DNA of 49,144 bases, taken from NCBI GenBank assembly GCA_017527065.1, contig JAFXQO010000081.1, forward strand, positions 1 to 49,144. The letters are read 5' to 3'. The translations under genes were made by a program, and so were the position numbers. Positions 1 to 49,144 of this stretch are shown piece by piece. Source of the stretch: Clostridia bacterium. GTDB lineage: Bacteria > Bacillota > Clostridia > Christensenellales > Aristaeellaceae. Every line of letters begins with the position of its first letter. Within the stretch, counting starts at the first letter, position 1. The notes below the pieces were generated by a model. It saw only the letters and a list, made by a program, of their open reading frames with translations, was not told the origin of the DNA and searched no databases.

Positions 1-546
1 GAAGGCCAGCCCCTGGGTCTGCCTCTTGGCTACGGCGGCCCCTACCTGGGCTTTATGGCCACTACCACCAAGTATATGCGCAAGCTCCCCGGCCGCATCG
101 TGGGCGAGACTGTGGACGCCAAGGGCGAGCGCTGCTATGTGCTCTCCCTCCAGGCAAGGGAGCAGCACATCCGCCGGGAAAAGGCCTCCAGCAACATCTG
201 CTCCAACGAGGCGCTCTGCGCCATGACGGCCTCGGTGTACCTGGCCGCCATGGGGCCGGATGGCCTCAGGCAGGCGGCCGAAAACGCCGCCGCCCACGCC
301 CATTACCTGGCGGGGCTTCTGAACAGCGTCCCCGGCTTTGAACTGAAAAACACAAAGCCCTTCTTCCATGAATTCGTCACCGCCTGCCCGGTGCCGCCCG
401 AGGCGCTGCAGGCGCGGCTGGATGAAGAAGGCATCCTGGGGGGCCTGCCCGTGGAGGGCGGCGTCCTCTGGTGCTGCACCGAGAAGAACACCCGCGGCCA
501 GATCGAGCGGCTGGCGGAAATCTGCAGGGAGGTGAGCGGACGATGA
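1..546 (+). CDS. gcvPA: Glycine dehydrogenase (decarboxylating) subunit 1, C-terminal part
   Basis: The 5' end lies outside the window; about 181 C-terminal residues are visible of a protein usually near 450. With GcvPB it forms the P-protein of the glycine cleavage system, which decarboxylates glycine on PLP and passes the aminomethyl group to the lipoyl arm of GcvH. The segment with [13 protein letters not shown], then [23 protein letters not shown] and SNICSNEAL is the family's characteristic C-terminal block. The stop codon overlaps the gcvPB start as ATGA, so the subunits are translationally coupled. gcvT and gcvH would be expected upstream but are not visible. Confidence 0.95.
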
Positions 547-1976
547 AGCTGCTGTTTGAACGGAGCCAGCCCGGCCGGGGCCAGAGCCTGATCCCGCCCT
601 GCGACGTGCCCGCCTGCGACTTCGATCCTTCCCTGCTGCGCGCCGGCGCGCCGAAGCTGCCGGAAATCTCCGAGGTGGACCTGGGCCGGCACTACACGGA
701 GCTGGCCAAGCAGACCCACGGCGTGAACGACGGCTTCTACCCGCTGGGCTCCTGCACCATGAAGTACAACCCCCGGATCAACGAGGAGATGGCGGCGCTG
801 CCCGGCTTCGCCGGCATCCACCCCCTGCAGGGGGAAGACACGGTTCAGGGCTGCCTGGAAGCGCTTTCCACGCTGGAAAAACTGCTGTGCGAAATCACGG
901 GCATGGACGGCATGAGCTTCCAGCCCGCGGCGGGGGCCCACGGGGAGTACACGGGCCTTCTGCTCATCCGCCGCTATCACCAGTCCCGCGGCGACGCGGC
1001 CCGCACGAAGATCATCGTGCCCGATTCGGCCCACGGCACCAACCCGGCCTCGGCGTCGATGGCGGGCTTCTCCGTGGTGTCCATTCCCTCCAACGCCCAG
1101 GGCGGCGTCGACCTGGACGCCCTGCGGGCCGCGGCCGGCCCCGACACGGCGGGCCTGATGCTCACCAACCCCAACACGGTGGGCCTGTTCGACCCCAACA
1201 TCCTGGAGATCACCGACATCGTGCACAAGGCCGGCGGCCTGTGCTACTACGACGGCGCGAACCTGAACGCCATCATGGGCCACGTGCGCCCCGGCGACAT
1301 GGGCTTCGACTGCGTGCACCTGAACCTGCACAAGACCTTCTCCACTCCCCACGGCGGCGGCGGCCCCGGCAGCGGCCCGGTGGGCTGCAAGGCGTTCCTG
1401 GAGCCATTCCTGCCCGCGCCCCGCGTCTGCGAAAAGGACGGCGTCTACGGCCTGTTCACCCCCGAACACACCATGGGCAAGGTGCGCTCCTTCTACGGCA
1501 ACTTCCTGGTGGCCGTGCGGGCGCTGACCTACATCCTCATCCTGGGCCGGGAGGGGATTCCGGAGGCCTCCACGGGCGCGGTGCTGAACGCCAACTACCT
1601 GATGCACAGGCTGAAGGGCGCCTACGACATGTCCTACGACACCGTCTGCATGCACGAGTTCGTCATGACGCTGGAGCGCCTGAAGCGCGAAACGGGCGTT
1701 TCCGCCATGGACGTGGCCAAGCGCCTGCTGGATTTCGGCATGCACCCGCCCACGATGTACTTCCCCCTGATCGTCCACGAGGCGCTGATGGTGGAGCCCA
1801 CGGAAACCGAAAGCCGCGAGACGCTGGACGAGGCGGCGGACGTGTTCCTCCGCATCCTGGAGGAAGCCAAGGCCGATCCCCAGAGCCTGCACGCCGCGCC
1901 CCACAGCTGCCCCATCGGCCGGCCGGACGAGGTCGGCGCGGCCCGCAATCCGGTGCTGCGCTACGAATGGCCGTGA
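543..1976 (+). CDS. gcvPB: Glycine dehydrogenase (decarboxylating) subunit 2
   Basis: A 477-residue PLP-dependent subunit, full length for GcvPB, partner of GcvPA in the glycine cleavage system. The PLP lysine is Lys264 in [18 protein letters not shown], the hallmark motif; [13 protein letters not shown] near residue 75 and [12 protein letters not shown] near 165 are also family signatures. The start was chosen at the ATG in the ATGA overlap with gcvPA because GGGAGGTGAGCG sits just upstream and the protein begins at the usual MKLLFE; the frame is open further upstream but that part only shadows gcvPA. A perfect hairpin follows the stop. Confidence 0.97.
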
Positions 1977-1993
1977 TCCATCGAACAACAAAC

Positions 1994-2030
1994 GGGCGGA
2001 GCCTTCACAAGCTCCGCCCCATGGTATTTT
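1994..2030 (+). terminator. Probable terminator after gcvPB
   Basis: GGGCGGAGC at 1994-2002 pairs perfectly with GCTCCGCCC at 2011-2019 across an 8-nt loop. The following tract (ATGGTATTTT) is only partly T-rich, so termination may be incomplete and the next gene, 15 nt downstream, could receive read-through. Confidence 0.6.
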
Positions 2031-2033
2031 GGC

Positions 2034-2720
2034 ATGAACGTCTATGAGATTTGTCCCGGCGTCCTTCAAATCGAGGAGGACTACCGGGTCTACTGCGCGC
2101 TGGTCGCGGGCGAAACGGGGGCCGTGCTCTGGGACACGGGCCTGGGGAAAAAAGACCTGCGCTCCTTCGTCCGGCAGCGGGTCGGAAGGCCCTGCCTGGT
2201 TCTCAACAGCCACGGACACGCTGACCACACCGGCGGCAACCGCCGCTTCCCGGAGGTCCGGCTGGCCCGGGAGGACTGGCCCCTGCTGGGCGGCGCGCCG
2301 GATTACGCCCTCATGGATCTCCCCGCCGGCGCGGTGTTCGACCTGGGCGGGATCACCGCGGAATGCGTGTCCCTGGCCGGGCACACCCCGGGTTCCCGGG
2401 GGCTGCTCCTGCGGGAAAAGCGCCTGCTGCTGGCCGGGGACGCCCTGGACCCGCGGCTGCGGCTGCCGGAGAACAGCCTGGATACGCTGCGGGAGACGCT
2501 GACGCGCGCCTGGGCGCTGCCCTTCGACGCGTACCTGACCGGGCACGGCCCCAAACCCCTCGGAAAGGATCAGGTCGAGGCGCACCTCCGCCATCTGGCG
2601 GAACTCACTCCCGACGCCCTGGAGCCGGTCCTGGTGGCGGGCGTCCCGGCGCGGCGCAGCGAATGGCGGCAGGGCGGTCTGCGGTCGGTCTTTATTCTGT
2701 CCGGCCAGCCCGCCTCGTAA
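2034..2720 (+). CDS. MBL-fold metallo-hydrolase
   Basis: A 228-residue metallo-beta-lactamase-fold hydrolase of the small glyoxalase-II-like group. The metal-binding motif SHGHADHTGG (HxHxDH) is at about residues 59-68; later ligands are the His of LAGHTPGS, the Asp of LLAGDALD and the His of LTGHGPK, so the dinuclear site looks complete. The substrate cannot be read from sequence; thioesterase or lactone hydrolase activity is typical of the group. No strong ribosome binding site precedes the ATG, which lies just beyond the gcvPB hairpin. It converges on the transporter operon, whose last stop is 15 nt away. Confidence 0.85.
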   Translation: MNVYEICPGVLQIEEDYRVYCALVAGETGAVLWDTGLGKKDLRSFVRQRVGRPCLVLNSHGHADHTGGNRRFPEVRLAREDWPLLGGAPDYALMDLPAGAVFDLGGITAECVSLAGHTPGSRGLLLREKRLLLAGDALDPRLRLPENSLDTLRETLTRAWALPFDAYLTGHGPKPLGKDQVEAHLRHLAELTPDALEPVLVAGVPARRSEWRQGGLRSVFILSGQPAS

Positions 2721-2734
2721 ATCCGGCCGCGCCT

Positions 2735-3550
2735 TTATCCCTTCCTCAGCCGGCCGACGCCCAGGGCCAAACCCAGCGCCGCCAGGTCGACGCACACGAC
2801 GCTGGCGCCGGTGGGCAGGTTCAGGTAGAACGACAGCGTCATGCCGACGAGGAATCCCGCGATGGAGATCGCCGCCGCCGCCACCACCATGCCGCGGAAG
2901 CTGGCCGTGAGCCGACGGGCCGCCAGCGCCGGGAAGATGATGAGGCTGGAGATGAGCATCGAGCCCATCATGCGCATGCCCAGCACCACCGTCACCGCCG
3001 TAAGGAACGAAATGACGAACTGGTACAGCGTCACGTTGATGCCCGTGGCCCGGGCGAAGGCCTCGTCGTAGGTGATGGAGAACAGCCGGTTGAACAGCAG
3101 GAAATACATCACCAGGACCACCGCCGACAGGACCGCGCTGACCGCCATGTCCGCGTTGGTCAGCCCCAGGATGCTGCCGAACATGTAGCTGGTCACGTCC
3201 ACGTTCGAGCCCCGGGAAAGGGAGGTGATCAGAACGCCGACGGACAGCGCTGAGGTCGCCATCACACCGATGGCCACGTCGCCCGACGCCCCGCCCCGCT
3301 GGCTCAGATACATCACCAGGAACGAGGCCAGCACCACCAGCGGCACCGCCACCGTCATGGGAGACAGCCCCAGCGCCACGGCCAGCGCCGTGGCCGCGAA
3401 GCCCACTTCGCCCAGGCCGTGGCCGATCAGCGTATAGCGCTTGAGCACCAGCACCACGCCCAGCAGCGCCGCGCACAGCGACACCAGCACGCCCACGATG
3501 ACCGCGCGATACATGAAGGGATAGGACAGCGCCTCGAAAAACTCACGCAT
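2735..3550 (-). CDS. znuB: Metal ABC transporter permease (ZnuB/MntB family)
   Basis: A 271-residue integral membrane permease of the ABC-3 family that imports Zn2+ or Mn2+ with a binding protein and ATPase. About eight hydrophobic segments are present; LKRYTLIGHGLGEVGFAATA is the conserved early loop and GMRMMGSMLISSLIIFPALAAR the conserved late one. The start at MREFFEALSYPFMYRA was preferred because it is the family's N-terminus and overlaps the ATPase stop by 8 nt. No ZnuA-type binding protein and no Fur/Zur regulator is adjacent, so the metal is unproven and the binding protein must be elsewhere. The symbol is by family only. Confidence 0.88.
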   Translation of the reverse strand: MREFFEALSYPFMYRAVIVGVLVSLCAALLGVVLVLKRYTLIGHGLGEVGFAATALAVALGLSPMTVAVPLVVLASFLVMYLSQRGGASGDVAIGVMATSALSVGVLITSLSRGSNVDVTSYMFGSILGLTNADMAVSAVLSAVVLVMYFLLFNRLFSITYDEAFARATGINVTLYQFVISFLTAVTVVLGMRMMGSMLISSLIIFPALAARRLTASFRGMVVAAAAISIAGFLVGMTLSFYLNLPTGASVVCVDLAALGLALGVGRLRKG

Positions 3551-4238
3551 CGGCCGCGCCTCCCCTCGCCCGCATCCAGTCCTCTGCCGTGCCGATGAAC
3601 TCGACCCGCCGCCCCAGCTCCAGCACCCGGTCCGCCGCGCGCCGCACATAGGCCCAGTCATGGGTCGAAATGAGGACGGTCAGCCCCAATTCGCGCTTGA
3701 GCTGGTCGAACAGGCCGTACATCTCCGCCGTGATCTCCGGGTCCAGCGCTGAGCAGGGCTCGTCCAGTATGAGCAGCTCCGGCTGGCGGGCGATGGCCCG
3801 GGCCAGCAGCACGCGCTGCTGCTGGCCGCCGGAAAGCTGGCCGATGCGCCGCCCGGCGAAGCCGTCGATCTTCAAACGCTCCATGGCCTCCGCCGCCTGC
3901 CGCCTGTCGCTCTTCGTGTAAAAGGGCAGACGCCGCCCGCTCACCTGCGTGCCGCTCAGAACGATCTCGCGCACCGTGGCCGGAAAATCCCTGTCCACCG
4001 CGTGAATCTGCGCCAGATACGACACCCTGTTCAGCCCGCACTTCACGTCGATCTTCCCCCGCTGCACCGGAATGAGCCCCAGTATGCCCTTGATGAGGGT
4101 GCTCTTGCCCGAGCCGTTGGCCCCCACCAGGCACAGGTTCTCCCCCTTTTCCAGCGAGAAGGACACGTTCTCCACCACCGGCCGCCCCTCGTAGCCCAGC
4201 GACACATTCTCCAAAACCATCATGACCTGATTATCCAA
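3543..4238 (-). CDS. znuC: Metal ABC transporter ATP-binding protein (ZnuC family)
   Basis: The cytoplasmic ATPase partner of the downstream permease, 231 residues. Visible motifs are Walker A (GANGSGKST), Q-loop region (VSYLAQIHAVDRDFPATVREIV, typical of zinc/manganese importers), signature LSGGQQQRV, Walker B LLILDEPCSALD and the switch His in ISTHDW. The likely start is a TTG at 4238 with GGAAGG 8 nt upstream, giving MDNQVMMVLENVS; ATG codons at 4223 and 4220 are alternatives with weaker ribosome binding site spacing. Gene order ATPase then permease with overlapping ends indicates one operon read leftward. Confidence 0.88.
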   Translation of the reverse strand: MDNQVMMVLENVSLGYEGRPVVENVSFSLEKGENLCLVGANGSGKSTLIKGILGLIPVQRGKIDVKCGLNRVSYLAQIHAVDRDFPATVREIVLSGTQVSGRRLPFYTKSDRRQAAEAMERLKIDGFAGRRIGQLSGGQQQRVLLARAIARQPELLILDEPCSALDPEITAEMYGLFDQLKRELGLTVLISTHDWAYVRRAADRVLELGRRVEFIGTAEDWMRARGGAADA

Positions 4239-4273
4239 ACCCGTTTCCTTCCCTTTGTCCTGACAGGACGTAT

Positions 4274-4951
4274 TTATTCGTCGTCGCGGCAAGACAGCAC
4301 GCGCCGGTAAACCGGGGTTTTCGCCGTTGGCGAAATGCTTTTCAGGTGGGAAATCCATTCTGACAAACACTCCCGCCTGAATTCCCGCAAGGCTTTTTCA
4401 TAGATCCGGAACGCTTCCGGGTCTTTCTGCTCCAGGAAGCGCAAAGCCTTTTTCGGGCCAAAATAACGCAAACCCTTTGCGTCAAAGTATATTTCCAGGC
4501 TATCAAACAGGACCCAATGCCAACGATAGTAGCCTTCGGCGTCCTCCCGCATTGTCCGGGACAGCATCTTTTCGCACCAGCGGATCTCCTGCCGAATCTC
4601 CTCATCAGTCTTTTTCGGCCTATGCGCAATATAATCAAGAACCCGCTTCTGCAAGCGCGCAGCGACGCCATCCGCGTCCAAAATGATTTTTCCGTCCCAT
4701 ACCTGCACAAACGCTTCCGGATCGATTTCCGACTGAAATGTTTCCGGGGGATAGATAAACACATCAAGGACAATGCCGTCAATCACGGATGAATCGTGCG
4801 TTCTTCCTTTCCCCGCAATGACAAGCGCGTCGAAATCGCTGTTTTTGTTCGCGCTTCCGTCAGCGTATGACCCATAGACAATGATCGCATCCGGCTGATA
4901 TACCTCTTTCAGGTAAGCAATTATCTTATCCGTATTCTCCACGTCTTTCAC
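4274..4951 (-). CDS. Nucleotidyltransferase-domain protein
   Basis: About 225 residues with an N-terminal pol-beta-type nucleotidyltransferase domain: IIVYGSYADGSANKNSDFDALV carries the GS motif and the DxD metal ligands, and a third acidic residue lies in GIVLDVFIYP. The C-terminal half is alpha-helical (about residues 110-205) with EGYYRWHWVLFDSLEIYF, resembling the helical part of aminoglycoside-adenylyltransferase-like or MNT proteins. The substrate is unknown. The start is uncertain: the 5' end runs into tandem AATTCCC heptamers and there is no good ATG; GTG at 4951 is used here, GTG at 4957 and 4942 are alternatives. The gene is visibly more AT-rich than its neighbours, suggesting acquisition. 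Confidence 0.7.
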   Translation of the reverse strand: MKDVENTDKIIAYLKEVYQPDAIIVYGSYADGSANKNSDFDALVIAGKGRTHDSSVIDGIVLDVFIYPPETFQSEIDPEAFVQVWDGKIILDADGVAARLQKRVLDYIAHRPKKTDEEIRQEIRWCEKMLSRTMREDAEGYYRWHWVLFDSLEIYFDAKGLRYFGPKKALRFLEQKDPEAFRIYEKALREFRRECLSEWISHLKSISPTAKTPVYRRVLSCRDDE

Positions 4952-4957
4952 AGCCAC

Positions 4958-4999
4958 AATTCCCAATTCCAAATTCCTAATTCCCAATTCCTAATTCTA
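4958..4999. repeat. Tandem heptamer repeat (AATTCCN)n
   Basis: Six head-to-tail 7-bp units: AATTCCC, AATTCCA, AATTCCT, AATTCCC, AATTCCT, AATTCTA. They fill the space between the membrane-protein stop and the nucleotidyltransferase start. A related array is at 8087-8121. Confidence 0.85.
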
Positions 5000-5383
5000 C
5001 CTGAACCCTCCCGCCACCGCGCTGATGCCGTTGATGAGCAGCGCCGTGCCGATGGCGGAGACGACGCTCTCCACCGAGAAGCCCTCGATGAGATACGCGC
5101 AGCCGTACAGAAGGCCCACGTCGATGGCGAAATTGGTCAGCCCCAGCGTCAGGCAGCCGATGGGCAGCGTGAGGACCTTGAGCCCCGGCCGCAACACCAG
5201 ATACGCCGCGCCCAGCAGCACCCCCACCTGCAGCGAGGCCATCACGTCCGCCGCGACGATGCCCGGCAGGATCTTCGCGCAGGTGGGCACGCCCAGCAGG
5301 CAGCACAGGAACGTGACCGCGACGCCGCCCGGCTTCGCGTCCCGGGGCGGAACCTTCTTCGGTTTTTTCTTTTCCTTGCTCAC
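4997..5383 (-). CDS. Phage-holin-family four-helix membrane protein
   Basis: A 128-residue protein with a basic N-terminal tail (SKEKKKPKKVPP) and about four hydrophobic segments; LRPGLKVLTLPIGCLTLGLTNFAIDVG is typical of the mycobacterial-type 4-TMS holin superfamily IV, small proteins common in bacterial chromosomes and not necessarily phage-derived. Function is unknown. The GTG start at 5383 has GGAG upstream and overlaps the stop of the pseudouridine synthase gene in a GTGA junction, so it was preferred over the much longer open frame, which only shadows that gene. Confidence 0.75.
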   Translation of the reverse strand: MSKEKKKPKKVPPRDAKPGGVAVTFLCCLLGVPTCAKILPGIVAADVMASLQVGVLLGAAYLVLRPGLKVLTLPIGCLTLGLTNFAIDVGLLYGCAYLIEGFSVESVVSAIGTALLINGISAVAGGFR

Positions 5384-6105
5384 TTGAGATTCTCCATTTC
5401 CCCGCGGAACAGCCGCCACGCGCCCTCCGCCGGCGGCGCGGCGCACAGCGCCACAGGCGTCTTCAGCGTCGGATGCGTCACCGCCAGCCGGTACGCCCAC
5501 AGGGCGATCTGCTCGCCCGGTTTGCCGCCGCCGTAGCGCGCGTCGCCCCACAGGGGCAGGCCCGCGTTCATGTGCTGCACGCGGATCTGGTGGGCGCGCC
5601 CGGTCATGAGCACCACCTCCACCAGCGTCAGCCCGCCGTGCGAGGCAATGGGCGTCGTGACCAGCCGCGCGCGCTTCGCGCCAGGTTCCTCCGGGCGGCA
5701 CACCCGCACCATGCCGGTCTTTTCGTCCTTGACGAGCCAGTCCTCCAGCGTCCGCGCCTGAGCCAGCCCGCCCCTGACCACCGCCAGGTAGCGCTTCTCC
5801 ATGTCGTGCCCCGCGAAATCCCGGCTGAGGCGCTCCGCGGCCTTCGAGGTGCGGGCGAAGACCATCGCGCCGCCCACGGGCCGGTCCAGCCGGTGCACCA
5901 GCCCCAGGTACACCGCGCCGGGCTTTAAAAACTTTTCGCCGATATAGCCCTTCAGCGCGGTCAGCAGGTCCAGGTCCCGGGACTTATCCGCCTGCACCGG
6001 CATGTTGGGGGGTTTCACCACGCCCAGCAGGTGATTGTCGAGGTACAGGACGGGAATTTCGAACCGTCCCGCCCGCAGGGACTCGATGGGCTTCGTCTCA
6101 TTCAT
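5380..6105 (-). CDS. RluA-family RNA pseudouridine synthase
   Basis: A 241-residue enzyme that isomerises uridine to pseudouridine in rRNA or tRNA. The catalytic Asp74 is in HRLDRPVGG (family motif HRLDxxxSG); LLGVVKPPNMPV near residue 27 and MTGRAHQIRVQHMNAGLPLWGDARYG near 165-190 are conserved. It lacks an N-terminal S4 domain, as in short RluA/RluC-like members. The target site cannot be predicted. It lies 6 nt after the methyltransferase gene and overlaps the membrane-protein gene by 4 nt, a layout suggesting an RNA-modification pair in one operon. Confidence 0.9.
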   Translation of the reverse strand: MNETKPIESLRAGRFEIPVLYLDNHLLGVVKPPNMPVQADKSRDLDLLTALKGYIGEKFLKPGAVYLGLVHRLDRPVGGAMVFARTSKAAERLSRDFAGHDMEKRYLAVVRGGLAQARTLEDWLVKDEKTGMVRVCRPEEPGAKRARLVTTPIASHGGLTLVEVVLMTGRAHQIRVQHMNAGLPLWGDARYGGGKPGEQIALWAYRLAVTHPTLKTPVALCAAPPAEGAWRLFRGEMENLK

Positions 6106-6111
6106 CGGAAG

Positions 6112-6972
6112 TCACTCCGCCTGCCAGCGGCCGCTGGCGCCGCAGGGCAGCACGCCGCCCGCCGTCACGGGCAGCACGATTTCGTCCGCCGAGACGAGGC
6201 CGCCCCGGCCCCGGGCGGCGGTCATCGCCAGCATGTTGCTGAGCACCGCGGGCTGCAGGCCGGTGGTGTAGCTGTTGATGAGCATGAACAGCGGCCTGTC
6301 GCCCAGGAGCTTCTCGCATTCCATCACCAGCCCGAACAGCTCGTTTTCCAGCTTCCACACCTCGCCCCCCGGGCCGCGGCCGTAGGAGGGCGGGTCCATG
6401 AGGATGCCCTCGTAGCGGTTGCCGCGCCGCTGCTCGCGCTGGACGAATTTCAGCGCGTCGTCCACGATCCAGCGCACCTTCGTCCCGTCGACGCCGCTGA
6501 GGGCGCGGTTTTCCCCCGCCCACTGCACCATGCCCTTGGCCGCGTCCACATGGGTCACGTGGGCGCCGGCCGCGGCGCAGGCCAGCGTGGCTCCGCCGGT
6601 GTAGCCGAAGAGATTCAAAACCCGCACGGGCCGCTTCGCCCCGCGGATGAGGCCGCCCATCCAGTCCCAGTTGACCGCCTGCTCGGGAAACAGGCCGGTG
6701 TGCTTGAAGCCGGTGGGCCGCACGTAGAAGCGGAGCCCCTTATAGCCGACCTCCCAGCGCTCGGGCAGCCGTTTCATGAATTCCCACTCGCCGCCGCCCT
6801 TTGGGGAGCGGTGGTAGTGGGCGTCGCATTTCGACCAGAGCGCTTCATTCTGCGGGGGCCAGATGGTCTGCGGGTCGGGCCGGCGCAGGATGACGCGCCC
6901 CCAGCGCTCCAGCTTTTCCCCGTTGCCCGTGTCGATGACCTCGTAATCCGTCCAACCGTCAGCGATGAACAT
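6112..6972 (-). CDS. Class I SAM-dependent methyltransferase (RlmI/RlmK-like)
   Basis: A 286-residue protein of the COG1092 type, related to 23S rRNA (cytosine-C5) methyltransferases. Motif I is VLNLFGYTGGATLACAAAGA, the acidic ribose ligand is in HVTHVDAAKGM, and the catalytic-loop motif is ILMDPPSYGRGP (DPPxF/Y). It lacks the PUA domain of full RlmI and starts with a short module DYEVIDTGNGEKLERWG. The ATG at 6972 has GGGAGG at good spacing. Its substrate is presumably rRNA, by family. Confidence 0.85.
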   Translation of the reverse strand: MFIADGWTDYEVIDTGNGEKLERWGRVILRRPDPQTIWPPQNEALWSKCDAHYHRSPKGGGEWEFMKRLPERWEVGYKGLRFYVRPTGFKHTGLFPEQAVNWDWMGGLIRGAKRPVRVLNLFGYTGGATLACAAAGAHVTHVDAAKGMVQWAGENRALSGVDGTKVRWIVDDALKFVQREQRRGNRYEGILMDPPSYGRGPGGEVWKLENELFGLVMECEKLLGDRPLFMLINSYTTGLQPAVLSNMLAMTAARGRGGLVSADEIVLPVTAGGVLPCGASGRWQAE

Positions 6973-7004
6973 ATGTCCTCCCAAATCACAGCGACTGCGC
7001 TTTG

Positions 7005-7298
7005 TCAAATTGCCATGCTCTCATAGGCATAGCTGTTTTTATACACCGCTTCCGGCGCGATGTCGATTTCACCGTTGTTCCAGGTAATCACGCCATGGAA
7101 CAAAACCGGGTGATTGAACACGTTTTCATTCCTCAGCGGTTCAAAAGCGGCCCCTTGCAGCAGCGTGGTGTCGAAAAGACGCTTTTCACCCGTGGAAAAG
7201 GTCACGAGCATCATGCCGCCGCGCAACGGCCTGGCCTCCGTCACCTTGATGCCCTCCCCAAATTCACCGGCGCAGCAGATATCGTTCCGTTTAACCAT
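7005..7298 (-). CDS. DUF2442 domain protein
   Basis: A 97-residue protein. EARPLRGGMMLVTFSTGEKRLFD followed by F-x-P-L-x-N and VITWNNGEIDIAPEAVY matches the DUF2442 pattern, in which a conserved W-x-N-G-x-D-x-x-P-E-x-x-Y closes the domain. DUF2442 genes often neighbour small toxin-like or DUF4160 genes, but none is visible here; instead it follows the phosphorylase gene by 4 nt. Function unknown. The ribosome binding site is poor (GAGAGTG), so translation may be coupled to the upstream gene. Confidence 0.75.
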   Translation of the reverse strand: MVKRNDICCAGEFGEGIKVTEARPLRGGMMLVTFSTGEKRLFDTTLLQGAAFEPLRNENVFNHPVLFHGVITWNNGEIDIAPEAVYKNSYAYESMAI

Positions 7299-7302
7299 AT
7301 TA

Positions 7303-8073
7303 TCACACTCTCGCCGCCAGCTCGAACGCCAGCAGCGCGATTTTGGCCTTGTCGTCCAGCCGTGCCGAGCCGGACAGGCTGCGCGGCTCCCACGAGGAAT
7401 GATCGAGATTATCGCCCGCGTAGAAATACTGGAAGAACGCCGCGCCGCGGAAATCGCACATCGCCTGCATGGCAGCGCACTCCATCTCCACGCAGATCGC
7501 GCCCATCTGTTTGCGGCGCTCGATCTTCGCGCGTGTCTCGCGGTAAAAGGCGTCGGTCGTCCACGTGACGCCCTCCACGAACGGATAGCCGAATTCGTTC
7601 AGCACGGCCTTGAACTCGTCGGCGTATTGCCTGTTCACGTCGATGTAATCTGCCGCGGGGGCATAGTGATAGCTCGTGCCCTCGTCGCGGATGGCGCGGG
7701 TGGGGATGATGACGCCGCAGTCCTCGATGGATTTGTCCAGCACGCCGCAGTTACCCAGCAGGATGACGCGCTTCGCGCCCATGGCGATGATGTCCTCAAA
7801 ATCGCCGACGCAGGCCGGCGCGCCGACGCGAATCTGACAGAGCCCGATCCGCCGCTCCTTATAGAGGATCTCATACACGGGCCGCAGGCCGTCCGCGCCC
7901 TTCAACGCGGCGATTTCCCGCCCGCCGAGGAATTCAGCGACGCGGCTGAACAACTTATGAGAGAAGATCCCAATCACCGTTTCCGGGAAACCCGGAACAG
8001 GAGGAAAAATCATCTCCGGGCTGATTACGGCCTCCCGCACGGGATCGAATTCTTCCAGAATCACCACCGGCAT
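7303..8073 (-). CDS. Nucleoside phosphorylase family protein
   Basis: A 256-residue member of the PNP/UDP family, which cleaves the glycosidic bond of nucleosides with phosphate for base salvage. Visible: IGLCQIRVGAPACVGDFEDIIAMGAKRVILLGNCGVL (phosphate and substrate loop) and MGAICVEMECAAMQAM, where the E-M-E binds ribose hydroxyls. Substrate is not assignable; the neighbouring uridine kinase gene fits a pyrimidine/purine salvage theme. GGGAGG abuts the ATG at 8073, so the GTG two codons later (8067) may be the real start because its spacing is better. Confidence 0.82.
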   Translation of the reverse strand: MPVVILEEFDPVREAVISPEMIFPPVPGFPETVIGIFSHKLFSRVAEFLGGREIAALKGADGLRPVYEILYKERRIGLCQIRVGAPACVGDFEDIIAMGAKRVILLGNCGVLDKSIEDCGVIIPTRAIRDEGTSYHYAPAADYIDVNRQYADEFKAVLNEFGYPFVEGVTWTTDAFYRETRAKIERRKQMGAICVEMECAAMQAMCDFRGAAFFQYFYAGDNLDHSSWEPRSLSGSARLDDKAKIALLAFELAARV

Positions 8074-8086
8074 CCTCCCATCCTGT

Positions 8087-8121
8087 CAATCTCCAATTCC
8101 CCATTCCCAATTCCCCATTTT
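8087..8121. repeat. Tandem heptamer repeat (CAATTCC)n
   Basis: Five 7-bp units, CAATCTC, CAATTCC, CCATTCC, CAATTCC, CCATTTT, occupying almost the whole gap between the degV stop and the phosphorylase start. Same unit family and period as 4958-4999. Confidence 0.75.
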
Positions 8122-8123
8122 AA

Positions 8124-9008
8124 TTATCTTTCCTCTTCGCTCACGAAGAACAGCGCCAGCGTGCCGGGGCCGGAGTGGCTGCCGATCACCGGGCCGATGC
8201 CGCTGATCTTGTCGGCGCGGCGGCCGGTCTTCTGGAGAATCAGGTCGTCCACGAAAAAAGCGTCCTGCGGGGCGTCGCAGTGGCCGATGAAAATCGCGCC
8301 GTTCTGCTTATCCGCCATGTGCGCCTCCAGCTGCTCCACCAGACGCCTCAATGCCTTCTTGCGGCCCTGCACCTTCTCCACCGCGATCAGGTGGCCCTCA
8401 TTGTCCACGTGCAGCACCGGCTTGATGTTCAAAACCGTGCCCACGACCGCCGCCGCGCCGGAAACGCGGCCGCTGCGCTTCAAGTATTTCAAATCGTCCA
8501 CGGTGAACCAGTGGTGCACCTGCATGCTGACAGTCCCGGCGTAGGCCGCCAGCTCGTCCAGCGTCAGCTCCGGCTGCGCGGCGAAGCGCTCCGCCACCAT
8601 CCAGACGGCCAGACCCTCGCCCATGGAGGCGGCCTTGGTGTCCACCATGACCAGCCGGCGCCCGGGATAGCGCGGCTTCAGCTCCTCCCAGGCCAGGCGG
8701 GCGTTGTTCTGGGACCCGGTGAGGCCGCTGGAGAAGGCCAGGTAGAGGATGTCGTCTCCCGCGTCCAGCAGGGGCGCGAACGCCTCCTCATACTGCGCCT
8801 GGTTGATCTGCGTGGTGCCGGCGACGACGCCGACGCGCATCAGCCCGTAGAACTCGCGGTCGTCCAGGTAATAGGGCGACGCGGTGTCGGGCGTTGCCAG
8901 GTAGTTTTTGTCGCCCAGGCGGTAGTGCATGGGAATGACGGTGAGGTTCCTCTTTTCGACGTATTCCTGCCAGAGATCGGCGGTGCTGTCCGTGACGATG
9001 CGAATCAT
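8124..9008 (-). CDS. DegV family fatty-acid-binding protein
   Basis: A 294-residue DegV protein; the family binds fatty acids, and in Firmicutes some members (FakB) present them to the kinase FakA. Hallmarks are the opening MIRIVTDSTADL, VVAGTTQINQAQYEEAF, LAFSSGLTGSQNNARLA and SGRVSG. The C-terminal GIGPVIGSHSGPGTLALFF is the family's fatty-acid-pocket end. The ATG overlaps the uridine kinase stop by 4 nt (ATGA), so the two are co-translated even though no functional link is obvious. FakA is not in the window. Confidence 0.92.
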   Translation of the reverse strand: MIRIVTDSTADLWQEYVEKRNLTVIPMHYRLGDKNYLATPDTASPYYLDDREFYGLMRVGVVAGTTQINQAQYEEAFAPLLDAGDDILYLAFSSGLTGSQNNARLAWEELKPRYPGRRLVMVDTKAASMGEGLAVWMVAERFAAQPELTLDELAAYAGTVSMQVHHWFTVDDLKYLKRSGRVSGAAAVVGTVLNIKPVLHVDNEGHLIAVEKVQGRKKALRRLVEQLEAHMADKQNGAIFIGHCDAPQDAFFVDDLILQKTGRRADKISGIGPVIGSHSGPGTLALFFVSEEER

Positions 9009-9640
9009 ATGCGTTCCTCCCCTGTTTGCATGGCGGTCGTGATGCCCTGGTTGATGTAGCAGGCCAGCACGTCGGCGATGCGCTGCGCCCGCCCGCCGCG
9101 GGTGACGATGACGTCGGCGTATTCCTCGTAGCCGCGGATGAAGCGCTCGTACATGGGCTTCACCGTGGCGTTGTACTGGGCGGCGATGTCGTCGATGTGC
9201 CGCCCGCGCTCGAGGATGTCCCGCTCCACGCGCCGCAAAAGGCAGATGTCCGGATCGACCTTCACAAAAAGTTTGAGATCCAGCAGTTCGCGCACGCGGG
9301 GGTCGTAGAAGGTGTGGATGCCCTCGAAGATGAGCACCCCCGCCGGGCCGATCTCCCGCCCCGTGTCGCAGCGCAGGTGACGCACGTAGTCGTAGTTTTT
9401 CTCCGTGACCGGCAGGCCGTCGCTCAGGCGCTTCAGGTCCTCGTAGATCAGGTCGTTGTCGAAGGCGTCCGGATGGTCGTAGTTCAGCTTCACGCGCTCC
9501 TCGAAGGCCATGTCCGGATGGTTGCGATAGTAGGCGTCCTGATGGATCATCAGGGCCTGAACCCGGATCCGGCTCATGAGCTCCTGAGCCAGGGTGGTCT
9601 TTCCGCTGCCGCTCGCGCCGCAGATACCAATCAAAAGCAC
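9005..9640 (-). CDS. udk: Uridine kinase
   Basis: A 211-residue P-loop nucleoside kinase phosphorylating uridine/cytidine in pyrimidine salvage. Walker A is GASGSGKTT at about 8-16; HQDAYYRNHPDMAFEERVKLNYDHPDAFD is the uridine-binding block; LIFEGIHTFYDPRVRELLDLKLFVKVDPDICLLRRVERDI follows with the lid arginines. The start is a GTG (9640) with GGGGAG 7 nt upstream. It is the first gene of the leftward degV operon. Confidence 0.93.
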   Translation of the reverse strand: MLLIGICGASGSGKTTLAQELMSRIRVQALMIHQDAYYRNHPDMAFEERVKLNYDHPDAFDNDLIYEDLKRLSDGLPVTEKNYDYVRHLRCDTGREIGPAGVLIFEGIHTFYDPRVRELLDLKLFVKVDPDICLLRRVERDILERGRHIDDIAAQYNATVKPMYERFIRGYEEYADVIVTRGGRAQRIADVLACYINQGITTAMQTGEERI

Positions 9641-9792
9641 GGCTCATCTCCCCTTCCGCGCCGCCGCGCGTCCGTCGTGTCTGTTTCCCTTCGCATTATA
9701 TCAATGTAGCGTATTTTAAGCGCCCTGTCAACCTTTCCCGTGTTGATTATCGCGGAAAGTGATTCCCCATATTTTTCATCCCCCACAACAGC

Positions 9793-9821
9793 TTGCAATA
9801 TCAAGTAAAAGATGCTATTAT
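9793..9821 (+). promoter_or_regulatory. Candidate promoter for the DtxR-type regulator
   Basis: TTGCAA at 9793-9798 and TATTAT at 9816-9821 are 17 bp apart, inside an AT-rich 226-bp intergenic stretch (9641-9866) between two divergent operons. An ATTATA box at 9695-9700 could be the -10 of the leftward udk promoter, but no good -35 lies at the right distance. Confidence 0.5.
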
Positions 9822-9866
9822 AATTTTGAACGAGAATACGGACGCGGACAGGGAAGGGAGAAAGCG

Positions 9867-10262
9867 GTGAATATCCATAAATCAGCCGAGGACTACCTCG
9901 AACAGATCCTCATACTGCGCGAGCAGAAGGGCTACGCGCGCTCCATCGACATCGCGGCGGGCCTCTCGGTGAGCAAGCCGTCGGTGAGCTTCGCCATGAA
10001 GCAGCTGCGCGAAAACGGCTACATCACCATGGACGAGGCCAACTACATCTCCCTGACCGAGAAGGGCGCGGCCATCGCCGGGACCATCTACGCCCGGCAC
10101 AAGGCGCTCACCGCCTTCCTGATCCGCCTGGGCGTGCCGCCCGAGACCGCGCGGGAGGACGCCTGTAAGCTGGAGCACGACATTTCTCCCGCCACCTTCG
10201 ACGCCATCAGGCGCTATATCGGCGAGGACAGGGAGGCGGACCCCAATGGACTTTCAGATTAA
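9867..10262 (+). CDS. DtxR/MntR-type metal-dependent transcriptional regulator
   Basis: A 131-residue DtxR/MntR-like repressor. The N-terminal winged helix (about residues 1-65: IHKSAEDYLEQILILREQKGYARSIDIAAGLSVSKPSVSFAMKQL) and the dimerisation segment with the potential metal ligands (Glu/His of TIYARHKALTAFLIRLGV, and CKLEHDISPAT) match MntR-size proteins; there is no SH3 domain. Such proteins repress metal uptake genes when Mn or Fe is sufficient. The znuBC-like genes 5 kb away are a possible but unproven target. The GTG start at 9867 has GGGAAGGGAG upstream. It overlaps the GNAT gene by 17 nt. Confidence 0.88.
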   Translation: MNIHKSAEDYLEQILILREQKGYARSIDIAAGLSVSKPSVSFAMKQLRENGYITMDEANYISLTEKGAAIAGTIYARHKALTAFLIRLGVPPETAREDACKLEHDISPATFDAIRRYIGEDREADPNGLSD

Positions 10263-10680
10263 CGAGGAGCGGCTCTCCGCCGGCGAATACATCGACTTCC
10301 TTAAAAAGACCGACCTGGGCTCGCAATACCCGAAGGAGCGGTTCCGGGAGCGCATCGAAACTTTGGTGCGCCGCGCCTCCATCAGCCTGACGGCCCGGGA
10401 CGAAAAAGGATCCCTCGTCGGCGTCTGCTTCGGCATCACGGATTTCGCGTACTGGCTGTTCATTACCGACCTGGGCGTGACGCGCGACTGGGTGGGAAAG
10501 GGCGTCGGCACCGCGCTGGTCAGGCGGCTGCACGCGCTGGCCGGCGGGGAAAAGAACATCGTCATGTACACCTGCGCGAACAGAAACGCCGTTCCCTTCT
10601 ACGAGAAACTGGGCATGACCCGGCCGGACGACGTGATGGTCTACGACCGGATCGAATGGACGGATTTCACAGTGGAATAG
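10246..10680 (+). CDS. GNAT family N-acetyltransferase
   Basis: A 144-residue GCN5-related acetyltransferase. The acetyl-CoA motif A is in DLGVTRDWVGKGVGTALVRRLHAL (R/Q-x-x-G-x-G/A), preceded by the beta strand SLVGVCFGITD, and the end (NAVPFYEKLGMTRPDDVMVY) is the usual NxxAxxFYxxxGF region. Acceptor substrate unknown. The start overlaps the regulator gene by 17 nt with GGGAGG upstream, so both are on one transcript. Confidence 0.88.
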   Translation: MDFQINEERLSAGEYIDFLKKTDLGSQYPKERFRERIETLVRRASISLTARDEKGSLVGVCFGITDFAYWLFITDLGVTRDWVGKGVGTALVRRLHALAGGEKNIVMYTCANRNAVPFYEKLGMTRPDDVMVYDRIEWTDFTVE

Positions 10681-10703
10681 CGCCCCGCGGGAGGGTGGAT
10701 GAA

Positions 10704-13253
10704 ATGACAGGGAGATACCGGTACTCAGACGCCGAACGCGCCGTACTGGAGCAATCGGCGGTTCCCTTTGCCATTTACCAGTTTGTGGACAAGAGGGTCG
10801 CGACGCTTGTCCTCTCCGACGGCTTCCTGGACCTTTTCGGCTACGACAGCCGGGAAGAGGCCCATCTCGTGGCGGAGACGGACATGTACCGCGACACCCA
10901 CCCGGACGACGTGGCCCGGATCGCCGACGTCGCCTACCGGTTCGCCACGGAAGACATCAAATACGACGTCATCTACCGCTCCAAAAACCCCAGGGGCCCC
11001 GGCTACAACGTGCTGCACGCCGTGGGAAAACACGTCTTTATGCCGGACGGCGCCCGGGTGACCCATGTGTCCTACACCAACGAAGGCCCCTACGTGGAGG
11101 GCCTGAACGGCCCGGAAAACGCGGCGCCCAACCGGCTGCTGAGCAAGGCAGTCCGGGAGGAAAGCATCCTGAAAGCCAGCTATTACGACCACCTCACCGG
11201 CCTGCCCAACATGAACTGCTTCTTCGAGCTGGCGGAAGCGGGACGGGTGGAGATGCTCAGCCGGGGGCAGAAGCCCGCGCTCCTCTTCATCGATCTCGCC
11301 GGCATGAAATACTACAACCGCAAATACGGCTTCGCCGAGGGCAACAAGCTGCTGTACGGCTTCGCAAGGCTCCTGGTCCGGTATTTCAGTTTGGATCACT
11401 GCGGCCGCTTCGGCGGGGATCACTTCGTGGCCTTCACCCAGGAGGAGGGGCATGAGGCGCTGGTGAACGGCCTTATGGCGGACGCCGGGCGGCTGAACGG
11501 CGGCGTCTCGCTGCCGGTCCACGTGGGCGTCTATTTCGACAGCATGGAAGCGGTCGACGCCAGCACGGCCTGCGACCGCGCCAAGGTGGCCTGCGACGCG
11601 CTGCGCAGCGCCTACAGCTCCCGGGTGAACTACTTCAGCCGGGACCTGCGGGACGACGTGCAGCTGCGGCAGTATATCGTCGCCAACCTGGAAAGGGCGC
11701 TTCGGGAAAAATGGATCGTCGTGTATTACCAGCCCATCATCCGCGCCGTCAGCGGAAAGGTCTGCGAAGAGGAGACGCTGGCGCGCTGGGCCGATCCGGT
11801 ATACGGCGTCCTGCCTCCAAGCGCGTTCGTTTCGTTCCTCGAGGACGCCGGGCTGATCTGGAAGCTCGATCTGTACGTGCTCGACCGCGTGCTGGAAAAG
11901 CTGAAGGCGCAGGATCGGGCCGGGCTGTACCTCGTGCCCCAGTCCGTCAACCTCTCGCGCACCGACTTCGACAGCTGCGACATCGTGGAGGAGATCCGAA
12001 ATCGCGTCGACGCCGCGGGCATCGGCCGCGACAAGATCACCATCGAGATCACGGAGAACGTCATCGGCCGGGATTTCGACTTCATGAAGGCGCAGATCCA
12101 GCGCTTTTCCGACCTGGGCTTCCCGGTCTGGATCGACGACTTCGGCAGCGGCTATTCCTCCCTCGACCTCCTGCAGAGCGTCAAGTTCAACCTCATCAAA
12201 TTCGACATACGCTTCATGGAGCAGTTCGACCGGACCGAAAACAGCCGGATCGTGCTGACGGAGCTGATGAAGCTGGCCTCCGCCCTGGACACGGACACCG
12301 TCTGCGAAGGCGTCGAAACGGAGGAACAGGCGCGCTTCCTGCAGGAAATCGGCTGCACCAGGCTCCAGGGCTACTACTACCAGAATCCCATCCCCTGGGA
12401 AAAGGTGTTGGAGAAATACGAAAACGGCGCGCAGATCGGCTTTGAGGACCCGCGGGAGGCCGCTTATTACGAGGCCATCGGCCGGGTCAACCTGTACGAC
12501 CTGGCGATCATCTCCCAGGATGAAAAGGACGCCTTCCACAACATCTTCAACTCCCTGCCCATGGCGGTGATCGAGGTCAGGGACGGAAAAATCGCCTCCA
12601 CCCGGACCAACCAGCCCTACCGCGATTTCATAAAGCGGTTCTTCAACGTCCGGCCGGCCGGCGAAGCCTCCGGGCTTGCGGCGATGCCCTTCGGCTCGGG
12701 CGTGAGCTTTCTGGACATGGTGAACCGGTGCTGCCAGAACGGGAACCGGGCCTTCATCGACGATCTGGCGCCGGACGGCTCCACGATCCACACCTTCGTT
12801 CGCCGCCTCGCCGTGAACCCGGTCACGGGGGCCTCGGCCGTGGTCGCGGTGATCCTGTCCGTGACCGAGCCCGCCGAAGGCGCGAACTACGCGGACATCG
12901 CCCGGGCGCTGGCGGCGGACTACTTCAACCTGTTCTATGTGAATCTGGAAACCGAGGCGTTCATCGAGTACACCTCGGAGCCCGATAAGGAATCCATCAC
13001 CATGGAGCGGCGCGGGGAAAACTTCTTTTCCGAAGCGCGCCTGGTGGCCAACACGCGCCTGGTCCCGGAGGATCGGGAAGGCTTTATCTCCGTGTTCACG
13101 AAGGAGAACGTGGCGCAGGTGCTCGACAGGCAAGGCATCTTCTCGGTGAATTACCGCCAGTACATGGGCGGCGAGCCGGTCCTCGTCAGCATGAAGATCC
13201 GCCGGATGCACGGCAATTACATCATCATCGGCGTCACCAGCATCGACATATAG
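10704..13253 (+). CDS. GGDEF/EAL cyclic-di-GMP protein, probable phosphodiesterase
   Basis: An 849-residue cytoplasmic protein with no membrane segments. Order: PAS-like sensor (about 10-140), degenerate GGDEF (about 165-310), EAL (about 325-575), and a PAS-like C-terminal region (about 600-849). The GGDEF motif reads GGDHF near residue 236 and the preceding metal/substrate segment is altered (DLAGMKYYNRKYGF), so diguanylate cyclase activity is doubtful. The EAL domain reads ETL near 354 but keeps ITENV, DDFGSGYSSL near 477, the K of IKFDIRF, EGVET and the QGYYYQNP end, so c-di-GMP hydrolysis is plausible. Start chosen at the ATG following GGGAGGGTGG. Confidence 0.88.
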   Translation: MTGRYRYSDAERAVLEQSAVPFAIYQFVDKRVATLVLSDGFLDLFGYDSREEAHLVAETDMYRDTHPDDVARIADVAYRFATEDIKYDVIYRSKNPRGPGYNVLHAVGKHVFMPDGARVTHVSYTNEGPYVEGLNGPENAAPNRLLSKAVREESILKASYYDHLTGLPNMNCFFELAEAGRVEMLSRGQKPALLFIDLAGMKYYNRKYGFAEGNKLLYGFARLLVRYFSLDHCGRFGGDHFVAFTQEEGHEALVNGLMADAGRLNGGVSLPVHVGVYFDSMEAVDASTACDRAKVACDALRSAYSSRVNYFSRDLRDDVQLRQYIVANLERALREKWIVVYYQPIIRAVSGKVCEEETLARWADPVYGVLPPSAFVSFLEDAGLIWKLDLYVLDRVLEKLKAQDRAGLYLVPQSVNLSRTDFDSCDIVEEIRNRVDAAGIGRDKITIEITENVIGRDFDFMKAQIQRFSDLGFPVWIDDFGSGYSSLDLLQSVKFNLIKFDIRFMEQFDRTENSRIVLTELMKLASALDTDTVCEGVETEEQARFLQEIGCTRLQGYYYQNPIPWEKVLEKYENGAQIGFEDPREAAYYEAIGRVNLYDLAIISQDEKDAFHNIFNSLPMAVIEVRDGKIASTRTNQPYRDFIKRFFNVRPAGEASGLAAMPFGSGVSFLDMVNRCCQNGNRAFIDDLAPDGSTIHTFVRRLAVNPVTGASAVVAVILSVTEPAEGANYADIARALAADYFNLFYVNLETEAFIEYTSEPDKESITMERRGENFFSEARLVANTRLVPEDREGFISVFTKENVAQVLDRQGIFSVNYRQYMGGEPVLVSMKIRRMHGNYIIIGVTSIDI

Positions 13254-13305
13254 ATGACGCGGCGCGCCATGCCCGGATGGATTCGCGAAGATCAGGCGGC
13301 ACGGC

Positions 13306-13334
13306 TTGACTTTGCCTCTGTCCTCTGCTATAAT
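13306..13334 (+). promoter_or_regulatory. tRNA-Leu promoter
   Basis: TTGACT (13306-13311) and TATAAT (13329-13334) with an exact 17-bp spacer; predicted start of transcription is a few bases before the mature tRNA 5' end at 13345. Confidence 0.85.
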
Positions 13335-13344
13335 GCGTATGCTC

Positions 13345-13429
13345 GCTGATGTGGTGGAATGGCAGACACCGGGGACTTAAAATCCCTTGCTCCTGGAGCG
13401 TGCGGGTTCGAGTCCCGCCATCAGCACCA
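13345..13429 (+). tRNA. tRNA-Leu (UAA), CCA encoded
   Basis: An 85-nt class II tRNA. Acceptor arms GCTGATG and CATCAGC pair perfectly, discriminator A at 13426 and CCA at 13427-13429. The anticodon stem GGGGA/TCCCT holds the loop CTTAAAA with anticodon TAA at 13378-13380; a long variable arm (TGCTCCTGGAGCG) and the T arm GCGGGTTCGAGTCCCGC follow. The 3' end is the left attachment site of an integrated element: the last 20 bases up to the discriminator recur at 23039-23058. Confidence 0.97.
13407..13426 (+). repeat. attL core (20-bp direct repeat, left copy)
   Basis: TTCGAGTCCCGCCATCAGCA, the T-loop through discriminator of tRNA-Leu. Identity with the right copy stops exactly at the discriminator base; CCA follows here but TGG follows at the right copy. 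Confidence 0.92.
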
Positions 13430-13438
13430 AGAGAAAAC

Positions 13439-13470
13439 GCCTGAAATCATTGGGATTTCGGGCTTTTTTT
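13439..13470 (+). terminator. tRNA-Leu terminator
   Basis: GCC-T-GAAATC at 13439-13448 pairs with GATTTC-G-GGC at 13454-13463, followed by seven T. A near-copy of the whole hairpin lies beyond the right attachment site (23070-23101). Confidence 0.85.
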
Positions 13471-13489
13471 ATGCGGATTTTTGGCGTTT

Positions 13490-13512
13490 TACCCCTAATT
13501 TTACCCCTAACA
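13490..13512 (+). promoter_or_regulatory. Integrase arm-type site, left end
   Basis: Two head-to-tail ACCCCTAA units separated by TTTT, within a 23-bp stretch repeated exactly at 22912-22934. It begins 63 bp inside the left core repeat. Paired direct repeats near both ends of an element are what arm-binding domains of tyrosine integrases recognise. The surrounding 13471-13761 has no gene I can support; it also holds the inverted repeat ATGACG-TTTG-CGTCAT near 13633-13652. Confidence 0.65.
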
Positions 13513-13761
13513 GGTTTTTATACCCCAATTCTGAGCGAAAAAACGGCTCAAATCCTATCGTTTGGAGCATAGAAAAGGCAGGACGGTTTTTTCCATCCTG
13601 CCGGGCTGTGGTTTAGGGTAAGAAATCAAGCTGAATGACGTTTGCGTCATGATCAGGGATCATAATCCAGTCGAATGAGATTTGCGTTCGGGGTGGCTGC
13701 CAGATTCTTGACGTATAGTTTCCGTTGTACAATGTAGAATGCATAGACGTGAGGACATGCC

Positions 13762-13959
13762 TCAACTCTTACTGCTATCTTCCTTGTTTTCATTCTTCGT
13801 CGCCTCCCTCTGCGCATATTCTACCAATATGTCATACGCCGCGCGCCTCTGCGCCTCGATACGCCGCGCCTCCTCCTCGCTGCCCTTCGGAGCCATGAAA
13901 TCATCGTGAATCCGCACCAGTGCGCCGTTGCTCGCCCGAATTTCTGCCACAACCGCCAT
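13762..13959 (-). CDS. Hypothetical protein, 65 aa
   Basis: Not recognised. MAVVAEIRASNGALVRIHDDFMAPKGSEEEARRIEAQRRAAYDILVEYAQ: a short beta-like start, then a charged helix from about residue 25 to the end. Start chosen at the ATG with AAAGGA six bases upstream; the frame is open a few codons further. Last gene of the leftward trio at the left end of the element. The helix and size recall small element-encoded accessory proteins, but no function can be given. Confidence 0.55.
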   Translation of the reverse strand: MAVVAEIRASNGALVRIHDDFMAPKGSEEEARRIEAQRRAAYDILVEYAQREATKNENKEDSSKS

Positions 13960-14078
13960 TGGTATCCTTCCTTTCATTTGACATTCACTGTGGAGCTATG
14001 ATATACTCGTCTCAGCCCCGCGGCCTTCTGTGTTTCGTCGTGTGGCCCGGCCTGCCGCTGTACCAGAGCGGCGGGCCT

Positions 14079-14267
14079 TTACTTGTTCGCCATGATCGCC
14101 GCCGCGCGCTGGGCCTCCGCCTCGGTCAGGTTCCCGCCGATCATGTAGCGCAGCGCGAGCGCCGCGTCGGCCAGCGTGTCAAACCGGGCGAGAACGCCGT
14201 CGCGGTCGTCCAGCAGCCAATAGGAATCCGGCTTGCCGCCTCTGCCGCGCACATGTCTAACCATCAT
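14079..14267 (-). CDS. Hypothetical protein, 62 aa
   Basis: Not recognised. Sequence MMVRHVRGRGGKPDSYWLLDDRDGVLARFDTLADAALALRYMIGG looks like a small alpha/beta protein with a predicted C-terminal helix (LTEAEAQRAAAIMANK). The ATG at 14267 has AGGAGGT at ideal spacing and overlaps the stop of the gene upstream by 4 nt, so the two are coupled. Confidence 0.6.
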   Translation of the reverse strand: MMVRHVRGRGGKPDSYWLLDDRDGVLARFDTLADAALALRYMIGGNLTEAEAQRAAAIMANK

Positions 14268-14590
14268 GCTACCACCTCCTGCGTCTGGCTCTCGGCGAAG
14301 AAGCTGCCCGTGTAGGTCGCGCCGTCGCCCCGGCTGCCGTAGATCAGCACCGCCTGAAACAGTGCCTTGCTGCCGTGGATCACCTCGCGGCCTCTTGCCT
14401 TCCAGCCCGCCCAGGTGTTCACGGCCTCGGAGACGCCCGCCGCGGTCCTTGCCGCCTCGATGCGCGCCGCGTTGATGGGTTCCGCCTTCGCGCTCAGCCA
14501 GGCCCTGTGAAGGGCCTCGGAGAAGCTCACAGCCGCCTTGCGGAAGATGCGCCACGCGTGGGCCATGATCTCCCTCAGATCGTACTTCAT
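14264..14590 (-). CDS. Conserved hypothetical protein of mobile elements, 108 aa
   Basis: MKYDLREIMAHAWRIFRKAAVSFSEALHRAWLSAKAEP is a type of N-terminus I recognise from small proteins of Firmicute plasmids and prophages, without known function. The rest contains NTWAGWKARGREVIHGSKALFQAVLIYGSRGDGATYTGSFF. The ATG at 14590 has AAGGAGGT seven bases upstream. It is transcribed divergently from the ribbon-helix-helix gene; the shared upstream region (14591-14884) holds palindromic operator-like sites. Confidence 0.65.
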   Translation of the reverse strand: MKYDLREIMAHAWRIFRKAAVSFSEALHRAWLSAKAEPINAARIEAARTAAGVSEAVNTWAGWKARGREVIHGSKALFQAVLIYGSRGDGATYTGSFFAESQTQEVVA

Positions 14591-14693
14591 GCCTCTTACC
14601 TCCTTTTCCTCTTGTTCCTTGCCGGGTTCAGCTTGGGGGAAGGTGCGGGGGCGTTGCGTCACAGGTCTTATTGTCGCCTCACGCATCCTTGTC

Positions 14694-14744
14694 CGCATTT
14701 GACCTCCGGGCTGCCATTGCGTTCCCCGAAGTGCCTTCCCTCAA
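14694..14744 (+). repeat. 51-bp segment shared with 24104-24154 (inverted copy 1)
   Basis: Begins CGCATTTGACCTCCGGGC and ends CCTTCCCTCAA. Forty-seven of 51 positions match the reverse complement of 24104-24154. Each copy stands at the same place upstream of a ribbon-helix-helix gene, so it is a module in common rather than a random repeat. Confidence 0.85.
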
Positions 14745-14763
14745 GCTCTGGATATATTATATA

Positions 14764-14843
14764 CCTTGTACAAGTATATGTCTATTGGCCAAAGCACTAG
14801 ACTTGTACAAGTATTTTTGTGCAAGATATATACTTGTACAACT
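14764..14843. promoter_or_regulatory. Three palindromic operator-like sites
   Basis: CCTTGTACAAGT (14764-14775), ACTTGTACAAGT (14801-14812, a perfect 12-bp palindrome) and ACTTGTACAACT (14832-14843). The third covers the -35 of the ribbon-helix-helix promoter; the first is 5 bp from a TATAAT on the minus strand (14754-14759) that could serve the leftward trio. Such sites fit autorepression by the antitoxin-like protein (inference). Confidence 0.65.
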
Positions 14844-14862
14844 CATTTCAGCATGATATAAT
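14834..14862 (+). promoter_or_regulatory. Promoter of the ribbon-helix-helix/MazF-type operon
   Basis: TTGTAC (14834-14839), 17-bp spacer, TATAAT (14857-14862). The -35 lies within the third ACTTGTAC palindrome, giving a direct mechanism for repression. Confidence 0.75.
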
Positions 14863-14884
14863 GCTATTGTTAGGGGGTGTAACT

Positions 14885-15121
14885 TTGGAAAACCAGACAA
14901 ACGGAAAAGCAAGCACCAGGGCCAAAAATAAATACAATGCGGCAAACTATGATAGCTTGCGCATCGTCGTCCCAAAGGGCCGTAAAGCCACCGTAGAGGC
15001 GTTCGCCCGTGAACATGGGGAATCTGTCAACGGCCTTGTAAACACGCTTCTGCGGGCTGAAATGGGGCTTTCAGAGGCAGAATGGAAGAAAGGCGAGGCG
15101 GAGGAAACAAAAGACGATTGA
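14885..15121 (+). CDS. Ribbon-helix-helix protein, probable antitoxin
   Basis: A 78-residue protein with a basic N-terminal tail and an Arc/MetJ-like fold: YDSLRIVVPKGRKATVEAFAREHGESVNGLVNTLL has the beta strand (LRIVVP) and two helices typical of these DNA-binding dimers. The best start is a TTG at 14885 with AGGGGGTG upstream; earlier codons run through the promoter. It precedes the MazF/PemK-type gene by 23 nt under one promoter with palindromic operators, the usual antitoxin-toxin order. A paralogue is encoded at 23775-23993. Confidence 0.8.
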   Translation: MENQTNGKASTRAKNKYNAANYDSLRIVVPKGRKATVEAFAREHGESVNGLVNTLLRAEMGLSEAEWKKGEAEETKDD

Positions 15122-15144
15122 CTGCATAACATAGGAGGAAGAAC

Positions 15145-15765
15145 ATGCCGAACATTGATCTTCAGGAAACTCAGGATGAATTGCAATGGCTTGATAAGAA
15201 GCTCGAAATCAAAGCACGTCGCCTCGCCAGTGGGCAAAGTATCATGGTGCGGCGCGGAGAAGTGTATGGATGCGATTTCGGCTATAATATCGGCGTCGAG
15301 TTGCGCGGATATCATCCATGTGTGATCGTAGAGAATGACGCAACATCTGCCACGAGGTGGAGTGTTTGCGTCGCCCCTATCACCCATGCATCCCAACGCC
15401 AGCATATGCCGGCCTCACTGGTTCCCATAACCCGGCAAGCAGGCGCAGATGGCAAAACCATCATTGAAGGTTATGCAGATGTCGCAGGCATACGGGCAGT
15501 CAGTAAAGCCCGACTTACAAAACGCATTACGCGGCTTTTGCCTTCCGATATGCTGGAAATTGATAAGGCTCTTGCGTCAATTACTGATCTTTATGAGCAT
15601 TATAAGAGAATGTCCGCAAAATATGACGCTGCAAAGAAGCGCGGCGACGCGAAAGAAGAAAAGGCGAAAAAGCTGCGCCAACTACTTATAGAAGCCGAGA
15701 AAATTCTTACCGGCGATGCAGACGACGATTTGCGGCAAAGAATCGCCGAAGCATTGAAACTTTGA
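15145..15765 (+). CDS. PemK/MazF-family toxin with N- and C-terminal extensions
   Basis: A 206-residue protein. Residues about 34-130 are a PemK/MazF ribonuclease-type domain: MVRRGEVYGCDFGYNIGVELRGYHPCVIVEND then WSVCVAPITHA, with the conserved R-G-E-V/I-x-x-x-D-F and R-P-like turn (here RGYHP). Family toxins are near 115 residues; here there is a 33-residue charged N-terminal extension and an alpha-helical, probably coiled-coil C-terminal region (about 140-206, YKRMSAKYDAAKKRGDAKEEKAKKL). Start ATG has AGGAGG upstream. It follows the ribbon-helix-helix gene and is followed by an apparent ncRNA. Confidence 0.8.
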   Translation: MPNIDLQETQDELQWLDKKLEIKARRLASGQSIMVRRGEVYGCDFGYNIGVELRGYHPCVIVENDATSATRWSVCVAPITHASQRQHMPASLVPITRQAGADGKTIIEGYADVAGIRAVSKARLTKRITRLLPSDMLEIDKALASITDLYEHYKRMSAKYDAAKKRGDAKEEKAKKLRQLLIEAEKILTGDADDDLRQRIAEALKL

Positions 15766-15783
15766 AAAAATAGTTTAAAACTA

Positions 15784-15811
15784 TTGACAAAAGGACAGAA
15801 TATGATATCAT
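15784..15811 (+). promoter_or_regulatory. Promoter of the intergenic ncRNA
   Basis: TTGACA (15784-15789) and TATCAT (15806-15811) with a 16-bp spacer, 18 nt after the toxin stop. No open reading frame with a ribosome binding site follows, and a terminator lies about 115 nt downstream. Confidence 0.65.
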
Positions 15812-15817
15812 TGAGGT

Positions 15818-15940
15818 ATCGGAAAGTCCGGCTTTGACCAGCTGGGCGGTGAGGGAGAAATCCCCTTCATCGATAAAGGCGCTCCTGACCGGGTGCCTAC
15901 TCAATGAAACAGGGTGGAGCAATCCATCCTGTTTTGTTTT
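15818..15940 (+). ncRNA. Candidate small RNA downstream of the MazF-type gene
   Basis: A promoter-to-terminator unit of about 120 nt without a coding frame. Predicted elements: TATCG (15817-15821) pairing with CGATA (15871-15875) around hairpins CGGA-AAG-TCCG and GGGA-GAAA-TCCC; a separate hairpin at 15878-15897 (GGCGCTC..GGGTGCC); and an intrinsic terminator with an 11-bp stem (15908-15918 with 15923-15933, GCAA loop) followed by TTTGTTTT. I do not recognise an established RNA family. Confidence 0.55.
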
Positions 15941-15987
15941 GCAAGTCTCGTGATAGCGGTTTACGCCCTAAAGCGTTGATGAAAAAT

Positions 15988-16024
15988 GCCTCCGGCAGTT
16001 GCGACCTGCTCGGAGGCGTTTTTT
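15988..16024. terminator. Bidirectional terminator
   Basis: GCCTCCG-GCAG (15988-15998) pairs with CTGC-T-CGGAGGC (16006-16017), with GTTTTTT on the plus side and an A-run before it that gives a T-run on the minus strand. It separates the ncRNA unit from the end of the minus-strand operon (stop at 16144). The rest of 15941-16143 has no gene I can support. Confidence 0.85.
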
Positions 16025-16143
16025 GCGGTAGTCTCTAAAAACTACAGCGGGAATGTTTCCCGATTGCAATACCATTGTACAGCATCGGCGGCGGCGTGTC
16101 AAGCGTTTGCCGCCCTTTTTGAGCGGTTTTCACTCATGGCCGC

Positions 16144-16836
16144 TCAGTTATCGACGGCCTGTGAGAAAATATCATAGGGCGTGGAGATATTGCGCGCGTA
16201 GAAATCAGATACGCTCTCATACGGCGGTTCCTGCGGCAGATCGTCCGGGTTGATGTGTTCATTGTGAATATCCGCCTGTCGAAGTCTGTTCAGTTCAGCG
16301 GCCCGTGTCGCGCCGGTGCCATTCAAAACGCGCTTGCAGGCTTCGAGAAGGTTATTGATAACCCGTTCCCCCTCTGCGATGGACAGGCCCGCCGTGGCGA
16401 GGGCGTTATAGTTGGGGTGGGCTACGCCACTGTTCTGCGCGATTTCCTCAACAACGGCAAGGCCCGCGCCATTTCCGCACATGGCGTTTGCCGCCGCGTC
16501 AAGCTCATTTAAGGTCACTTTCTCGCGCATTTTGAGGGCTTGCAGGATTCGCAGTTGTTCCTCAGTCGGCGCGGCCATTGCGCGCACACTGTTGGCCTTT
16601 CGCATGGAAGCAATCATAACATCAACCGTGTCGGCGGCTTTCGCTCTGGCCTCGTCCACAGTGGCGCGGCGAGCCTTTTCTGCTTCCTTGCGGGCATCGT
16701 TATAGTATTTGCTGCCCTTCGCCGTTTCTATTGGCTTCATCTTTGCAAAGTATTCAGCGCGGGCCGCGATACGCGCATCGGTGAAATCCTTCATGGCAGA
16801 ATAGAGAATTTCCGTTCTTTTCATCGGTTCCAACAT
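16144..16836 (-). CDS. Hypothetical charged helical protein, 230 aa
   Basis: Not recognised. Residues about 15-80 are rich in Lys, Glu and Ala (YNDARKEAEKARRATVDEARAKAADTVDVMIASMRKA) and probably form a long coiled coil; the second half (about 95-230) has shorter helices and ends in YARNISTPYDIFSQAVDN. No signal peptide or membrane segment. The start has AAGAAGGT upstream. It is the last gene of the minus-strand operon. A scaffold-like or virion-related accessory role is possible for a satellite but is only a guess. Confidence 0.6.
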   Translation of the reverse strand: MLEPMKRTEILYSAMKDFTDARIAARAEYFAKMKPIETAKGSKYYNDARKEAEKARRATVDEARAKAADTVDVMIASMRKANSVRAMAAPTEEQLRILQALKMREKVTLNELDAAANAMCGNGAGLAVVEEIAQNSGVAHPNYNALATAGLSIAEGERVINNLLEACKRVLNGTGATRAAELNRLRQADIHNEHINPDDLPQEPPYESVSDFYARNISTPYDIFSQAVDN

Positions 16837-16871
16837 GGTTATACCTTCTTTCCGGGCGTGCTGCCCTTAAT

Positions 16872-17066
16872 TTATGTCGTTTTCTGCCCGGCCTCATCCG
16901 GCACATGCAGCACAACGTCCAGCCACACCGCATCCTCCGGCACGGCGTCTATTTCGACCTCTTTTTCGGTTCCATCCGACAGCCTCACCAGTGCGCGCAC
17001 ATAGGGCAGTTTTCCCCGCATTTTCCCCGCTAAAAGCGCGTCAAGCCGCTTACGTATCGTCCGCAT
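16872..17066 (-). CDS. Hypothetical protein, 64 aa
   Basis: Not recognised. MRTIRKRLDALLAGKMRGKLPYVRALVRLSDGTEKEVEIDAVPEDAVWLDVVLHVPDEAGQ: a basic amphipathic start and then an acidic, mostly beta-like half. The ATG at 17066 overlaps the stop of the TerS-like gene by 17 nt, with GAGG upstream. Position between the TerS-like gene and the 230-aa gene suggests an accessory role to one of them. Confidence 0.55.
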   Translation of the reverse strand: MRTIRKRLDALLAGKMRGKLPYVRALVRLSDGTEKEVEIDAVPEDAVWLDVVLHVPDEAGQKTT

Positions 17067-17409
17067 TTTCCAGCGCCTCCAGCCGCTCTTCGATGTCCGC
17101 AAATTCCGCCACGCGCAGTCCGTCCGCGATGATGATCCGCGCGGCGCGGATGCGGTCGGCGTCCTCCGCCCCGTCGCTGTTCATGATGTCCGCCAACACG
17201 TTCACCGCCGCGGGCATGTGCTTCTGCATTTCGGCGGAGGCGGATTTCAGCAGATCGGCACAGGCTTTTTTGTATTCCGTGGCAAATTCGGGCATTTGCC
17301 GGAAATTATAGGCCGTGCGCACGCTCACGCCCGCCGCCCTCGCCGCCGCCTCGATGGTCGGTTCAGTCAGCAACGCGCGCAGAAGCCGCGTCTGCGTTGG
17401 TGTTAGCAT
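17050..17409 (-). CDS. Helix-turn-helix protein, small-terminase-like
   Basis: A 119-residue protein. LTPTQTRLLRALLTEPTIEAAARAAGVSVRTAYNFRQMPEF is the N-terminal helix-turn-helix seen in phBC6A51-type and other small terminase subunits, and the rest (YKKACADLLKSASAEMQK..AAVNVLADIM..RIRAARIIIADGLRVAE) is the oligomerising helical part with the usual R-x-x-A-A-x-x-I. TerS proteins select DNA for packaging; without a large subunit here it would have to act with a helper phage terminase. A plain regulator is the alternative. Its 5' end overlaps the sigma gene by 47 nt. Confidence 0.6.
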   Translation of the reverse strand: MLTPTQTRLLRALLTEPTIEAAARAAGVSVRTAYNFRQMPEFATEYKKACADLLKSASAEMQKHMPAAVNVLADIMNSDGAEDADRIRAARIIIADGLRVAEFADIEERLEALENADDT

Positions 17410-18094
17410 CCATTTTCACCTCTTTCCCGATGCGCCGCAGCGCCGCGTCCTCGACGACGCTCGACCAGCTTGTATTGAAGGCCCTGACGCCCTTTCGCGC
17501 ATAGAAGTTTGTCTGTAAATCCAGCCAGTAGGCCCGCAGCGCCATGTCCTGCCGCAGGTGATTCATTCCGCGCCGCCCGGCCCGTTTCAGTGCCTCCGCC
17601 GCCTCGCCGGTCTCAGCGGCCAGCGCGCCGTAACTCAGGCCGTGCAGCTCATGCCATTCGATCACGGCCCGCTCAGGCCCTTCCAGACGCGCCACGGCGG
17701 CGCGCACCGTCTCGCGGGTCTGTTCCCGCTGCATCGCCTCACAGGCGTCCGGCAGGCTCTCATCCGCGATCATATCGCCGATAGTGTCGCCGTCAGGATC
17801 GTCGCCGGAAAGCGGCGCGTTCAGGCTCACCGCGCCCAGATCGGCGCGGCGGCGGGCGGAGGCGACGCCCAGCAGCGCGCGTATTTCCCGCTGTATGTGC
17901 CATCCAGCCCACCCCGCCCATGTCTTCCCGCCGTTTGGATCGAAGGTCTCAGCGGCCTTCCATACGCCGATATGCCCGGCCTGTATCAGGTCTTCGAGGT
18001 CTGCCGCGCGGTTCAATTCGCAGAGGCGGAGGTAGCGGCGCGCAATCAGGCAGATCAAGCCGTGATTTGCCTTTGACAGGGCTTCTAGGTCCAT
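17363..18094 (-). CDS. Sigma-70 family RNA polymerase sigma factor
   Basis: A 243-residue sigma factor. Region 2 (about residues 5-75): HGLICLIARRYLRLCELNRAADLEDLIQAGHIGVWKAAETFDPNGGKTWAGWAGWHIQREI, with the core-binding LEDLIQAGxIGxxKA motif. Region 4 (about 140-190): RLEGPERAVIEWHELHGLSYGALAAETGEA with a helix-turn-helix. Region 3 is mostly replaced by an acidic stretch. A dedicated sigma factor probably switches on late genes of the element or of a partner phage (inference). ATG at 18094 has GGGAGG upstream. The 3' end overlaps the next gene. Confidence 0.8.
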   Translation of the reverse strand: MDLEALSKANHGLICLIARRYLRLCELNRAADLEDLIQAGHIGVWKAAETFDPNGGKTWAGWAGWHIQREIRALLGVASARRRADLGAVSLNAPLSGDDPDGDTIGDMIADESLPDACEAMQREQTRETVRAAVARLEGPERAVIEWHELHGLSYGALAAETGEAAEALKRAGRRGMNHLRQDMALRAYWLDLQTNFYARKGVRAFNTSWSSVVEDAALRRIGKEVKMDANTNADAASARVAD

Positions 18095-18165
18095 TTGACA
18101 GCACCTCCCGGAGATGGTAGAATAATCGTGCATTTTCCATCCCGCCGCCTCCGGGCGGCTTTTTT
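18095..18165 (+). promoter_or_regulatory. Plus-strand promoter-terminator pair inside the minus-strand operon
   Basis: TTGACA (18095-18100) and TAGAAT (18118-18123) with an exact 17-bp spacer point rightward; about 20 nt further GCCGCC-TCCG-GGCGGC followed by TTTTTT (18144-18165) is a textbook terminator in the same direction. Together they would make an RNA of about 35 nt, antisense to the gap between the sigma and Cys-rich genes. No gene on the plus strand accounts for them. Confidence 0.5.
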
Positions 18166-18877
18166 ACGCCCCTTCCAGCGCCTCCGCCTCCGTGCCCGAC
18201 AGCATGGGCGAGAGCGCGCCCATGAGCGGCGCAATCTCTTCATCACGCACCCGCCCGGCACACTGGAACATGATCTGGCTGTACTCGATCCCGGCCCCGC
18301 TGGTCGCCTTCATGAGGGAGAAGCGCGTCGCCACCTGCCACGGCTGCAGGCCCCGCGGCGACAGCACCCGCGCCACATACTGCGCCCAGTTCGCCACGCT
18401 CATCGTGGGCACCTTCAGCGCCACAGGCAGCGGCTCGCCCTCCGCCATCACAAGAAGCTGCACCATATTCCGGCAGGCCTTGCCCCGGCCTCCGTCCCGG
18501 CTCCCCATCCGGTTCCACGGGCAGGCCCGGCAGGCGTGTTCCACGCCCTCCGTGTCATAGCCGCTCAGGCCGTCCCGGCTCATGCAGCGCGGCGTCCTGT
18601 CCGCGCCCGCCTCGCCGTATTCATGATCCCAGCGCGCATTGATGAAGCTGGCGCTCAGCACGATCCCCGTGAAGCTGGTCACGTACTCCGGCGCGTCTGG
18701 CGTATCACCCGGAAACTCGAAGGCCTTCCCGCCGCCGGCGGGCACATGCACCCGGCTCACGGGCAGCTCACTGGCCCCGGCCAGCGCCTCCACCGTGCGG
18801 CGTATGATGTCGATGGTTCCGCCCACCTGCATGGTGCTGGCGGGCAGCTCCGCCGTCAGGTCTGAAAGTCGTCCCAT
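18164..18877 (-). CDS. Cys-rich phage-type protein next to the exonuclease
   Basis: A 237-residue protein. Its core CRACPWNRMGSRDGGRGKACRN (about residues 115-136) with another Cys near 98 belongs to a phage family I recognise by the C-x2-C-P-x-N...GKGKACKN signature but cannot name; four cysteines suggest a metal site. Downstream, PVALKVPTMSVANWAQYVARVLSPRGLQPWQVATRFSL is a conserved block. Its place directly after YqaJ, where a single-strand-annealing or ssDNA-binding partner is usual, suggests a role in recombination or replication (inference). The ATG at 18877 is better spaced from GGAGG than the one at 18883. Confidence 0.65.
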   Translation of the reverse strand: MGRLSDLTAELPASTMQVGGTIDIIRRTVEALAGASELPVSRVHVPAGGGKAFEFPGDTPDAPEYVTSFTGIVLSASFINARWDHEYGEAGADRTPRCMSRDGLSGYDTEGVEHACRACPWNRMGSRDGGRGKACRNMVQLLVMAEGEPLPVALKVPTMSVANWAQYVARVLSPRGLQPWQVATRFSLMKATSGAGIEYSQIMFQCAGRVRDEEIAPLMGALSPMLSGTEAEALEGA

Positions 18878-18879
18878 GC

Positions 18880-19836
18880 TCATTCCTCCATTTCTGCGCC
18901 GCGCACCTTGAAAACGCGCGCGGTGGTCTCGGTTTTTACCGTGTCCAAATCCAAATCAGGGAACAGCGCGCGCAGCTTCTTTTCGCTGATTGAGCGCCGT
19001 GTCTGGTTCTTCCAGCTCGCCCGGGCGGAGGTTCCGTTCAGCGCCTCCGCCTCGCCCAGCCGCGCCTTCAGGCGGTTCTCCGCCTCGGCAATGCGCCGCT
19101 CCAGGGCCTTCTTACCCTGCTTCATATCCAGCAACTCCGCCATGAGCGCCTCATCCTCCGGCCCCGCGTCCAGCGTCAGGCCGTCCGCGCGGGGGTAGAG
19201 GGCCAGCAGCGCCGCGCCCGTGCTTTCCAGCCCGTCAGGCGGCGGAGGCTGCCGCTTCGCTACATGATCCCGCCAGAAGGATTCCTCCGCCTGAATGAGG
19301 GCTTCCAGATCGTCCCGCACCGTTTCCCGCTCAATGGTGAAGGTGAGCAGGTCGGTTCCGTACACCAGCACCGCCAGATACCAGCGCTCCCAGCCGGTGA
19401 CGGCCAGATAGTGAAGGCACTGCGCGTAGTATTCGAGCGGGTATTCCCCGTTCCGATAGCGCGTGAGATGCAGGTCTTTCGAGGTTTTGCATTCAAGCCC
19501 GGCCCGCTTGCCGATGATTCGCCGGTCGATGTCGGCGATCATGCAGGGGTGGGCCGTGGAGCGCAGCATGCCGTATTCCCGGCGGAGGCGGAGGCCGGTC
19601 TGCTCGGCAAAGCGCCGCGCGACGTATTCCTCAAGGTCTCGCCCTTGCCGCATGGCCTCGGTGTCATCCTCCGCCCGTTCCGCGCCCAGCTTATCGGCGT
19701 ACACGGAGAACGGCCCCTTGTAAGGATTCACGCCCAGCACCGCCGCCGCGTCGCTGCCCCCGATCCCGGAGCGGCGGAGGCGCAGCCAGTCCTCGCGCGG
19801 CAGACCGCGCACGTCGGCAAAGGTCGTGTAGTTCAT
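18880..19836 (-). CDS. YqaJ-type viral exonuclease
   Basis: A 318-residue lambda-exonuclease-family nuclease. N-terminal RRSGIGGSDAAAVLGVNPYKGPFSVYADKLG is the YqaJ signature; the PD-(D/E)XK site is the Asp of MIADIDRRI with the E-x-K of GLECKTSKDLHL, near residues 100-120. Residues about 235-285 are a predicted coiled coil. Such enzymes resect double-strand ends for annealing-type recombination together with a RecT-like partner, here perhaps the Cys-rich protein. It overlaps the nuclease gene upstream by 4 nt. Confidence 0.9.
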   Translation of the reverse strand: MNYTTFADVRGLPREDWLRLRRSGIGGSDAAAVLGVNPYKGPFSVYADKLGAERAEDDTEAMRQGRDLEEYVARRFAEQTGLRLRREYGMLRSTAHPCMIADIDRRIIGKRAGLECKTSKDLHLTRYRNGEYPLEYYAQCLHYLAVTGWERWYLAVLVYGTDLLTFTIERETVRDDLEALIQAEESFWRDHVAKRQPPPPDGLESTGAALLALYPRADGLTLDAGPEDEALMAELLDMKQGKKALERRIAEAENRLKARLGEAEALNGTSARASWKNQTRRSISEKKLRALFPDLDLDTVKTETTARVFKVRGAEMEE

Positions 19837-20159
19837 GGCCGCCCGCCTCCGCCCCGGAGCAGCCGCAGCCAGTCAGTCAGGTGCATGGTCACCAGCCAGG
19901 GCTGGCGGTTCCGCCTGTGCGCCACGAGAGGCACGCGGCCCGCCGCGTCATGCTCTGCCTGGTGCATGGCCTCGCCTATGTTCAGGCGCTCCACGCGCTT
20001 GACCTCGAAGTGATAGCCCTCCAGCCCTTCCGCGCTGATGTCGGGGTTGTCGTAGCCGCCCACGTCCCGCTGGTCGTTGCGGTGGGCGGGAAAACCTGCT
20101 TCCGTCAGGAGGGAGGCGAGTTCGCGCTCGCCTGCGCTGCCCTTCTTCTTGCAATTCAC
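19833..20159 (-). CDS. Hjc-like Holliday junction resolvase/nuclease
   Basis: A 108-residue small PD-(D/E)XK protein. KKKGSAGERELASLLTEAGFPAHRND has the conserved Glu, NPDISAEGLEGYHFEVKRVE holds the D and E-x-K catalytic triad at about residues 38-56, and the end (PWLVTMHLTDWLRLL) is typical of phage resolvase-like nucleases. It would resolve recombination or replication intermediates before packaging. The start is taken as GTG at 20159; no ATG is available nearby and the ribosome binding site is weak. Overlaps yqaJ-type gene by 4 nt. Confidence 0.78.
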   Translation of the reverse strand: MNCKKKGSAGERELASLLTEAGFPAHRNDQRDVGGYDNPDISAEGLEGYHFEVKRVERLNIGEAMHQAEHDAAGRVPLVAHRRNRQPWLVTMHLTDWLRLLRGGGGRP

Positions 20160-20165
20160 GAGGTT

Positions 20166-20813
20166 TCAACCCCCTTCTATTCGTGCCAGAGCCTCGGCCA
20201 TGTTCTTGTCAGTGATTGCCCGCAGTTCCTCTTCAGAATACCGCCGTTGATCGAAGGCAAGCGCGGTCGGCGTTTTCTCTTCGCGCCGTAATGTGCCTGC
20301 ACGGGTCAAGGCCGCGTAGCCACGGAGCCATTTTCTCCAGTCCCGCACCGGCTCGCCTCTACTGTCCTTCCAGCCTTCCCCCTCGCAGTCGGCCAGAAAG
20401 CGCGCAGCATCGATTTGTAGCCCTGCCCTCCTAATCTCTGCCTCAATTTCGCTGAGAGAGGGAGGGGAGAGAGAAGATTGTACTTCCGTTCCTGATTCTT
20501 TTACCGATTCTGATTCTGTTTGGATGCATTCGGATGCGGTCGGATGCGGTCGCATTCGGTCGGACTTCCAGCGCTGCGCGGACGCCTCGCGCCGCTGAGC
20601 CACCTGTCGTGAATACTTAGTCGCGTCGCGGTCGATCTTCGCACGAAATAGCACGAACAGAGCGTCTAGTGTCACATCATCGAAGGCGGGTGCTGCACCT
20701 TCCAGTGCATAGTGATAAAGGCCACAGACAAAGGCCTTGTACTGAGAATCGGGGAGCTTTTCCAAAGCCGCCAAATCTTCCAGATAGAGAATAAGCCCCG
20801 GTTGTCCGCTCAT
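20166..20813 (-). CDS. Replication-type protein with DUF6291-like N-terminus
   Basis: A 215-residue protein. The N-terminal part (LILYLEDLAALEKLPDSQYKAFVCGLYHYALEG...LFRAKIDRDATKYSRQVAQRREASAQRW) resembles DUF6291, common at the start of phage replisome-organiser proteins. A low-complexity linker (about residues 88-120, rich in Ser, Glu and Pro) follows, then a DnaD-like C-terminal part ending WKDSRGEPVRDWRKWLRGYAA. The linker DNA contains tandem 10-bp repeats (20521-20563) that could be the origin. It overlaps the excisionase-like gene by 4 nt. Confidence 0.7.
   Translation of the reverse strand: MSGQPGLILYLEDLAALEKLPDSQYKAFVCGLYHYALEGAAPAFDDVTLDALFVLFRAKIDRDATKYSRQVAQRREASAQRWKSDRMRPHPTASECIQTESESVKESGTEVQSSLSPPSLSEIEAEIRRAGLQIDAARFLADCEGEGWKDSRGEPVRDWRKWLRGYAALTRAGTLRREEKTPTALAFDQRRYSEEELRAITDKNMAEALARIEGG
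20521..20563. repeat. Tandem 10-bp repeats, candidate origin iterons
   Basis: TGGATGCATT, CGGATGCGGT, CGGATGCGGT, CGCATTCGGT, CGG in direct succession, inside the linker of the replication gene. Origins embedded in initiator genes are known from lambdoid and Firmicute phages; here it is an inference from repetition and position. Confidence 0.5.
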
Positions 20814-21001
20814 CGAATCCCCTCGTCATTCTCGACGGTCTGCCGTTCAAGCCACGCCCGTAGCGCATCGACCGGAATGACAATTCGGCGACCGATCCTC
20901 ACAGCCGGGAAATCGGTTCGTTTTACCAACTCGTAAGCCGTATTCCGACCGACGCCCAGCACACGGGGAAGCTCAGTCGCGGAGATAGTAAGTTTTTCCA
21001 T
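20810..21001 (-). CDS. Excisionase-like helix-turn-helix protein
   Basis: A 63-residue protein: TISATELPRVLGVGRNTAYELVKRTDFPAVRIGRRIVIPVDALRAWLERQ is the MerR-like winged helix of the excisionase/DNA-binding family (helix-turn-helix 17). Such proteins bend attachment-site DNA and direct excision, or activate early genes. It is the first gene of the minus-strand operon and faces the repressor gene, the usual control switch of satellites and prophages. ATG has AGGAGG upstream. Confidence 0.85.
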   Translation of the reverse strand: MEKLTISATELPRVLGVGRNTAYELVKRTDFPAVRIGRRIVIPVDALRAWLERQTVENDEGIR

Positions 21002-21038
21002 TGAAAATTCCTCCTTTTGAGAAAATTATCTAGGCCCC

Positions 21039-21067
21039 TTGTGTTTTGCTTAATCCTATGCTACAAT
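21039..21067 (+). promoter_or_regulatory. Repressor-integrase promoter
   Basis: TTGTGT (21039-21044), 17-bp spacer, TACAAT (21062-21067), reading into the repressor gene. The divergent region 21002-21130 must also hold the early minus-strand promoter, which I could not place with confidence. Confidence 0.6.
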
Positions 21068-21130
21068 GATTTTGCATGGAAATCAAGTCAGTATTCCGAT
21101 CATTTTTGCACACAGAAAGGTGTGTTTTGC

Positions 21131-21715
21131 GTGGATAATCAATCAAAAAAGAAAAGAGTGTCAGACCTAACGCTGTGGCCGATTGCTGAAAGAATCCGAC
21201 ATATACGAAAAGATTTGCTCAATATGTCACAAGAGAAATTTGCGGAAGAAATGGGTGTCGGCAGGTCGGCAGTAAGTGACTGGGAGGGCCAGTATACCCC
21301 TATTGACGCCCGCAATCTTATGAAGCTATGTGAATTGTCTGGATGCGATGCAGATTATATCCTAGGCCGAATTGATGAAAAGACACATGATATTAAACAT
21401 ACTAAACAAGTAACTGGTCTTTCTGAAAGTGCAATCGAGTATATTATTTCTTGGAAAGATGCTCAAAATTGTAGCTGTAAATGGGCATCTTATCTGTCTC
21501 AGATGATTGAATCTCATGAATTTGTAGATATGATGAATCATTTGTCATCCTTTGTTAATGCTGATATAGCAATGGAAAGGGCATTAGAATTAGGAGATAG
21601 GCAACTATTTGAAAAATTGGCAGAATCACAAACTGCTAATTTATGGTACACATCAAAACGATTTGCTGATATTCTCGAACATTTTCCAATACCAACCGAA
21701 CACTTTCCAACATGA
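21131..21715 (+). CDS. XRE-family repressor
   Basis: A 194-residue regulator. Residues about 12-75 are an XRE helix-turn-helix (IAERIRHIRKDLLNMSQEKFAEEMGVGRSAVSDWEGQYTPIDARNLMKLCELSGCDADYILG). The C-terminal part is not LexA-like: no Ser-Lys protease pair is visible, so control is unlikely to be through RecA self-cleavage. Start GTG at 21131 with AAGGTG upstream; the open frame further up crosses the promoter. It is markedly more AT-rich than the other element genes. It is followed after 15 nt by the integrase gene and faces the excisionase-like gene, so it is the presumed master repressor. Confidence 0.85.
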   Translation: MDNQSKKKRVSDLTLWPIAERIRHIRKDLLNMSQEKFAEEMGVGRSAVSDWEGQYTPIDARNLMKLCELSGCDADYILGRIDEKTHDIKHTKQVTGLSESAIEYIISWKDAQNCSCKWASYLSQMIESHEFVDMMNHLSSFVNADIAMERALELGDRQLFEKLAESQTANLWYTSKRFADILEHFPIPTEHFPT

Positions 21716-21730
21716 ACAGGAGGTAACACA

Positions 21731-22903
21731 ATGCCCACGAAAAAGCGCGGCGCGAACGGCGGAGGCACGATCCGCCAGCGGCCAGATGGAACATGGGAGG
21801 CCCGCGTCACCGTCGGCACGAATCCCGGCACGGGCAAGCCAAACCGCAAGAGCATATACGGGAAGACGCAGAAGGAAGTCCGGCAGAAGATGCAGAAGGC
21901 CCTTGTCGCCGTGAATGAGGGCGTCTATTCCGAACAGTCGAAGCTCACGCTCAAAGAGTGGATGAAGACATGGCTCGAAGAATACACCAGCGACGTGAAA
22001 GAAGCCACGCGCATACGCTACCGGCAGGACATGGATAACCACATCCTCCCCGCGCTGGGCGCCGTGAAGCTGTCCGCGCTCACGCCCTCCGCCGTGCAGA
22101 CGTTCTATAACAGCCTCTCGCGTGGTGATAAGCCGCTCTCGGCGAAGTCAATCAAGAATATTCACGGCGTGCTTCACCATGCCCTTAAACAGGCTGTGCG
22201 CCTCGGTTATATGCGCACGAATCCCACGGAGGCATGCACCATTCCGCGCATAGAGAAAGCGCAGATTGAGCCGCTTGACGTGCCGGAAATCAAGGCGCTG
22301 CTGGGCGCGCTGGACGACGATGTGTTCTCCACGATTATTCAGGTGGATTTGTTCACCGGCCTCCGTTCCGGCGAGATTCTGGGCCTGACATGGCCGTGCG
22401 TCGATTTCGAGCGTGGTCTGCTCCGCATCGACAAACAGCTCTACCGGCCCCGGCAAAAGGGCGAGGCTTACCACTTCGCCAGCCTGAAGAACGACAAGCC
22501 GCGCGTGATCCAGCCCGCGCCGTTCGTGCTGCAGCTTCTCAAACAGCGCCGCCTCAAACAGGCGGAGGAACGCATGCGCGCCGGTTCGCTGTGGAATGAC
22601 GGCGGTCTGCCTGATTTGGTTTTCACCAGTGAAACGGGAAAGAATCTCGATTCCGCGACAGTCCTCCGCCATTTGAAGCGCCGCCTTCACGCGGCGGGCA
22701 TGCCGGACAAGCGCTTTCACGATCTGCGCCACACCTTTGCCGTCACGTCGCTGCTGGCGGGCGATGATGTGAAAACCGTGCAGGAAAACCTCGGTCATCA
22801 TACCGCCGCCTTCACGCTTGACCAGTACGGCCATGTCACGGAAACCATGCGCGAGGCGTCCGCGCGGCGCATGCAGGCGTTTGTGGACGGTCTGAAACCG
22901 TGA
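21731..22903 (+). CDS. int: Tyrosine site-specific integrase
   Basis: A 390-residue recombinase that joins the element to the tRNA-Leu site. N-terminal arm-binding domain (about 1-50, GTIRQRPDGTWEARVTVG), SAM-like core-binding domain (about 70-160, LTLKEWMKTWLEEY), catalytic domain from about 175. The active-site residues are Arg212 in FTGLRSGE, the H-x-x-R of HDLRHTFA, His in ENLGHHTAAFT and the nucleophile Tyr in LDQYGH. AGGAGGT precedes the ATG. The stop is 8 nt before the right arm-type repeat and 135 nt before the right core, the usual position next to an attachment site. Confidence 0.96.
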   Translation: MPTKKRGANGGGTIRQRPDGTWEARVTVGTNPGTGKPNRKSIYGKTQKEVRQKMQKALVAVNEGVYSEQSKLTLKEWMKTWLEEYTSDVKEATRIRYRQDMDNHILPALGAVKLSALTPSAVQTFYNSLSRGDKPLSAKSIKNIHGVLHHALKQAVRLGYMRTNPTEACTIPRIEKAQIEPLDVPEIKALLGALDDDVFSTIIQVDLFTGLRSGEILGLTWPCVDFERGLLRIDKQLYRPRQKGEAYHFASLKNDKPRVIQPAPFVLQLLKQRRLKQAEERMRAGSLWNDGGLPDLVFTSETGKNLDSATVLRHLKRRLHAAGMPDKRFHDLRHTFAVTSLLAGDDVKTVQENLGHHTAAFTLDQYGHVTETMREASARRMQAFVDGLKP

Positions 22904-22911
22904 GCATTTTC

Positions 22912-22934
22912 TACCCCTAATTTTACCCCTAACA
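22912..22934 (+). promoter_or_regulatory. Integrase arm-type site, right end
   Basis: Exact 23-bp copy of 13490-13512 with the same two ACCCCTAA units, 8 nt after the integrase stop and 104 bp before the right core. Same orientation as the left copy. Confidence 0.65.
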
Positions 22935-23038
22935 CGTCGGCACCGACAAACACAGCGCAAAACTATGCAACACGAAACCCCTTGAAATTATTGACATTTC
23001 AACACGTGGTAACACGCCGCAAAACGTACCCCGATGAA

Positions 23039-23058
23039 TTCGAGTCCCGCCATCAGCA
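23039..23058 (+). repeat. attR core (20-bp direct repeat, right copy)
   Basis: Exact copy of 13407-13426, 135 bp after the integrase stop. It is not part of a tRNA: no 5' half precedes it and the CCA is replaced by TGG. Confidence 0.92.
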
Positions 23059-23069
23059 TGGAGGAAAAA

Positions 23070-23101
23070 GCCTTGAAATCGTGGGGATTTCGGGGCTTTT
23101 T
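23070..23101 (+). terminator. Second copy of the tRNA-Leu type terminator
   Basis: GCC-TT-GAAATC (23070-23080) pairs with GATTTC-GG-GGC (23086-23096), followed by five T. It has no tRNA in front of it; together with 13439-13470 it shows that similarity at the two ends extends beyond the 20-bp core. Confidence 0.7.
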
Positions 23102-23118
23102 CTATGCTGAAAAAAGGC

Positions 23119-23140
23119 TTTTAACCACAGTTTTGACCAC
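23119..23140 (+). repeat. Doubled ACCACA-type repeat, arm-site-like
   Basis: AACCACAGTTTTGACCACAA: two ACCACA units with a TTTT-containing spacer, at the same relative position as the ACCCCTAA pair at 13490-13512. Probably the arm site of a different integrase (inference). Confidence 0.45.
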
Positions 23141-23159
23141 AATTCGGAAAAAAGGCATG

Positions 23160-23202
23160 AAAAAACGGGCGAAGGCAAAGTCAGTTTCCTGCCGTTCGCC
23201 CG
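23160..23202 (-). terminator. Terminator of the YgiT/DUF4258 operon
   Basis: On the minus strand CGGGCGAA (23202-23195) pairs with TTCGCCCG (23173-23166), extended by an inner GGC/GCC, and a T-run follows. It lies 47 nt past the zinc-finger gene stop. Confidence 0.75.
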
Positions 23203-23248
23203 ATGAAAAGGGCCTGCAAAAGAGCCCCGCGGCGGAGGCTCGGAAACA

Positions 23249-23479
23249 TCAGGCCACGTCTTCCCGGTAATTGACGACCGTCACCTCCGCCATAGCGCTG
23301 CGAACAGCCTTGACGATCTTCTCCAGGTTGGCGGATACCTTGCCGCTGTAGGCAATTTCACCGCACTCGCCGCATTTCATACAGGGCACATGGCGCACGA
23401 CGATGCAGCAGTCGTCGGTATCGGCCACAAAGGTGGTCGTCCCTTCTGTCATTTCGCCCTTGCACTTAAAGCATTTCAT
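23249..23479 (-). CDS. YgiT-type zinc finger protein, probable antitoxin
   Basis: A 76-residue protein with two CxxC pairs: MKCFKCKGEM at the N-terminus and PCMKCGECGEIAYSG in the middle, the YgiT/MqsA-type zinc finger. MqsA is the antitoxin of an mRNA interferase and a DNA-binding regulator; here the C-terminal DNA-binding domain is reduced to a short helix (LEKIVKAVRSAMAEV). It is preceded after 2 nt by a DUF4258 gene, a known pairing. ATG at 23479 has AAGGAAG upstream; the longer frame is not supported. Confidence 0.82.
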   Translation of the reverse strand: MKCFKCKGEMTEGTTTFVADTDDCCIVVRHVPCMKCGECGEIAYSGKVSANLEKIVKAVRSAMAEVTVVNYREDVA

Positions 23480-23481
23480 GC

Positions 23482-23778
23482 TCACACTTCCTTTCGCGTT
23501 TTCAGATCGGCGCTCCACTTTGCCGGGTCAGGGATATAGACTGTGACCAGCCAGAGCCGCCCGTCGCCCAGCCCGGCGACGACATGCAGCCCGTTCCCGA
23601 GCAGCAGGCAGCTTGGGTAAGGATAATCATTCGGGTATTCTTCAATGATCTCGCCGCACAGAATAGCTTGCTTCACCTGCTCTATTTCTATGCCGCGCTC
23701 AATGATTCGTTTCAGGCAGTGCTGCGAAATGACGATGGTTTCATCTTCGCACAGCGTCCGCAATGCCCCGATATTCAT
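23482..23778 (-). CDS. DUF4258 protein, probable toxin
   Basis: A 98-residue protein: VISQHCLKRIIERGIEIEQVKQAILCGEIIEEYPNDYPYPSCLLLGNGLHVVAGLGDGRLWLVTVYIPDPAKW. The H-x-x-x-R-x-x-x-R-G start, the G-E-I-I-E-x-Y-P-x-x-x-P-Y-P segment and the end VTVYxPDPxxW are the DUF4258 pattern, a RelE-like or BrnT-like small family that is repeatedly next to YgiT zinc fingers and thought to be the toxin. Ribonuclease activity is not proven. It overlaps the ribbon-helix-helix gene by 4 nt (ATGA), so three genes form one operon. Confidence 0.8.
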   Translation of the reverse strand: MNIGALRTLCEDETIVISQHCLKRIIERGIEIEQVKQAILCGEIIEEYPNDYPYPSCLLLGNGLHVVAGLGDGRLWLVTVYIPDPAKWSADLKTRKEV

Positions 23779-23993
23779 TCCTCCGCCTCGCTTTCATTCC
23801 GCCGCCACTGTGCCTCTGTAAATCCCATGCCGGCCCGCAGCAGCGCGTTCACCGGCCCGTTGACCGATTCCTTGCGCTGGGCGTGGGCCTTCGTGGCGGC
23901 CTTGCGGCCCTTGGGAATGGTTATAGCAAGGCGGTCATATGCCTTTTCATTGTATCGCTGTTGCACTGCACTGAAAGTCTTTGTTTTTTCCAT
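23775..23993 (-). CDS. Ribbon-helix-helix protein, paralogue of 14885-15121
   Basis: A 72-residue Arc-like protein: YNEKAYDRLAITIPKGRKAATKAHAQRKESVNGPVNALLRAGMGFTEAQWRR. It matches the ribbon-helix-helix protein of the intact element nearly residue for residue in the core (IPKGRKA, ESVNG-VN-LLRA-MG). A Pro in place of Leu in the second helix (NGPVNALL) and a shortened loop (AHAQRKE) may weaken folding. ATG at 23993 has GAAGGAG seven bases upstream. It heads the operon with the DUF4258 and YgiT genes. Confidence 0.78.
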   Translation of the reverse strand: MEKTKTFSAVQQRYNEKAYDRLAITIPKGRKAATKAHAQRKESVNGPVNALLRAGMGFTEAQWRRNESEAEE

Positions 23994-24013
23994 ATTCAAA
24001 CTCCTTCGGATGT

Positions 24014-24061
24014 ATTATATCACAAATCCAATACTGGCACAAATATGTTACTATGTACATA
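24014..24061 (-). promoter_or_regulatory. Promoter and operator of the remnant's operon
   Basis: On the minus strand TTGTGC (24042-24037), a 17-bp spacer and TATAAT (24019-24014). A palindrome TATGTACATA at 24052-24061 lies just upstream of the -35 and shares the TGTACA centre with the operators at 14764-14843. Confidence 0.65.
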
Positions 24062-24103
24062 CTAACCTCAGTATTTTTGTATTTTTTGCCGTCTATACAT
24101 AGT

Positions 24104-24154
24104 TTGAGGGAAGGCGCTGCAGGGAACGCAATGGCCGCCCGGAGGTCAAATGCG
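24104..24154 (-). repeat. 51-bp segment shared with 14694-14744 (inverted copy 2)
   Basis: Read on the minus strand it begins CGCATTTGACCTCCGGGC and ends CCTTCCCTCAA, four mismatches from the other copy. It precedes the promoter of the second ribbon-helix-helix gene by about 60 bp. Confidence 0.85.
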
Positions 24155-24201
24155 CCCGCGATTCATCCCCCCGAGCATTTACAAAAGGAACAAATGGTGG
24201 T

Positions 24202-25779
24202 ATGATAAAAACGATCACGAGAGATCATACCATCTTTCCGCCTGAGGTGATGAACTTGAAGAAGCAAACCAAACCGCTCAATAAGAAGACCGCAACGCCC
24301 GATAAGAAGACCTTACAGCCCGGTCAGAAGGACATACCCCTCGATCAGATTCTCTTCGCCATTCCCGCCGCGCTGTTCATCGTGTCCCCCATCTTCGATA
24401 TATTCATGTTTTTCTTCGCGACGATACTGCATTTGGAATCGTGGGATTCCTACGCCTTCCTCCCCTATTTCCCGACGGTTATCGCGGGGCTGTTCGCCGT
24501 GGCGCTGGTCGTGCGGCTGACCGCCTATAAGGACAAAAATCTCCTCAAAAAAGCGCTTGACAGGACTCAGACCTTCCGTATCCCGCTGATCCTCTTCGCG
24601 GTTTACCTGATCCTGCTGCTCGTCTCCGTCGCCGCCCACGGCTTTGGGGGCTACGCGCTGCGCGGCCATCACTACACCAAGATGAGCGTCTGGATCTACC
24701 TGGCGAACGTGCTGATCTACTTCCTCGCGTCGTCCTTCATCTACGACGGGCGCGTGAAGGAATACCTGGTCAAGGGCTGCGTCGTCATCGCCACGTTCTA
24801 CGCCCTATACGGCATCACCCAGTACGTCTTCAAGCCGTATAACGGCGGCCTGCGGGGAACGTTCCATCACTACAACCATTACGGCTACTATCTCTCCGTC
24901 AGCATATCGCTCACCGCGTCCCTGCTCGTCGAGGCGCTGAGCGGGAAAAAGCGCGGCGGCGAAGGCAAAGACGCCCTCAAGAAGGCGCCGGAATGGATCG
25001 CCTGGTGCGGCATGATGCTTGTCCAGTGCGTCGCCCTGGGGTATTGCGACACGCTCGGCGCGTGGATCGCGGTGCTGTTTTCGAGTATCTTCCTGTTTGT
25101 CGCATGGCTCATCAAAGAGGGGCGCGTCAACTGGCGGGCGCTCGTCCCGCTCGCCCTTTTCCTGGCCACGTCGGTGGCGCTGAATGCGTTTTTCGGCAGC
25201 AATATCTTCGCGTCGATCTCTGAAACCTTTAAAGATATCGAGGAGATCGCCGCGCCGGCCGCCCTCGCCGAGGCTCCTGTCGACGACAGCGCCGCGCTGA
25301 CCGTCCCGACTGATAACGGGGTTGAAGGCATCGTCGAGACCGAAACCGCGGCCGAAATTGCCGGCCAGGATATGCCGCTCGGACCCGGTTCCGGCCGCTG
25401 GACGATCTGGAAGCTCACGGTCAAGAACATCCTCGAAAAGCCCCTGTTCGGCAGCGGCATTGAAGGGCTCCTGGACATCATCACCAGCGAGGGGGCCATA
25501 TCGGGCAGCCCGCACAACGAATACCTCGAATACATGGCCTTCTTCGGCATTCCGGCGGGACTGGCCTACATCGCCGCGTGCTTGTCCGTGTTTATCCACG
25601 CCCTGAAACATAAAAAGGAGCTGAACGCCATGACGCTGGCGTGCCTGACCGGCGGATTCGGCTATCTGGTCAGCGCGTTCTTCGGCGTGTGCTTCTTCTA
25701 TACGGTCTCGTATGTCTTCATTTTCCTCGGCCTGTCCCTTAATTTTGCCGGGAAGGACAGGCCCGCAGCTGAGTCGTAA
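24202..25779 (+). CDS. O-antigen ligase family membrane protein
   Basis: A 525-residue polytopic protein with about 11-12 membrane segments. The C-terminal Wzy_C/O-antigen-ligase part shows the large extracytoplasmic loop (about 345-410, acidic) followed by GSGRWTIWKLTVKNILEKPLFGSGIEGLLD and SPHNEYLEYMAFFGIPAGLAYI, the family signature (H-N-x-Y/L near the start of the next helix). These enzymes transfer or polymerise lipid-linked glycans; the acceptor in this Gram-positive-type cell is unknown. The N-terminus has a short Lys-rich tandem repeat. The start is uncertain: ATG 24202 has weak ribosome binding site spacing, TTG 24256 has GAGGTG at ideal spacing. Confidence 0.8.
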   Translation: MIKTITRDHTIFPPEVMNLKKQTKPLNKKTATPDKKTLQPGQKDIPLDQILFAIPAALFIVSPIFDIFMFFFATILHLESWDSYAFLPYFPTVIAGLFAVALVVRLTAYKDKNLLKKALDRTQTFRIPLILFAVYLILLLVSVAAHGFGGYALRGHHYTKMSVWIYLANVLIYFLASSFIYDGRVKEYLVKGCVVIATFYALYGITQYVFKPYNGGLRGTFHHYNHYGYYLSVSISLTASLLVEALSGKKRGGEGKDALKKAPEWIAWCGMMLVQCVALGYCDTLGAWIAVLFSSIFLFVAWLIKEGRVNWRALVPLALFLATSVALNAFFGSNIFASISETFKDIEEIAAPAALAEAPVDDSAALTVPTDNGVEGIVETETAAEIAGQDMPLGPGSGRWTIWKLTVKNILEKPLFGSGIEGLLDIITSEGAISGSPHNEYLEYMAFFGIPAGLAYIAACLSVFIHALKHKKELNAMTLACLTGGFGYLVSAFFGVCFFYTVSYVFIFLGLSLNFAGKDRPAAES

Positions 25780-25784
25780 CCTTT

Positions 25785-25830
25785 GCCTCCCGCGCATAGA
25801 ATGGCTCCATCAACGCGCGGGAGGCGTTTT
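25785..25830 (+). terminator. Terminator after the ligase gene, containing the next ribosome binding site
   Basis: GCCTCCCGCG (25785-25794) pairs perfectly with CGCGGGAGGC (25816-25825), then GTTTT. The GGGAGG of the right arm is also the only Shine-Dalgarno-like sequence before the carboxypeptidase ATG at 25836. Confidence 0.75.
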
Positions 25831-25835
25831 CCTGA

Positions 25836-26975
25836 ATGAATAGAACCATACTGGCCGCGGCGCTGTCCGCATGGCTCTTTCTCTTCCTCTTCGCCGGCGC
25901 GCTGGCGGAGGACATACATATCGCCGCCCGCGCGGCCGTGCTCATCGACGGTGAGACCGGCCGCGCGCTCTTTGCCCAGAACGCGGACACGCGCTATCCC
26001 ATGGCCTCCACCACCAAGATCATGACGGCGCTGCTGGCGCTGGAACGCTGCGGGCTCGACGAAATTGTCACCGCGTCGAAGAACGCCAGCGGCGTGCCGG
26101 GCACCTCCATCTACCTGGGCGAGGGGGAGCAGCTGACAATGCGCGAGATGCTGCTCGGGCTGATGCTGCGCTCCGGCAACGACGCCGCCGTGGCCATCGC
26201 CGAGCACGTGTCCGGCAGCGTGGAGGCCTTCGCGGACCTGATGAACGCCCGCGCCGCGGCGCTGGGGGCCGACGCCCGCTTCGTGACGCCCAACGGCCTG
26301 GACGCGCCGGGCCACGGGGCCAGCGCCCGGGCCATGGCCCTCATCGCCCGGGAGGCGCTGAAAGACGAGACCTTCCGGGAGATCGTGTCCACCCAGCGGG
26401 CGGTCATCCCCTGGCGGGACAGGGAATACAGCCGCGTGCTGGTGAACAAAAACCGGCTCCTGAAGGAATACGAGGGCGCGACCGGGGTCAAGACCGGCTT
26501 CACCACGCCCGCGGGCCGCTGCCTGGTGTTTTCCGCCCGGCGGGACGGCCTTGAGCTCGTCGGCGTGGTGATGAACTGCGGCGACTGGTTCGGGGAGGCC
26601 AAGCGGCTGCTGGACTGGGGCTTTTCGCGCTACACCCGGGCGGAGGCCCTCCCGGCGGGGCGGGAGAGCGGCCGCGTGCCCGTGGCGGGCGGGGTGAAGG
26701 ACGAGGTGGCCGTGGCCCCGCGGGACAGCCTGGCCGCGGCTCTCTGCGCGGAAGACGACTGGCGCGTGGCCGTCGACCTGGCGCGGGAGGTGAAGGCCCC
26801 GGTGGCGAAGGGCGAAAAGCTGGGCGCGGCGCGCCTCGTGGCGGGCGGGGAAACCATCGCGGAAACCGACCTTCTCGCCTGCGAGGACGTGGCGCGGCTC
26901 GGCCTTTTGGAGGCGCTGCGCCGCGCGGCCTCCCGCTGGCCCGCGCCGTCGTCCTTTGGCAATTATTGGAAATGA
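25836..26975 (+). CDS. D-alanyl-D-alanine carboxypeptidase (DacF/PBP5-like)
   Basis: A 379-residue secreted penicillin-binding protein trimming the terminal D-Ala of peptidoglycan stem peptides. Signal peptide about residues 1-24 (AAALSAWLFLFLFAGALA). Catalytic motifs: STTK (Ser-x-x-Lys) near residue 58, SGN near 112, KTG near 213. The C-terminal region (about 265-355) is the beta-rich PBP5_C domain. The final residues contain no clear membrane-anchoring amphipathic helix. Promoter not identified; a terminator hairpin overlaps its ribosome binding site, so expression may depend on read-through. Confidence 0.92.
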   Translation: MNRTILAAALSAWLFLFLFAGALAEDIHIAARAAVLIDGETGRALFAQNADTRYPMASTTKIMTALLALERCGLDEIVTASKNASGVPGTSIYLGEGEQLTMREMLLGLMLRSGNDAAVAIAEHVSGSVEAFADLMNARAAALGADARFVTPNGLDAPGHGASARAMALIAREALKDETFREIVSTQRAVIPWRDREYSRVLVNKNRLLKEYEGATGVKTGFTTPAGRCLVFSARRDGLELVGVVMNCGDWFGEAKRLLDWGFSRYTRAEALPAGRESGRVPVAGGVKDEVAVAPRDSLAAALCAEDDWRVAVDLAREVKAPVAKGEKLGAARLVAGGETIAETDLLACEDVARLGLLEALRRAASRWPAPSSFGNYWK

Positions 26976-26993
26976 TAAATTAACCGGAATGCC

Positions 26994-27022
26994 TTTCACT
27001 TTTTCACGGAAGAGGTTATAAT
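26994..27022 (+). promoter_or_regulatory. Promoter of the SsuABC-like/ROK operon
   Basis: TTTCAC (26994-26999), 17-bp spacer, TATAAT (27017-27022), about 58 bp before the binding-protein ATG. Confidence 0.7.
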
Positions 27023-27080
27023 AGAAGAGCCATAAGAACGACATTCTGTGGACGAAGCCAAGAGAAAGGAAGTTGATCCC

Positions 27081-28055
27081 ATGTCTATCCGGAAACTGAT
27101 CTCTCTGACGCTAGCCCTCGCCCTCGCGCTGGCTATGCTCACCTGCGCCGCCGCCGAAGAAGCGGCTCCCGTCCGCGTCGCCTCGATGATGGGCCCCACC
27201 TCGATGGGCCTCGTCAAGCTGATGAACGCGAACGACAACGGCGAATCCCAACAGGCCTATGAGTTCACCCTCAGCGGCACCGCCAACGAAATCGTGCCCC
27301 TGCTCACCCGCGGCGAGCTGGACATCGCCATGATCCCCTGCAACCTGGCAAGCGTGCTCTACAACAACACTAAGGGCCAGATCAGGGTCCTGGCCGTCAA
27401 CACGTTGGGCGTTCTCTACGTGCTGGAGAGCGGCGACGAGATCCAGTCTGTCGCCGACCTGGCCGGCAAGACCATTTACTCCACCGGCATGGGCACCACG
27501 CCCGAATTCGCGCTGAACTACATCCTGGCTCAGAACGGCCTCGATCCCGAGAAGGACCTGACCGTGGAGTTCAAGAGCGAGGCCGCCGAGGTGCTGGCCG
27601 CGCTCACCAACGACGCCGCCTCCATCGGCGTGCTGCCCCAGCCCTACGTGACCGCCGCGCTGGCCCAGAACGACAAGCTGCGCGTGGCGCTGAGCTTCAC
27701 CGAGGAATGGGACAAGGTGACGGACGAATCCCGCCTGATCACCGGCGTGGCCGTGGCGCGGGCCGCCTTCGTGGAGGAGAACCCCGAGGCCATCAGCACT
27801 TTCCTGGAGGAGTACGCCGCCTCCGTCGAATACGTGAACGCCAACGTGGACGAGGCCGCCGAATGGATCGCCGAGCTGGGCATCGTGGCCAAGGCCCCGG
27901 TCGCCAAAAAGGCGCTCCCCGCCTGCAACATCGTCTACATCGACGGCGAGGAAATGAAGACCGCGGTGAGCGGGTATCTGGCGGTGCTGTTCGAGCAGAA
28001 CCCCGAATCGGTCGGAGGCAAGCTGCCTGATGAAGCCTTCTATTACATCCCGTAA
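27081..28055 (+). CDS. ABC transporter substrate-binding protein (NMT1/SsuA-like)
   Basis: A 324-residue extracytoplasmic binding protein. Signal peptide at about 1-26 (LISLTLALALALAMLTCAAA); the Cys is preceded by L-T, an atypical lipobox, so lipid anchoring is uncertain. The body VRVASMMGPTSMGLVKLMN...LLTRGELDIAMIPCNLASVLYN...DLAGKTIYSTGMGTTPEFALNYIL is the NMT1/THI5-like fold used for thiamine precursors, taurine, nitrate and other small solutes. Ligand unknown. AAGGAAG precedes the ATG. The stop overlaps the permease start by 26 nt. Confidence 0.88.
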   Translation: MSIRKLISLTLALALALAMLTCAAAEEAAPVRVASMMGPTSMGLVKLMNANDNGESQQAYEFTLSGTANEIVPLLTRGELDIAMIPCNLASVLYNNTKGQIRVLAVNTLGVLYVLESGDEIQSVADLAGKTIYSTGMGTTPEFALNYILAQNGLDPEKDLTVEFKSEAAEVLAALTNDAASIGVLPQPYVTAALAQNDKLRVALSFTEEWDKVTDESRLITGVAVARAAFVEENPEAISTFLEEYAASVEYVNANVDEAAEWIAELGIVAKAPVAKKALPACNIVYIDGEEMKTAVSGYLAVLFEQNPESVGGKLPDEAFYYIP

Positions 28056-28797
28056 AAAGATACTGTTCCGGGCGCTGGCCGTGCTGTTCTGGCTGGGCGT
28101 CTGGCAGATCGCCAGCATGCTGATCGGACAGGAGCTCCTTCTGGTGTCTCCTGTCCGGGCGGCTTCGACGCTGATTGGCCTGATGGCGACGCGCGCCTTC
28201 TGGCAGTCGGTGTTTTCTTCTTTTGGGCATATCCTTGAGGGCTTCGCCCTGGCGACGGCGCTGGGCGCGGCGCTGGCGGCGCTGGCGGCAGCCAGCCGGG
28301 CCGTGCGGGCGCTTCTTCAGCCGCTGATGCACGCCGTGAAGGCCACGCCGGTGGCCTCCTTCGTGATCCTGGCGCTGGTGTTCATCCGCTCGGCGCGTTT
28401 GTCCGTATTCATTTCATTCCTGATGGTGCTGCCCATCATGTACACAAACATACTGGCCGGCATCGACGCGGCGGACCGCCGGCTCCTCGAGATGGCGCGC
28501 GTGTTCCGCATCGGCCCGCTGAGGACGGCGCGTAGCGTCTACCTGAGCGCGGCGTACCCCCATTTCCTGTCGGCCTGCACGCTGTCGCTGGGCATGTGCT
28601 GGAAGGCGGGCGTGGCCGCCGAGGTGATCGGCTACCCGCGGCACTCCATCGGCGAGGCGCTGTACCTGGCCAAGCTGAACTTCGACACGCCGGACATCTT
28701 CGCCTGGACGCTGGCCGTGATCCTGCTGAGCGTGGGCTTTGAAAAGCTCATCCTCTTCCTCACGCGGCGGCTGGGCCGCGCGCTGGGAGGTGAATAA
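28030..28797 (+). CDS. ABC transporter permease (SsuC/TauC family)
   Basis: A 255-residue membrane protein with about six segments. The BPD-type EAA-like loop is in NILAGIDAADRRLLEMARVFRIGPLRTARSVYLSAAYPHFLSA, the ATPase contact. It forms the channel for the binding protein encoded just before it. Start at the ATG inside the end of the binding-protein gene, read in another frame; the stop abuts the ATPase start (TAA then ATG). Confidence 0.9.
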   Translation: MKPSITSRKKILFRALAVLFWLGVWQIASMLIGQELLLVSPVRAASTLIGLMATRAFWQSVFSSFGHILEGFALATALGAALAALAAASRAVRALLQPLMHAVKATPVASFVILALVFIRSARLSVFISFLMVLPIMYTNILAGIDAADRRLLEMARVFRIGPLRTARSVYLSAAYPHFLSACTLSLGMCWKAGVAAEVIGYPRHSIGEALYLAKLNFDTPDIFAWTLAVILLSVGFEKLILFLTRRLGRALGGE

Positions 28798-29409
28798 ATG
28801 CCCATCCGCGTCAGAAATCTCTCCAAGGGATTCGACGGAAAGCCCGTGCTCTCCGGCCTGTCCTTCGACCTGCCGGACCGCGGCGTTGTGGCCGTCGAGG
28901 GCCGCTCCGGCGCGGGCAAGACCACGCTCCTCAACATCCTCATGGGCCTGATTCCGCCGGACGAAGGGCAGATCGAGGGCCTGGCCGGCAAGCGCGTGAC
29001 CGCGGTGTTCCAGGAGGACAGGCTGCTGGAAAACTGGAGCGCGATGAAGAACATCCGCCTGGTGTGCGGCGCGCCGGAGGCTGAAATCGCGGCGCACCTG
29101 CGGGCGGTAGGCCTCGCGGGCGAGGAGAAGACGCCGGTGCGCAGCCTGAGCGGCGGCATGCGGCGGCGGGTGGCGCTGGTGCGGGCGGTCATCGCCCCGG
29201 GCGACATCCTGATACTGGACGAGCCCTTCAAGGGCCTTGACGGGGCCACGCGGGACGCGGCCATCCGCTACGTGCTCGACCACGCGGCAAACCGCCTGAT
29301 ACTGCTTGTGACCCACGACCGCGGGGAGGCCGCCCAGATGGGGGCCGTGGCGGCCGTGCGGGTCGGGGATGAACAGACCGATCAAAGCAATGGGGAGAAC
29401 ACGCCATGA
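28798..29409 (+). CDS. ABC transporter ATP-binding protein (SsuB-like)
   Basis: A 203-residue ATPase, shorter than the usual 240-260. Walker A GRSGAGKTT, Q-loop AVFQEDRLLENW, signature SLSGGMRRRVALVRA, Walker B ILILDEPFKGLD and switch His in VTHDRGEA are all present, so the missing part is the C-terminal tail only. Drives uptake by the neighbouring permease. It overlaps the ROK gene by 4 nt (ATGA), tying that gene to the transport operon. Confidence 0.92.
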   Translation: MPIRVRNLSKGFDGKPVLSGLSFDLPDRGVVAVEGRSGAGKTTLLNILMGLIPPDEGQIEGLAGKRVTAVFQEDRLLENWSAMKNIRLVCGAPEAEIAAHLRAVGLAGEEKTPVRSLSGGMRRRVALVRAVIAPGDILILDEPFKGLDGATRDAAIRYVLDHAANRLILLVTHDRGEAAQMGAVAAVRVGDEQTDQSNGENTP

Positions 29410-30371
29410 TACTCATCGGATTCGACATCGGCGGCACGAAATGCGCCGTTTCCCTGGGCGAGGCAGAAAACGGCCGCGCGCGGGTGCTGAAAAGGCGCGC
29501 CCTGGCAACGCCAAAGCGCTGGCAGGACGCCCTCGAAAGCCTTTTCATTCTGGCCGAAGAGCTCCTCGAAGGCCGGACGCCCGCGGCCTGCGGCTTCAGC
29601 TGCGGCGGCCCGCTGGACGCCAAAGCGGGGCTGGTGCTCTCGCCGCCCAACCTGCCGGGCTGGGACCGGGTGCCCCTGACCCGGCTGGCCCGGAAGCGCT
29701 TCGGCGCGCCCTGCTTCCTGGAAAACGACGCCAACGCCTGCGCGCTGGCCGAATGGCGCTGGGGCGCGGGGCGGGGCAGCCGCAACATGGCCTTCCTCAC
29801 CTTCGGCACCGGGCTGGGCGCGGGGCTGATCCTGGAGGGCCGGCTCATCCGCGGCGCGAACGGCAACGCCGGCGAGGCGGGACACATCCGCCTGTCGCCC
29901 TTCGGCCCGGCGGGCTATGGCAAGGAGGGCTCCTTCGAGGGCTTCTGCTCCGGCGGCGGCATCGCCCAGCTGGGCGTGACGCTGGGGCGGCGGGCCCTGC
30001 AGCGCGGCGCCGCGCCGGCGTATTACACCGGCTCCTGGGAGGATGTCACGGCGAAATCCGTCGCCGAAGCCGCGATGGCGGGCGACGGGACGGCGCGCGA
30101 TGTGTTCGATCTGTGCGGCGGGAAGCTGGGCGAGGGGCTGGCCGTGCTGGCGGACGTCCTCAACCCCGAGGTCATCGTGATCGGGTCGATCTTCGCCCGG
30201 TGCGAGGCGCTGCTGCGCCCGGCCATGGAGCGCGCCATGGCCCGGGAGTGCCTGCCCGCCGCCCTTTCGGCCCTGCGGGTGGTTCCGGCGGCGCTGGGCG
30301 AGGGGATCGGCGACTACGCCGCCCTGTGCGCGGCGGAATACGGACTGGCCGAGGAAAAACATACCGCCTGA
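29406..30371 (+). CDS. ROK family protein, zinc-site cysteines missing
   Basis: A 321-residue ASKHA-fold sugar-kinase-type protein. Phosphate-1 motif IGFDIGGTKCAVSLG, catalytic Asp in FLENDANACALAEW, phosphate-2 LTFGTGLGAGLI, and the ROK motif GNAGEAGHIRL are intact. The zinc-binding CGCxxxGC that normally follows the His is replaced by AGYGKEGSFEGFCSGGG, so no CxCGxxGC exists. Activity as a kinase is possible because the catalytic Asp remains; substrate unknown. Absence of a helix-turn-helix rules out a NagC-type repressor. Translation is coupled to the ATPase gene, suggesting that the imported compound or a derivative is its substrate (inference). Confidence 0.85.
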   Translation: MILIGFDIGGTKCAVSLGEAENGRARVLKRRALATPKRWQDALESLFILAEELLEGRTPAACGFSCGGPLDAKAGLVLSPPNLPGWDRVPLTRLARKRFGAPCFLENDANACALAEWRWGAGRGSRNMAFLTFGTGLGAGLILEGRLIRGANGNAGEAGHIRLSPFGPAGYGKEGSFEGFCSGGGIAQLGVTLGRRALQRGAAPAYYTGSWEDVTAKSVAEAAMAGDGTARDVFDLCGGKLGEGLAVLADVLNPEVIVIGSIFARCEALLRPAMERAMARECLPAALSALRVVPAALGEGIGDYAALCAAEYGLAEEKHTA

Positions 30372-30438
30372 GGCGCGCAACAAAAAGGCGCTCCGGTCCG
30401 TCGATTATGACAAAACCGAAGCGACGAGGTGACCTCAA

Positions 30439-31458
30439 ATGAAGCGCGCGTTTTCCCTGTTTGTGATTCTGGCCCTGCTGCTGGCCCAGGCCGCGCTGGC
30501 TGCGCCGGCCAACCCGATGAACCCGGGCCCGGCGGATCAGCCCGCGCCTTCCGTGCCGCCGGGCGGCGGCTACGACGCCAGCGAGGACATACTCAGCGAG
30601 GAGATGATCGCCCAGCTGGACGAAGCGCTGCGGGATTACCTCATCGGCGGGGGCGAGGCCATCGCCACCGTGGACGGCATCCGCAACATCCTGCTGGTGG
30701 GCCTGGACGCGCGCCCCGGCGAAACCCGGTCCCGGTCGGACACCATGATCATCCTCACACTGGACGGCGGCAAAAACGAGATCCGGCTCACGTCGCTCTT
30801 GCGGGACATGTACGTCTCCATCCCCGGCCACGGCAACAACCGCATCAACGCCGCCTGGGTCTACGGCGGCTTCGACGCGCTGAGCGCCACCATCAAGGAG
30901 AACCTGGGCCTTGAGATCGACGAATACGTGGCCGTGGACCTGACCCTTCTGACCGACCTGATCGACGAGATCGGCGGCCTGACCCTCACCGTGAGCAGCC
31001 AGGCGCAGCTGAAGGCCATCAACGGCGTCATAGACGGCTACAACTACCAGTTTCACCTGACGCCCAACAGCGATTTCCTCACAGAGCTTGGCGAGCAGCA
31101 CATGAACGGCAAGCAGGCCCAGGCCTACGCCCGCTACCGGAAAATCGACTCCGACATCCAGCGCACCGAGCGCCAGCGGGAAGTGCTCCACAAGATATTC
31201 GACAAGCTGCAGACCATGTCGCCCGTCGCCCTGAGCCGCCTGGCCATGAACGCCATAGGGCGGATGGAGACGAACCTGACGCTGGGCGACATCATCACGC
31301 TGATCCCCGTCATGTTCGGCATGAGAAACGCGACTTTCAAACAGCTCTCGCTGCCCTGCGAGGGCGAGTACCAGGCCGCGACCATCTCCGGCATGGCGGT
31401 GCTGGCTCCCGACCTGAAAGCGACGCGGAACCGGCTGGCCGCCTTTGTCAACGGCTAA
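30439..31458 (+). CDS. LCP (LytR-CpsA-Psr) family protein
   Basis: A 339-residue extracytoplasmic phosphotransferase-type protein that attaches glycopolymers to peptidoglycan. A hydrophobic N-terminal segment (about 4-22) ending ALA looks more like a cleaved signal peptide than the usual membrane anchor. The LCP domain spans about 80-265: NILLVGLDARPGETRSRSDTMIILTLDGGKNEIRLTSLLRDMYVSIPGHGNNRINAAWVYGG and QAYARYRKIDSDIQRTERQREVL hold the conserved Arg and Asp residues that bind the lipid pyrophosphate. GAGGTG precedes the ATG. Adjacent carboxypeptidase and ligase genes share the envelope theme. Confidence 0.92.
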   Translation: MKRAFSLFVILALLLAQAALAAPANPMNPGPADQPAPSVPPGGGYDASEDILSEEMIAQLDEALRDYLIGGGEAIATVDGIRNILLVGLDARPGETRSRSDTMIILTLDGGKNEIRLTSLLRDMYVSIPGHGNNRINAAWVYGGFDALSATIKENLGLEIDEYVAVDLTLLTDLIDEIGGLTLTVSSQAQLKAINGVIDGYNYQFHLTPNSDFLTELGEQHMNGKQAQAYARYRKIDSDIQRTERQREVLHKIFDKLQTMSPVALSRLAMNAIGRMETNLTLGDIITLIPVMFGMRNATFKQLSLPCEGEYQAATISGMAVLAPDLKATRNRLAAFVNG

Positions 31459-31481
31459 CAGATCCGGCGAGGAGGGAAAAC

Positions 31482-32297
31482 ATGCCGGTCATTCAAAAGA
31501 TGAGCGCGCGCAACGCGGCGTTCCAGCGGTTTGAAACCGTGAAGCGCAACCGCGAGAAGCGCGCGAAACAGAAGGTCTTTTTCGTGGAGGGCGTGCATCC
31601 CATCGAGCAGGCCGTCCGATTCGGCTGGGAATTCGAGGCCCTGGGCTACGCCGCCGGCGCGCGCCTGAGCGGCTGGGCCAACGACATGCGCCGGAAGGCC
31701 CGGGCCGGCGTCGAATACCAGATCGCGCCCGCCCTCATGGAGGAGCTGAGCGAGCGGGAGGAATCCTGCGAGCTGATCGCGCTGGTGAAGCAGCGCGGCG
31801 ACGGCCTCGCCCGCATGGAAAAGGCCCAGGGCGCGCCGCTCTACACGCTCTTCGACCGGCCCCAGAACCCCGGCAACCTGGGCACCGTCATCCGCTCCGC
31901 CGACGCCTTCCGGGCCGCCGGCCTCATCACCACCGGCCACAGCGCGGATTTTTACGACCCCCAGTGCGTGCGCGCCAGCATCGGCACACTGTTCGCCCTG
32001 CCCTTCGCCGCCATGGCGTCGGCGGAGGAGGTCCTGGCCTGGCTGGACACGCTGCCCGAGCGCCCGCGCATCGTGGGCACCAGCGCCCACGCCGTGAAGC
32101 GCATCGACCAGGTGGACCTGACCGGCCCCACGCTGCTGCTCATCGGCAACGAGACCTTCGGCCTGTCCAAGGCCTGGAAGGAGGCCTGCGACGAGCTGGC
32201 CCTCATCCCGATCCACGGCGCGGCCTCCTCGCTCAACGCCGGCAGCGCGGCGTCCATCTGCCTGTACGAGGCGGCGCGGCAGCGGCAAGGCGATTAA
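31482..32297 (+). CDS. SpoU/TrmH-family RNA 2'-O-methyltransferase
   Basis: A 271-residue SPOUT methyltransferase. The N-terminal substrate-binding part (about 1-100) contains KVFFVEGVHPIEQAVRFGWEFEAL; the knot domain has motif 1 LFDRPQNPGNLGTVIRSADAFRAAG (Asn and Arg), motif 2 LLIGNETFGLSKAW and motif 3 IPIHGAASSLNAGSAASICLYEA. It methylates a ribose in rRNA or tRNA using SAM; the site is unknown. GGAGGG precedes the ATG, 23 nt after the LCP gene. Confidence 0.92.
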   Translation: MPVIQKMSARNAAFQRFETVKRNREKRAKQKVFFVEGVHPIEQAVRFGWEFEALGYAAGARLSGWANDMRRKARAGVEYQIAPALMEELSEREESCELIALVKQRGDGLARMEKAQGAPLYTLFDRPQNPGNLGTVIRSADAFRAAGLITTGHSADFYDPQCVRASIGTLFALPFAAMASAEEVLAWLDTLPERPRIVGTSAHAVKRIDQVDLTGPTLLLIGNETFGLSKAWKEACDELALIPIHGAASSLNAGSAASICLYEAARQRQGD

Positions 32298-32323
32298 CAC
32301 AACACGTGACGCATTATTGATGG

Positions 32324-32352
32324 TTGAAAACGGCCTCCCGACGCCCTACAAT
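32324..32352 (+). promoter_or_regulatory. MATE-tetR promoter
   Basis: TTGAAA (32324-32329), 17-bp spacer, TACAAT (32347-32352), ending 23 bp before the ATG. An imperfect inverted repeat CCTCCC..GCCC / GGGGC..GGGAGG spans it and could be an operator for the downstream TetR protein. Confidence 0.65.
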
Positions 32353-32375
32353 AGGGGCAAGGGGAGGCGATTTTG

Positions 32376-33794
32376 ATGCGAAAGCAAATGATAAACAACG
32401 AGGAACTGCTGCGCGGCGGCCGTTTTCCCAGCCTGCTGCTGAAGCTCAGCCTGCCGGCTGTCCTCGTCACCATGGTGATCGTGCTCTATAACATCGCGGA
32501 CACGCTCTTCATCGGGCAGACGGGCGACCCGAACAAGGTGGCGGCGGTATCGCTGGCCTCGCCGGCGTTCACCGTGCTGACCGGGCTGGGCGTGCTGCTG
32601 GGGCAGGGCGGCTGCACGGCGGCGTCTCTGGCGCTGGGCCGGGGCGACTACGGCCGCATCCGCAGGATCAGCGCCTTCTGCCTCTGGGCGGCGCTGGCGA
32701 TCGGCCTCGCCTTCGCGGCGGGCGCGCTCGTGTTTCTCGAGCCCCTCTGCGCGCTGCTGGGCGCGGACGGGCAGACCATGGGCTTCACCAAGGACTACAT
32801 GCGTCTGTGCGCGCTGGGGGCGCCGGCGATCATCTTCTCGAACGTCGCGCCGTCGCTGATCCGGGCGGACGGCTCGGTCAGGGTGGGCCTGGCCGGCAAT
32901 TTCCTCGGCACGGCGGTGAACATCGCCCTCGATCCCCTGCTGATCCTGGGGCTGGACTGGGGCGTTTCCGGCGCGGCGCTGGCCACCGTGCTGGGCAACG
33001 TCGCCGCGTCGCTCTGTTACCTGCGCTTCCTGCGGGGCGGGAAGAGCGTCTATTCCCTGTCCCTCAGGGACGTTTCCCTGAGCGTCGCCCGGCCCGTGGT
33101 GAGCCTGGGGCTGCCCATGGCCTGCTCCACCATCCTGATGAGCGTTTCCAGCGCCGTGGCGAACAACCGGATGATGATGTACGGCCCCACGTCCTTGGCC
33201 GCCCAGAGCGTGGCGGGCAAGGTGGGCATGCTGATCAGCATGGTCATCATCGGGATCGGCGTCGGCATGCAGCCCGCCATTTCCTTCAATTACAGCGCGG
33301 AAAACAAGGCGCGGCTGAGGGAGATCGTCAGGAAGACGGCCGCCGCCGCGGTGATCGCGGGCGCGGCCCTCTCCGGCCTCTGCCTGGCCTTCAGCGACAG
33401 CGTTCTGGCGGCGTTCCTGAACAACGAAGAGGTGCTGCGCGTGGGGAAATGCTGCCTGTACGCCGCCGCGGCCGCCGGCCCGTTCTACGGCGTGTACCAG
33501 GTCGCGACGACTTACCTTCAGGCCACGGGGAAGACGGGCCGGGCGCTCGCGGCCGCCCTCCTGGAAAAGGGACTCATCTTCCTGCCCGCGCTGTTCCTGA
33601 TGCAGGCCGCCTTCGGCATGAACGGCCTCATCTTCGCCGGCGCCGTCACCACGCTGCTGTCCACCGTCGCGGCGCTGATCCTCTGCCGGAAGGCTGTGAA
33701 GGGAGTAAAAACGCATGAACAGGGAGAAAAACGAGCGATTCAGGGAGACCGACCGGCGCATTCAGGACTATGTGCTGAACGAACTGCAGCATAA
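32376..33794 (+). CDS. MATE family efflux transporter
   Basis: A 472-residue exporter with about 12 membrane segments, of the DinF/NorM superfamily that extrudes drugs or metabolites in exchange for Na+ or H+. Characteristic stretches: KLSLPAVLVTMVIVLYNIADTLFIGQTGDP near the start, LGVLLGQGGCTAASLALGRGD, LIRADGSVRVGLAGNFLGTAVNIALDPLLI, and GVGMQPAISFNYSAENKARLREIV. The ATG at 32376 has GGGGAGG at good spacing. The last 26 codons lie inside the following tetR-type gene in another frame, an unusual 80-nt overlap. Confidence 0.93.
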   Translation: MRKQMINNEELLRGGRFPSLLLKLSLPAVLVTMVIVLYNIADTLFIGQTGDPNKVAAVSLASPAFTVLTGLGVLLGQGGCTAASLALGRGDYGRIRRISAFCLWAALAIGLAFAAGALVFLEPLCALLGADGQTMGFTKDYMRLCALGAPAIIFSNVAPSLIRADGSVRVGLAGNFLGTAVNIALDPLLILGLDWGVSGAALATVLGNVAASLCYLRFLRGGKSVYSLSLRDVSLSVARPVVSLGLPMACSTILMSVSSAVANNRMMMYGPTSLAAQSVAGKVGMLISMVIIGIGVGMQPAISFNYSAENKARLREIVRKTAAAAVIAGAALSGLCLAFSDSVLAAFLNNEEVLRVGKCCLYAAAAAGPFYGVYQVATTYLQATGKTGRALAAALLEKGLIFLPALFLMQAAFGMNGLIFAGAVTTLLSTVAALILCRKAVKGVKTHEQGEKRAIQGDRPAHSGLCAERTAA

Positions 33795-34272
33795 GCGCCT
33801 GCGGGAGATCACCGTGTCCGCCGCGTGCCAGGCGCTGGGCCTCAACCGGTCCTCGTTCTACCTGCACTATCCGGACGTCTACGCCGTGGCGGACGCCATC
33901 TGCGGCCGGGAAATCGGCGAGCTGATGGAGGGTTTCCGCGCCCATTTCGAGAGCGAAGGGATGTCCGACCCCGTCGGTTACATCCTGGTGGCGCTGCGCC
34001 ACATGCGCTCGCACATGGAATTCTACCGGGCGTACCTGAACGAAATCGGGCTGGAACAGCAGCGCCGGGGCATGGAATGGCTGCTCCATGACGTCATTCT
34101 GCCTTACGCGCGAAAAAGCGGCGTGCCGGAATGGCAGGCCGCTTTGCGCCATGAATTTGCCCGCGCCGGGGCGATGGCCGTGACGCGGCAGTGGCTGGAC
34201 GGCGGCTGCGCGCAGCCGCCCGAGGCCGTGGCGGACGTCATCCGCCAGTGCCTGAACGTGTCCGTGATCTGA
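33715..34272 (+). CDS. TetR/AcrR family regulator
   Basis: A 185-residue regulator. N-terminal helix-turn-helix (about 10-58): DRRIQDYVLNELQHKRLREITVSAACQALGLNRSSFYLHYPDVYAVADAI. The C-terminal ligand-binding part (DPVGYILVALRHMRSHMEFYRAYLNEIG...WLLHDVILPYARKSG) resembles the TetR_C group with a membrane-transporter partner. It overlaps the MATE gene by 80 nt, so it most likely controls that exporter and itself. GGGAG precedes the ATG. Its stop is 3 nt from the end of the converging macrodomain gene. Confidence 0.9.
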   Translation: MNREKNERFRETDRRIQDYVLNELQHKRLREITVSAACQALGLNRSSFYLHYPDVYAVADAICGREIGELMEGFRAHFESEGMSDPVGYILVALRHMRSHMEFYRAYLNEIGLEQQRRGMEWLLHDVILPYARKSGVPEWQAALRHEFARAGAMAVTRQWLDGGCAQPPEAVADVIRQCLNVSVI

Positions 34273-34275
34273 CAT

Positions 34276-35244
34276 TCAGAGAAAGCACAGCGTCTCCTCC
34301 CCGAAGGCGTACAGCGCCGCGTTGAGGCGGAACACGCCCCCGCCCCGGGCGAGGCTCCACGCGGCGATCACGTCGGCCCGGTCCCGGCCCGAGAGGACAT
34401 GCCCGGCGCGGGCCAGCAGCGCCCGCGCCTCATCCAGCGGCAGCCCCAGCCCGACGCACAGCGCCAGGGCCTCCCGCCTGTCCGGCCCGCCCGGCGCGCC
34501 GCGCAGCGCGAGGAAACGGCGGCGGCTCATATTCGCGCGATAGCAGAGCGCGCCCTCGTCCAGACCCTTCTCCCCCATGATCTCCAGCGCCCGCGCCATG
34601 AAGCCGCCCGACGGCTCCGGCCCGGGCGCTTCTTCTTCCTCCGGCGCCGGGAAGGACATGTCGTCCAGCGAGGGCAGCTCATCCTCGAGGGGCGTTTCCT
34701 CCGGCGCGTCCAGAAGGCCCCGGCCCCGCGCGCTCACGGCGGCCAGCAGCGCGGCGCAGTCCGCCGGGTCGGGCCGGGCGGCCTTCGGGTCGTACACCGA
34801 CAGGTAGACCGCCGTTTCACGCGTTTCGAGGAAGGCGGCGACGGCTTGTAGCGCGACGCGGAAGGCCTTGTCCTTGGGATAGCCGTATGTGCCCGCCGAG
34901 ATGAGCGGCAGGGCGATTGAGGCCGCCCCCTTCTCCGCGGCGAGGGCCAGCGAGCGCCGGTAGCAGGCGTCAAGCTGCTTTTCCTCCCCGTGGAAGCCGC
35001 CCAGCCAAAGGGGCCCCACGGCGTGAACCACCCACTTGGCGGGCAGGCCGAAGCCCGGCGTGAGAACGGCGCCGCCCGGTTCGCAGCCGCCGATGGCCTC
35101 GCAGGCGGCGCGCATCCGCGGCCCGGCCGCCTCGAAGACGGCGCGGCTGAGGCCCTCCCCCGGCCGGAGGTTGCGGTTGGCGGGATTGACGATCACGTCC
35201 GCGGGAAACCGGGTCACGTGTTCGCGGATGAACTGAAGCGGCAT
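34276..35244 (-). CDS. Macrodomain protein with C-terminal helical domain
   Basis: A 322-residue two-domain protein. Residues 1-165 are a macrodomain, which binds or hydrolyses ADP-ribose derivatives: VTRFPADVIVNPANRNLRPGEGLSRAVFEAAGPRM, AVLTPGFGLPAKWVVHAVGP and IALPLISAGTYGYPKDKAF hold the ligand loops. An acidic Pro-rich linker (about 180-212) joins a helical domain (about 213-322) with LCYRANMSRRRFLALRGAPGG.DRREALALCVGLGLPLDEARALLARAGHVLSGRDRADVI, a small domain I have seen fused to Firmicute macrodomains but cannot name. Ribosome binding site GGGAG. Function of the fusion unknown. Confidence 0.82.
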   Translation of the reverse strand: MPLQFIREHVTRFPADVIVNPANRNLRPGEGLSRAVFEAAGPRMRAACEAIGGCEPGGAVLTPGFGLPAKWVVHAVGPLWLGGFHGEEKQLDACYRRSLALAAEKGAASIALPLISAGTYGYPKDKAFRVALQAVAAFLETRETAVYLSVYDPKAARPDPADCAALLAAVSARGRGLLDAPEETPLEDELPSLDDMSFPAPEEEEAPGPEPSGGFMARALEIMGEKGLDEGALCYRANMSRRRFLALRGAPGGPDRREALALCVGLGLPLDEARALLARAGHVLSGRDRADVIAAWSLARGGGVFRLNAALYAFGEETLCFL

Positions 35245-35278
35245 GGGACACTCCCTTTGAAAAAAGCTGAAAAAGCGG

Positions 35279-35818
35279 TCAGACCTCCTGCTCCTGCGGG
35301 GCCGGCTCCGGCAGGTCCAGCGCGGGCAGGTCGTCCAGGGTCTCGATGCCGAAATGGCTCAGAAACGCCTCCGTGGTGCCGTACAGTATGGGGCGGCCCA
35401 GGGATTCGCGGCGGCCGACCTCCTCGATGAGGCCCTTGTTCAGCAGCGAGGTCACGGAATAGTCGCACTTGACGCCGCGCACCGCCTCGATCTCCGTCTT
35501 GGTGACCGGCTGGCGGTAGGCGATGATGGACAGCGTCTCCATGGCCGCCTGGGTGAGGGACTGCTTCTGCACCGGCTGCAGCAGCCGCTCGATGTAGGGC
35601 GCGTAGTCAGGCCGGGTGGCCAGCTGCACGCTCATGCCGAAGCGGTTGAGCCGCAGGCCCCGCGCGCCGCGGTCGTAGGCCGCCTTCATCTCGTCCAGCA
35701 CGGGGTTCAGCTCGGACACGGTCATGTCCAGCGCGTGGGCCAGATCCGACACGCTGACCGGCTCCCCGGCGACAAAGAGGATGGCCTCGACGGCGCAGGG
35801 CAGTTTGCTTGGATCCAT
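35279..35818 (-). CDS. scpB: Segregation and condensation protein B
   Basis: A 179-residue ScpB, a winged-helix dimer that with ScpA and SMC forms the bacterial condensin. LPCAVEAILFVAGEPVSVSDLAHAL, QLATRPDYAPYIERLL and MAAMETLSIIAYRQPVTKTEIEAVRGVKCDYSVTSLLNKGLIEEVGRRESLGRPILYGTTEAFL are conserved blocks. Full length. scpA is not adjacent, contrary to the common order. The ATG has GGGAGG ten bases upstream, 21 nt after dnaB. Confidence 0.95.
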   Translation of the reverse strand: MDPSKLPCAVEAILFVAGEPVSVSDLAHALDMTVSELNPVLDEMKAAYDRGARGLRLNRFGMSVQLATRPDYAPYIERLLQPVQKQSLTQAAMETLSIIAYRQPVTKTEIEAVRGVKCDYSVTSLLNKGLIEEVGRRESLGRPILYGTTEAFLSHFGIETLDDLPALDLPEPAPQEQEV

Positions 35819-35839
35819 ATGTCAAAGACCTCCCGCCGG

Positions 35840-37186
35840 TCAGATGGGCGACTGCCCGCCCACCAGATCGACAAATTTGGTGTATTCCGCCTGCCAGCCC
35901 AGCTCGATGGTGCCCAGGGGGCCATTCCTCTGCTTGGCGATGATGAGCTCGGCGATGTTCTTCCGTTCCGTATCGGGGTTGTAGTAGGCCTCCCGGTGCA
36001 GGAACATGACCACGTCGGCGTCCTGCTCGATGGCGCCCGAATCGCGGATGTCGGAGAGCACGGGCCTGTGGTCGCTGCGGCCGGTGTTGGCGCGGGAGAG
36101 CTGCTGCAGCACCAGCACGGGCACCTTCAGCTCCTGCGCCAGCCCCTTCAGGGCGCGGGAGATCGAGCTGACCTCCTCCTGGCGGCTGTTGCTGCGGCCG
36201 GTGGCGGTCATCAGGCTCAGGTAGTCGATGAGGATCAGGTCCAGCCCCCGTTCCATCTGCAGCCGGCGCGCCTTCGAGCGCACCTCCGGCACGGAGATGC
36301 CGCTGGTGGCGTCGATGTAGATCTGCGAGCGGGCGATGGGCACCATGGCGTCGGTGAGGCGCTCCCAGTCCTCGGTGGACAGCGTCCCCCGGCGCACGGC
36401 CTGCATGTCCACCTTGGCCTCGGCGCACAGCATGCGCATGACCAGCTGCTCGGCCGGCATTTCCAGGGAGAACACGGCGCACTTCGCCCCGTGGCGGATG
36501 GCGGCGTTTTCCACGATGTTGAGGCCGATGCTGGTCTTGCCCATGGAGGGGCGCGCGGCGATCAGGATGAACTCGCCCGGGTGCATGCCGGTGAGCACCC
36601 GGTCCAGGTCCGGATAACCGGTGGGCACGCCCTCGATCGCGCCGTGATTCTTGGCCAGGGTCTCGATGCGCTCGTAGGTGTTCAGAAGCACCGACTGAAC
36701 CGGCTGGAGCATCTCGCCGCCCTTGCGCATGGTGATGTCATATATCTTTTTTTCCGCCCCGGCGAGGATGTCCCGGGTCTCCTCCTCGGCGGCGTAGCTG
36801 GCCTGGGCGATGTCCTGGGAGGCGGCGATGAGCCGGCGCAGGGTGGATTTCTCGTCGATGATGCGGATGTACGCCCCCGCGTTGGCCGTGGTGGGCACAA
36901 ACTGGCTGAGGGAGATGAGGTAGTCCAGCCCGCCCACGCCGTCCAGGCTGCCGCGGCGGGTCAGCTCCTCGTCCAGCGTGACCAGGTCGACCGGGCGCGC
37001 GCGGCCGGAAAGGCTCATCATGGCGTCGAAGATCTCGCGGTGCGCCGGGTCGTAGAAGTCGTCCGCCGTGAGCGATTCCTGCGCCAGCATGACGGTCTGG
37101 GCCGACTGCAGCATCGCGCCCAAAACGCTTCTCTCGGCCTCGAGATGATGGGGCGGCACGCGGCCGCCCGGAATGATCTGTTCCAT
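35840..37186 (-). CDS. dnaB: Replicative DNA helicase
   Basis: A 448-residue hexameric helicase that unwinds the replication fork. N-terminal domain (about 1-105): VPPHHLEAERSVLGAMLQSAQ. RecA-like domain from about 165: GVPTGYPDLDRVLTGMHPGEFILIAARPSMGKTSIGLNIVENAA with Walker A (the first Gly is Ala), VFSLEMPAEQLVMRMLCAEA, DLILIDYLSLM (Walker B) and the end VLQQLSRANTGRSDHRPVLSDIRDSGAIEQDADVVMFLHR. No intein. Position after rplI and DUF2232 is the classical Firmicute order. Confidence 0.98.
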   Translation of the reverse strand: MEQIIPGGRVPPHHLEAERSVLGAMLQSAQTVMLAQESLTADDFYDPAHREIFDAMMSLSGRARPVDLVTLDEELTRRGSLDGVGGLDYLISLSQFVPTTANAGAYIRIIDEKSTLRRLIAASQDIAQASYAAEEETRDILAGAEKKIYDITMRKGGEMLQPVQSVLLNTYERIETLAKNHGAIEGVPTGYPDLDRVLTGMHPGEFILIAARPSMGKTSIGLNIVENAAIRHGAKCAVFSLEMPAEQLVMRMLCAEAKVDMQAVRRGTLSTEDWERLTDAMVPIARSQIYIDATSGISVPEVRSKARRLQMERGLDLILIDYLSLMTATGRSNSRQEEVSSISRALKGLAQELKVPVLVLQQLSRANTGRSDHRPVLSDIRDSGAIEQDADVVMFLHREAYYNPDTERKNIAELIIAKQRNGPLGTIELGWQAEYTKFVDLVGGQSPI

Positions 37187-37202
37187 GCCCGCCTCGCTTC
37201 CC

Positions 37203-37655
37203 CTACTTCCCGGCGGCCACGACGTTCAGCAGCATCCGCGTGGAGACGCCCGCGCTCAGCTTGAGGGTCACGGTGGTCTGCCCCACGGTGCGCACGGGCT
37301 CGTTCAGCTCGATCTTGCGCTTGTCCAGCTCCACGCCGTGCTGCGCCTTGAGGGCGTCGGCGATCTCCTGGCCGGTGATGGAGCCGTAGAGGCGGCCGCC
37401 CTCGCCGGCGCGCACCGCCACGATGACGACCTTGCCCTTCAGCTCGCGGGAGAGCCGCTCCGCCTCGTCGCGCTTCACGTCGGCGCGGTGCTTTTCGGCC
37501 TTCTTGGCGCTCTCGATGGAGTGGATCGCCTCCGCCGTGGCCTCGACGGCCATCTTGCGGGGCAGCAGGAAATTGCGGCCAAAACCGTCGCTGACCTCCA
37601 CGATCTGATCCTTTTTCCCGGTTCCCTGTACGTCTTTGAGCAAAATGACCTTCAT
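37203..37655 (-). CDS. rplI: 50S ribosomal protein L9
   Basis: A 150-residue L9 with the N-terminal RNA-binding domain (MKVILLKDVQGTGKKDQIVEVSDGFGRNFLLPRKMA), a long connecting helix rich in Glu and Lys (about 40-75), and the C-terminal domain (VRAGEGGRLYGSITGQEIADAL). Full length. Its start overlaps the DUF2232 gene stop by one base (TGATG), and dnaB follows after 16 nt. Confidence 0.98.
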   Translation of the reverse strand: MKVILLKDVQGTGKKDQIVEVSDGFGRNFLLPRKMAVEATAEAIHSIESAKKAEKHRADVKRDEAERLSRELKGKVVIVAVRAGEGGRLYGSITGQEIADALKAQHGVELDKRKIELNEPVRTVGQTTVTLKLSAGVSTRMLLNVVAAGK

Positions 37656-38707
37656 CAGTCGTCATCCTCCTTGTTTTGGTCCTTCATCTTTTTCTTCATG
37701 TAGCCGGTGATCAGGCCCTCACGCCCCAGCAGCGCCGAGGCGACGCCGATGAGGGCCACCAGCCGGGGCGCGATCCACAGCCCCGCGGCGATGAGGGCGA
37801 TCCGGAAGCCCCGCGAGCGGCCCGTCTCCCGGAAGCGGCGGCTGATGGCGGCCGCGCCCGCGGCGGCGTATACGGTCACGCCGCCGTTCAGCACCGCGTT
37901 CAGCACCGATTCCGCCCCGTCTGCCTTGGCCGCGTACAGCGCGCCGGCCGTGACGAGGCACACCAGCGCCCCCACGGTGACCCGCGGCGGCAGACGCCAC
38001 TTGAACAGCGGCGCGTAGTCGAGATCGCCGCCCCGCCGCGCGCACACGTAGCCGGGCAGCGCCGTGGCCAGCATGCCGGTGAGCAGGCCGGAGGAGAGCA
38101 GCATGGCCGGCAGCCCCAGCCGGAGCGCCTGGCCGGTGGTGTCGAATATGCCGTGCAGCATGGCCAGCGTCTCGGCCTGGGAAAGGCCCTCCGTGAGGAT
38201 CTGCTGGGCGGTCTCGACGGTCATGAGCGTGCCCATGCCGGTGAGGGCGAACTGCTGCAGCAGGAACTGGGCCATCTGCGGCGACAGGCCGTCCGCCCAG
38301 GCGGCGAACATGTCCATGGCCACGTCCACGAGGCTGCGGCCCAGCGCGGCGTAGAGAATGAGAATCAGCGCCAGCATGGCGCCCAGCTGCGCGCCGGCGG
38401 CGGCCTTCATGCGCGTGAAAAACGGCGCGCGGGCGCGCATCAGCGCGATGACCACCACGGCGGGCGCGCCGAAGATCAGCGCTCCGATCGCCGCCGCCCC
38501 GACGCCCAGCAGCGCCGCCAGCGACCCCACGGACACACACAGGAAAACCGCCGCGGGCAGAAGGCCTGCCCAGGCGAACAGCAGCGGCGCGATGACCGTG
38601 CCCCCCACGCACACCATGGACAGGGGCAGGCCGATGATCTGCAAAAGGCCCGCCATGACGCCCAGCGCCGACGCGGCGATCACTTTTCCGGGAGAATGAT
38701 TCTGCAT
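37655..38707 (-). CDS. DUF2232 membrane protein
   Basis: A 350-residue polytopic protein with about 8-9 membrane segments, of the DUF2232/YybS type found just before rplI in many Firmicutes; function unknown, with a role in cell envelope or sporulation suspected from context. Segment order LGVMAGLLQIIGLPLSMVCVGGTVIAPLLFAWAGLLPA then GALIFGAPAVVVIALMRARAPFF is typical. The tail is charged (MKKKMKDQNKEDDD). Overlaps rplI by one base. Confidence 0.85.
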   Translation of the reverse strand: MQNHSPGKVIAASALGVMAGLLQIIGLPLSMVCVGGTVIAPLLFAWAGLLPAAVFLCVSVGSLAALLGVGAAAIGALIFGAPAVVVIALMRARAPFFTRMKAAAGAQLGAMLALILILYAALGRSLVDVAMDMFAAWADGLSPQMAQFLLQQFALTGMGTLMTVETAQQILTEGLSQAETLAMLHGIFDTTGQALRLGLPAMLLSSGLLTGMLATALPGYVCARRGGDLDYAPLFKWRLPPRVTVGALVCLVTAGALYAAKADGAESVLNAVLNGGVTVYAAAGAAAISRRFRETGRSRGFRIALIAAGLWIAPRLVALIGVASALLGREGLITGYMKKKMKDQNKEDDD

Positions 38708-38735
38708 TTTCTTTACCTCGTTTGGCCGCCCGCCG

Positions 38736-40244
38736 TCAGACGTCGGGGGCGCTGATGACGCCGGGATTGCGCATCAGGGGACTCAGCAGGCTGATTTCGT
38801 GAACAAGCGTTTCCAGCGCCTCCCCCTCGATCTGGATGCGCACCGCCCGCACGGCGGGATGCTCCGTGAGGGTGTTCACCAGGGCGAAGACCAGGTTTCG
38901 CTCCTGCTGGCTGTTCAGGCGCTGGCAGCCGGCGTGGAAGGCCTTTGAAAAATTGAGCGTCGCTATGCCGTCTTCCACGCGGACGCCCAGAAGATCGTCG
39001 ATGGTCAGCCCGTCCGGCACCACGCGGGAGACGTCCGCCTCCCAGGGCCGGGGCTCCTCGAACAGCAGCGCCAGCAGCTGGCGCGGCGACGAGGCTTCCT
39101 CCGCCCGCATGGGGCGGCCGAGGGGCCTGAGGGAGCCATCCGAGGCGGTCATGTAGATGGTCTCCAGCTGCCCGATGGTGCGCTCGAACATGGCCCGGTG
39201 CATGACGCCGTTGTCCAGCGCCACCTCGCCCGCCGGCGAATCGACCCGCGTCAGCAGGCCGTCGCCCACGTAGACCTGTATGCCGTCCAGGTCGGGCAGA
39301 AAGCCCGTGAGCGTGCAGGCGAGGGAGGCGTACATCTGCCAGGCGTTCAGGCGGGCCCGGTCGAGAATGGCGGAGAGATTGCCGTCGAAGGTCAGCCGGG
39401 CCACGCGGCGTCCGTCCGCCAGGGTGACAAGCTCCGCGCCGGTGATGATCGCGGCGTCGGAATCGGGCAGTATGGGCCGCACCGCGGGATCCAGCGCGCC
39501 GTCGTCGGACAGGGCGTCCAGCAGGGCGCTCAGCGCGTCGCCCTGTTCAATGGTGATCTCCCGGGTCTCCGGCACGATCAGGCGGCTGTTGCGGGCCGGA
39601 TGGTACAGTACGGCCGTCCGGCTCACATCCACGGCGCCCTCGCCGGCCAGCTCGGCCTCGCTCAGCGCCTGGCTCCACTGCACGGCCAGCGGCGCGTCGT
39701 TCGGCCGGCCCGCGCCGCAGGGCAGCGCCGTGACAGGCAGCGCGCGCCCGGAAATCAGCACGTCCGCGCAGGAAACGCCCTCCGCCCCGCACAGGGTCTT
39801 CACGATGGCCGCCCGCATGAGGAACAGCTGCCTCGGCGTCTCGACGGCGCGGGCCTCCAGAGACAGGTCAACCACCACCGTGCCGCCGGACTGGCGCACG
39901 CTGAGGGCGCTGGTGCCCTCCGGGGCCACGCCCCGCGCGGCGTCCTCCAGCAGCGCCCCGACCAGGCGCTGGGGCAGCGTCTCGCCCGCCCCGACCGTGA
40001 TCTCGGCCGCCGCGGAAGACAGCTCCTGCCCGTCCTCCGAAGGACAGTACAGCGTGGCCGGAACCGTTCGAGGCAGGATCTCGTCGCCGACGGCGGGGCC
40101 GGCGGGGGCTTCCTCGGGCACGGGCATTTCAAAATGCGAATCGCCCGTATGCAGCTCGGCGTAAAGCGGCACGCAGCCCGTGAGCGGCAGGCAGAGCGCG
40201 AGCAGCAGGCAGAGCGCGACCGACTGGGCCGAGGCGCGCTTCAT
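38736..40244 (-). CDS. GerMN-domain lipoprotein
   Basis: A 502-residue predicted lipoprotein (lipobox LPLTGC near residue 22). Three copies of a GerMN-like module can be seen, each with a strand-rich start and a helix of the form P-x-L-x-x-L-L: GETLPQRLVGALLEDAARGV (about 85-105), GDALSALLDALSDDG (about 235-250) and SPRQLLALLFEEPRP (about 380-395), each followed by V-x-x-G-x-x-x-x-x-x-L-F/S. GerM itself has two and acts in spore coat and germination; many GerMN lipoproteins are of unknown role. ATG 40244 is better spaced from GGGAGGG than the one at 40250. Confidence 0.82.
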   Translation of the reverse strand: MKRASAQSVALCLLLALCLPLTGCVPLYAELHTGDSHFEMPVPEEAPAGPAVGDEILPRTVPATLYCPSEDGQELSSAAAEITVGAGETLPQRLVGALLEDAARGVAPEGTSALSVRQSGGTVVVDLSLEARAVETPRQLFLMRAAIVKTLCGAEGVSCADVLISGRALPVTALPCGAGRPNDAPLAVQWSQALSEAELAGEGAVDVSRTAVLYHPARNSRLIVPETREITIEQGDALSALLDALSDDGALDPAVRPILPDSDAAIITGAELVTLADGRRVARLTFDGNLSAILDRARLNAWQMYASLACTLTGFLPDLDGIQVYVGDGLLTRVDSPAGEVALDNGVMHRAMFERTIGQLETIYMTASDGSLRPLGRPMRAEEASSPRQLLALLFEEPRPWEADVSRVVPDGLTIDDLLGVRVEDGIATLNFSKAFHAGCQRLNSQQERNLVFALVNTLTEHPAVRAVRIQIEGEALETLVHEISLLSPLMRNPGVISAPDV

Positions 40245-40281
40245 GGTCATCCCTCCCGGAAAAAATCTCGGCGCGGGAGGC

Positions 40282-40311
40282 GTTATACTAAAGCCTGATG
40301 AAAGGAGACAA
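40282..40311 (-). promoter_or_regulatory. Possible promoter of the GerMN gene
   Basis: On the minus strand TTGTCT (40311-40306), 18-bp spacer, TATAAC (40287-40282), about 38 bp before the ATG. Weak match. Confidence 0.4.
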
Positions 40312-40323
40312 GATCATCGAGGA

Positions 40324-40406
40324 TTTTTTCGTTCTGGCAAAGCTGAGCGGAGGGAGGCGACGCAGCGCGTCGTTGACCGCAGCGAAGCACGGCCAGAGCG
40401 GAAAAA
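40324..40406. repeat. Fold-back intergenic element
   Basis: TTTTTTCGTTCTGGC (40324-40338) is the imperfect inverse of GCCAGAGCGGAAAAA (40392-40406); inside is a second hairpin GACGC-AGC-GCGTC. It fills most of the 199-bp space between the kinase stop and the GerMN start. No gene is supported there. Confidence 0.55.
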
Positions 40407-40443
40407 GACCGATGAGATGTCTATTTTTCAGAAGGTTTTAGTA

Positions 40444-41838
40444 TTAGGCCTCCGGCAAATCCACGGTAAACGTGCTGCCCTTGTTCTCCTCGCTGACGAC
40501 GCCCACGTGGCCGCCGTGCAGCAGCACGATCTGCTTGACGATTGACAGGCCCAGGCCGGTGCCGCCCGTCTCCCGGGAACGCGCCTTGTCGACGCGGTAG
40601 AAGCGGTCGAACACGTGCAGCTGGTCTTCCTTGGGAATGCCGATGCCCGTGTCGATCACCTTCACGATGGCCCGCCTGTCCTTTTTGGACAGCTCCACGC
40701 GCACGCTGCCGCCGCGCCCGGTGTACTTGATGGCGTTGTCCATCAGGTTGTAGAACACCTGGGTCAGGCGGTTGGCGTCGCCGTTGACCACGGCCTGCTC
40801 CCGCACGGACAGGGTCATCTCGATGCCCCGCTCCCGGGCCAGGGGCTGCAGGCGGCGCATATTCTCGCTCAGCAGCTCGGCCACGGAAATGGGCCGCGCG
40901 TCCAGCGGCTTCTCGCCGCCGTCGATGGAGACCAGCGTCAGAAGGTCTCCGATGACCGAGTTCAGGCGGTCGATCTCCTTGTTGATGTCGGTCAGGAATT
41001 CCCGGGTCATGTCGGGGTCCATGGGATCCTGATACATCAGCGTCTCGATGAGGATCTTCATGGTGCTCAGCGGCGTCTTCAGCTCATGGGAGGCGTTGGA
41101 GACGAACTGATTGCGCGCCTTGTCCAGGCTCTCGAGACGGTCGCACATGGTGTTGAAGGCCGTGGCCAGCTGGGCGAACTCGTTTTTGCCGCGCACCTTG
41201 ACGCGGTTGCTGAAATCGCCGTTGGCCATCTCCACGATGCCCTCGTTCAGCTCGGAGATCGGCCTGGTGAACCAGCGGGAGACGAACAGGCTCATCAGCG
41301 TGACCGCCACGGTCACCAGCCCCAGCCAGGCCAGCATCTTCGTCTGGATGGTCATCAGGGAGCGGTAGGCCTCCTCCGAGCGCGTGAGGTAGACCAGAAC
41401 GCCCATGAGCTCCTCCCGGCCGATGGGCGCGGCGTAGAGGCTTATCATGTTGCCCGTGAGCGCGCCGGTGAGCAGGGTGGGGCTCTGGTCGCCCACGAAA
41501 TAATAGCCGTAGTCGGCCTTCCCCTGGTTCAGCGCGGTGGCTACCTCGCGCCGGCTCATGCGCACGCCGTTCATCTCGGATTGGGAATCCGCCTGGGCCA
41601 CGCCGTACAGGTCGAGCACCAGCACGCGGCTGTAGTCGTCCGAGTTCCGGTCGGCGAGGGCATAGAGGGCCTCGCCGTCGCGCGCGGCCAGGGGCGCTTC
41701 GGCCTGAGCCGCCAGGGAAATCGCGGCGTAGAGCTCGTCGTTCGCCTTCTGATTAAACAGATATTCGCCTACCAGCCGGATGAGCGTCGCGCTGACGATA
41801 TAAAACGAGACGCACACGATCAGCAGATAGGCGAGCAC
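40444..41838 (-). CDS. Sensor histidine kinase (WalK-like)
   Basis: At least 464 residues. N-terminal membrane segment, extracytoplasmic sensor (about 25-160), second membrane segment (about 168-188), HAMP (about 190-242), HisKA with the phospho-His in SNASHELKTPLSTM, and HATPase with NLMDNAIKYTG, DTGIGIPKED, FDRFYRVDKARSRETGGTGLGLSIVKQI. In Firmicutes this architecture next to such a regulator controls cell-wall turnover. The start is problematic: GTG 41838 is the first standard start, yet it falls in the first membrane helix, and the frame stays open upstream through the family-typical TFHSIRWKF without ATG, GTG or TTG. Confidence 0.88.
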   Translation of the reverse strand: MLAYLLIVCVSFYIVSATLIRLVGEYLFNQKANDELYAAISLAAQAEAPLAARDGEALYALADRNSDDYSRVLVLDLYGVAQADSQSEMNGVRMSRREVATALNQGKADYGYYFVGDQSPTLLTGALTGNMISLYAAPIGREELMGVLVYLTRSEEAYRSLMTIQTKMLAWLGLVTVAVTLMSLFVSRWFTRPISELNEGIVEMANGDFSNRVKVRGKNEFAQLATAFNTMCDRLESLDKARNQFVSNASHELKTPLSTMKILIETLMYQDPMDPDMTREFLTDINKEIDRLNSVIGDLLTLVSIDGGEKPLDARPISVAELLSENMRRLQPLARERGIEMTLSVREQAVVNGDANRLTQVFYNLMDNAIKYTGRGGSVRVELSKKDRRAIVKVIDTGIGIPKEDQLHVFDRFYRVDKARSRETGGTGLGLSIVKQIVLLHGGHVGVVSEENKGSTFTVDLPEA

Positions 41839-41869
41839 GAATTTCCAGCGGATGGAATGAAAAGTCCGG

Positions 41870-42562
41870 TTAATCCTTGTCAGTGAAATAGTAGCCCACT
41901 CCCCACTTTGTGAGAATAAACTCAGGCTGGGCGGGATTGTGTTCGATTTTTTCGCGCAGGCGGCGGATATGCACGTCCACCGTGCGCAGATCGCCCAGGT
42001 AATCGTACTTCCAGATGGTCTCCAGCAGGCTCTCGCGGCTGAATACCTTGCCCCGGTTGGACACGAACAGCTGCAGGAGATCGAATTCCTTCGCGGTCAG
42101 GTTGGCCTCCCGGTTGTCGATGGAAACGGAGCGGTTGTTCAGGTTGATCGTCATGTTGCGCACCACGATGACCTGCGGCGCCACCTCCGGCTGCTGCGCC
42201 CCCGCGCGCCGGAAGATGGACTTGATGCGCGCCTTCACCTCAAGGATGTTGAAGGGCTTGGTCATGTAGTCGTCCGCGCCGTACTCGAAGCCGAGGATCT
42301 TGTCCATGTCCTCGCCCTTGGCGGTCAGCATGATGATCGGGATGTTGGACCGCTCCCTCACCCGCTGGCACACCTCGATGCCGTCCATCTTGGGCAGCAT
42401 CACGTCCAGCAGAATCAGGTCGAAGTGTCCGGAGGCGAACTTCGCCAGGGCCTCCTCCCCGTCGGCGGCGGAGTCGATCTCGTAGCCCTCCTGCTCCAGG
42501 CTGTACTTCAAGCCCTTGACGATCAGCGGCTCGTCGTCCACGATCAGGATCTTTCTTGCCAC
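41870..42562 (-). CDS. OmpR-family response regulator (WalR-like)
   Basis: A 230-residue regulator. Receiver domain: KILIVDDEPLIVKGL with the acidic pair, phospho-Asp in DLILLDVMLPKMDG, Thr of LTAKGED, Lys of YMTKPF. C-terminal winged helix: REANLTAKEFDLLQLFVSNRGKVFSRESLLETIWKYDYLGDLRTVDVHIRRLREKIE. The best start is GTG 42562 with AAGGAGG eight bases upstream, giving MARKILIVDDEP; ATG 42580 is an alternative but overlaps that ribosome binding site. The WalR-like identity rests on the YDYLGDLRTVDVH region and the partner kinase; walH/walI genes are absent. Confidence 0.92.
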   Translation of the reverse strand: MARKILIVDDEPLIVKGLKYSLEQEGYEIDSAADGEEALAKFASGHFDLILLDVMLPKMDGIEVCQRVRERSNIPIIMLTAKGEDMDKILGFEYGADDYMTKPFNILEVKARIKSIFRRAGAQQPEVAPQVIVVRNMTINLNNRSVSIDNREANLTAKEFDLLQLFVSNRGKVFSRESLLETIWKYDYLGDLRTVDVHIRRLREKIEHNPAQPEFILTKWGVGYYFTDKD

Positions 42563-42603
42563 GGCGTCATCCTCCTTCATCCCGCGCAATTTAATCTCCT
42601 CTT

Positions 42604-42632
42604 ATTATAACCTTAAAATGTCATGATTTCAA
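42604..42632 (-). promoter_or_regulatory. Promoter of the two-component operon
   Basis: On the minus strand TTGAAA (42632-42627), an exact 17-bp spacer and TATAAT (42609-42604), about 40 bp before the GTG start. The region is strongly AT-rich compared with the genes. Confidence 0.8.
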
Positions 42633-42721
42633 CTGTATTTTGAAGAAAATATTTCTGTTTTACGTTGATTTATCCTTTGACCTCCGACAAAATTGTTAGA
42701 GACCTTTTATAATTCCATATC

Positions 42722-43643
42722 TTACAATGTGACGAGCAGCGCCACAAGGGGGAGCGTGACCACGCTGAGGAGCGTGGAAATCACCACCAGGCCGCAGGCG
42801 AAGTCCTCGTCGTGGCGGTAGCGCACGGCGAACACCGAGGTGATGGCCGCGCAGGGGCAGGCCTCCAGCAGCAGCACCACCTGAGCCGCCTGGCCCCGGA
42901 TGCCCAGCGCCATGAACACGGCCACGCAGGCGGCCGGGATCAGCAGCAGCCGGGCGGCGACGGTCCTCCACAGCCGCGCGTTCTTCAAAAGCGCGCCCAG
43001 ATCGCACCCCGCGATCAGTATGCCGGTCATCATCATGGACACGGGGGTGTTCATGCCGCCCAGGTAGCCGATGGCGCTGGCGAGCACCGACGGCACGGGC
43101 AGGCGCAGGTAGTAGATCAGAAGCCCCGCCGCCACGGCGTAGATGACCGGGGTTTTCAGGATGCTCCCGAGGATGTCGCGGGCCGAGCGCTCCGAACTCA
43201 TCAGGCCCACGCCGGCGGTGAACAGCAGTATGTTGAACACGGTCACATAGGCGCTGGCGTACACCAGCCCCTCCGCGCCGAACAGCGCCTGGATGAGCGG
43301 GAAGCCCATGTAGGCGGCGTTGGCGAAGCCCCCCCGCAAAGCGGCGGACGGCGCGGTTCCCGTCCCGCCGGCTCCGGTGGAGCAGCAGGGAGAGCGCCAG
43401 GCCCAGCAGCATGGCGAAGGCGCTGTAGAGAAACGCCCGCCCGATGCCGCGGCTCATCTCCTCCGAATACTCCACGAGGTAGGAGTTGACCGTCATCGCG
43501 GGGATGATGATGTACAGCAGGAGATCGGCGAAGACCGACTTGGCCGATTTGGCGATGACGCCGGTCTTCACGCCGAGGGCGCCGGTGAAGATCAGCAGGA
43601 ACAGCGTGACGACCTGCCAGAAGGTGATGAGAGCGAGGGCCAT
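42722..43643 (-). pseudogene. AEC family transporter with a frameshift at a G7 run
   Basis: Two frames together give a complete auxin-efflux-carrier-family protein of about 306 residues with ten membrane segments. The N-terminal part (MALALITFWQVVTLFLLIFTGALGVKTGVIAK...LGLALSLLLHR) runs in one frame to about 43336; from there GGFANAAYMGFPLIQALFGAEGL...VVISTLLSVVTLPLVALLV continues in the next. The junction is a run of seven G on the coding strand (43329-43335); six would restore TTT-GCG-GGG-GGC-TTC. It may be a sequencing indel, a recent mutation or a phase-variable switch. AEC proteins export organic acids or similar. It follows ybaK-like gene by one base. Confidence 0.85.
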
Positions 43644-43644
43644 G

Positions 43645-44121
43645 TCACGCCTCCTCCGGGGCCTTGCACACGTCCACCCACCCGGCGAAATCGCAGGAAT
43701 CTTCCAGCTCCGCCACGGCGAGGCGCACGGCGCTGTGGTCCGTGCCGGCGGCCGGGTAGACCACGGCGTGCTTTTTCAGGCTCTCGTCGAAATACACGGT
43801 CACGCCCTCGTTCACGCCGAAGGGACACACGCCGCCCACGTCGTGGCCGATCAGCGCCTCGACCTGGTCGCCGGGGATCATGCGGGCCTTGCAGTTGAAG
43901 CGCGCCTTGTACTTCTTGTTGTCGACCCGGGCCATGCCCGAGGCGAGGATCAGCACAGGCCTGTCTCCCTGCAGGAAGGACAGGGTCTTGGCGATCATGT
44001 CCGGCTCGCAGCCCAGGGCCTCGGCGGCGGCCTCCACGGTGGCGCTGCTGCGCTCGGGAATGATGATGCGGTCGGCCAGGCCGCGCCGGGCCAGATACTC
44101 TTTTGCTCTTGTCAGCGACAT
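43645..44121 (-). CDS. YbaK/EbsC family aminoacyl-tRNA deacylase-like protein
   Basis: A 158-residue protein of the YbaK/ProX fold, which hydrolyses mischarged tRNAs (for example Cys-tRNA-Pro). Family features: SSATVEAAAEALGCEPDMIAKTLSFLQGDRPVLILASGMARVDNKKYKARF (including the Lys before T in IAKTL) and GHDVGGVCPFGVNEGVTVYFDESL with the conserved G-x-x-x-P-F/G. ATG 44121 has GAAGGG upstream. The pairing with an AEC transporter gene looks operonic but the link is unclear. Confidence 0.9.
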   Translation of the reverse strand: MSLTRAKEYLARRGLADRIIIPERSSATVEAAAEALGCEPDMIAKTLSFLQGDRPVLILASGMARVDNKKYKARFNCKARMIPGDQVEALIGHDVGGVCPFGVNEGVTVYFDESLKKHAVVYPAAGTDHSAVRLAVAELEDSCDFAGWVDVCKAPEEA

Positions 44122-44168
44122 GGAAATCATCCCTTCCGCCGCCGCGGGGCGGCGTTTTCTCTCCCGCC

Positions 44169-44177
44169 AGTATACCA
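44169..44177 (-). promoter_or_regulatory. Extended -10 element of the ybaK-like gene
   Basis: On the minus strand TGG-TATACT, an extended -10 (TGN) motif about 48 bp before the ATG; no clear -35. The same TGG-TATACT arrangement occurs before the alanine racemase gene (47646-47654). Confidence 0.45.
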
Positions 44178-44229
44178 CGAAAGCGGGCGGGATGAAATGA
44201 TGAAATAAAAAAGATTCTTCACGTTTTCC

Positions 44230-44375
44230 TGTGGGATCACAACTCCCTCAGTCACGCTTCGCGTGCCAGCTCCCTCAAAGAGGGAGCCTCACGACAGCGA
44301 TGGGGAACGCCATTGCCTCCCTCGCTGAGGGAGGTGGCTCGGCGCAGCCGAGACGAAGGGAGTCGGCATCTCACA
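44230..44375. repeat. 146-bp fold-back element (MITE/REP-like)
   Basis: Imperfect terminal inverted repeats: TGTGGGATCACAACTCCCTC (44230-44249) against the reverse complement of 44356-44375, 14 of 20 matching. Inside are CTCCCTC-AAA-GAGGGAG and CCTCCCTC-GCT-GAGGGAGG hairpins. Sequences with CTCCCTCAGTCA..GAGGGAGCC are recurrent intergenic repeats in gut Clostridia. It takes up half of the 346-bp divergent gap 44122-44467, which contains no gene. Confidence 0.7.
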
Positions 44376-44426
44376 ACTTCCCGTGATGAATCATAGAAAA
44401 GCGTTATGTTCCCCGCGCCGTTTTTG

Positions 44427-44435
44427 TGCTATAAT
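44427..44435 (+). promoter_or_regulatory. Extended -10 of the D-cysteine desulfhydrase-like gene
   Basis: TG at 44427-44428, then TATAAT at 44430-44435, 32 bp before the ATG. No convincing -35, which is acceptable for an extended -10 promoter. Confidence 0.6.
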
Positions 44436-44467
44436 GGACCTGAAAAAACAGGACGGAGGACGGAACC

Positions 44468-45412
44468 ATGAAATCACTCGACAGCTTTGACCGGGTTTCA
44501 CTCGGCGTTTTCCCCACGCCCATACAGCGGCTGAACAACCTGAGCGCCCTTTTGAAGACCAACCTGTACATAAAGCGCGACGACCTGACCGGCCTGGGCT
44601 TGGGCGGCAACAAGGTGCGAAAGCTCGAATTCCTGCTGGCCGACGCCAGGAAGCAGGGCGCGCGGCTGGTGTTCACCACGGGCGGCGCCCAGTCCAACCA
44701 CGCGATGCTCACCGCGGCGGCGGCGGCCAAGCTGGGCATGCGCGCCATCCTGATCCTCAAAAAGCGCGGCGTCACGGCCTGCCTGGGCAACCAGCTGCTG
44801 GAAAAGCTCATGGGCACCGAGGTCATCTTCATGGACACGGACGACTACGCCGACATCTACGCCGAGATGGACCGCATCGGCGCGAAGACCGGCGCGCCTT
44901 ACTACAAGATCCCCTGCGGCGGCTCCAACGCCCTGGGCACGCTGGGCTACGTGGACTGCGCCCGGGAGATCGCCGCCCAGGGCCTCCGCTTCGACCACAT
45001 CGTCTGCGCGGAGGGCAGCGGCGGCACCATGGCGGGCCTCGCGCTGGGCGCGAAGCTGTTCCTGCCGGAAACCCGCGTGCACGGCATGATGGTGGACACC
45101 GACCCCTTCGACGAGATCACCCCCCGGCTGATGCGGGAGGCGGCGGCGCTGCTCGAAGCGGACGCGGCCGTCTCGGTGGCGGATTTCACACTGCGGGACC
45201 AGTGCGGCCCGGGCTACGCCATCCCCTCGGAGGCGGGCAACGCGGCCGTGGCGCTCATGGCCGCGCAGGAGGGCGTCTTTCTCGATCCGGTCTACACCGG
45301 CAAGGCTTTCGCGGGCCTCGTGGCCATGGCGAAGGAAGGCGCTTTCGCCCCGGAGGAAAACGTGCTGTTCGTGCACACCGGCGGCGCGGGCGGCCTGTTC
45401 GCGGTGATGTGA
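44468..45412 (+). CDS. D-cysteine desulfhydrase/ACC-deaminase-like PLP enzyme
   Basis: A 314-residue fold-II PLP enzyme. Lys49 in GLGGNKVRKLEF is the Schiff-base lysine; FTTGGAQSNHAMLTAAAA and the Ser of GSGGTMAGL bind PLP; the C-terminal FVHTGGAGGLFA is family-typical. Members either degrade D-cysteine to pyruvate, H2S and ammonia, or open 1-aminocyclopropane-1-carboxylate. PFTP-like opening (VFPTPIQRLNNLS) and length match DcyD. Start ATG has GGAGGA upstream. Confidence 0.88.
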   Translation: MKSLDSFDRVSLGVFPTPIQRLNNLSALLKTNLYIKRDDLTGLGLGGNKVRKLEFLLADARKQGARLVFTTGGAQSNHAMLTAAAAAKLGMRAILILKKRGVTACLGNQLLEKLMGTEVIFMDTDDYADIYAEMDRIGAKTGAPYYKIPCGGSNALGTLGYVDCAREIAAQGLRFDHIVCAEGSGGTMAGLALGAKLFLPETRVHGMMVDTDPFDEITPRLMREAAALLEADAAVSVADFTLRDQCGPGYAIPSEAGNAAVALMAAQEGVFLDPVYTGKAFAGLVAMAKEGAFAPEENVLFVHTGGAGGLFAVM

Positions 45413-45427
45413 GCGTTCAGACGCGTC

Positions 45428-45458
45428 GCGGCCCGCGCCGGTGATCGGCGCGGGCCGC
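45428..45458. terminator. Strong hairpin between convergent genes
   Basis: GCGGCCCGCGCCG (45428-45440) pairs perfectly over 13 bp with CGGCGCGGGCCGC (45446-45458) across GTGAT. There is no T-run, but its position between convergent genes supports a bidirectional terminator. Confidence 0.65.
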
Positions 45459-45473
45459 GTCATATAATTCCCG

Positions 45474-45956
45474 TCATGCCTTCAGCGCGGCGCAGAAGGC
45501 CTCCATCCGCCGGTCGTTCTCCGCGTCGGGCCTGTCCTTCGGGTCGATGATGATCAGCTCCGCCTCCAGCCGGCCGGCGCCCAGGCAGGCGCGCAGCTTC
45601 GCGAAGGCCTTCTCCGCCCCCGAGCCGCCCTGGCAGGCGAAGGCGGCGATCCGCTTGCCCGAGAGGTCGTTTTCGGCGATGAAGCTGCGGATGGGCGGGG
45701 CCATGTTGCCCGCCCACACGGGGAAGCCGAAAACGACGCGCCCGTATCCGGGCAAATGGGCGTCGTAGGGCCTGAGCGGCGGCTTCTCGGCCATCACGGC
45801 GCTCTTGCCGCCCCAGAAGAACTTGCGGAAGCCCGCCGTCGGATAGCCCTTGACCGGCTCGATGCGCAGGGTGTCCGCGCCGAGCCGATCGGCGAGTCGC
45901 CGCGCGGCGTACTCGGTGTTGCCGCCCAGGGAATAGTATACGATCAGCGTCTTCAC
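45474..45956 (-). CDS. Flavodoxin family protein
   Basis: A 160-residue flavodoxin-like protein. The FMN phosphate loop is YYSLGGNTEYAARRLADRLG near the start, followed by GYGRVVFGFPVWAGNMAPPIRSFI (the W contacting the isoalloxazine ring) and AFACQGGSGAEKAFAKL. These serve as electron carriers or NAD(P)H:quinone-type reductases. The start is GTG 45956 with GGGAGG ten bases upstream. Confidence 0.88.
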   Translation of the reverse strand: MKTLIVYYSLGGNTEYAARRLADRLGADTLRIEPVKGYPTAGFRKFFWGGKSAVMAEKPPLRPYDAHLPGYGRVVFGFPVWAGNMAPPIRSFIAENDLSGKRIAAFACQGGSGAEKAFAKLRACLGAGRLEAELIIIDPKDRPDAENDRRMEAFCAALKA

Positions 45957-45993
45957 GGCGTTCAGCCTCCCTTGTCGGATGTAACCTTAACCG

Positions 45994-46161
45994 TCAATCG
46001 TCCGCCGGAAACAGGCCCCGCTTCACGGCGCGCTCAAACCAGGCGTAGCGCCGCTCCGCGGGCGACGCGCCGCACAGCGCCTGAACGCAGGCCGCGCACA
46101 GCGCCAGCCCGCCCGCCCGCAGGACCGGGAACCGGCTTTTGCAAAAGGAACAGTTCCCCAT
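45994..46161 (-). CDS. Small double-CxxC protein, possibly Gin/CsfB-like
   Basis: A 55-residue protein, below the usual size cut-off of gene finders. CSFCKSRFP at residues 4-12 and LCAACVQALC near 21-30 give two CxxC pairs 15 residues apart, then SPAERRYAWFERAVKRGLFPADD. The spacing of the cysteines and the terminal D/E-x-x-Y-x-x-F/Y-x-x-x-x-K pattern recall the sigma-G inhibitor Gin (CsfB), a zinc protein of sporulation, but the central strand differs; a generic zinc ribbon is the alternative. ATG has GGGAGG nine bases upstream, inside a terminator arm. Confidence 0.55.
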   Translation of the reverse strand: MGNCSFCKSRFPVLRAGGLALCAACVQALCGASPAERRYAWFERAVKRGLFPADD

Positions 46162-46171
46162 GAACAAAACC

Positions 46172-46219
46172 TCCCGAATACACCCAGTCTGACCATCCTG
46201 GGACAGATTATTCGGGAGG
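46172..46219 (-). terminator. Terminator of the 168-aa gene, containing the next ribosome binding site
   Basis: On the minus strand CCTCCCGAATA (46219-46209) pairs with TATTCGGGAGG (46182-46172), with inner CCCAG/CTGGG, then TTTTG. The GGGAGG of the second arm is the Shine-Dalgarno of the 55-aa gene. Confidence 0.7.
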
Positions 46220-46714
46220 GGCCGATTGGGTGACGGCGGCGCGCAGGGCGGCGGCCATGGCCTCGTCCGGCTGGATGACCAGCAGCGCCGGCGCGGCGTC
46301 CCCCTTTTGATAGGCGATGGCGGCCTCAGGCAGGGCGACCTGCTTCACCACGGCCTTCTCGTAGGTCTGCGCGTTGCCCCGGCGGCTGAACACCTCGTCC
46401 TTCGGGCCGAAATCGACGATCCGGTCCAGGGGGATGTCGTGGACGACGCGGGCGGAGCCGCCGTACACGCGCTCGACGAAGAACTGCCCCTCGCCCAGGG
46501 AATAGCGGTATTCCATCGCGCTCAGCCGCAGCACGGCCAGCGCCTCGGCCGCCACCAGCAGCCACACGGCGAAGGAGCCGTACTGAAAGCCGGTGGACAG
46601 GGCGACGGCGCGCTCGACCCAGCTCACCAGCACGATGGAGACGGCCAGGCCCGCTATGAGCAGCGCGCCCTTCACGGGCGAGAGCGCGCGGCCCTTGAGG
46701 CTCTGGCGGATCAT
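46208..46714 (-). CDS. Two-helix membrane protein with PH-like domain
   Basis: A 168-residue protein. Two hydrophobic segments (about 16-34 and 47-65) are followed by a beta-rich part resembling bacterial PH-like domains: YRYSLGEGQFFVERVYGGSARVVHDIPLDRIVDFGP with the usual I-x-L-x-x-I. Function unknown. It overlaps the following 251-aa gene by 4 nt at its start (ATGA), suggesting a membrane pair. Confidence 0.65.
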   Translation of the reverse strand: MIRQSLKGRALSPVKGALLIAGLAVSIVLVSWVERAVALSTGFQYGSFAVWLLVAAEALAVLRLSAMEYRYSLGEGQFFVERVYGGSARVVHDIPLDRIVDFGPKDEVFSRRGNAQTYEKAVVKQVALPEAAIAYQKGDAAPALLVIQPDEAMAAALRAAVTQSAPPE

Positions 46715-47466
46715 TCCGCCGCCTCCGCTTCGCCTCCGGCGGGCTCGAACAGATTGATCATTTCCTGCAATACCGCCACGGCGGTGTCCTGGTTCTTGCT
46801 GAACTGCACCACGGCCAGGTACTTGCCCTCCGGGTCGTAGGAGAACGCGTCGGCCATGCCGGTCAGCGTGTCGGCCTGCAGGGCGTAGACGTGCTGCTCC
46901 GTGGTGGCGTTGCCCTCGTCGTCATAGCCGTCGAAGGTGACGCGGCCCAGGTTGCGGTCGCCGGGGTCCAGCGCGCCGGAGGCGATGTAGTCGTCCAGCG
47001 GCACCAGCACGTTCTGCTCCAGCAGGCCCAAGAGCAGGCTGCGGGACAGCACGTAGATGTCGCCCTCCTGCGCCGCCAGCATCACCATGAACTTCTGAGC
47101 GGCGTAGTAGCTCGCCTCGCTGGAGGATTCGGGATCATAGTTCAGCGCGAGGAATTCCACCTCCTGCAGGGGCAGCTCGTAGTCCGCCTCCCGGTCGGCC
47201 CCGGAGGCCGCGTCCCGCTCGCGCTCATGCTCCTGGCCGGCGGCGAGGAGCCGCTGCGCGGCTTCCTGGGCGGCGGGCCCTTCGGTCTCCGCGTAGAGGC
47301 CGATCAGCTCGATGTCGATCCGCCGCTCGTTGGGGGCGTGGTAGACGGTCACGGTGAACACCAGGTTGCCGACGAGGGCCGCCGAGATCATGATGAGGAC
47401 ATAGATCCATTTGCCGTATTGAAAGTGGTTTTTCAGCTTATCGCGGGTCAGTTTGGTGTTTGGCAT
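46711..47466 (-). CDS. Single-pass membrane protein, 251 aa
   Basis: Not assigned to a family. One membrane segment at about 21-43 (WIYVLIMISAALVGNLVFTVTVY), basic N-terminus inside, a large external part. YYAAQKFMVMLAAQEGDIYVLSRSLLLGLLEQNVLVPLDDYIASGALDPGD resembles the middle of extracellular solute-binding proteins (V-P-L-D-D-Y-I), so a membrane-tethered, shortened binding-protein fold is possible. ATG 47466 has AAGGAGGT nine bases upstream. It precedes the PH-like gene in the same operon. Confidence 0.65.
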   Translation of the reverse strand: MPNTKLTRDKLKNHFQYGKWIYVLIMISAALVGNLVFTVTVYHAPNERRIDIELIGLYAETEGPAAQEAAQRLLAAGQEHERERDAASGADREADYELPLQEVEFLALNYDPESSSEASYYAAQKFMVMLAAQEGDIYVLSRSLLLGLLEQNVLVPLDDYIASGALDPGDRNLGRVTFDGYDDEGNATTEQHVYALQADTLTGMADAFSYDPEGKYLAVVQFSKNQDTAVAVLQEMINLFEPAGGEAEAAE

Positions 47467-47645
47467 GGGCGTAAAACCTCCTTGGCGCGGGCCGCGGCCG
47501 CGAAACAAGACTTTTCCGACGCGTCTATTATACCGAAAGGCCGACGGCATGGCAAGCGGCTTTTCGCAAAAAAACCGGGGCGGCCATTTTGCCGTCATAT
47601 TTTGCCCCGTTCCGCCGGAAAAAGGATGCGGCGGCCGGAAAAATA

Positions 47646-47654
47646 TGGTATACT
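47646..47654 (+). promoter_or_regulatory. Extended -10 of the alanine racemase gene
   Basis: TGG-TATACT at 47646-47654, 35 bp before the ATG; no good -35. The divergent gap 47467-47689 contains no gene. Confidence 0.5.
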
Positions 47655-47689
47655 GTTGCTGCTCAAAAAACGGACGGGAGGAAAAAACG

Positions 47690-48835
47690 ATGCTGACGCT
47701 GGAGGAAGCGACGGCCCGCTGCTGGGCTGAGGTCGACCTGGGCCGGCTCAGGGACAATTATCACACAGCCCTCGCGCATCTGACCGGGGGGGCGCGGCTC
47801 ATCGCCGTATTGAAGGCCAACGCCTACGGGCTGGGCGCGGCGAGGGTGGCCCGCTTCCTGCGGGGGGAGGGGCAGACCTTCTTCGCCGCGGCCTCCTTCG
47901 GCGAGGCGCGGGAAATCAAGGGCGCCGCGCCGGACGCGGACGTGCTCATACTGGGCCTTGCGGGGGGCGGCGAGCTGGAGAAGGCCGTCGGCGCGGGCAT
48001 GATCCTCACCGTGTTCTCCCGCGCCTACGCGGAGAACGTCATCGCCGCGGCGCGGCGGGCGGGCCGGAAGGCGCGGGTCCATCTCAAGGTCGAGACCGGG
48101 CTGCACCGGCTGGGCCTCATGCCGGAGGAGGCGGCCGGCGTGGCGGCGCTGCTGGACGGCAGCGGCGCGGCGTCCATCGAGGGGCTGTTCACCCACCTGG
48201 CGCTGCGGGACGGGGCGAGCGACGCCGCGCAGCTGGACAGGCTCCGCTTCGCCCGGGACGAGATCGCCCGGCGCGGCCTGCCCGTGGGCCTGGTGCACGC
48301 GCTGGACAGCATCGGCATGGTGCGCTACCCGGAGGCGCAGATGGACGCCGTGCGCGCCGGCGCGTGGCTGTACGGCGTGTATCCCCGCCGATACGCCCGC
48401 CCGGAGGAAAGCCGGCTGGCGCTGGCCGTGAAGGCCCGCGTGGCGCAGCTGCACAAGGTGGCGGCGGGCGAGTGCCTGGGCTACGACGAGACGCACCCGC
48501 TGCGGCGCGACAGCCTGATCGCCACCGTGTCGGCGGGCTACATGGACGGCTTCCCCCGGCTGAACGGCGAAGGCTCGGTGGAGATTCGCGGCCGTCGCGC
48601 GCCGGTGGCGGGGCTTGTGTGCATGGACCAGATGATGGCGGACGTGACCGACATCCCCGGCGTGCGCGAGGGCGACGAGGTGATCCTTTTGGGCGGGAGC
48701 ATCGGCGTGGACGAATACGCCTCGGTCGGGGGCCTCAACCGGAACGAATCCCTGGCCCGCACGGGCCGCCGCGTGCCGCGGGTGTACATGGACGGCGGGC
48801 GGGTGGTGGACATCGCCTGCGAAATGGGAGAATGA
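47690..48835 (+). CDS. alr: Alanine racemase
   Basis: A 381-residue PLP enzyme converting L- to D-alanine for peptidoglycan. Lys42 in VLKANAYGLG binds PLP; VKVETGLHRLGL-type segment (VHLKVETGLHRLGLMP) and LFTHLALRDGA are conserved in the barrel; the catalytic Tyr is in VSAGYMDGFPR, where the usual Ala of GYADG is Met; CMDQMMADVTD closes the active site. Related racemases for serine cannot be excluded. GGGAGG precedes the ATG. Confidence 0.93.
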   Translation: MLTLEEATARCWAEVDLGRLRDNYHTALAHLTGGARLIAVLKANAYGLGAARVARFLRGEGQTFFAAASFGEAREIKGAAPDADVLILGLAGGGELEKAVGAGMILTVFSRAYAENVIAAARRAGRKARVHLKVETGLHRLGLMPEEAAGVAALLDGSGAASIEGLFTHLALRDGASDAAQLDRLRFARDEIARRGLPVGLVHALDSIGMVRYPEAQMDAVRAGAWLYGVYPRRYARPEESRLALAVKARVAQLHKVAAGECLGYDETHPLRRDSLIATVSAGYMDGFPRLNGEGSVEIRGRRAPVAGLVCMDQMMADVTDIPGVREGDEVILLGGSIGVDEYASVGGLNRNESLARTGRRVPRVYMDGGRVVDIACEMGE

Positions 48836-48853
48836 CCGAAAGGATGAACGGAT

Positions 48854-49144
48854 ATGACCGATAGAGAACTTTTCGCCCGGGTGGACGCGGTGTACGACTG
48901 GGCGGTCGCCCTCCGGCGGCGCATCCACGAAAACCCCGAGCTGGGCGAGCATGAATTCGGGACGCAGAGGACCATCTGCGCGGCGCTGGAGGAAATCGGC
49001 GTGGAATACGCCGCCGAGAGCACCTGGGTCGTGGGGCTGATCCGCGGCGCACAGCCTGGCCCCACGGTGGCCATCCGGGCGGACATCGACGCGCTGCCCG
49101 TGACGGAGCCCGAGGGCTGCCCCTTCCGCTCGAAAAACGAGGGC
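48854..49144 (+). CDS. M20-family amidohydrolase, N-terminal part
   Basis: The gene runs off the window; 97 residues are visible. FARVDAVYDWAVALRRRIHENPELGEHEFGTQRTICAALEEIGVEY and VAIRADIDALPVTEPEGCPF are the start of M20D amidohydrolases (hippurate/N-acyl-amino-acid/ N-acetyldiaminopimelate type), including the Asp that helps bind the dinuclear metal. Substrate unknown. The start has GAAAGGA upstream, 18 nt after alr, so they are probably co-transcribed. Confidence 0.9.
   Translation, partial: MTDRELFARVDAVYDWAVALRRRIHENPELGEHEFGTQRTICAALEEIGVEYAAESTWVVGLIRGAQPGPTVAIRADIDALPVTEPEGCPFRSKNEG

Follow-up and report, generated by a model that had tools for sequence, protein, structure and literature searches.

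The element integrated at a tRNA-Leu gene in a Clostridia bacterium of the family Aristaeellaceae is, in our judgement, very probably an integrative, TerS-redirecting phage satellite, which has the layout of a PICI but lacks the PICI primase. It lies within the window analysed here, the whole 49,144-nucleotide stretch of contig JAFXQO010000081.1 (assembly GCA_017527065.1, positions 1–49,144, forward strand), and is one of six att-bounded elements in which this organisation recurs. Its 9,652 bp are bounded by two exact 20-bp att repeats, TTCGAGTCCCGCCATCAGCA, at 13407–13426 (plus strand), the 3' end of the tRNA-Leu (taa) gene that forms the integration site (13345–13429, plus strand, ARAGORN), and at 23039–23058 (plus strand) at the integrase end. 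Consistent with the original prediction of att repeats at this gene, the core has these two matches only in the window at up to three mismatches (mean expected 0.01; two reached in 0 of 100 shuffles), and the repeat lengthens to 63 nt at 81% identity. A tandem repeat of 93% (TTTTACCCCTAA twice; 13487–13515, plus strand), with a second copy at 22909–22937, presumably provides integrase arm sites. The remnant of a second element adjoins the att copy at 23039, which makes this a tandem arrangement.

The tyrosine integrase (int, 21731–22903; PF00589 2e-20, phrog_1 6e-67) and an HTH_3 repressor (21017–21715, true start probably near 21128; PF01381 1e-10) are on the plus strand and face an AlpA-like excisionase (xis, 20810–21001; PF12728 (HTH_17) 6e-13, TIGR01764 5e-9) and the replication genes on the minus strand, so that strands and HMM families agree with the divergent modules that had been predicted. 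At the tRNA end lie an accessory gene of 144 aa that is conserved in loci L023 and L025 (14264–14698, minus strand), a small gene of 100 aa that reads as Arc/RHH-like and is without a Pfam match (14819–15121, plus strand), and a PemK/MazF-type toxin (15145–15765, plus strand; PF02452 7e-18). The RHH-like gene recurs in 9 of 16 loci, window included, and its product is possibly the antitoxin of the PemK gene. The pair (14819–15765) is an addition to the gene list first drawn up.

The replication module begins with a DUF6291 protein (20166–20813, minus strand; PF19808 1e-12), the likely initiator. Four 10-bp iteron-like repeats inside its gene (20522–20561; score 19, 0 of 200 shuffles) mark the presumed origin, in a search region that took in only 66 bp 3' of the gene; such repeats occur in five of seven candidate initiator genes and in none of four control genes. 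Further along the minus strand are a small PDDEXK, RusA/Hjc-like resolvase (19833–20159; phrog_244 4e-20, with Pfam Hjc and PDDEXK_15 scores under their cut-offs), a YqaJ-like exonuclease (18880–19836; PF09588 1e-31, phrog_434 1e-89) and a phrog_23155 protein (18164–18883), assigned to phage replication modules by its PHROGs match and gene contexts and possibly a ssDNA-binding partner of YqaJ. Relatives of the last sit in phage genomes and prophage-like contigs. The protein was found in 17 places (15 contigs taken; genes listed for L026–L028, L033 and two G101 stretches); a single-protein search of viral_contigs returned no close ones.

A sigma-70 family factor (17363–18133, minus strand; Sigma70 region 2, 3e-11), recognised by Pfam, PHROGs and NCBIfam, overlaps the following gene, terS (17050–17409, minus strand). 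The product of the latter is a terminase small subunit by family, fold and gene context. It matches PHROG TerS families (phrog_2538 1.5e-6) and no Pfam family, and its AF2 model is an HTH with two long helices, for which the first 16 PDB rows of a fold search consist of the small terminases of NV1 and PaP3 and of 2ao9, a protein from a Bacillus phage, all as weak matches (best E 0.017, TM about 0.4). Homologs lie immediately upstream of TerL in 19 of 32 loci, and one overlaps TerL in a circular 11.3-kb record. In a phage collection it matched 25 records, with Streptococcus satellite phages making up 17 of the 20 listed; a single-protein search of genome_contigs gave no close relatives. The YqaJ nuclease, Hjc-like resolvase, sigma-70 factor and TerS-like HTH gene of the original prediction all have family support.

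Directly after terS comes a small gene without a family above cut-off (16872–17102, minus strand), and then g230 (16144–16836, minus strand), encoding 230 aa predicted to be nearly all helical (AF2 pLDDT 84.8) and a candidate new packaging factor. Homologs of g230 are present in L086, L308, L310, L264, L267 and L269, with a piece in L259; the search found five places, three new stretches were read, and L309 holds a cut copy at a contig end. The g230 pair has no close relatives in viral_contigs, and a fold search brought up nothing of note in the PDB and, as the best BFVD match, a siphophage protein (E 0.012). Comparisons by hhalign did not support g230 as a homolog of g221 or of Streptococcus post-TerS proteins, and the idea was rejected; for the Streptococcus proteins against g221 they gave a probability of only 14%.

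As had been predicted, no virion, large terminase, lysis or transfer family scored above the Pfam cut-off in the 20 ORFs scanned, 16 of them inside the element; the element families that did were integrase, HTH_3, HTH_17, DUF6291, YqaJ, Sigma70_r2 and PemK. PHROGs and NCBIfam scans of 11 and 10 element ORFs gave a single virion label, a minor one: phrog_19855 at 1.8e-5 for the YqaJ protein, which matches the RecE-like phrog_434 at 1e-89. Neither a relaxase nor a transfer family appeared in the element ORFs scanned with the three collections, nor a primase family; no primase or helicase was found in the element, and no capsid-remodelling gene of a known kind was recognised there. Judged by its sequence, the element seems to need the shell of another virus. 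A prophage with TerL and portal (C72) is present in the same genome and is the candidate helper. The element and this prophage stretch share only matches of 17–18 bp, and the satellite TerS model does not match the TerS of the candidate, which was identified by reading; the TerL of this prophage was missed by the TerL model A8, which is narrow.

Exact att repeats bound six of ten loci tested, window included, giving elements of 4.8–9.7 kb. The five siblings, from the same bacterial family, have their own exact repeats of 23–66 bp and measure 4.8–7.3 kb, three of them less than 7 kb. None has an ORF fit for TerL or portal; their only ORFs above 300 aa are the integrase and, in L308, a 315-aa reverse ORF over g230 without a Pfam match. 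The TerS slot of all six holds a match to the TerS model, at only about 6e-4 in L308 and L310. This model contains the window, L086 and L087 by construction; the first detection of L086, L087 and L091 came from a model built without any of these three. The nearest relative, L308, lies at tRNA-Leu with an integrase of 70% identity and the order sigma–TerS–g230, and its TerS is a canonical Terminase_2 protein (PF03592 1e-23) of a different type from that in the window. Across relatives the slot is occupied by the HTH type, Terminase_2 or a DUF5681 protein, and looks swapped. The same-genus relative L023 uses the same tRNA-Leu and has the same resolvase, YqaJ and phrog_23155 genes; neither sigma nor TerS is matched there, and the search for att repeats found none of at least 13 bp. 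Across 300 genomes 20 had a TerS match, one being the window's own; 12 of the 19 others were read, the seven left out being weaker. An HMM scan of 80 integrase loci, the nearest ones in named genomes, found only the distant L136 matching the TerS model at 1e-3, so an integrase of this type does not imply this TerS; from among these loci L102 and L104 were read.

These relatives bear on whether the element is what is left of a full 30–40 kb phage at tRNA-Leu that lost its morphogenesis genes and kept early genes, sigma and TerS. Most modules do have phage homologs, the phrog_23155 relatives reside in phages and prophage-like contigs, and L094 has a phage-like order of sigma–TerS–TerL (TerL by eye). 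We nevertheless consider a deletion product very unlikely because there are six att-bounded elements with the TerS slot filled; in addition, no locus among those read has virion genes together with this set of int, xis, DUF6291 and g230, and a 30–40 kb prophage with the same genes, which would have spoken for deletion, did not appear there. The element might instead be independent of phages, for example mobilised by conjugation, with phage genes as mere cargo. L102 and L104, which share related int, xis and RHH-like genes, have a Rep that reads as rolling-circle type and no detected TerS, and TerS, TerL and g230 are common to plasmid-like circles. Against this stand the absence of relaxase and transfer families from the scanned ORFs and the retention of the TerS slot in six of six bounded elements, and we give this account very little credence.

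On the satellite reading, the repressor would keep the element silent, and helper infection or induction would prompt its excision by Xis and Int at the att sites of tRNA-Leu. Replication may then be initiated by the DUF6291 protein at the iterons within its own gene, with host or helper primase and helicase, and the resolvase, YqaJ and phrog_23155 proteins may make or resolve concatemers. Gene context suggests that TerS and helper TerL would pack the element DNA into helper capsids. The sigma–TerS pair looks like the opening of a late operon in a phage, and the sigma factor, as first gene of such a borrowed operon, would most likely act on a late cassette of terS, the small gene and g230; we put the chance that it does switch on this cassette at about even. 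It could also act away from the packaging genes, redirecting host or helper transcription or controlling early genes, an alternative that is a step within the satellite reading, overlaps the best explanation and appears somewhat less probable than not. Sigma lies directly upstream of TerS in the window, L308 and L056 (relatives are L308 at 35% and L025 at 62% identity), and an ArpU-family activator is annotated downstream of TerS in four of eight Streptococcus satellites viewed, both of which favour late control. In the other direction, L025, L233 (one weak match, 7e-4), L102 and L104 carry sigma without a convincing TerS, as judged by a TerS model blind to other TerS types. These loci count against the predicted link between sigma and helper infection, and we infer the role of sigma no more firmly because of them. 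In viral_contigs sigma loci were limited to four weak ones on contigs of 24.7–80.5 kb. The element would allow experiments on a satellite that encodes a full sigma factor. A bolder proposal, which we regard as rather doubtful, is a Clostridia satellite lineage built on a portable late-switch cassette of full sigma-70, exchangeable TerS slot and the new protein g230, perhaps acting on helper packaging or capsid. If so, sigma would enable the satellite itself to set when its packaging genes are switched on, and exchanges in the TerS slot would keep it matched to the helper's large terminase.

SaPI-type PICIs have the same layout, and SaPI TerS belongs to the Terminase_2 family, as does the TerS of sibling L308; the element differs in lacking pri–rep, in having iterons inside the candidate initiator gene and in lacking a recognised capsid-remodelling gene. 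The cf-PICIs encode capsid, portal and terminase themselves. Larger contigs related to the element (L261, L263, L265) resemble these in carrying TerL and a phrog_533 portal, whereas the Pfam, PHROGs and NCBIfam scans found no capsid, portal or TerL in the element. PF05065 and PF05133 matched none of 15 related records, PF05133 being a poor test because a phrog_533 portal is present in three of these records. Circular contigs of 9.3–12.2 kb with TerS–TerL (e.g. L264, L269) share the TerS family and g230 with the element, but have their own TerL and are plasmid-like rather than tRNA-integrated, with ParA in four of seven scanned (L264, L269 by reading). The Javan set of Streptococcus satellite phages is similar in size (8.2–14.7 kb records) and has TerS of the same family at 29–34% identity. 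Among the eight viewed, two have a RelB/RelE end, and a primase, a replicative helicase and a helicase loader are annotated in one each; unlike them, the element has a full sigma-70 upstream of TerS, DUF6291, YqaJ, the resolvase and g230, the last showing no detectable homology to the products that follow TerS in Javan343 and Javan328.

The available portion of one PICI description lists a specific att site, divergent repressor/int and xis/replication modules, pri and rep with an iteron origin immediately 3' of rep, terS in some, phage-dependent induction, interference and packaging in phage-like particles (PMC6092414). The element shares with this portion the att site, the divergent modules and a terS homolog; no primase family was seen in it, and for rep it offers no more than a candidate, the DUF6291 gene. 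The predicted PICI-like satellite stands in its compact layout without virion genes, att repeats, TerS and own sigma factor, whereas strict PICI membership fails because the primase gene is absent. Phage satellites in general, as outlined in part of PMC13376191, span 7–20 kb between att repeats and have integrase, regulatory and replication genes and no structural genes, an outline that the window element fits. Like the PICMI, minimal satellites of Vibrio, it is very small, with an AlpA/xis type gene and no virion genes, but of the PICMI model in the accessible part of PMC10803314 (int, AlpA, DUF3987/DUF5906 primase, fis) it lacks the primase and fis, and its site is tRNA-Leu. The same part notes that most of what has been learned about how phage satellites live rests on a small set from bacteria of clinical relevance (PMC10803314). 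The lineage described here, a coherent group of satellites from uncultured genomes of Clostridia type, has a replication and late-control set unlike that in the PICI description, as far as the available portion goes (PMC6092414).

The element under study (13407–23058) is bounded by exact repeats: part of the end of a tRNA-Leu gene (13345–13429), TTCGAGTCCCGCCATCAGCA, recurs exactly at 23039–23058. These are the only two copies in the window even with up to three mismatches allowed (0.01 expected), in agreement with the 20-bp att repeats of the original prediction, and GC content falls to 57.5% inside the element from 64.0% and 66.0% on its two sides. Presumed integrase arm repeats lie at 13487–13515 and 22909–22937, and at 6669–6690 and 13263–13284 in L308, a related locus; arm-to-core spacing is similar in the two (about 61 and 105 bp), with the window integrase gene on the opposite arm side, as if the body of the element were inverted relative to attP. 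Positions 23039–24154 hold what is left of a second, tandem element, in which 23039–23219 matches, at 88% identity, the integrase end nearest the tRNA in the element of L023, a locus from the same genus, a second RHH-like gene lies at 23775–23999, and 24094–24154 is an inverted copy of 14694–14754 (89%).

A repressor and integrase (21017–22903) point rightward and face a leftward run of, in order, xis, DUF6291, a small resolvase, YqaJ, a protein of the phage replication-module family phrog_23155 (18164–18883), a sigma-70 factor, TerS (terminase small subunit; 17050–17409), a small gene and g230, which encodes a 230-residue protein (16144–16836). The majority of these leftward genes overlap or almost abut. 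Near the tRNA end lie a PemK toxin and a small gene upstream of it. The product of this small gene, an RHH-like protein (14819–15121), occurs in 9 of 16 loci tested, including the window, in some of them with no recognisable adjoining toxin, and may be a regulator of the element rather than an antitoxin alone. Scans of the element's ORFs against Pfam (n = 16) and NCBIfam (n = 10) gave no portal, capsid, tail, large terminase (TerL), lysis or transfer family over cut-off; in PHROGs (n = 11, searched without a cut-off) only the YqaJ protein drew a virion label, through a minor match to phrog_19855 at 1.8e-5, where its best family scored 1e-89. The predicted arrangement, an integrase–repressor pair facing an excision and replication run without virion genes, thus holds.

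Several lines of evidence, good in combination, point to the predicted TerS-like HTH protein being a TerS. In PHROGs it matches small-terminase families (best 1.5e-6), and 25 records matched in a phage collection, the best 20 comprising two human faecal contigs at the top (42.5% and 34.5%), 17 entries named Streptococcus satellite phage and one 30.7-kb phage. In the faecal contig MT836267, which probably forms a circle of 11,334 bp given a 124-bp overlap between its ends (checked over the outermost 50 bp on either side), TerS and a TerL (Terminase_3, 2e-34) are encoded by overlapping genes, and a search with this TerL returned 32 viral loci, with TerS directly upstream in 19. An AlphaFold2 model from 14 sequences (pLDDT 84.7) shows an HTH at the N terminus together with two long helices; the first 16 Foldseek matches, all weak (none with E < 0.001), come from three structures, 2ao9 (from a Bacillus phage) and the small terminases of NV1 (7joq) and PaP3 (6w7t), and 6w7t also ranks first with a sequence profile (0.0035).

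The element might instead be the deletion product of a prophage, and its relatives argue against this. Of 300 genomes from this bacterial family, the window's own among them, 20 match a first TerS model (E 0.001 or better) and 4 have g230. Of ten loci tested for tRNA-end repeats, six have exact ones, bounding units of 9,652 bp (window, 20-bp repeat), 7,307 bp (L086, 23 bp), 5,996 bp (L087, 23 bp), 4,814 bp (L091, 51 bp), 6,870 bp (L308, 66 bp) and 5,968 bp (L310, 23 bp); none was found in L085, L083, L023 or L025, with L083 and L025 cut by contig ends. All six units carry an integrase, four g230, four the resolvase and two sigma. A second TerS model, A5, matches an ORF in all six, three of them (window, L086, L087) by construction, as their sequences were used to build it, and L308 and L310 weakly (about 6e-4); the first model, built without L086, L087 or L091, had already detected all three. 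The TerL model matches nothing in the six units; it is narrow, missing the TerL of a prophage in the window's own genome. In the five siblings, the only ORFs above 300 residues are integrases and, in L308, a 315-residue reverse ORF over g230; Pfam searches of ten unassigned or regulator ORFs, this one included, gave no virion family, and HTH repressors alone exceeded cut-offs. Because six bounded units share one layout, a deletion product is unlikely, and the same genes were not found within a full prophage among the loci compared; the satellite reading of the original prediction is the probable one.

The nearest sibling, L308 (genome G269), is located at tRNA-Leu (gag) and has an integrase 70% identical to that of the window, a repressor, an HTH_17/AlpA xis, a 239-residue replication-like gene without a Pfam match, and then sigma (35% to the window sigma, 3e-27), TerS and g230. 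Its TerS belongs to Terminase_2 (PF03592; 1e-23, over cut-off), the family of the SaPI TerS, and in the same slot L310 has a DUF5681 protein (4e-8, over cut-off). Three proteins that Pfam keeps apart, plausibly all TerS, therefore occupy the slot ahead of g230. The other faecal contig, MT837714 (6.3 kb), shows the window layout in a different lineage, with, in this order, xis, DUF6291, a gene resembling the helicase-loader-like gene of L023, sigma, TerS, a 62-residue gene, a 221-residue protein with no detectable homology to g230, and RelBE (by reading).

A TerL search of the window's genome gave three places, of which only C72 reads as a prophage; the TerL at C36 has an in-frame stop and the match at C29 is weak. 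C72 also has a phrog_533 portal and is a candidate helper, no more. The same portal family accompanies TerL in three related contigs of 13.0–16.5 kb (L261, L263, L265) with no PF05065 capsid match, one of which (L265) has a tape-measure-like gene. Five IMG/VR contigs of 9.3–12.2 kb with end overlaps of 37–127 bp (L257, L262, L264, L266, L269) carry TerS, TerL, a phage-integrase-family recombinase and an apparent ParA (by reading), with no match to PF05065, PF05133 or phrog_533; they are plasmid-like elements that encode both terminase subunits and in which neither a capsid nor a portal gene was detected.

Family scans of the element's ORFs found no primase or helicase. In two phages, genes for SNF2 and primase stand beside a relative of the phrog_23155 gene, which also has relatives in contigs read as prophages, so this module is probably phage-derived. 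L023 shares the resolvase, YqaJ and phrog_23155 with the window at 86–96%, with no sigma or TerS match. Four 10-bp repeats lie within the DUF6291 gene (20522–20561), with a repeat score reached in none of 200 shuffles, in a test devised after repeats were noticed in L308. The score was equally unreached in the corresponding genes of L308, MT837714, L091 and L310 (five of seven genes, including the window), and was reached for L086 (14/200) and L023 (173/200); the window's int, sigma, YqaJ and g230 genes, as controls, had no such score. An initiator gene that contains its own origin, as may be the case here, has a precedent in lambda-type phages.

Sigma lies immediately upstream of TerS in the window, L308 and MT837714, and in a prophage-like contig (L094) sigma and TerS are followed by a gene read as TerL, an order reminiscent of how phage late operons begin. 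Four loci speak against a strict link, since L025, L233, L102 and L104 have sigma without a convincing TerS (L233 has one weak match, 7e-4); the model would miss a TerS from a different family. L102 and L104 are named Oscillospiraceae MAGs with elements at tRNA-Val; these carry an integrase (48–49%), xis, an RHH-like gene, sigma and an apparent rolling-circle type Rep (by reading), and no TerS was found.

We conclude that the element is probably a real satellite of usual size with a new gene set, its interest lying in the sigma–TerS–g230 cassette and the changing TerS slot. Among the titles and abstract openings retrieved from CC-licensed PMC papers, none describes a satellite with such a gene set, and for sigma factors together with PICIs and satellites a single paper came up, on prophage integrase typing. 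The element is PICI-like in its working, as predicted, but falls outside the PICIs by the description in the excerpt of PMC6092414, because that description includes a primase and the element lacks one. We infer that the window sigma is likely a late switch; in four of eight Streptococcus satellites viewed, a gene annotated as an ArpU-family activator lies downstream of TerS, one such protein matching phrog_248, a transcriptional activator family.
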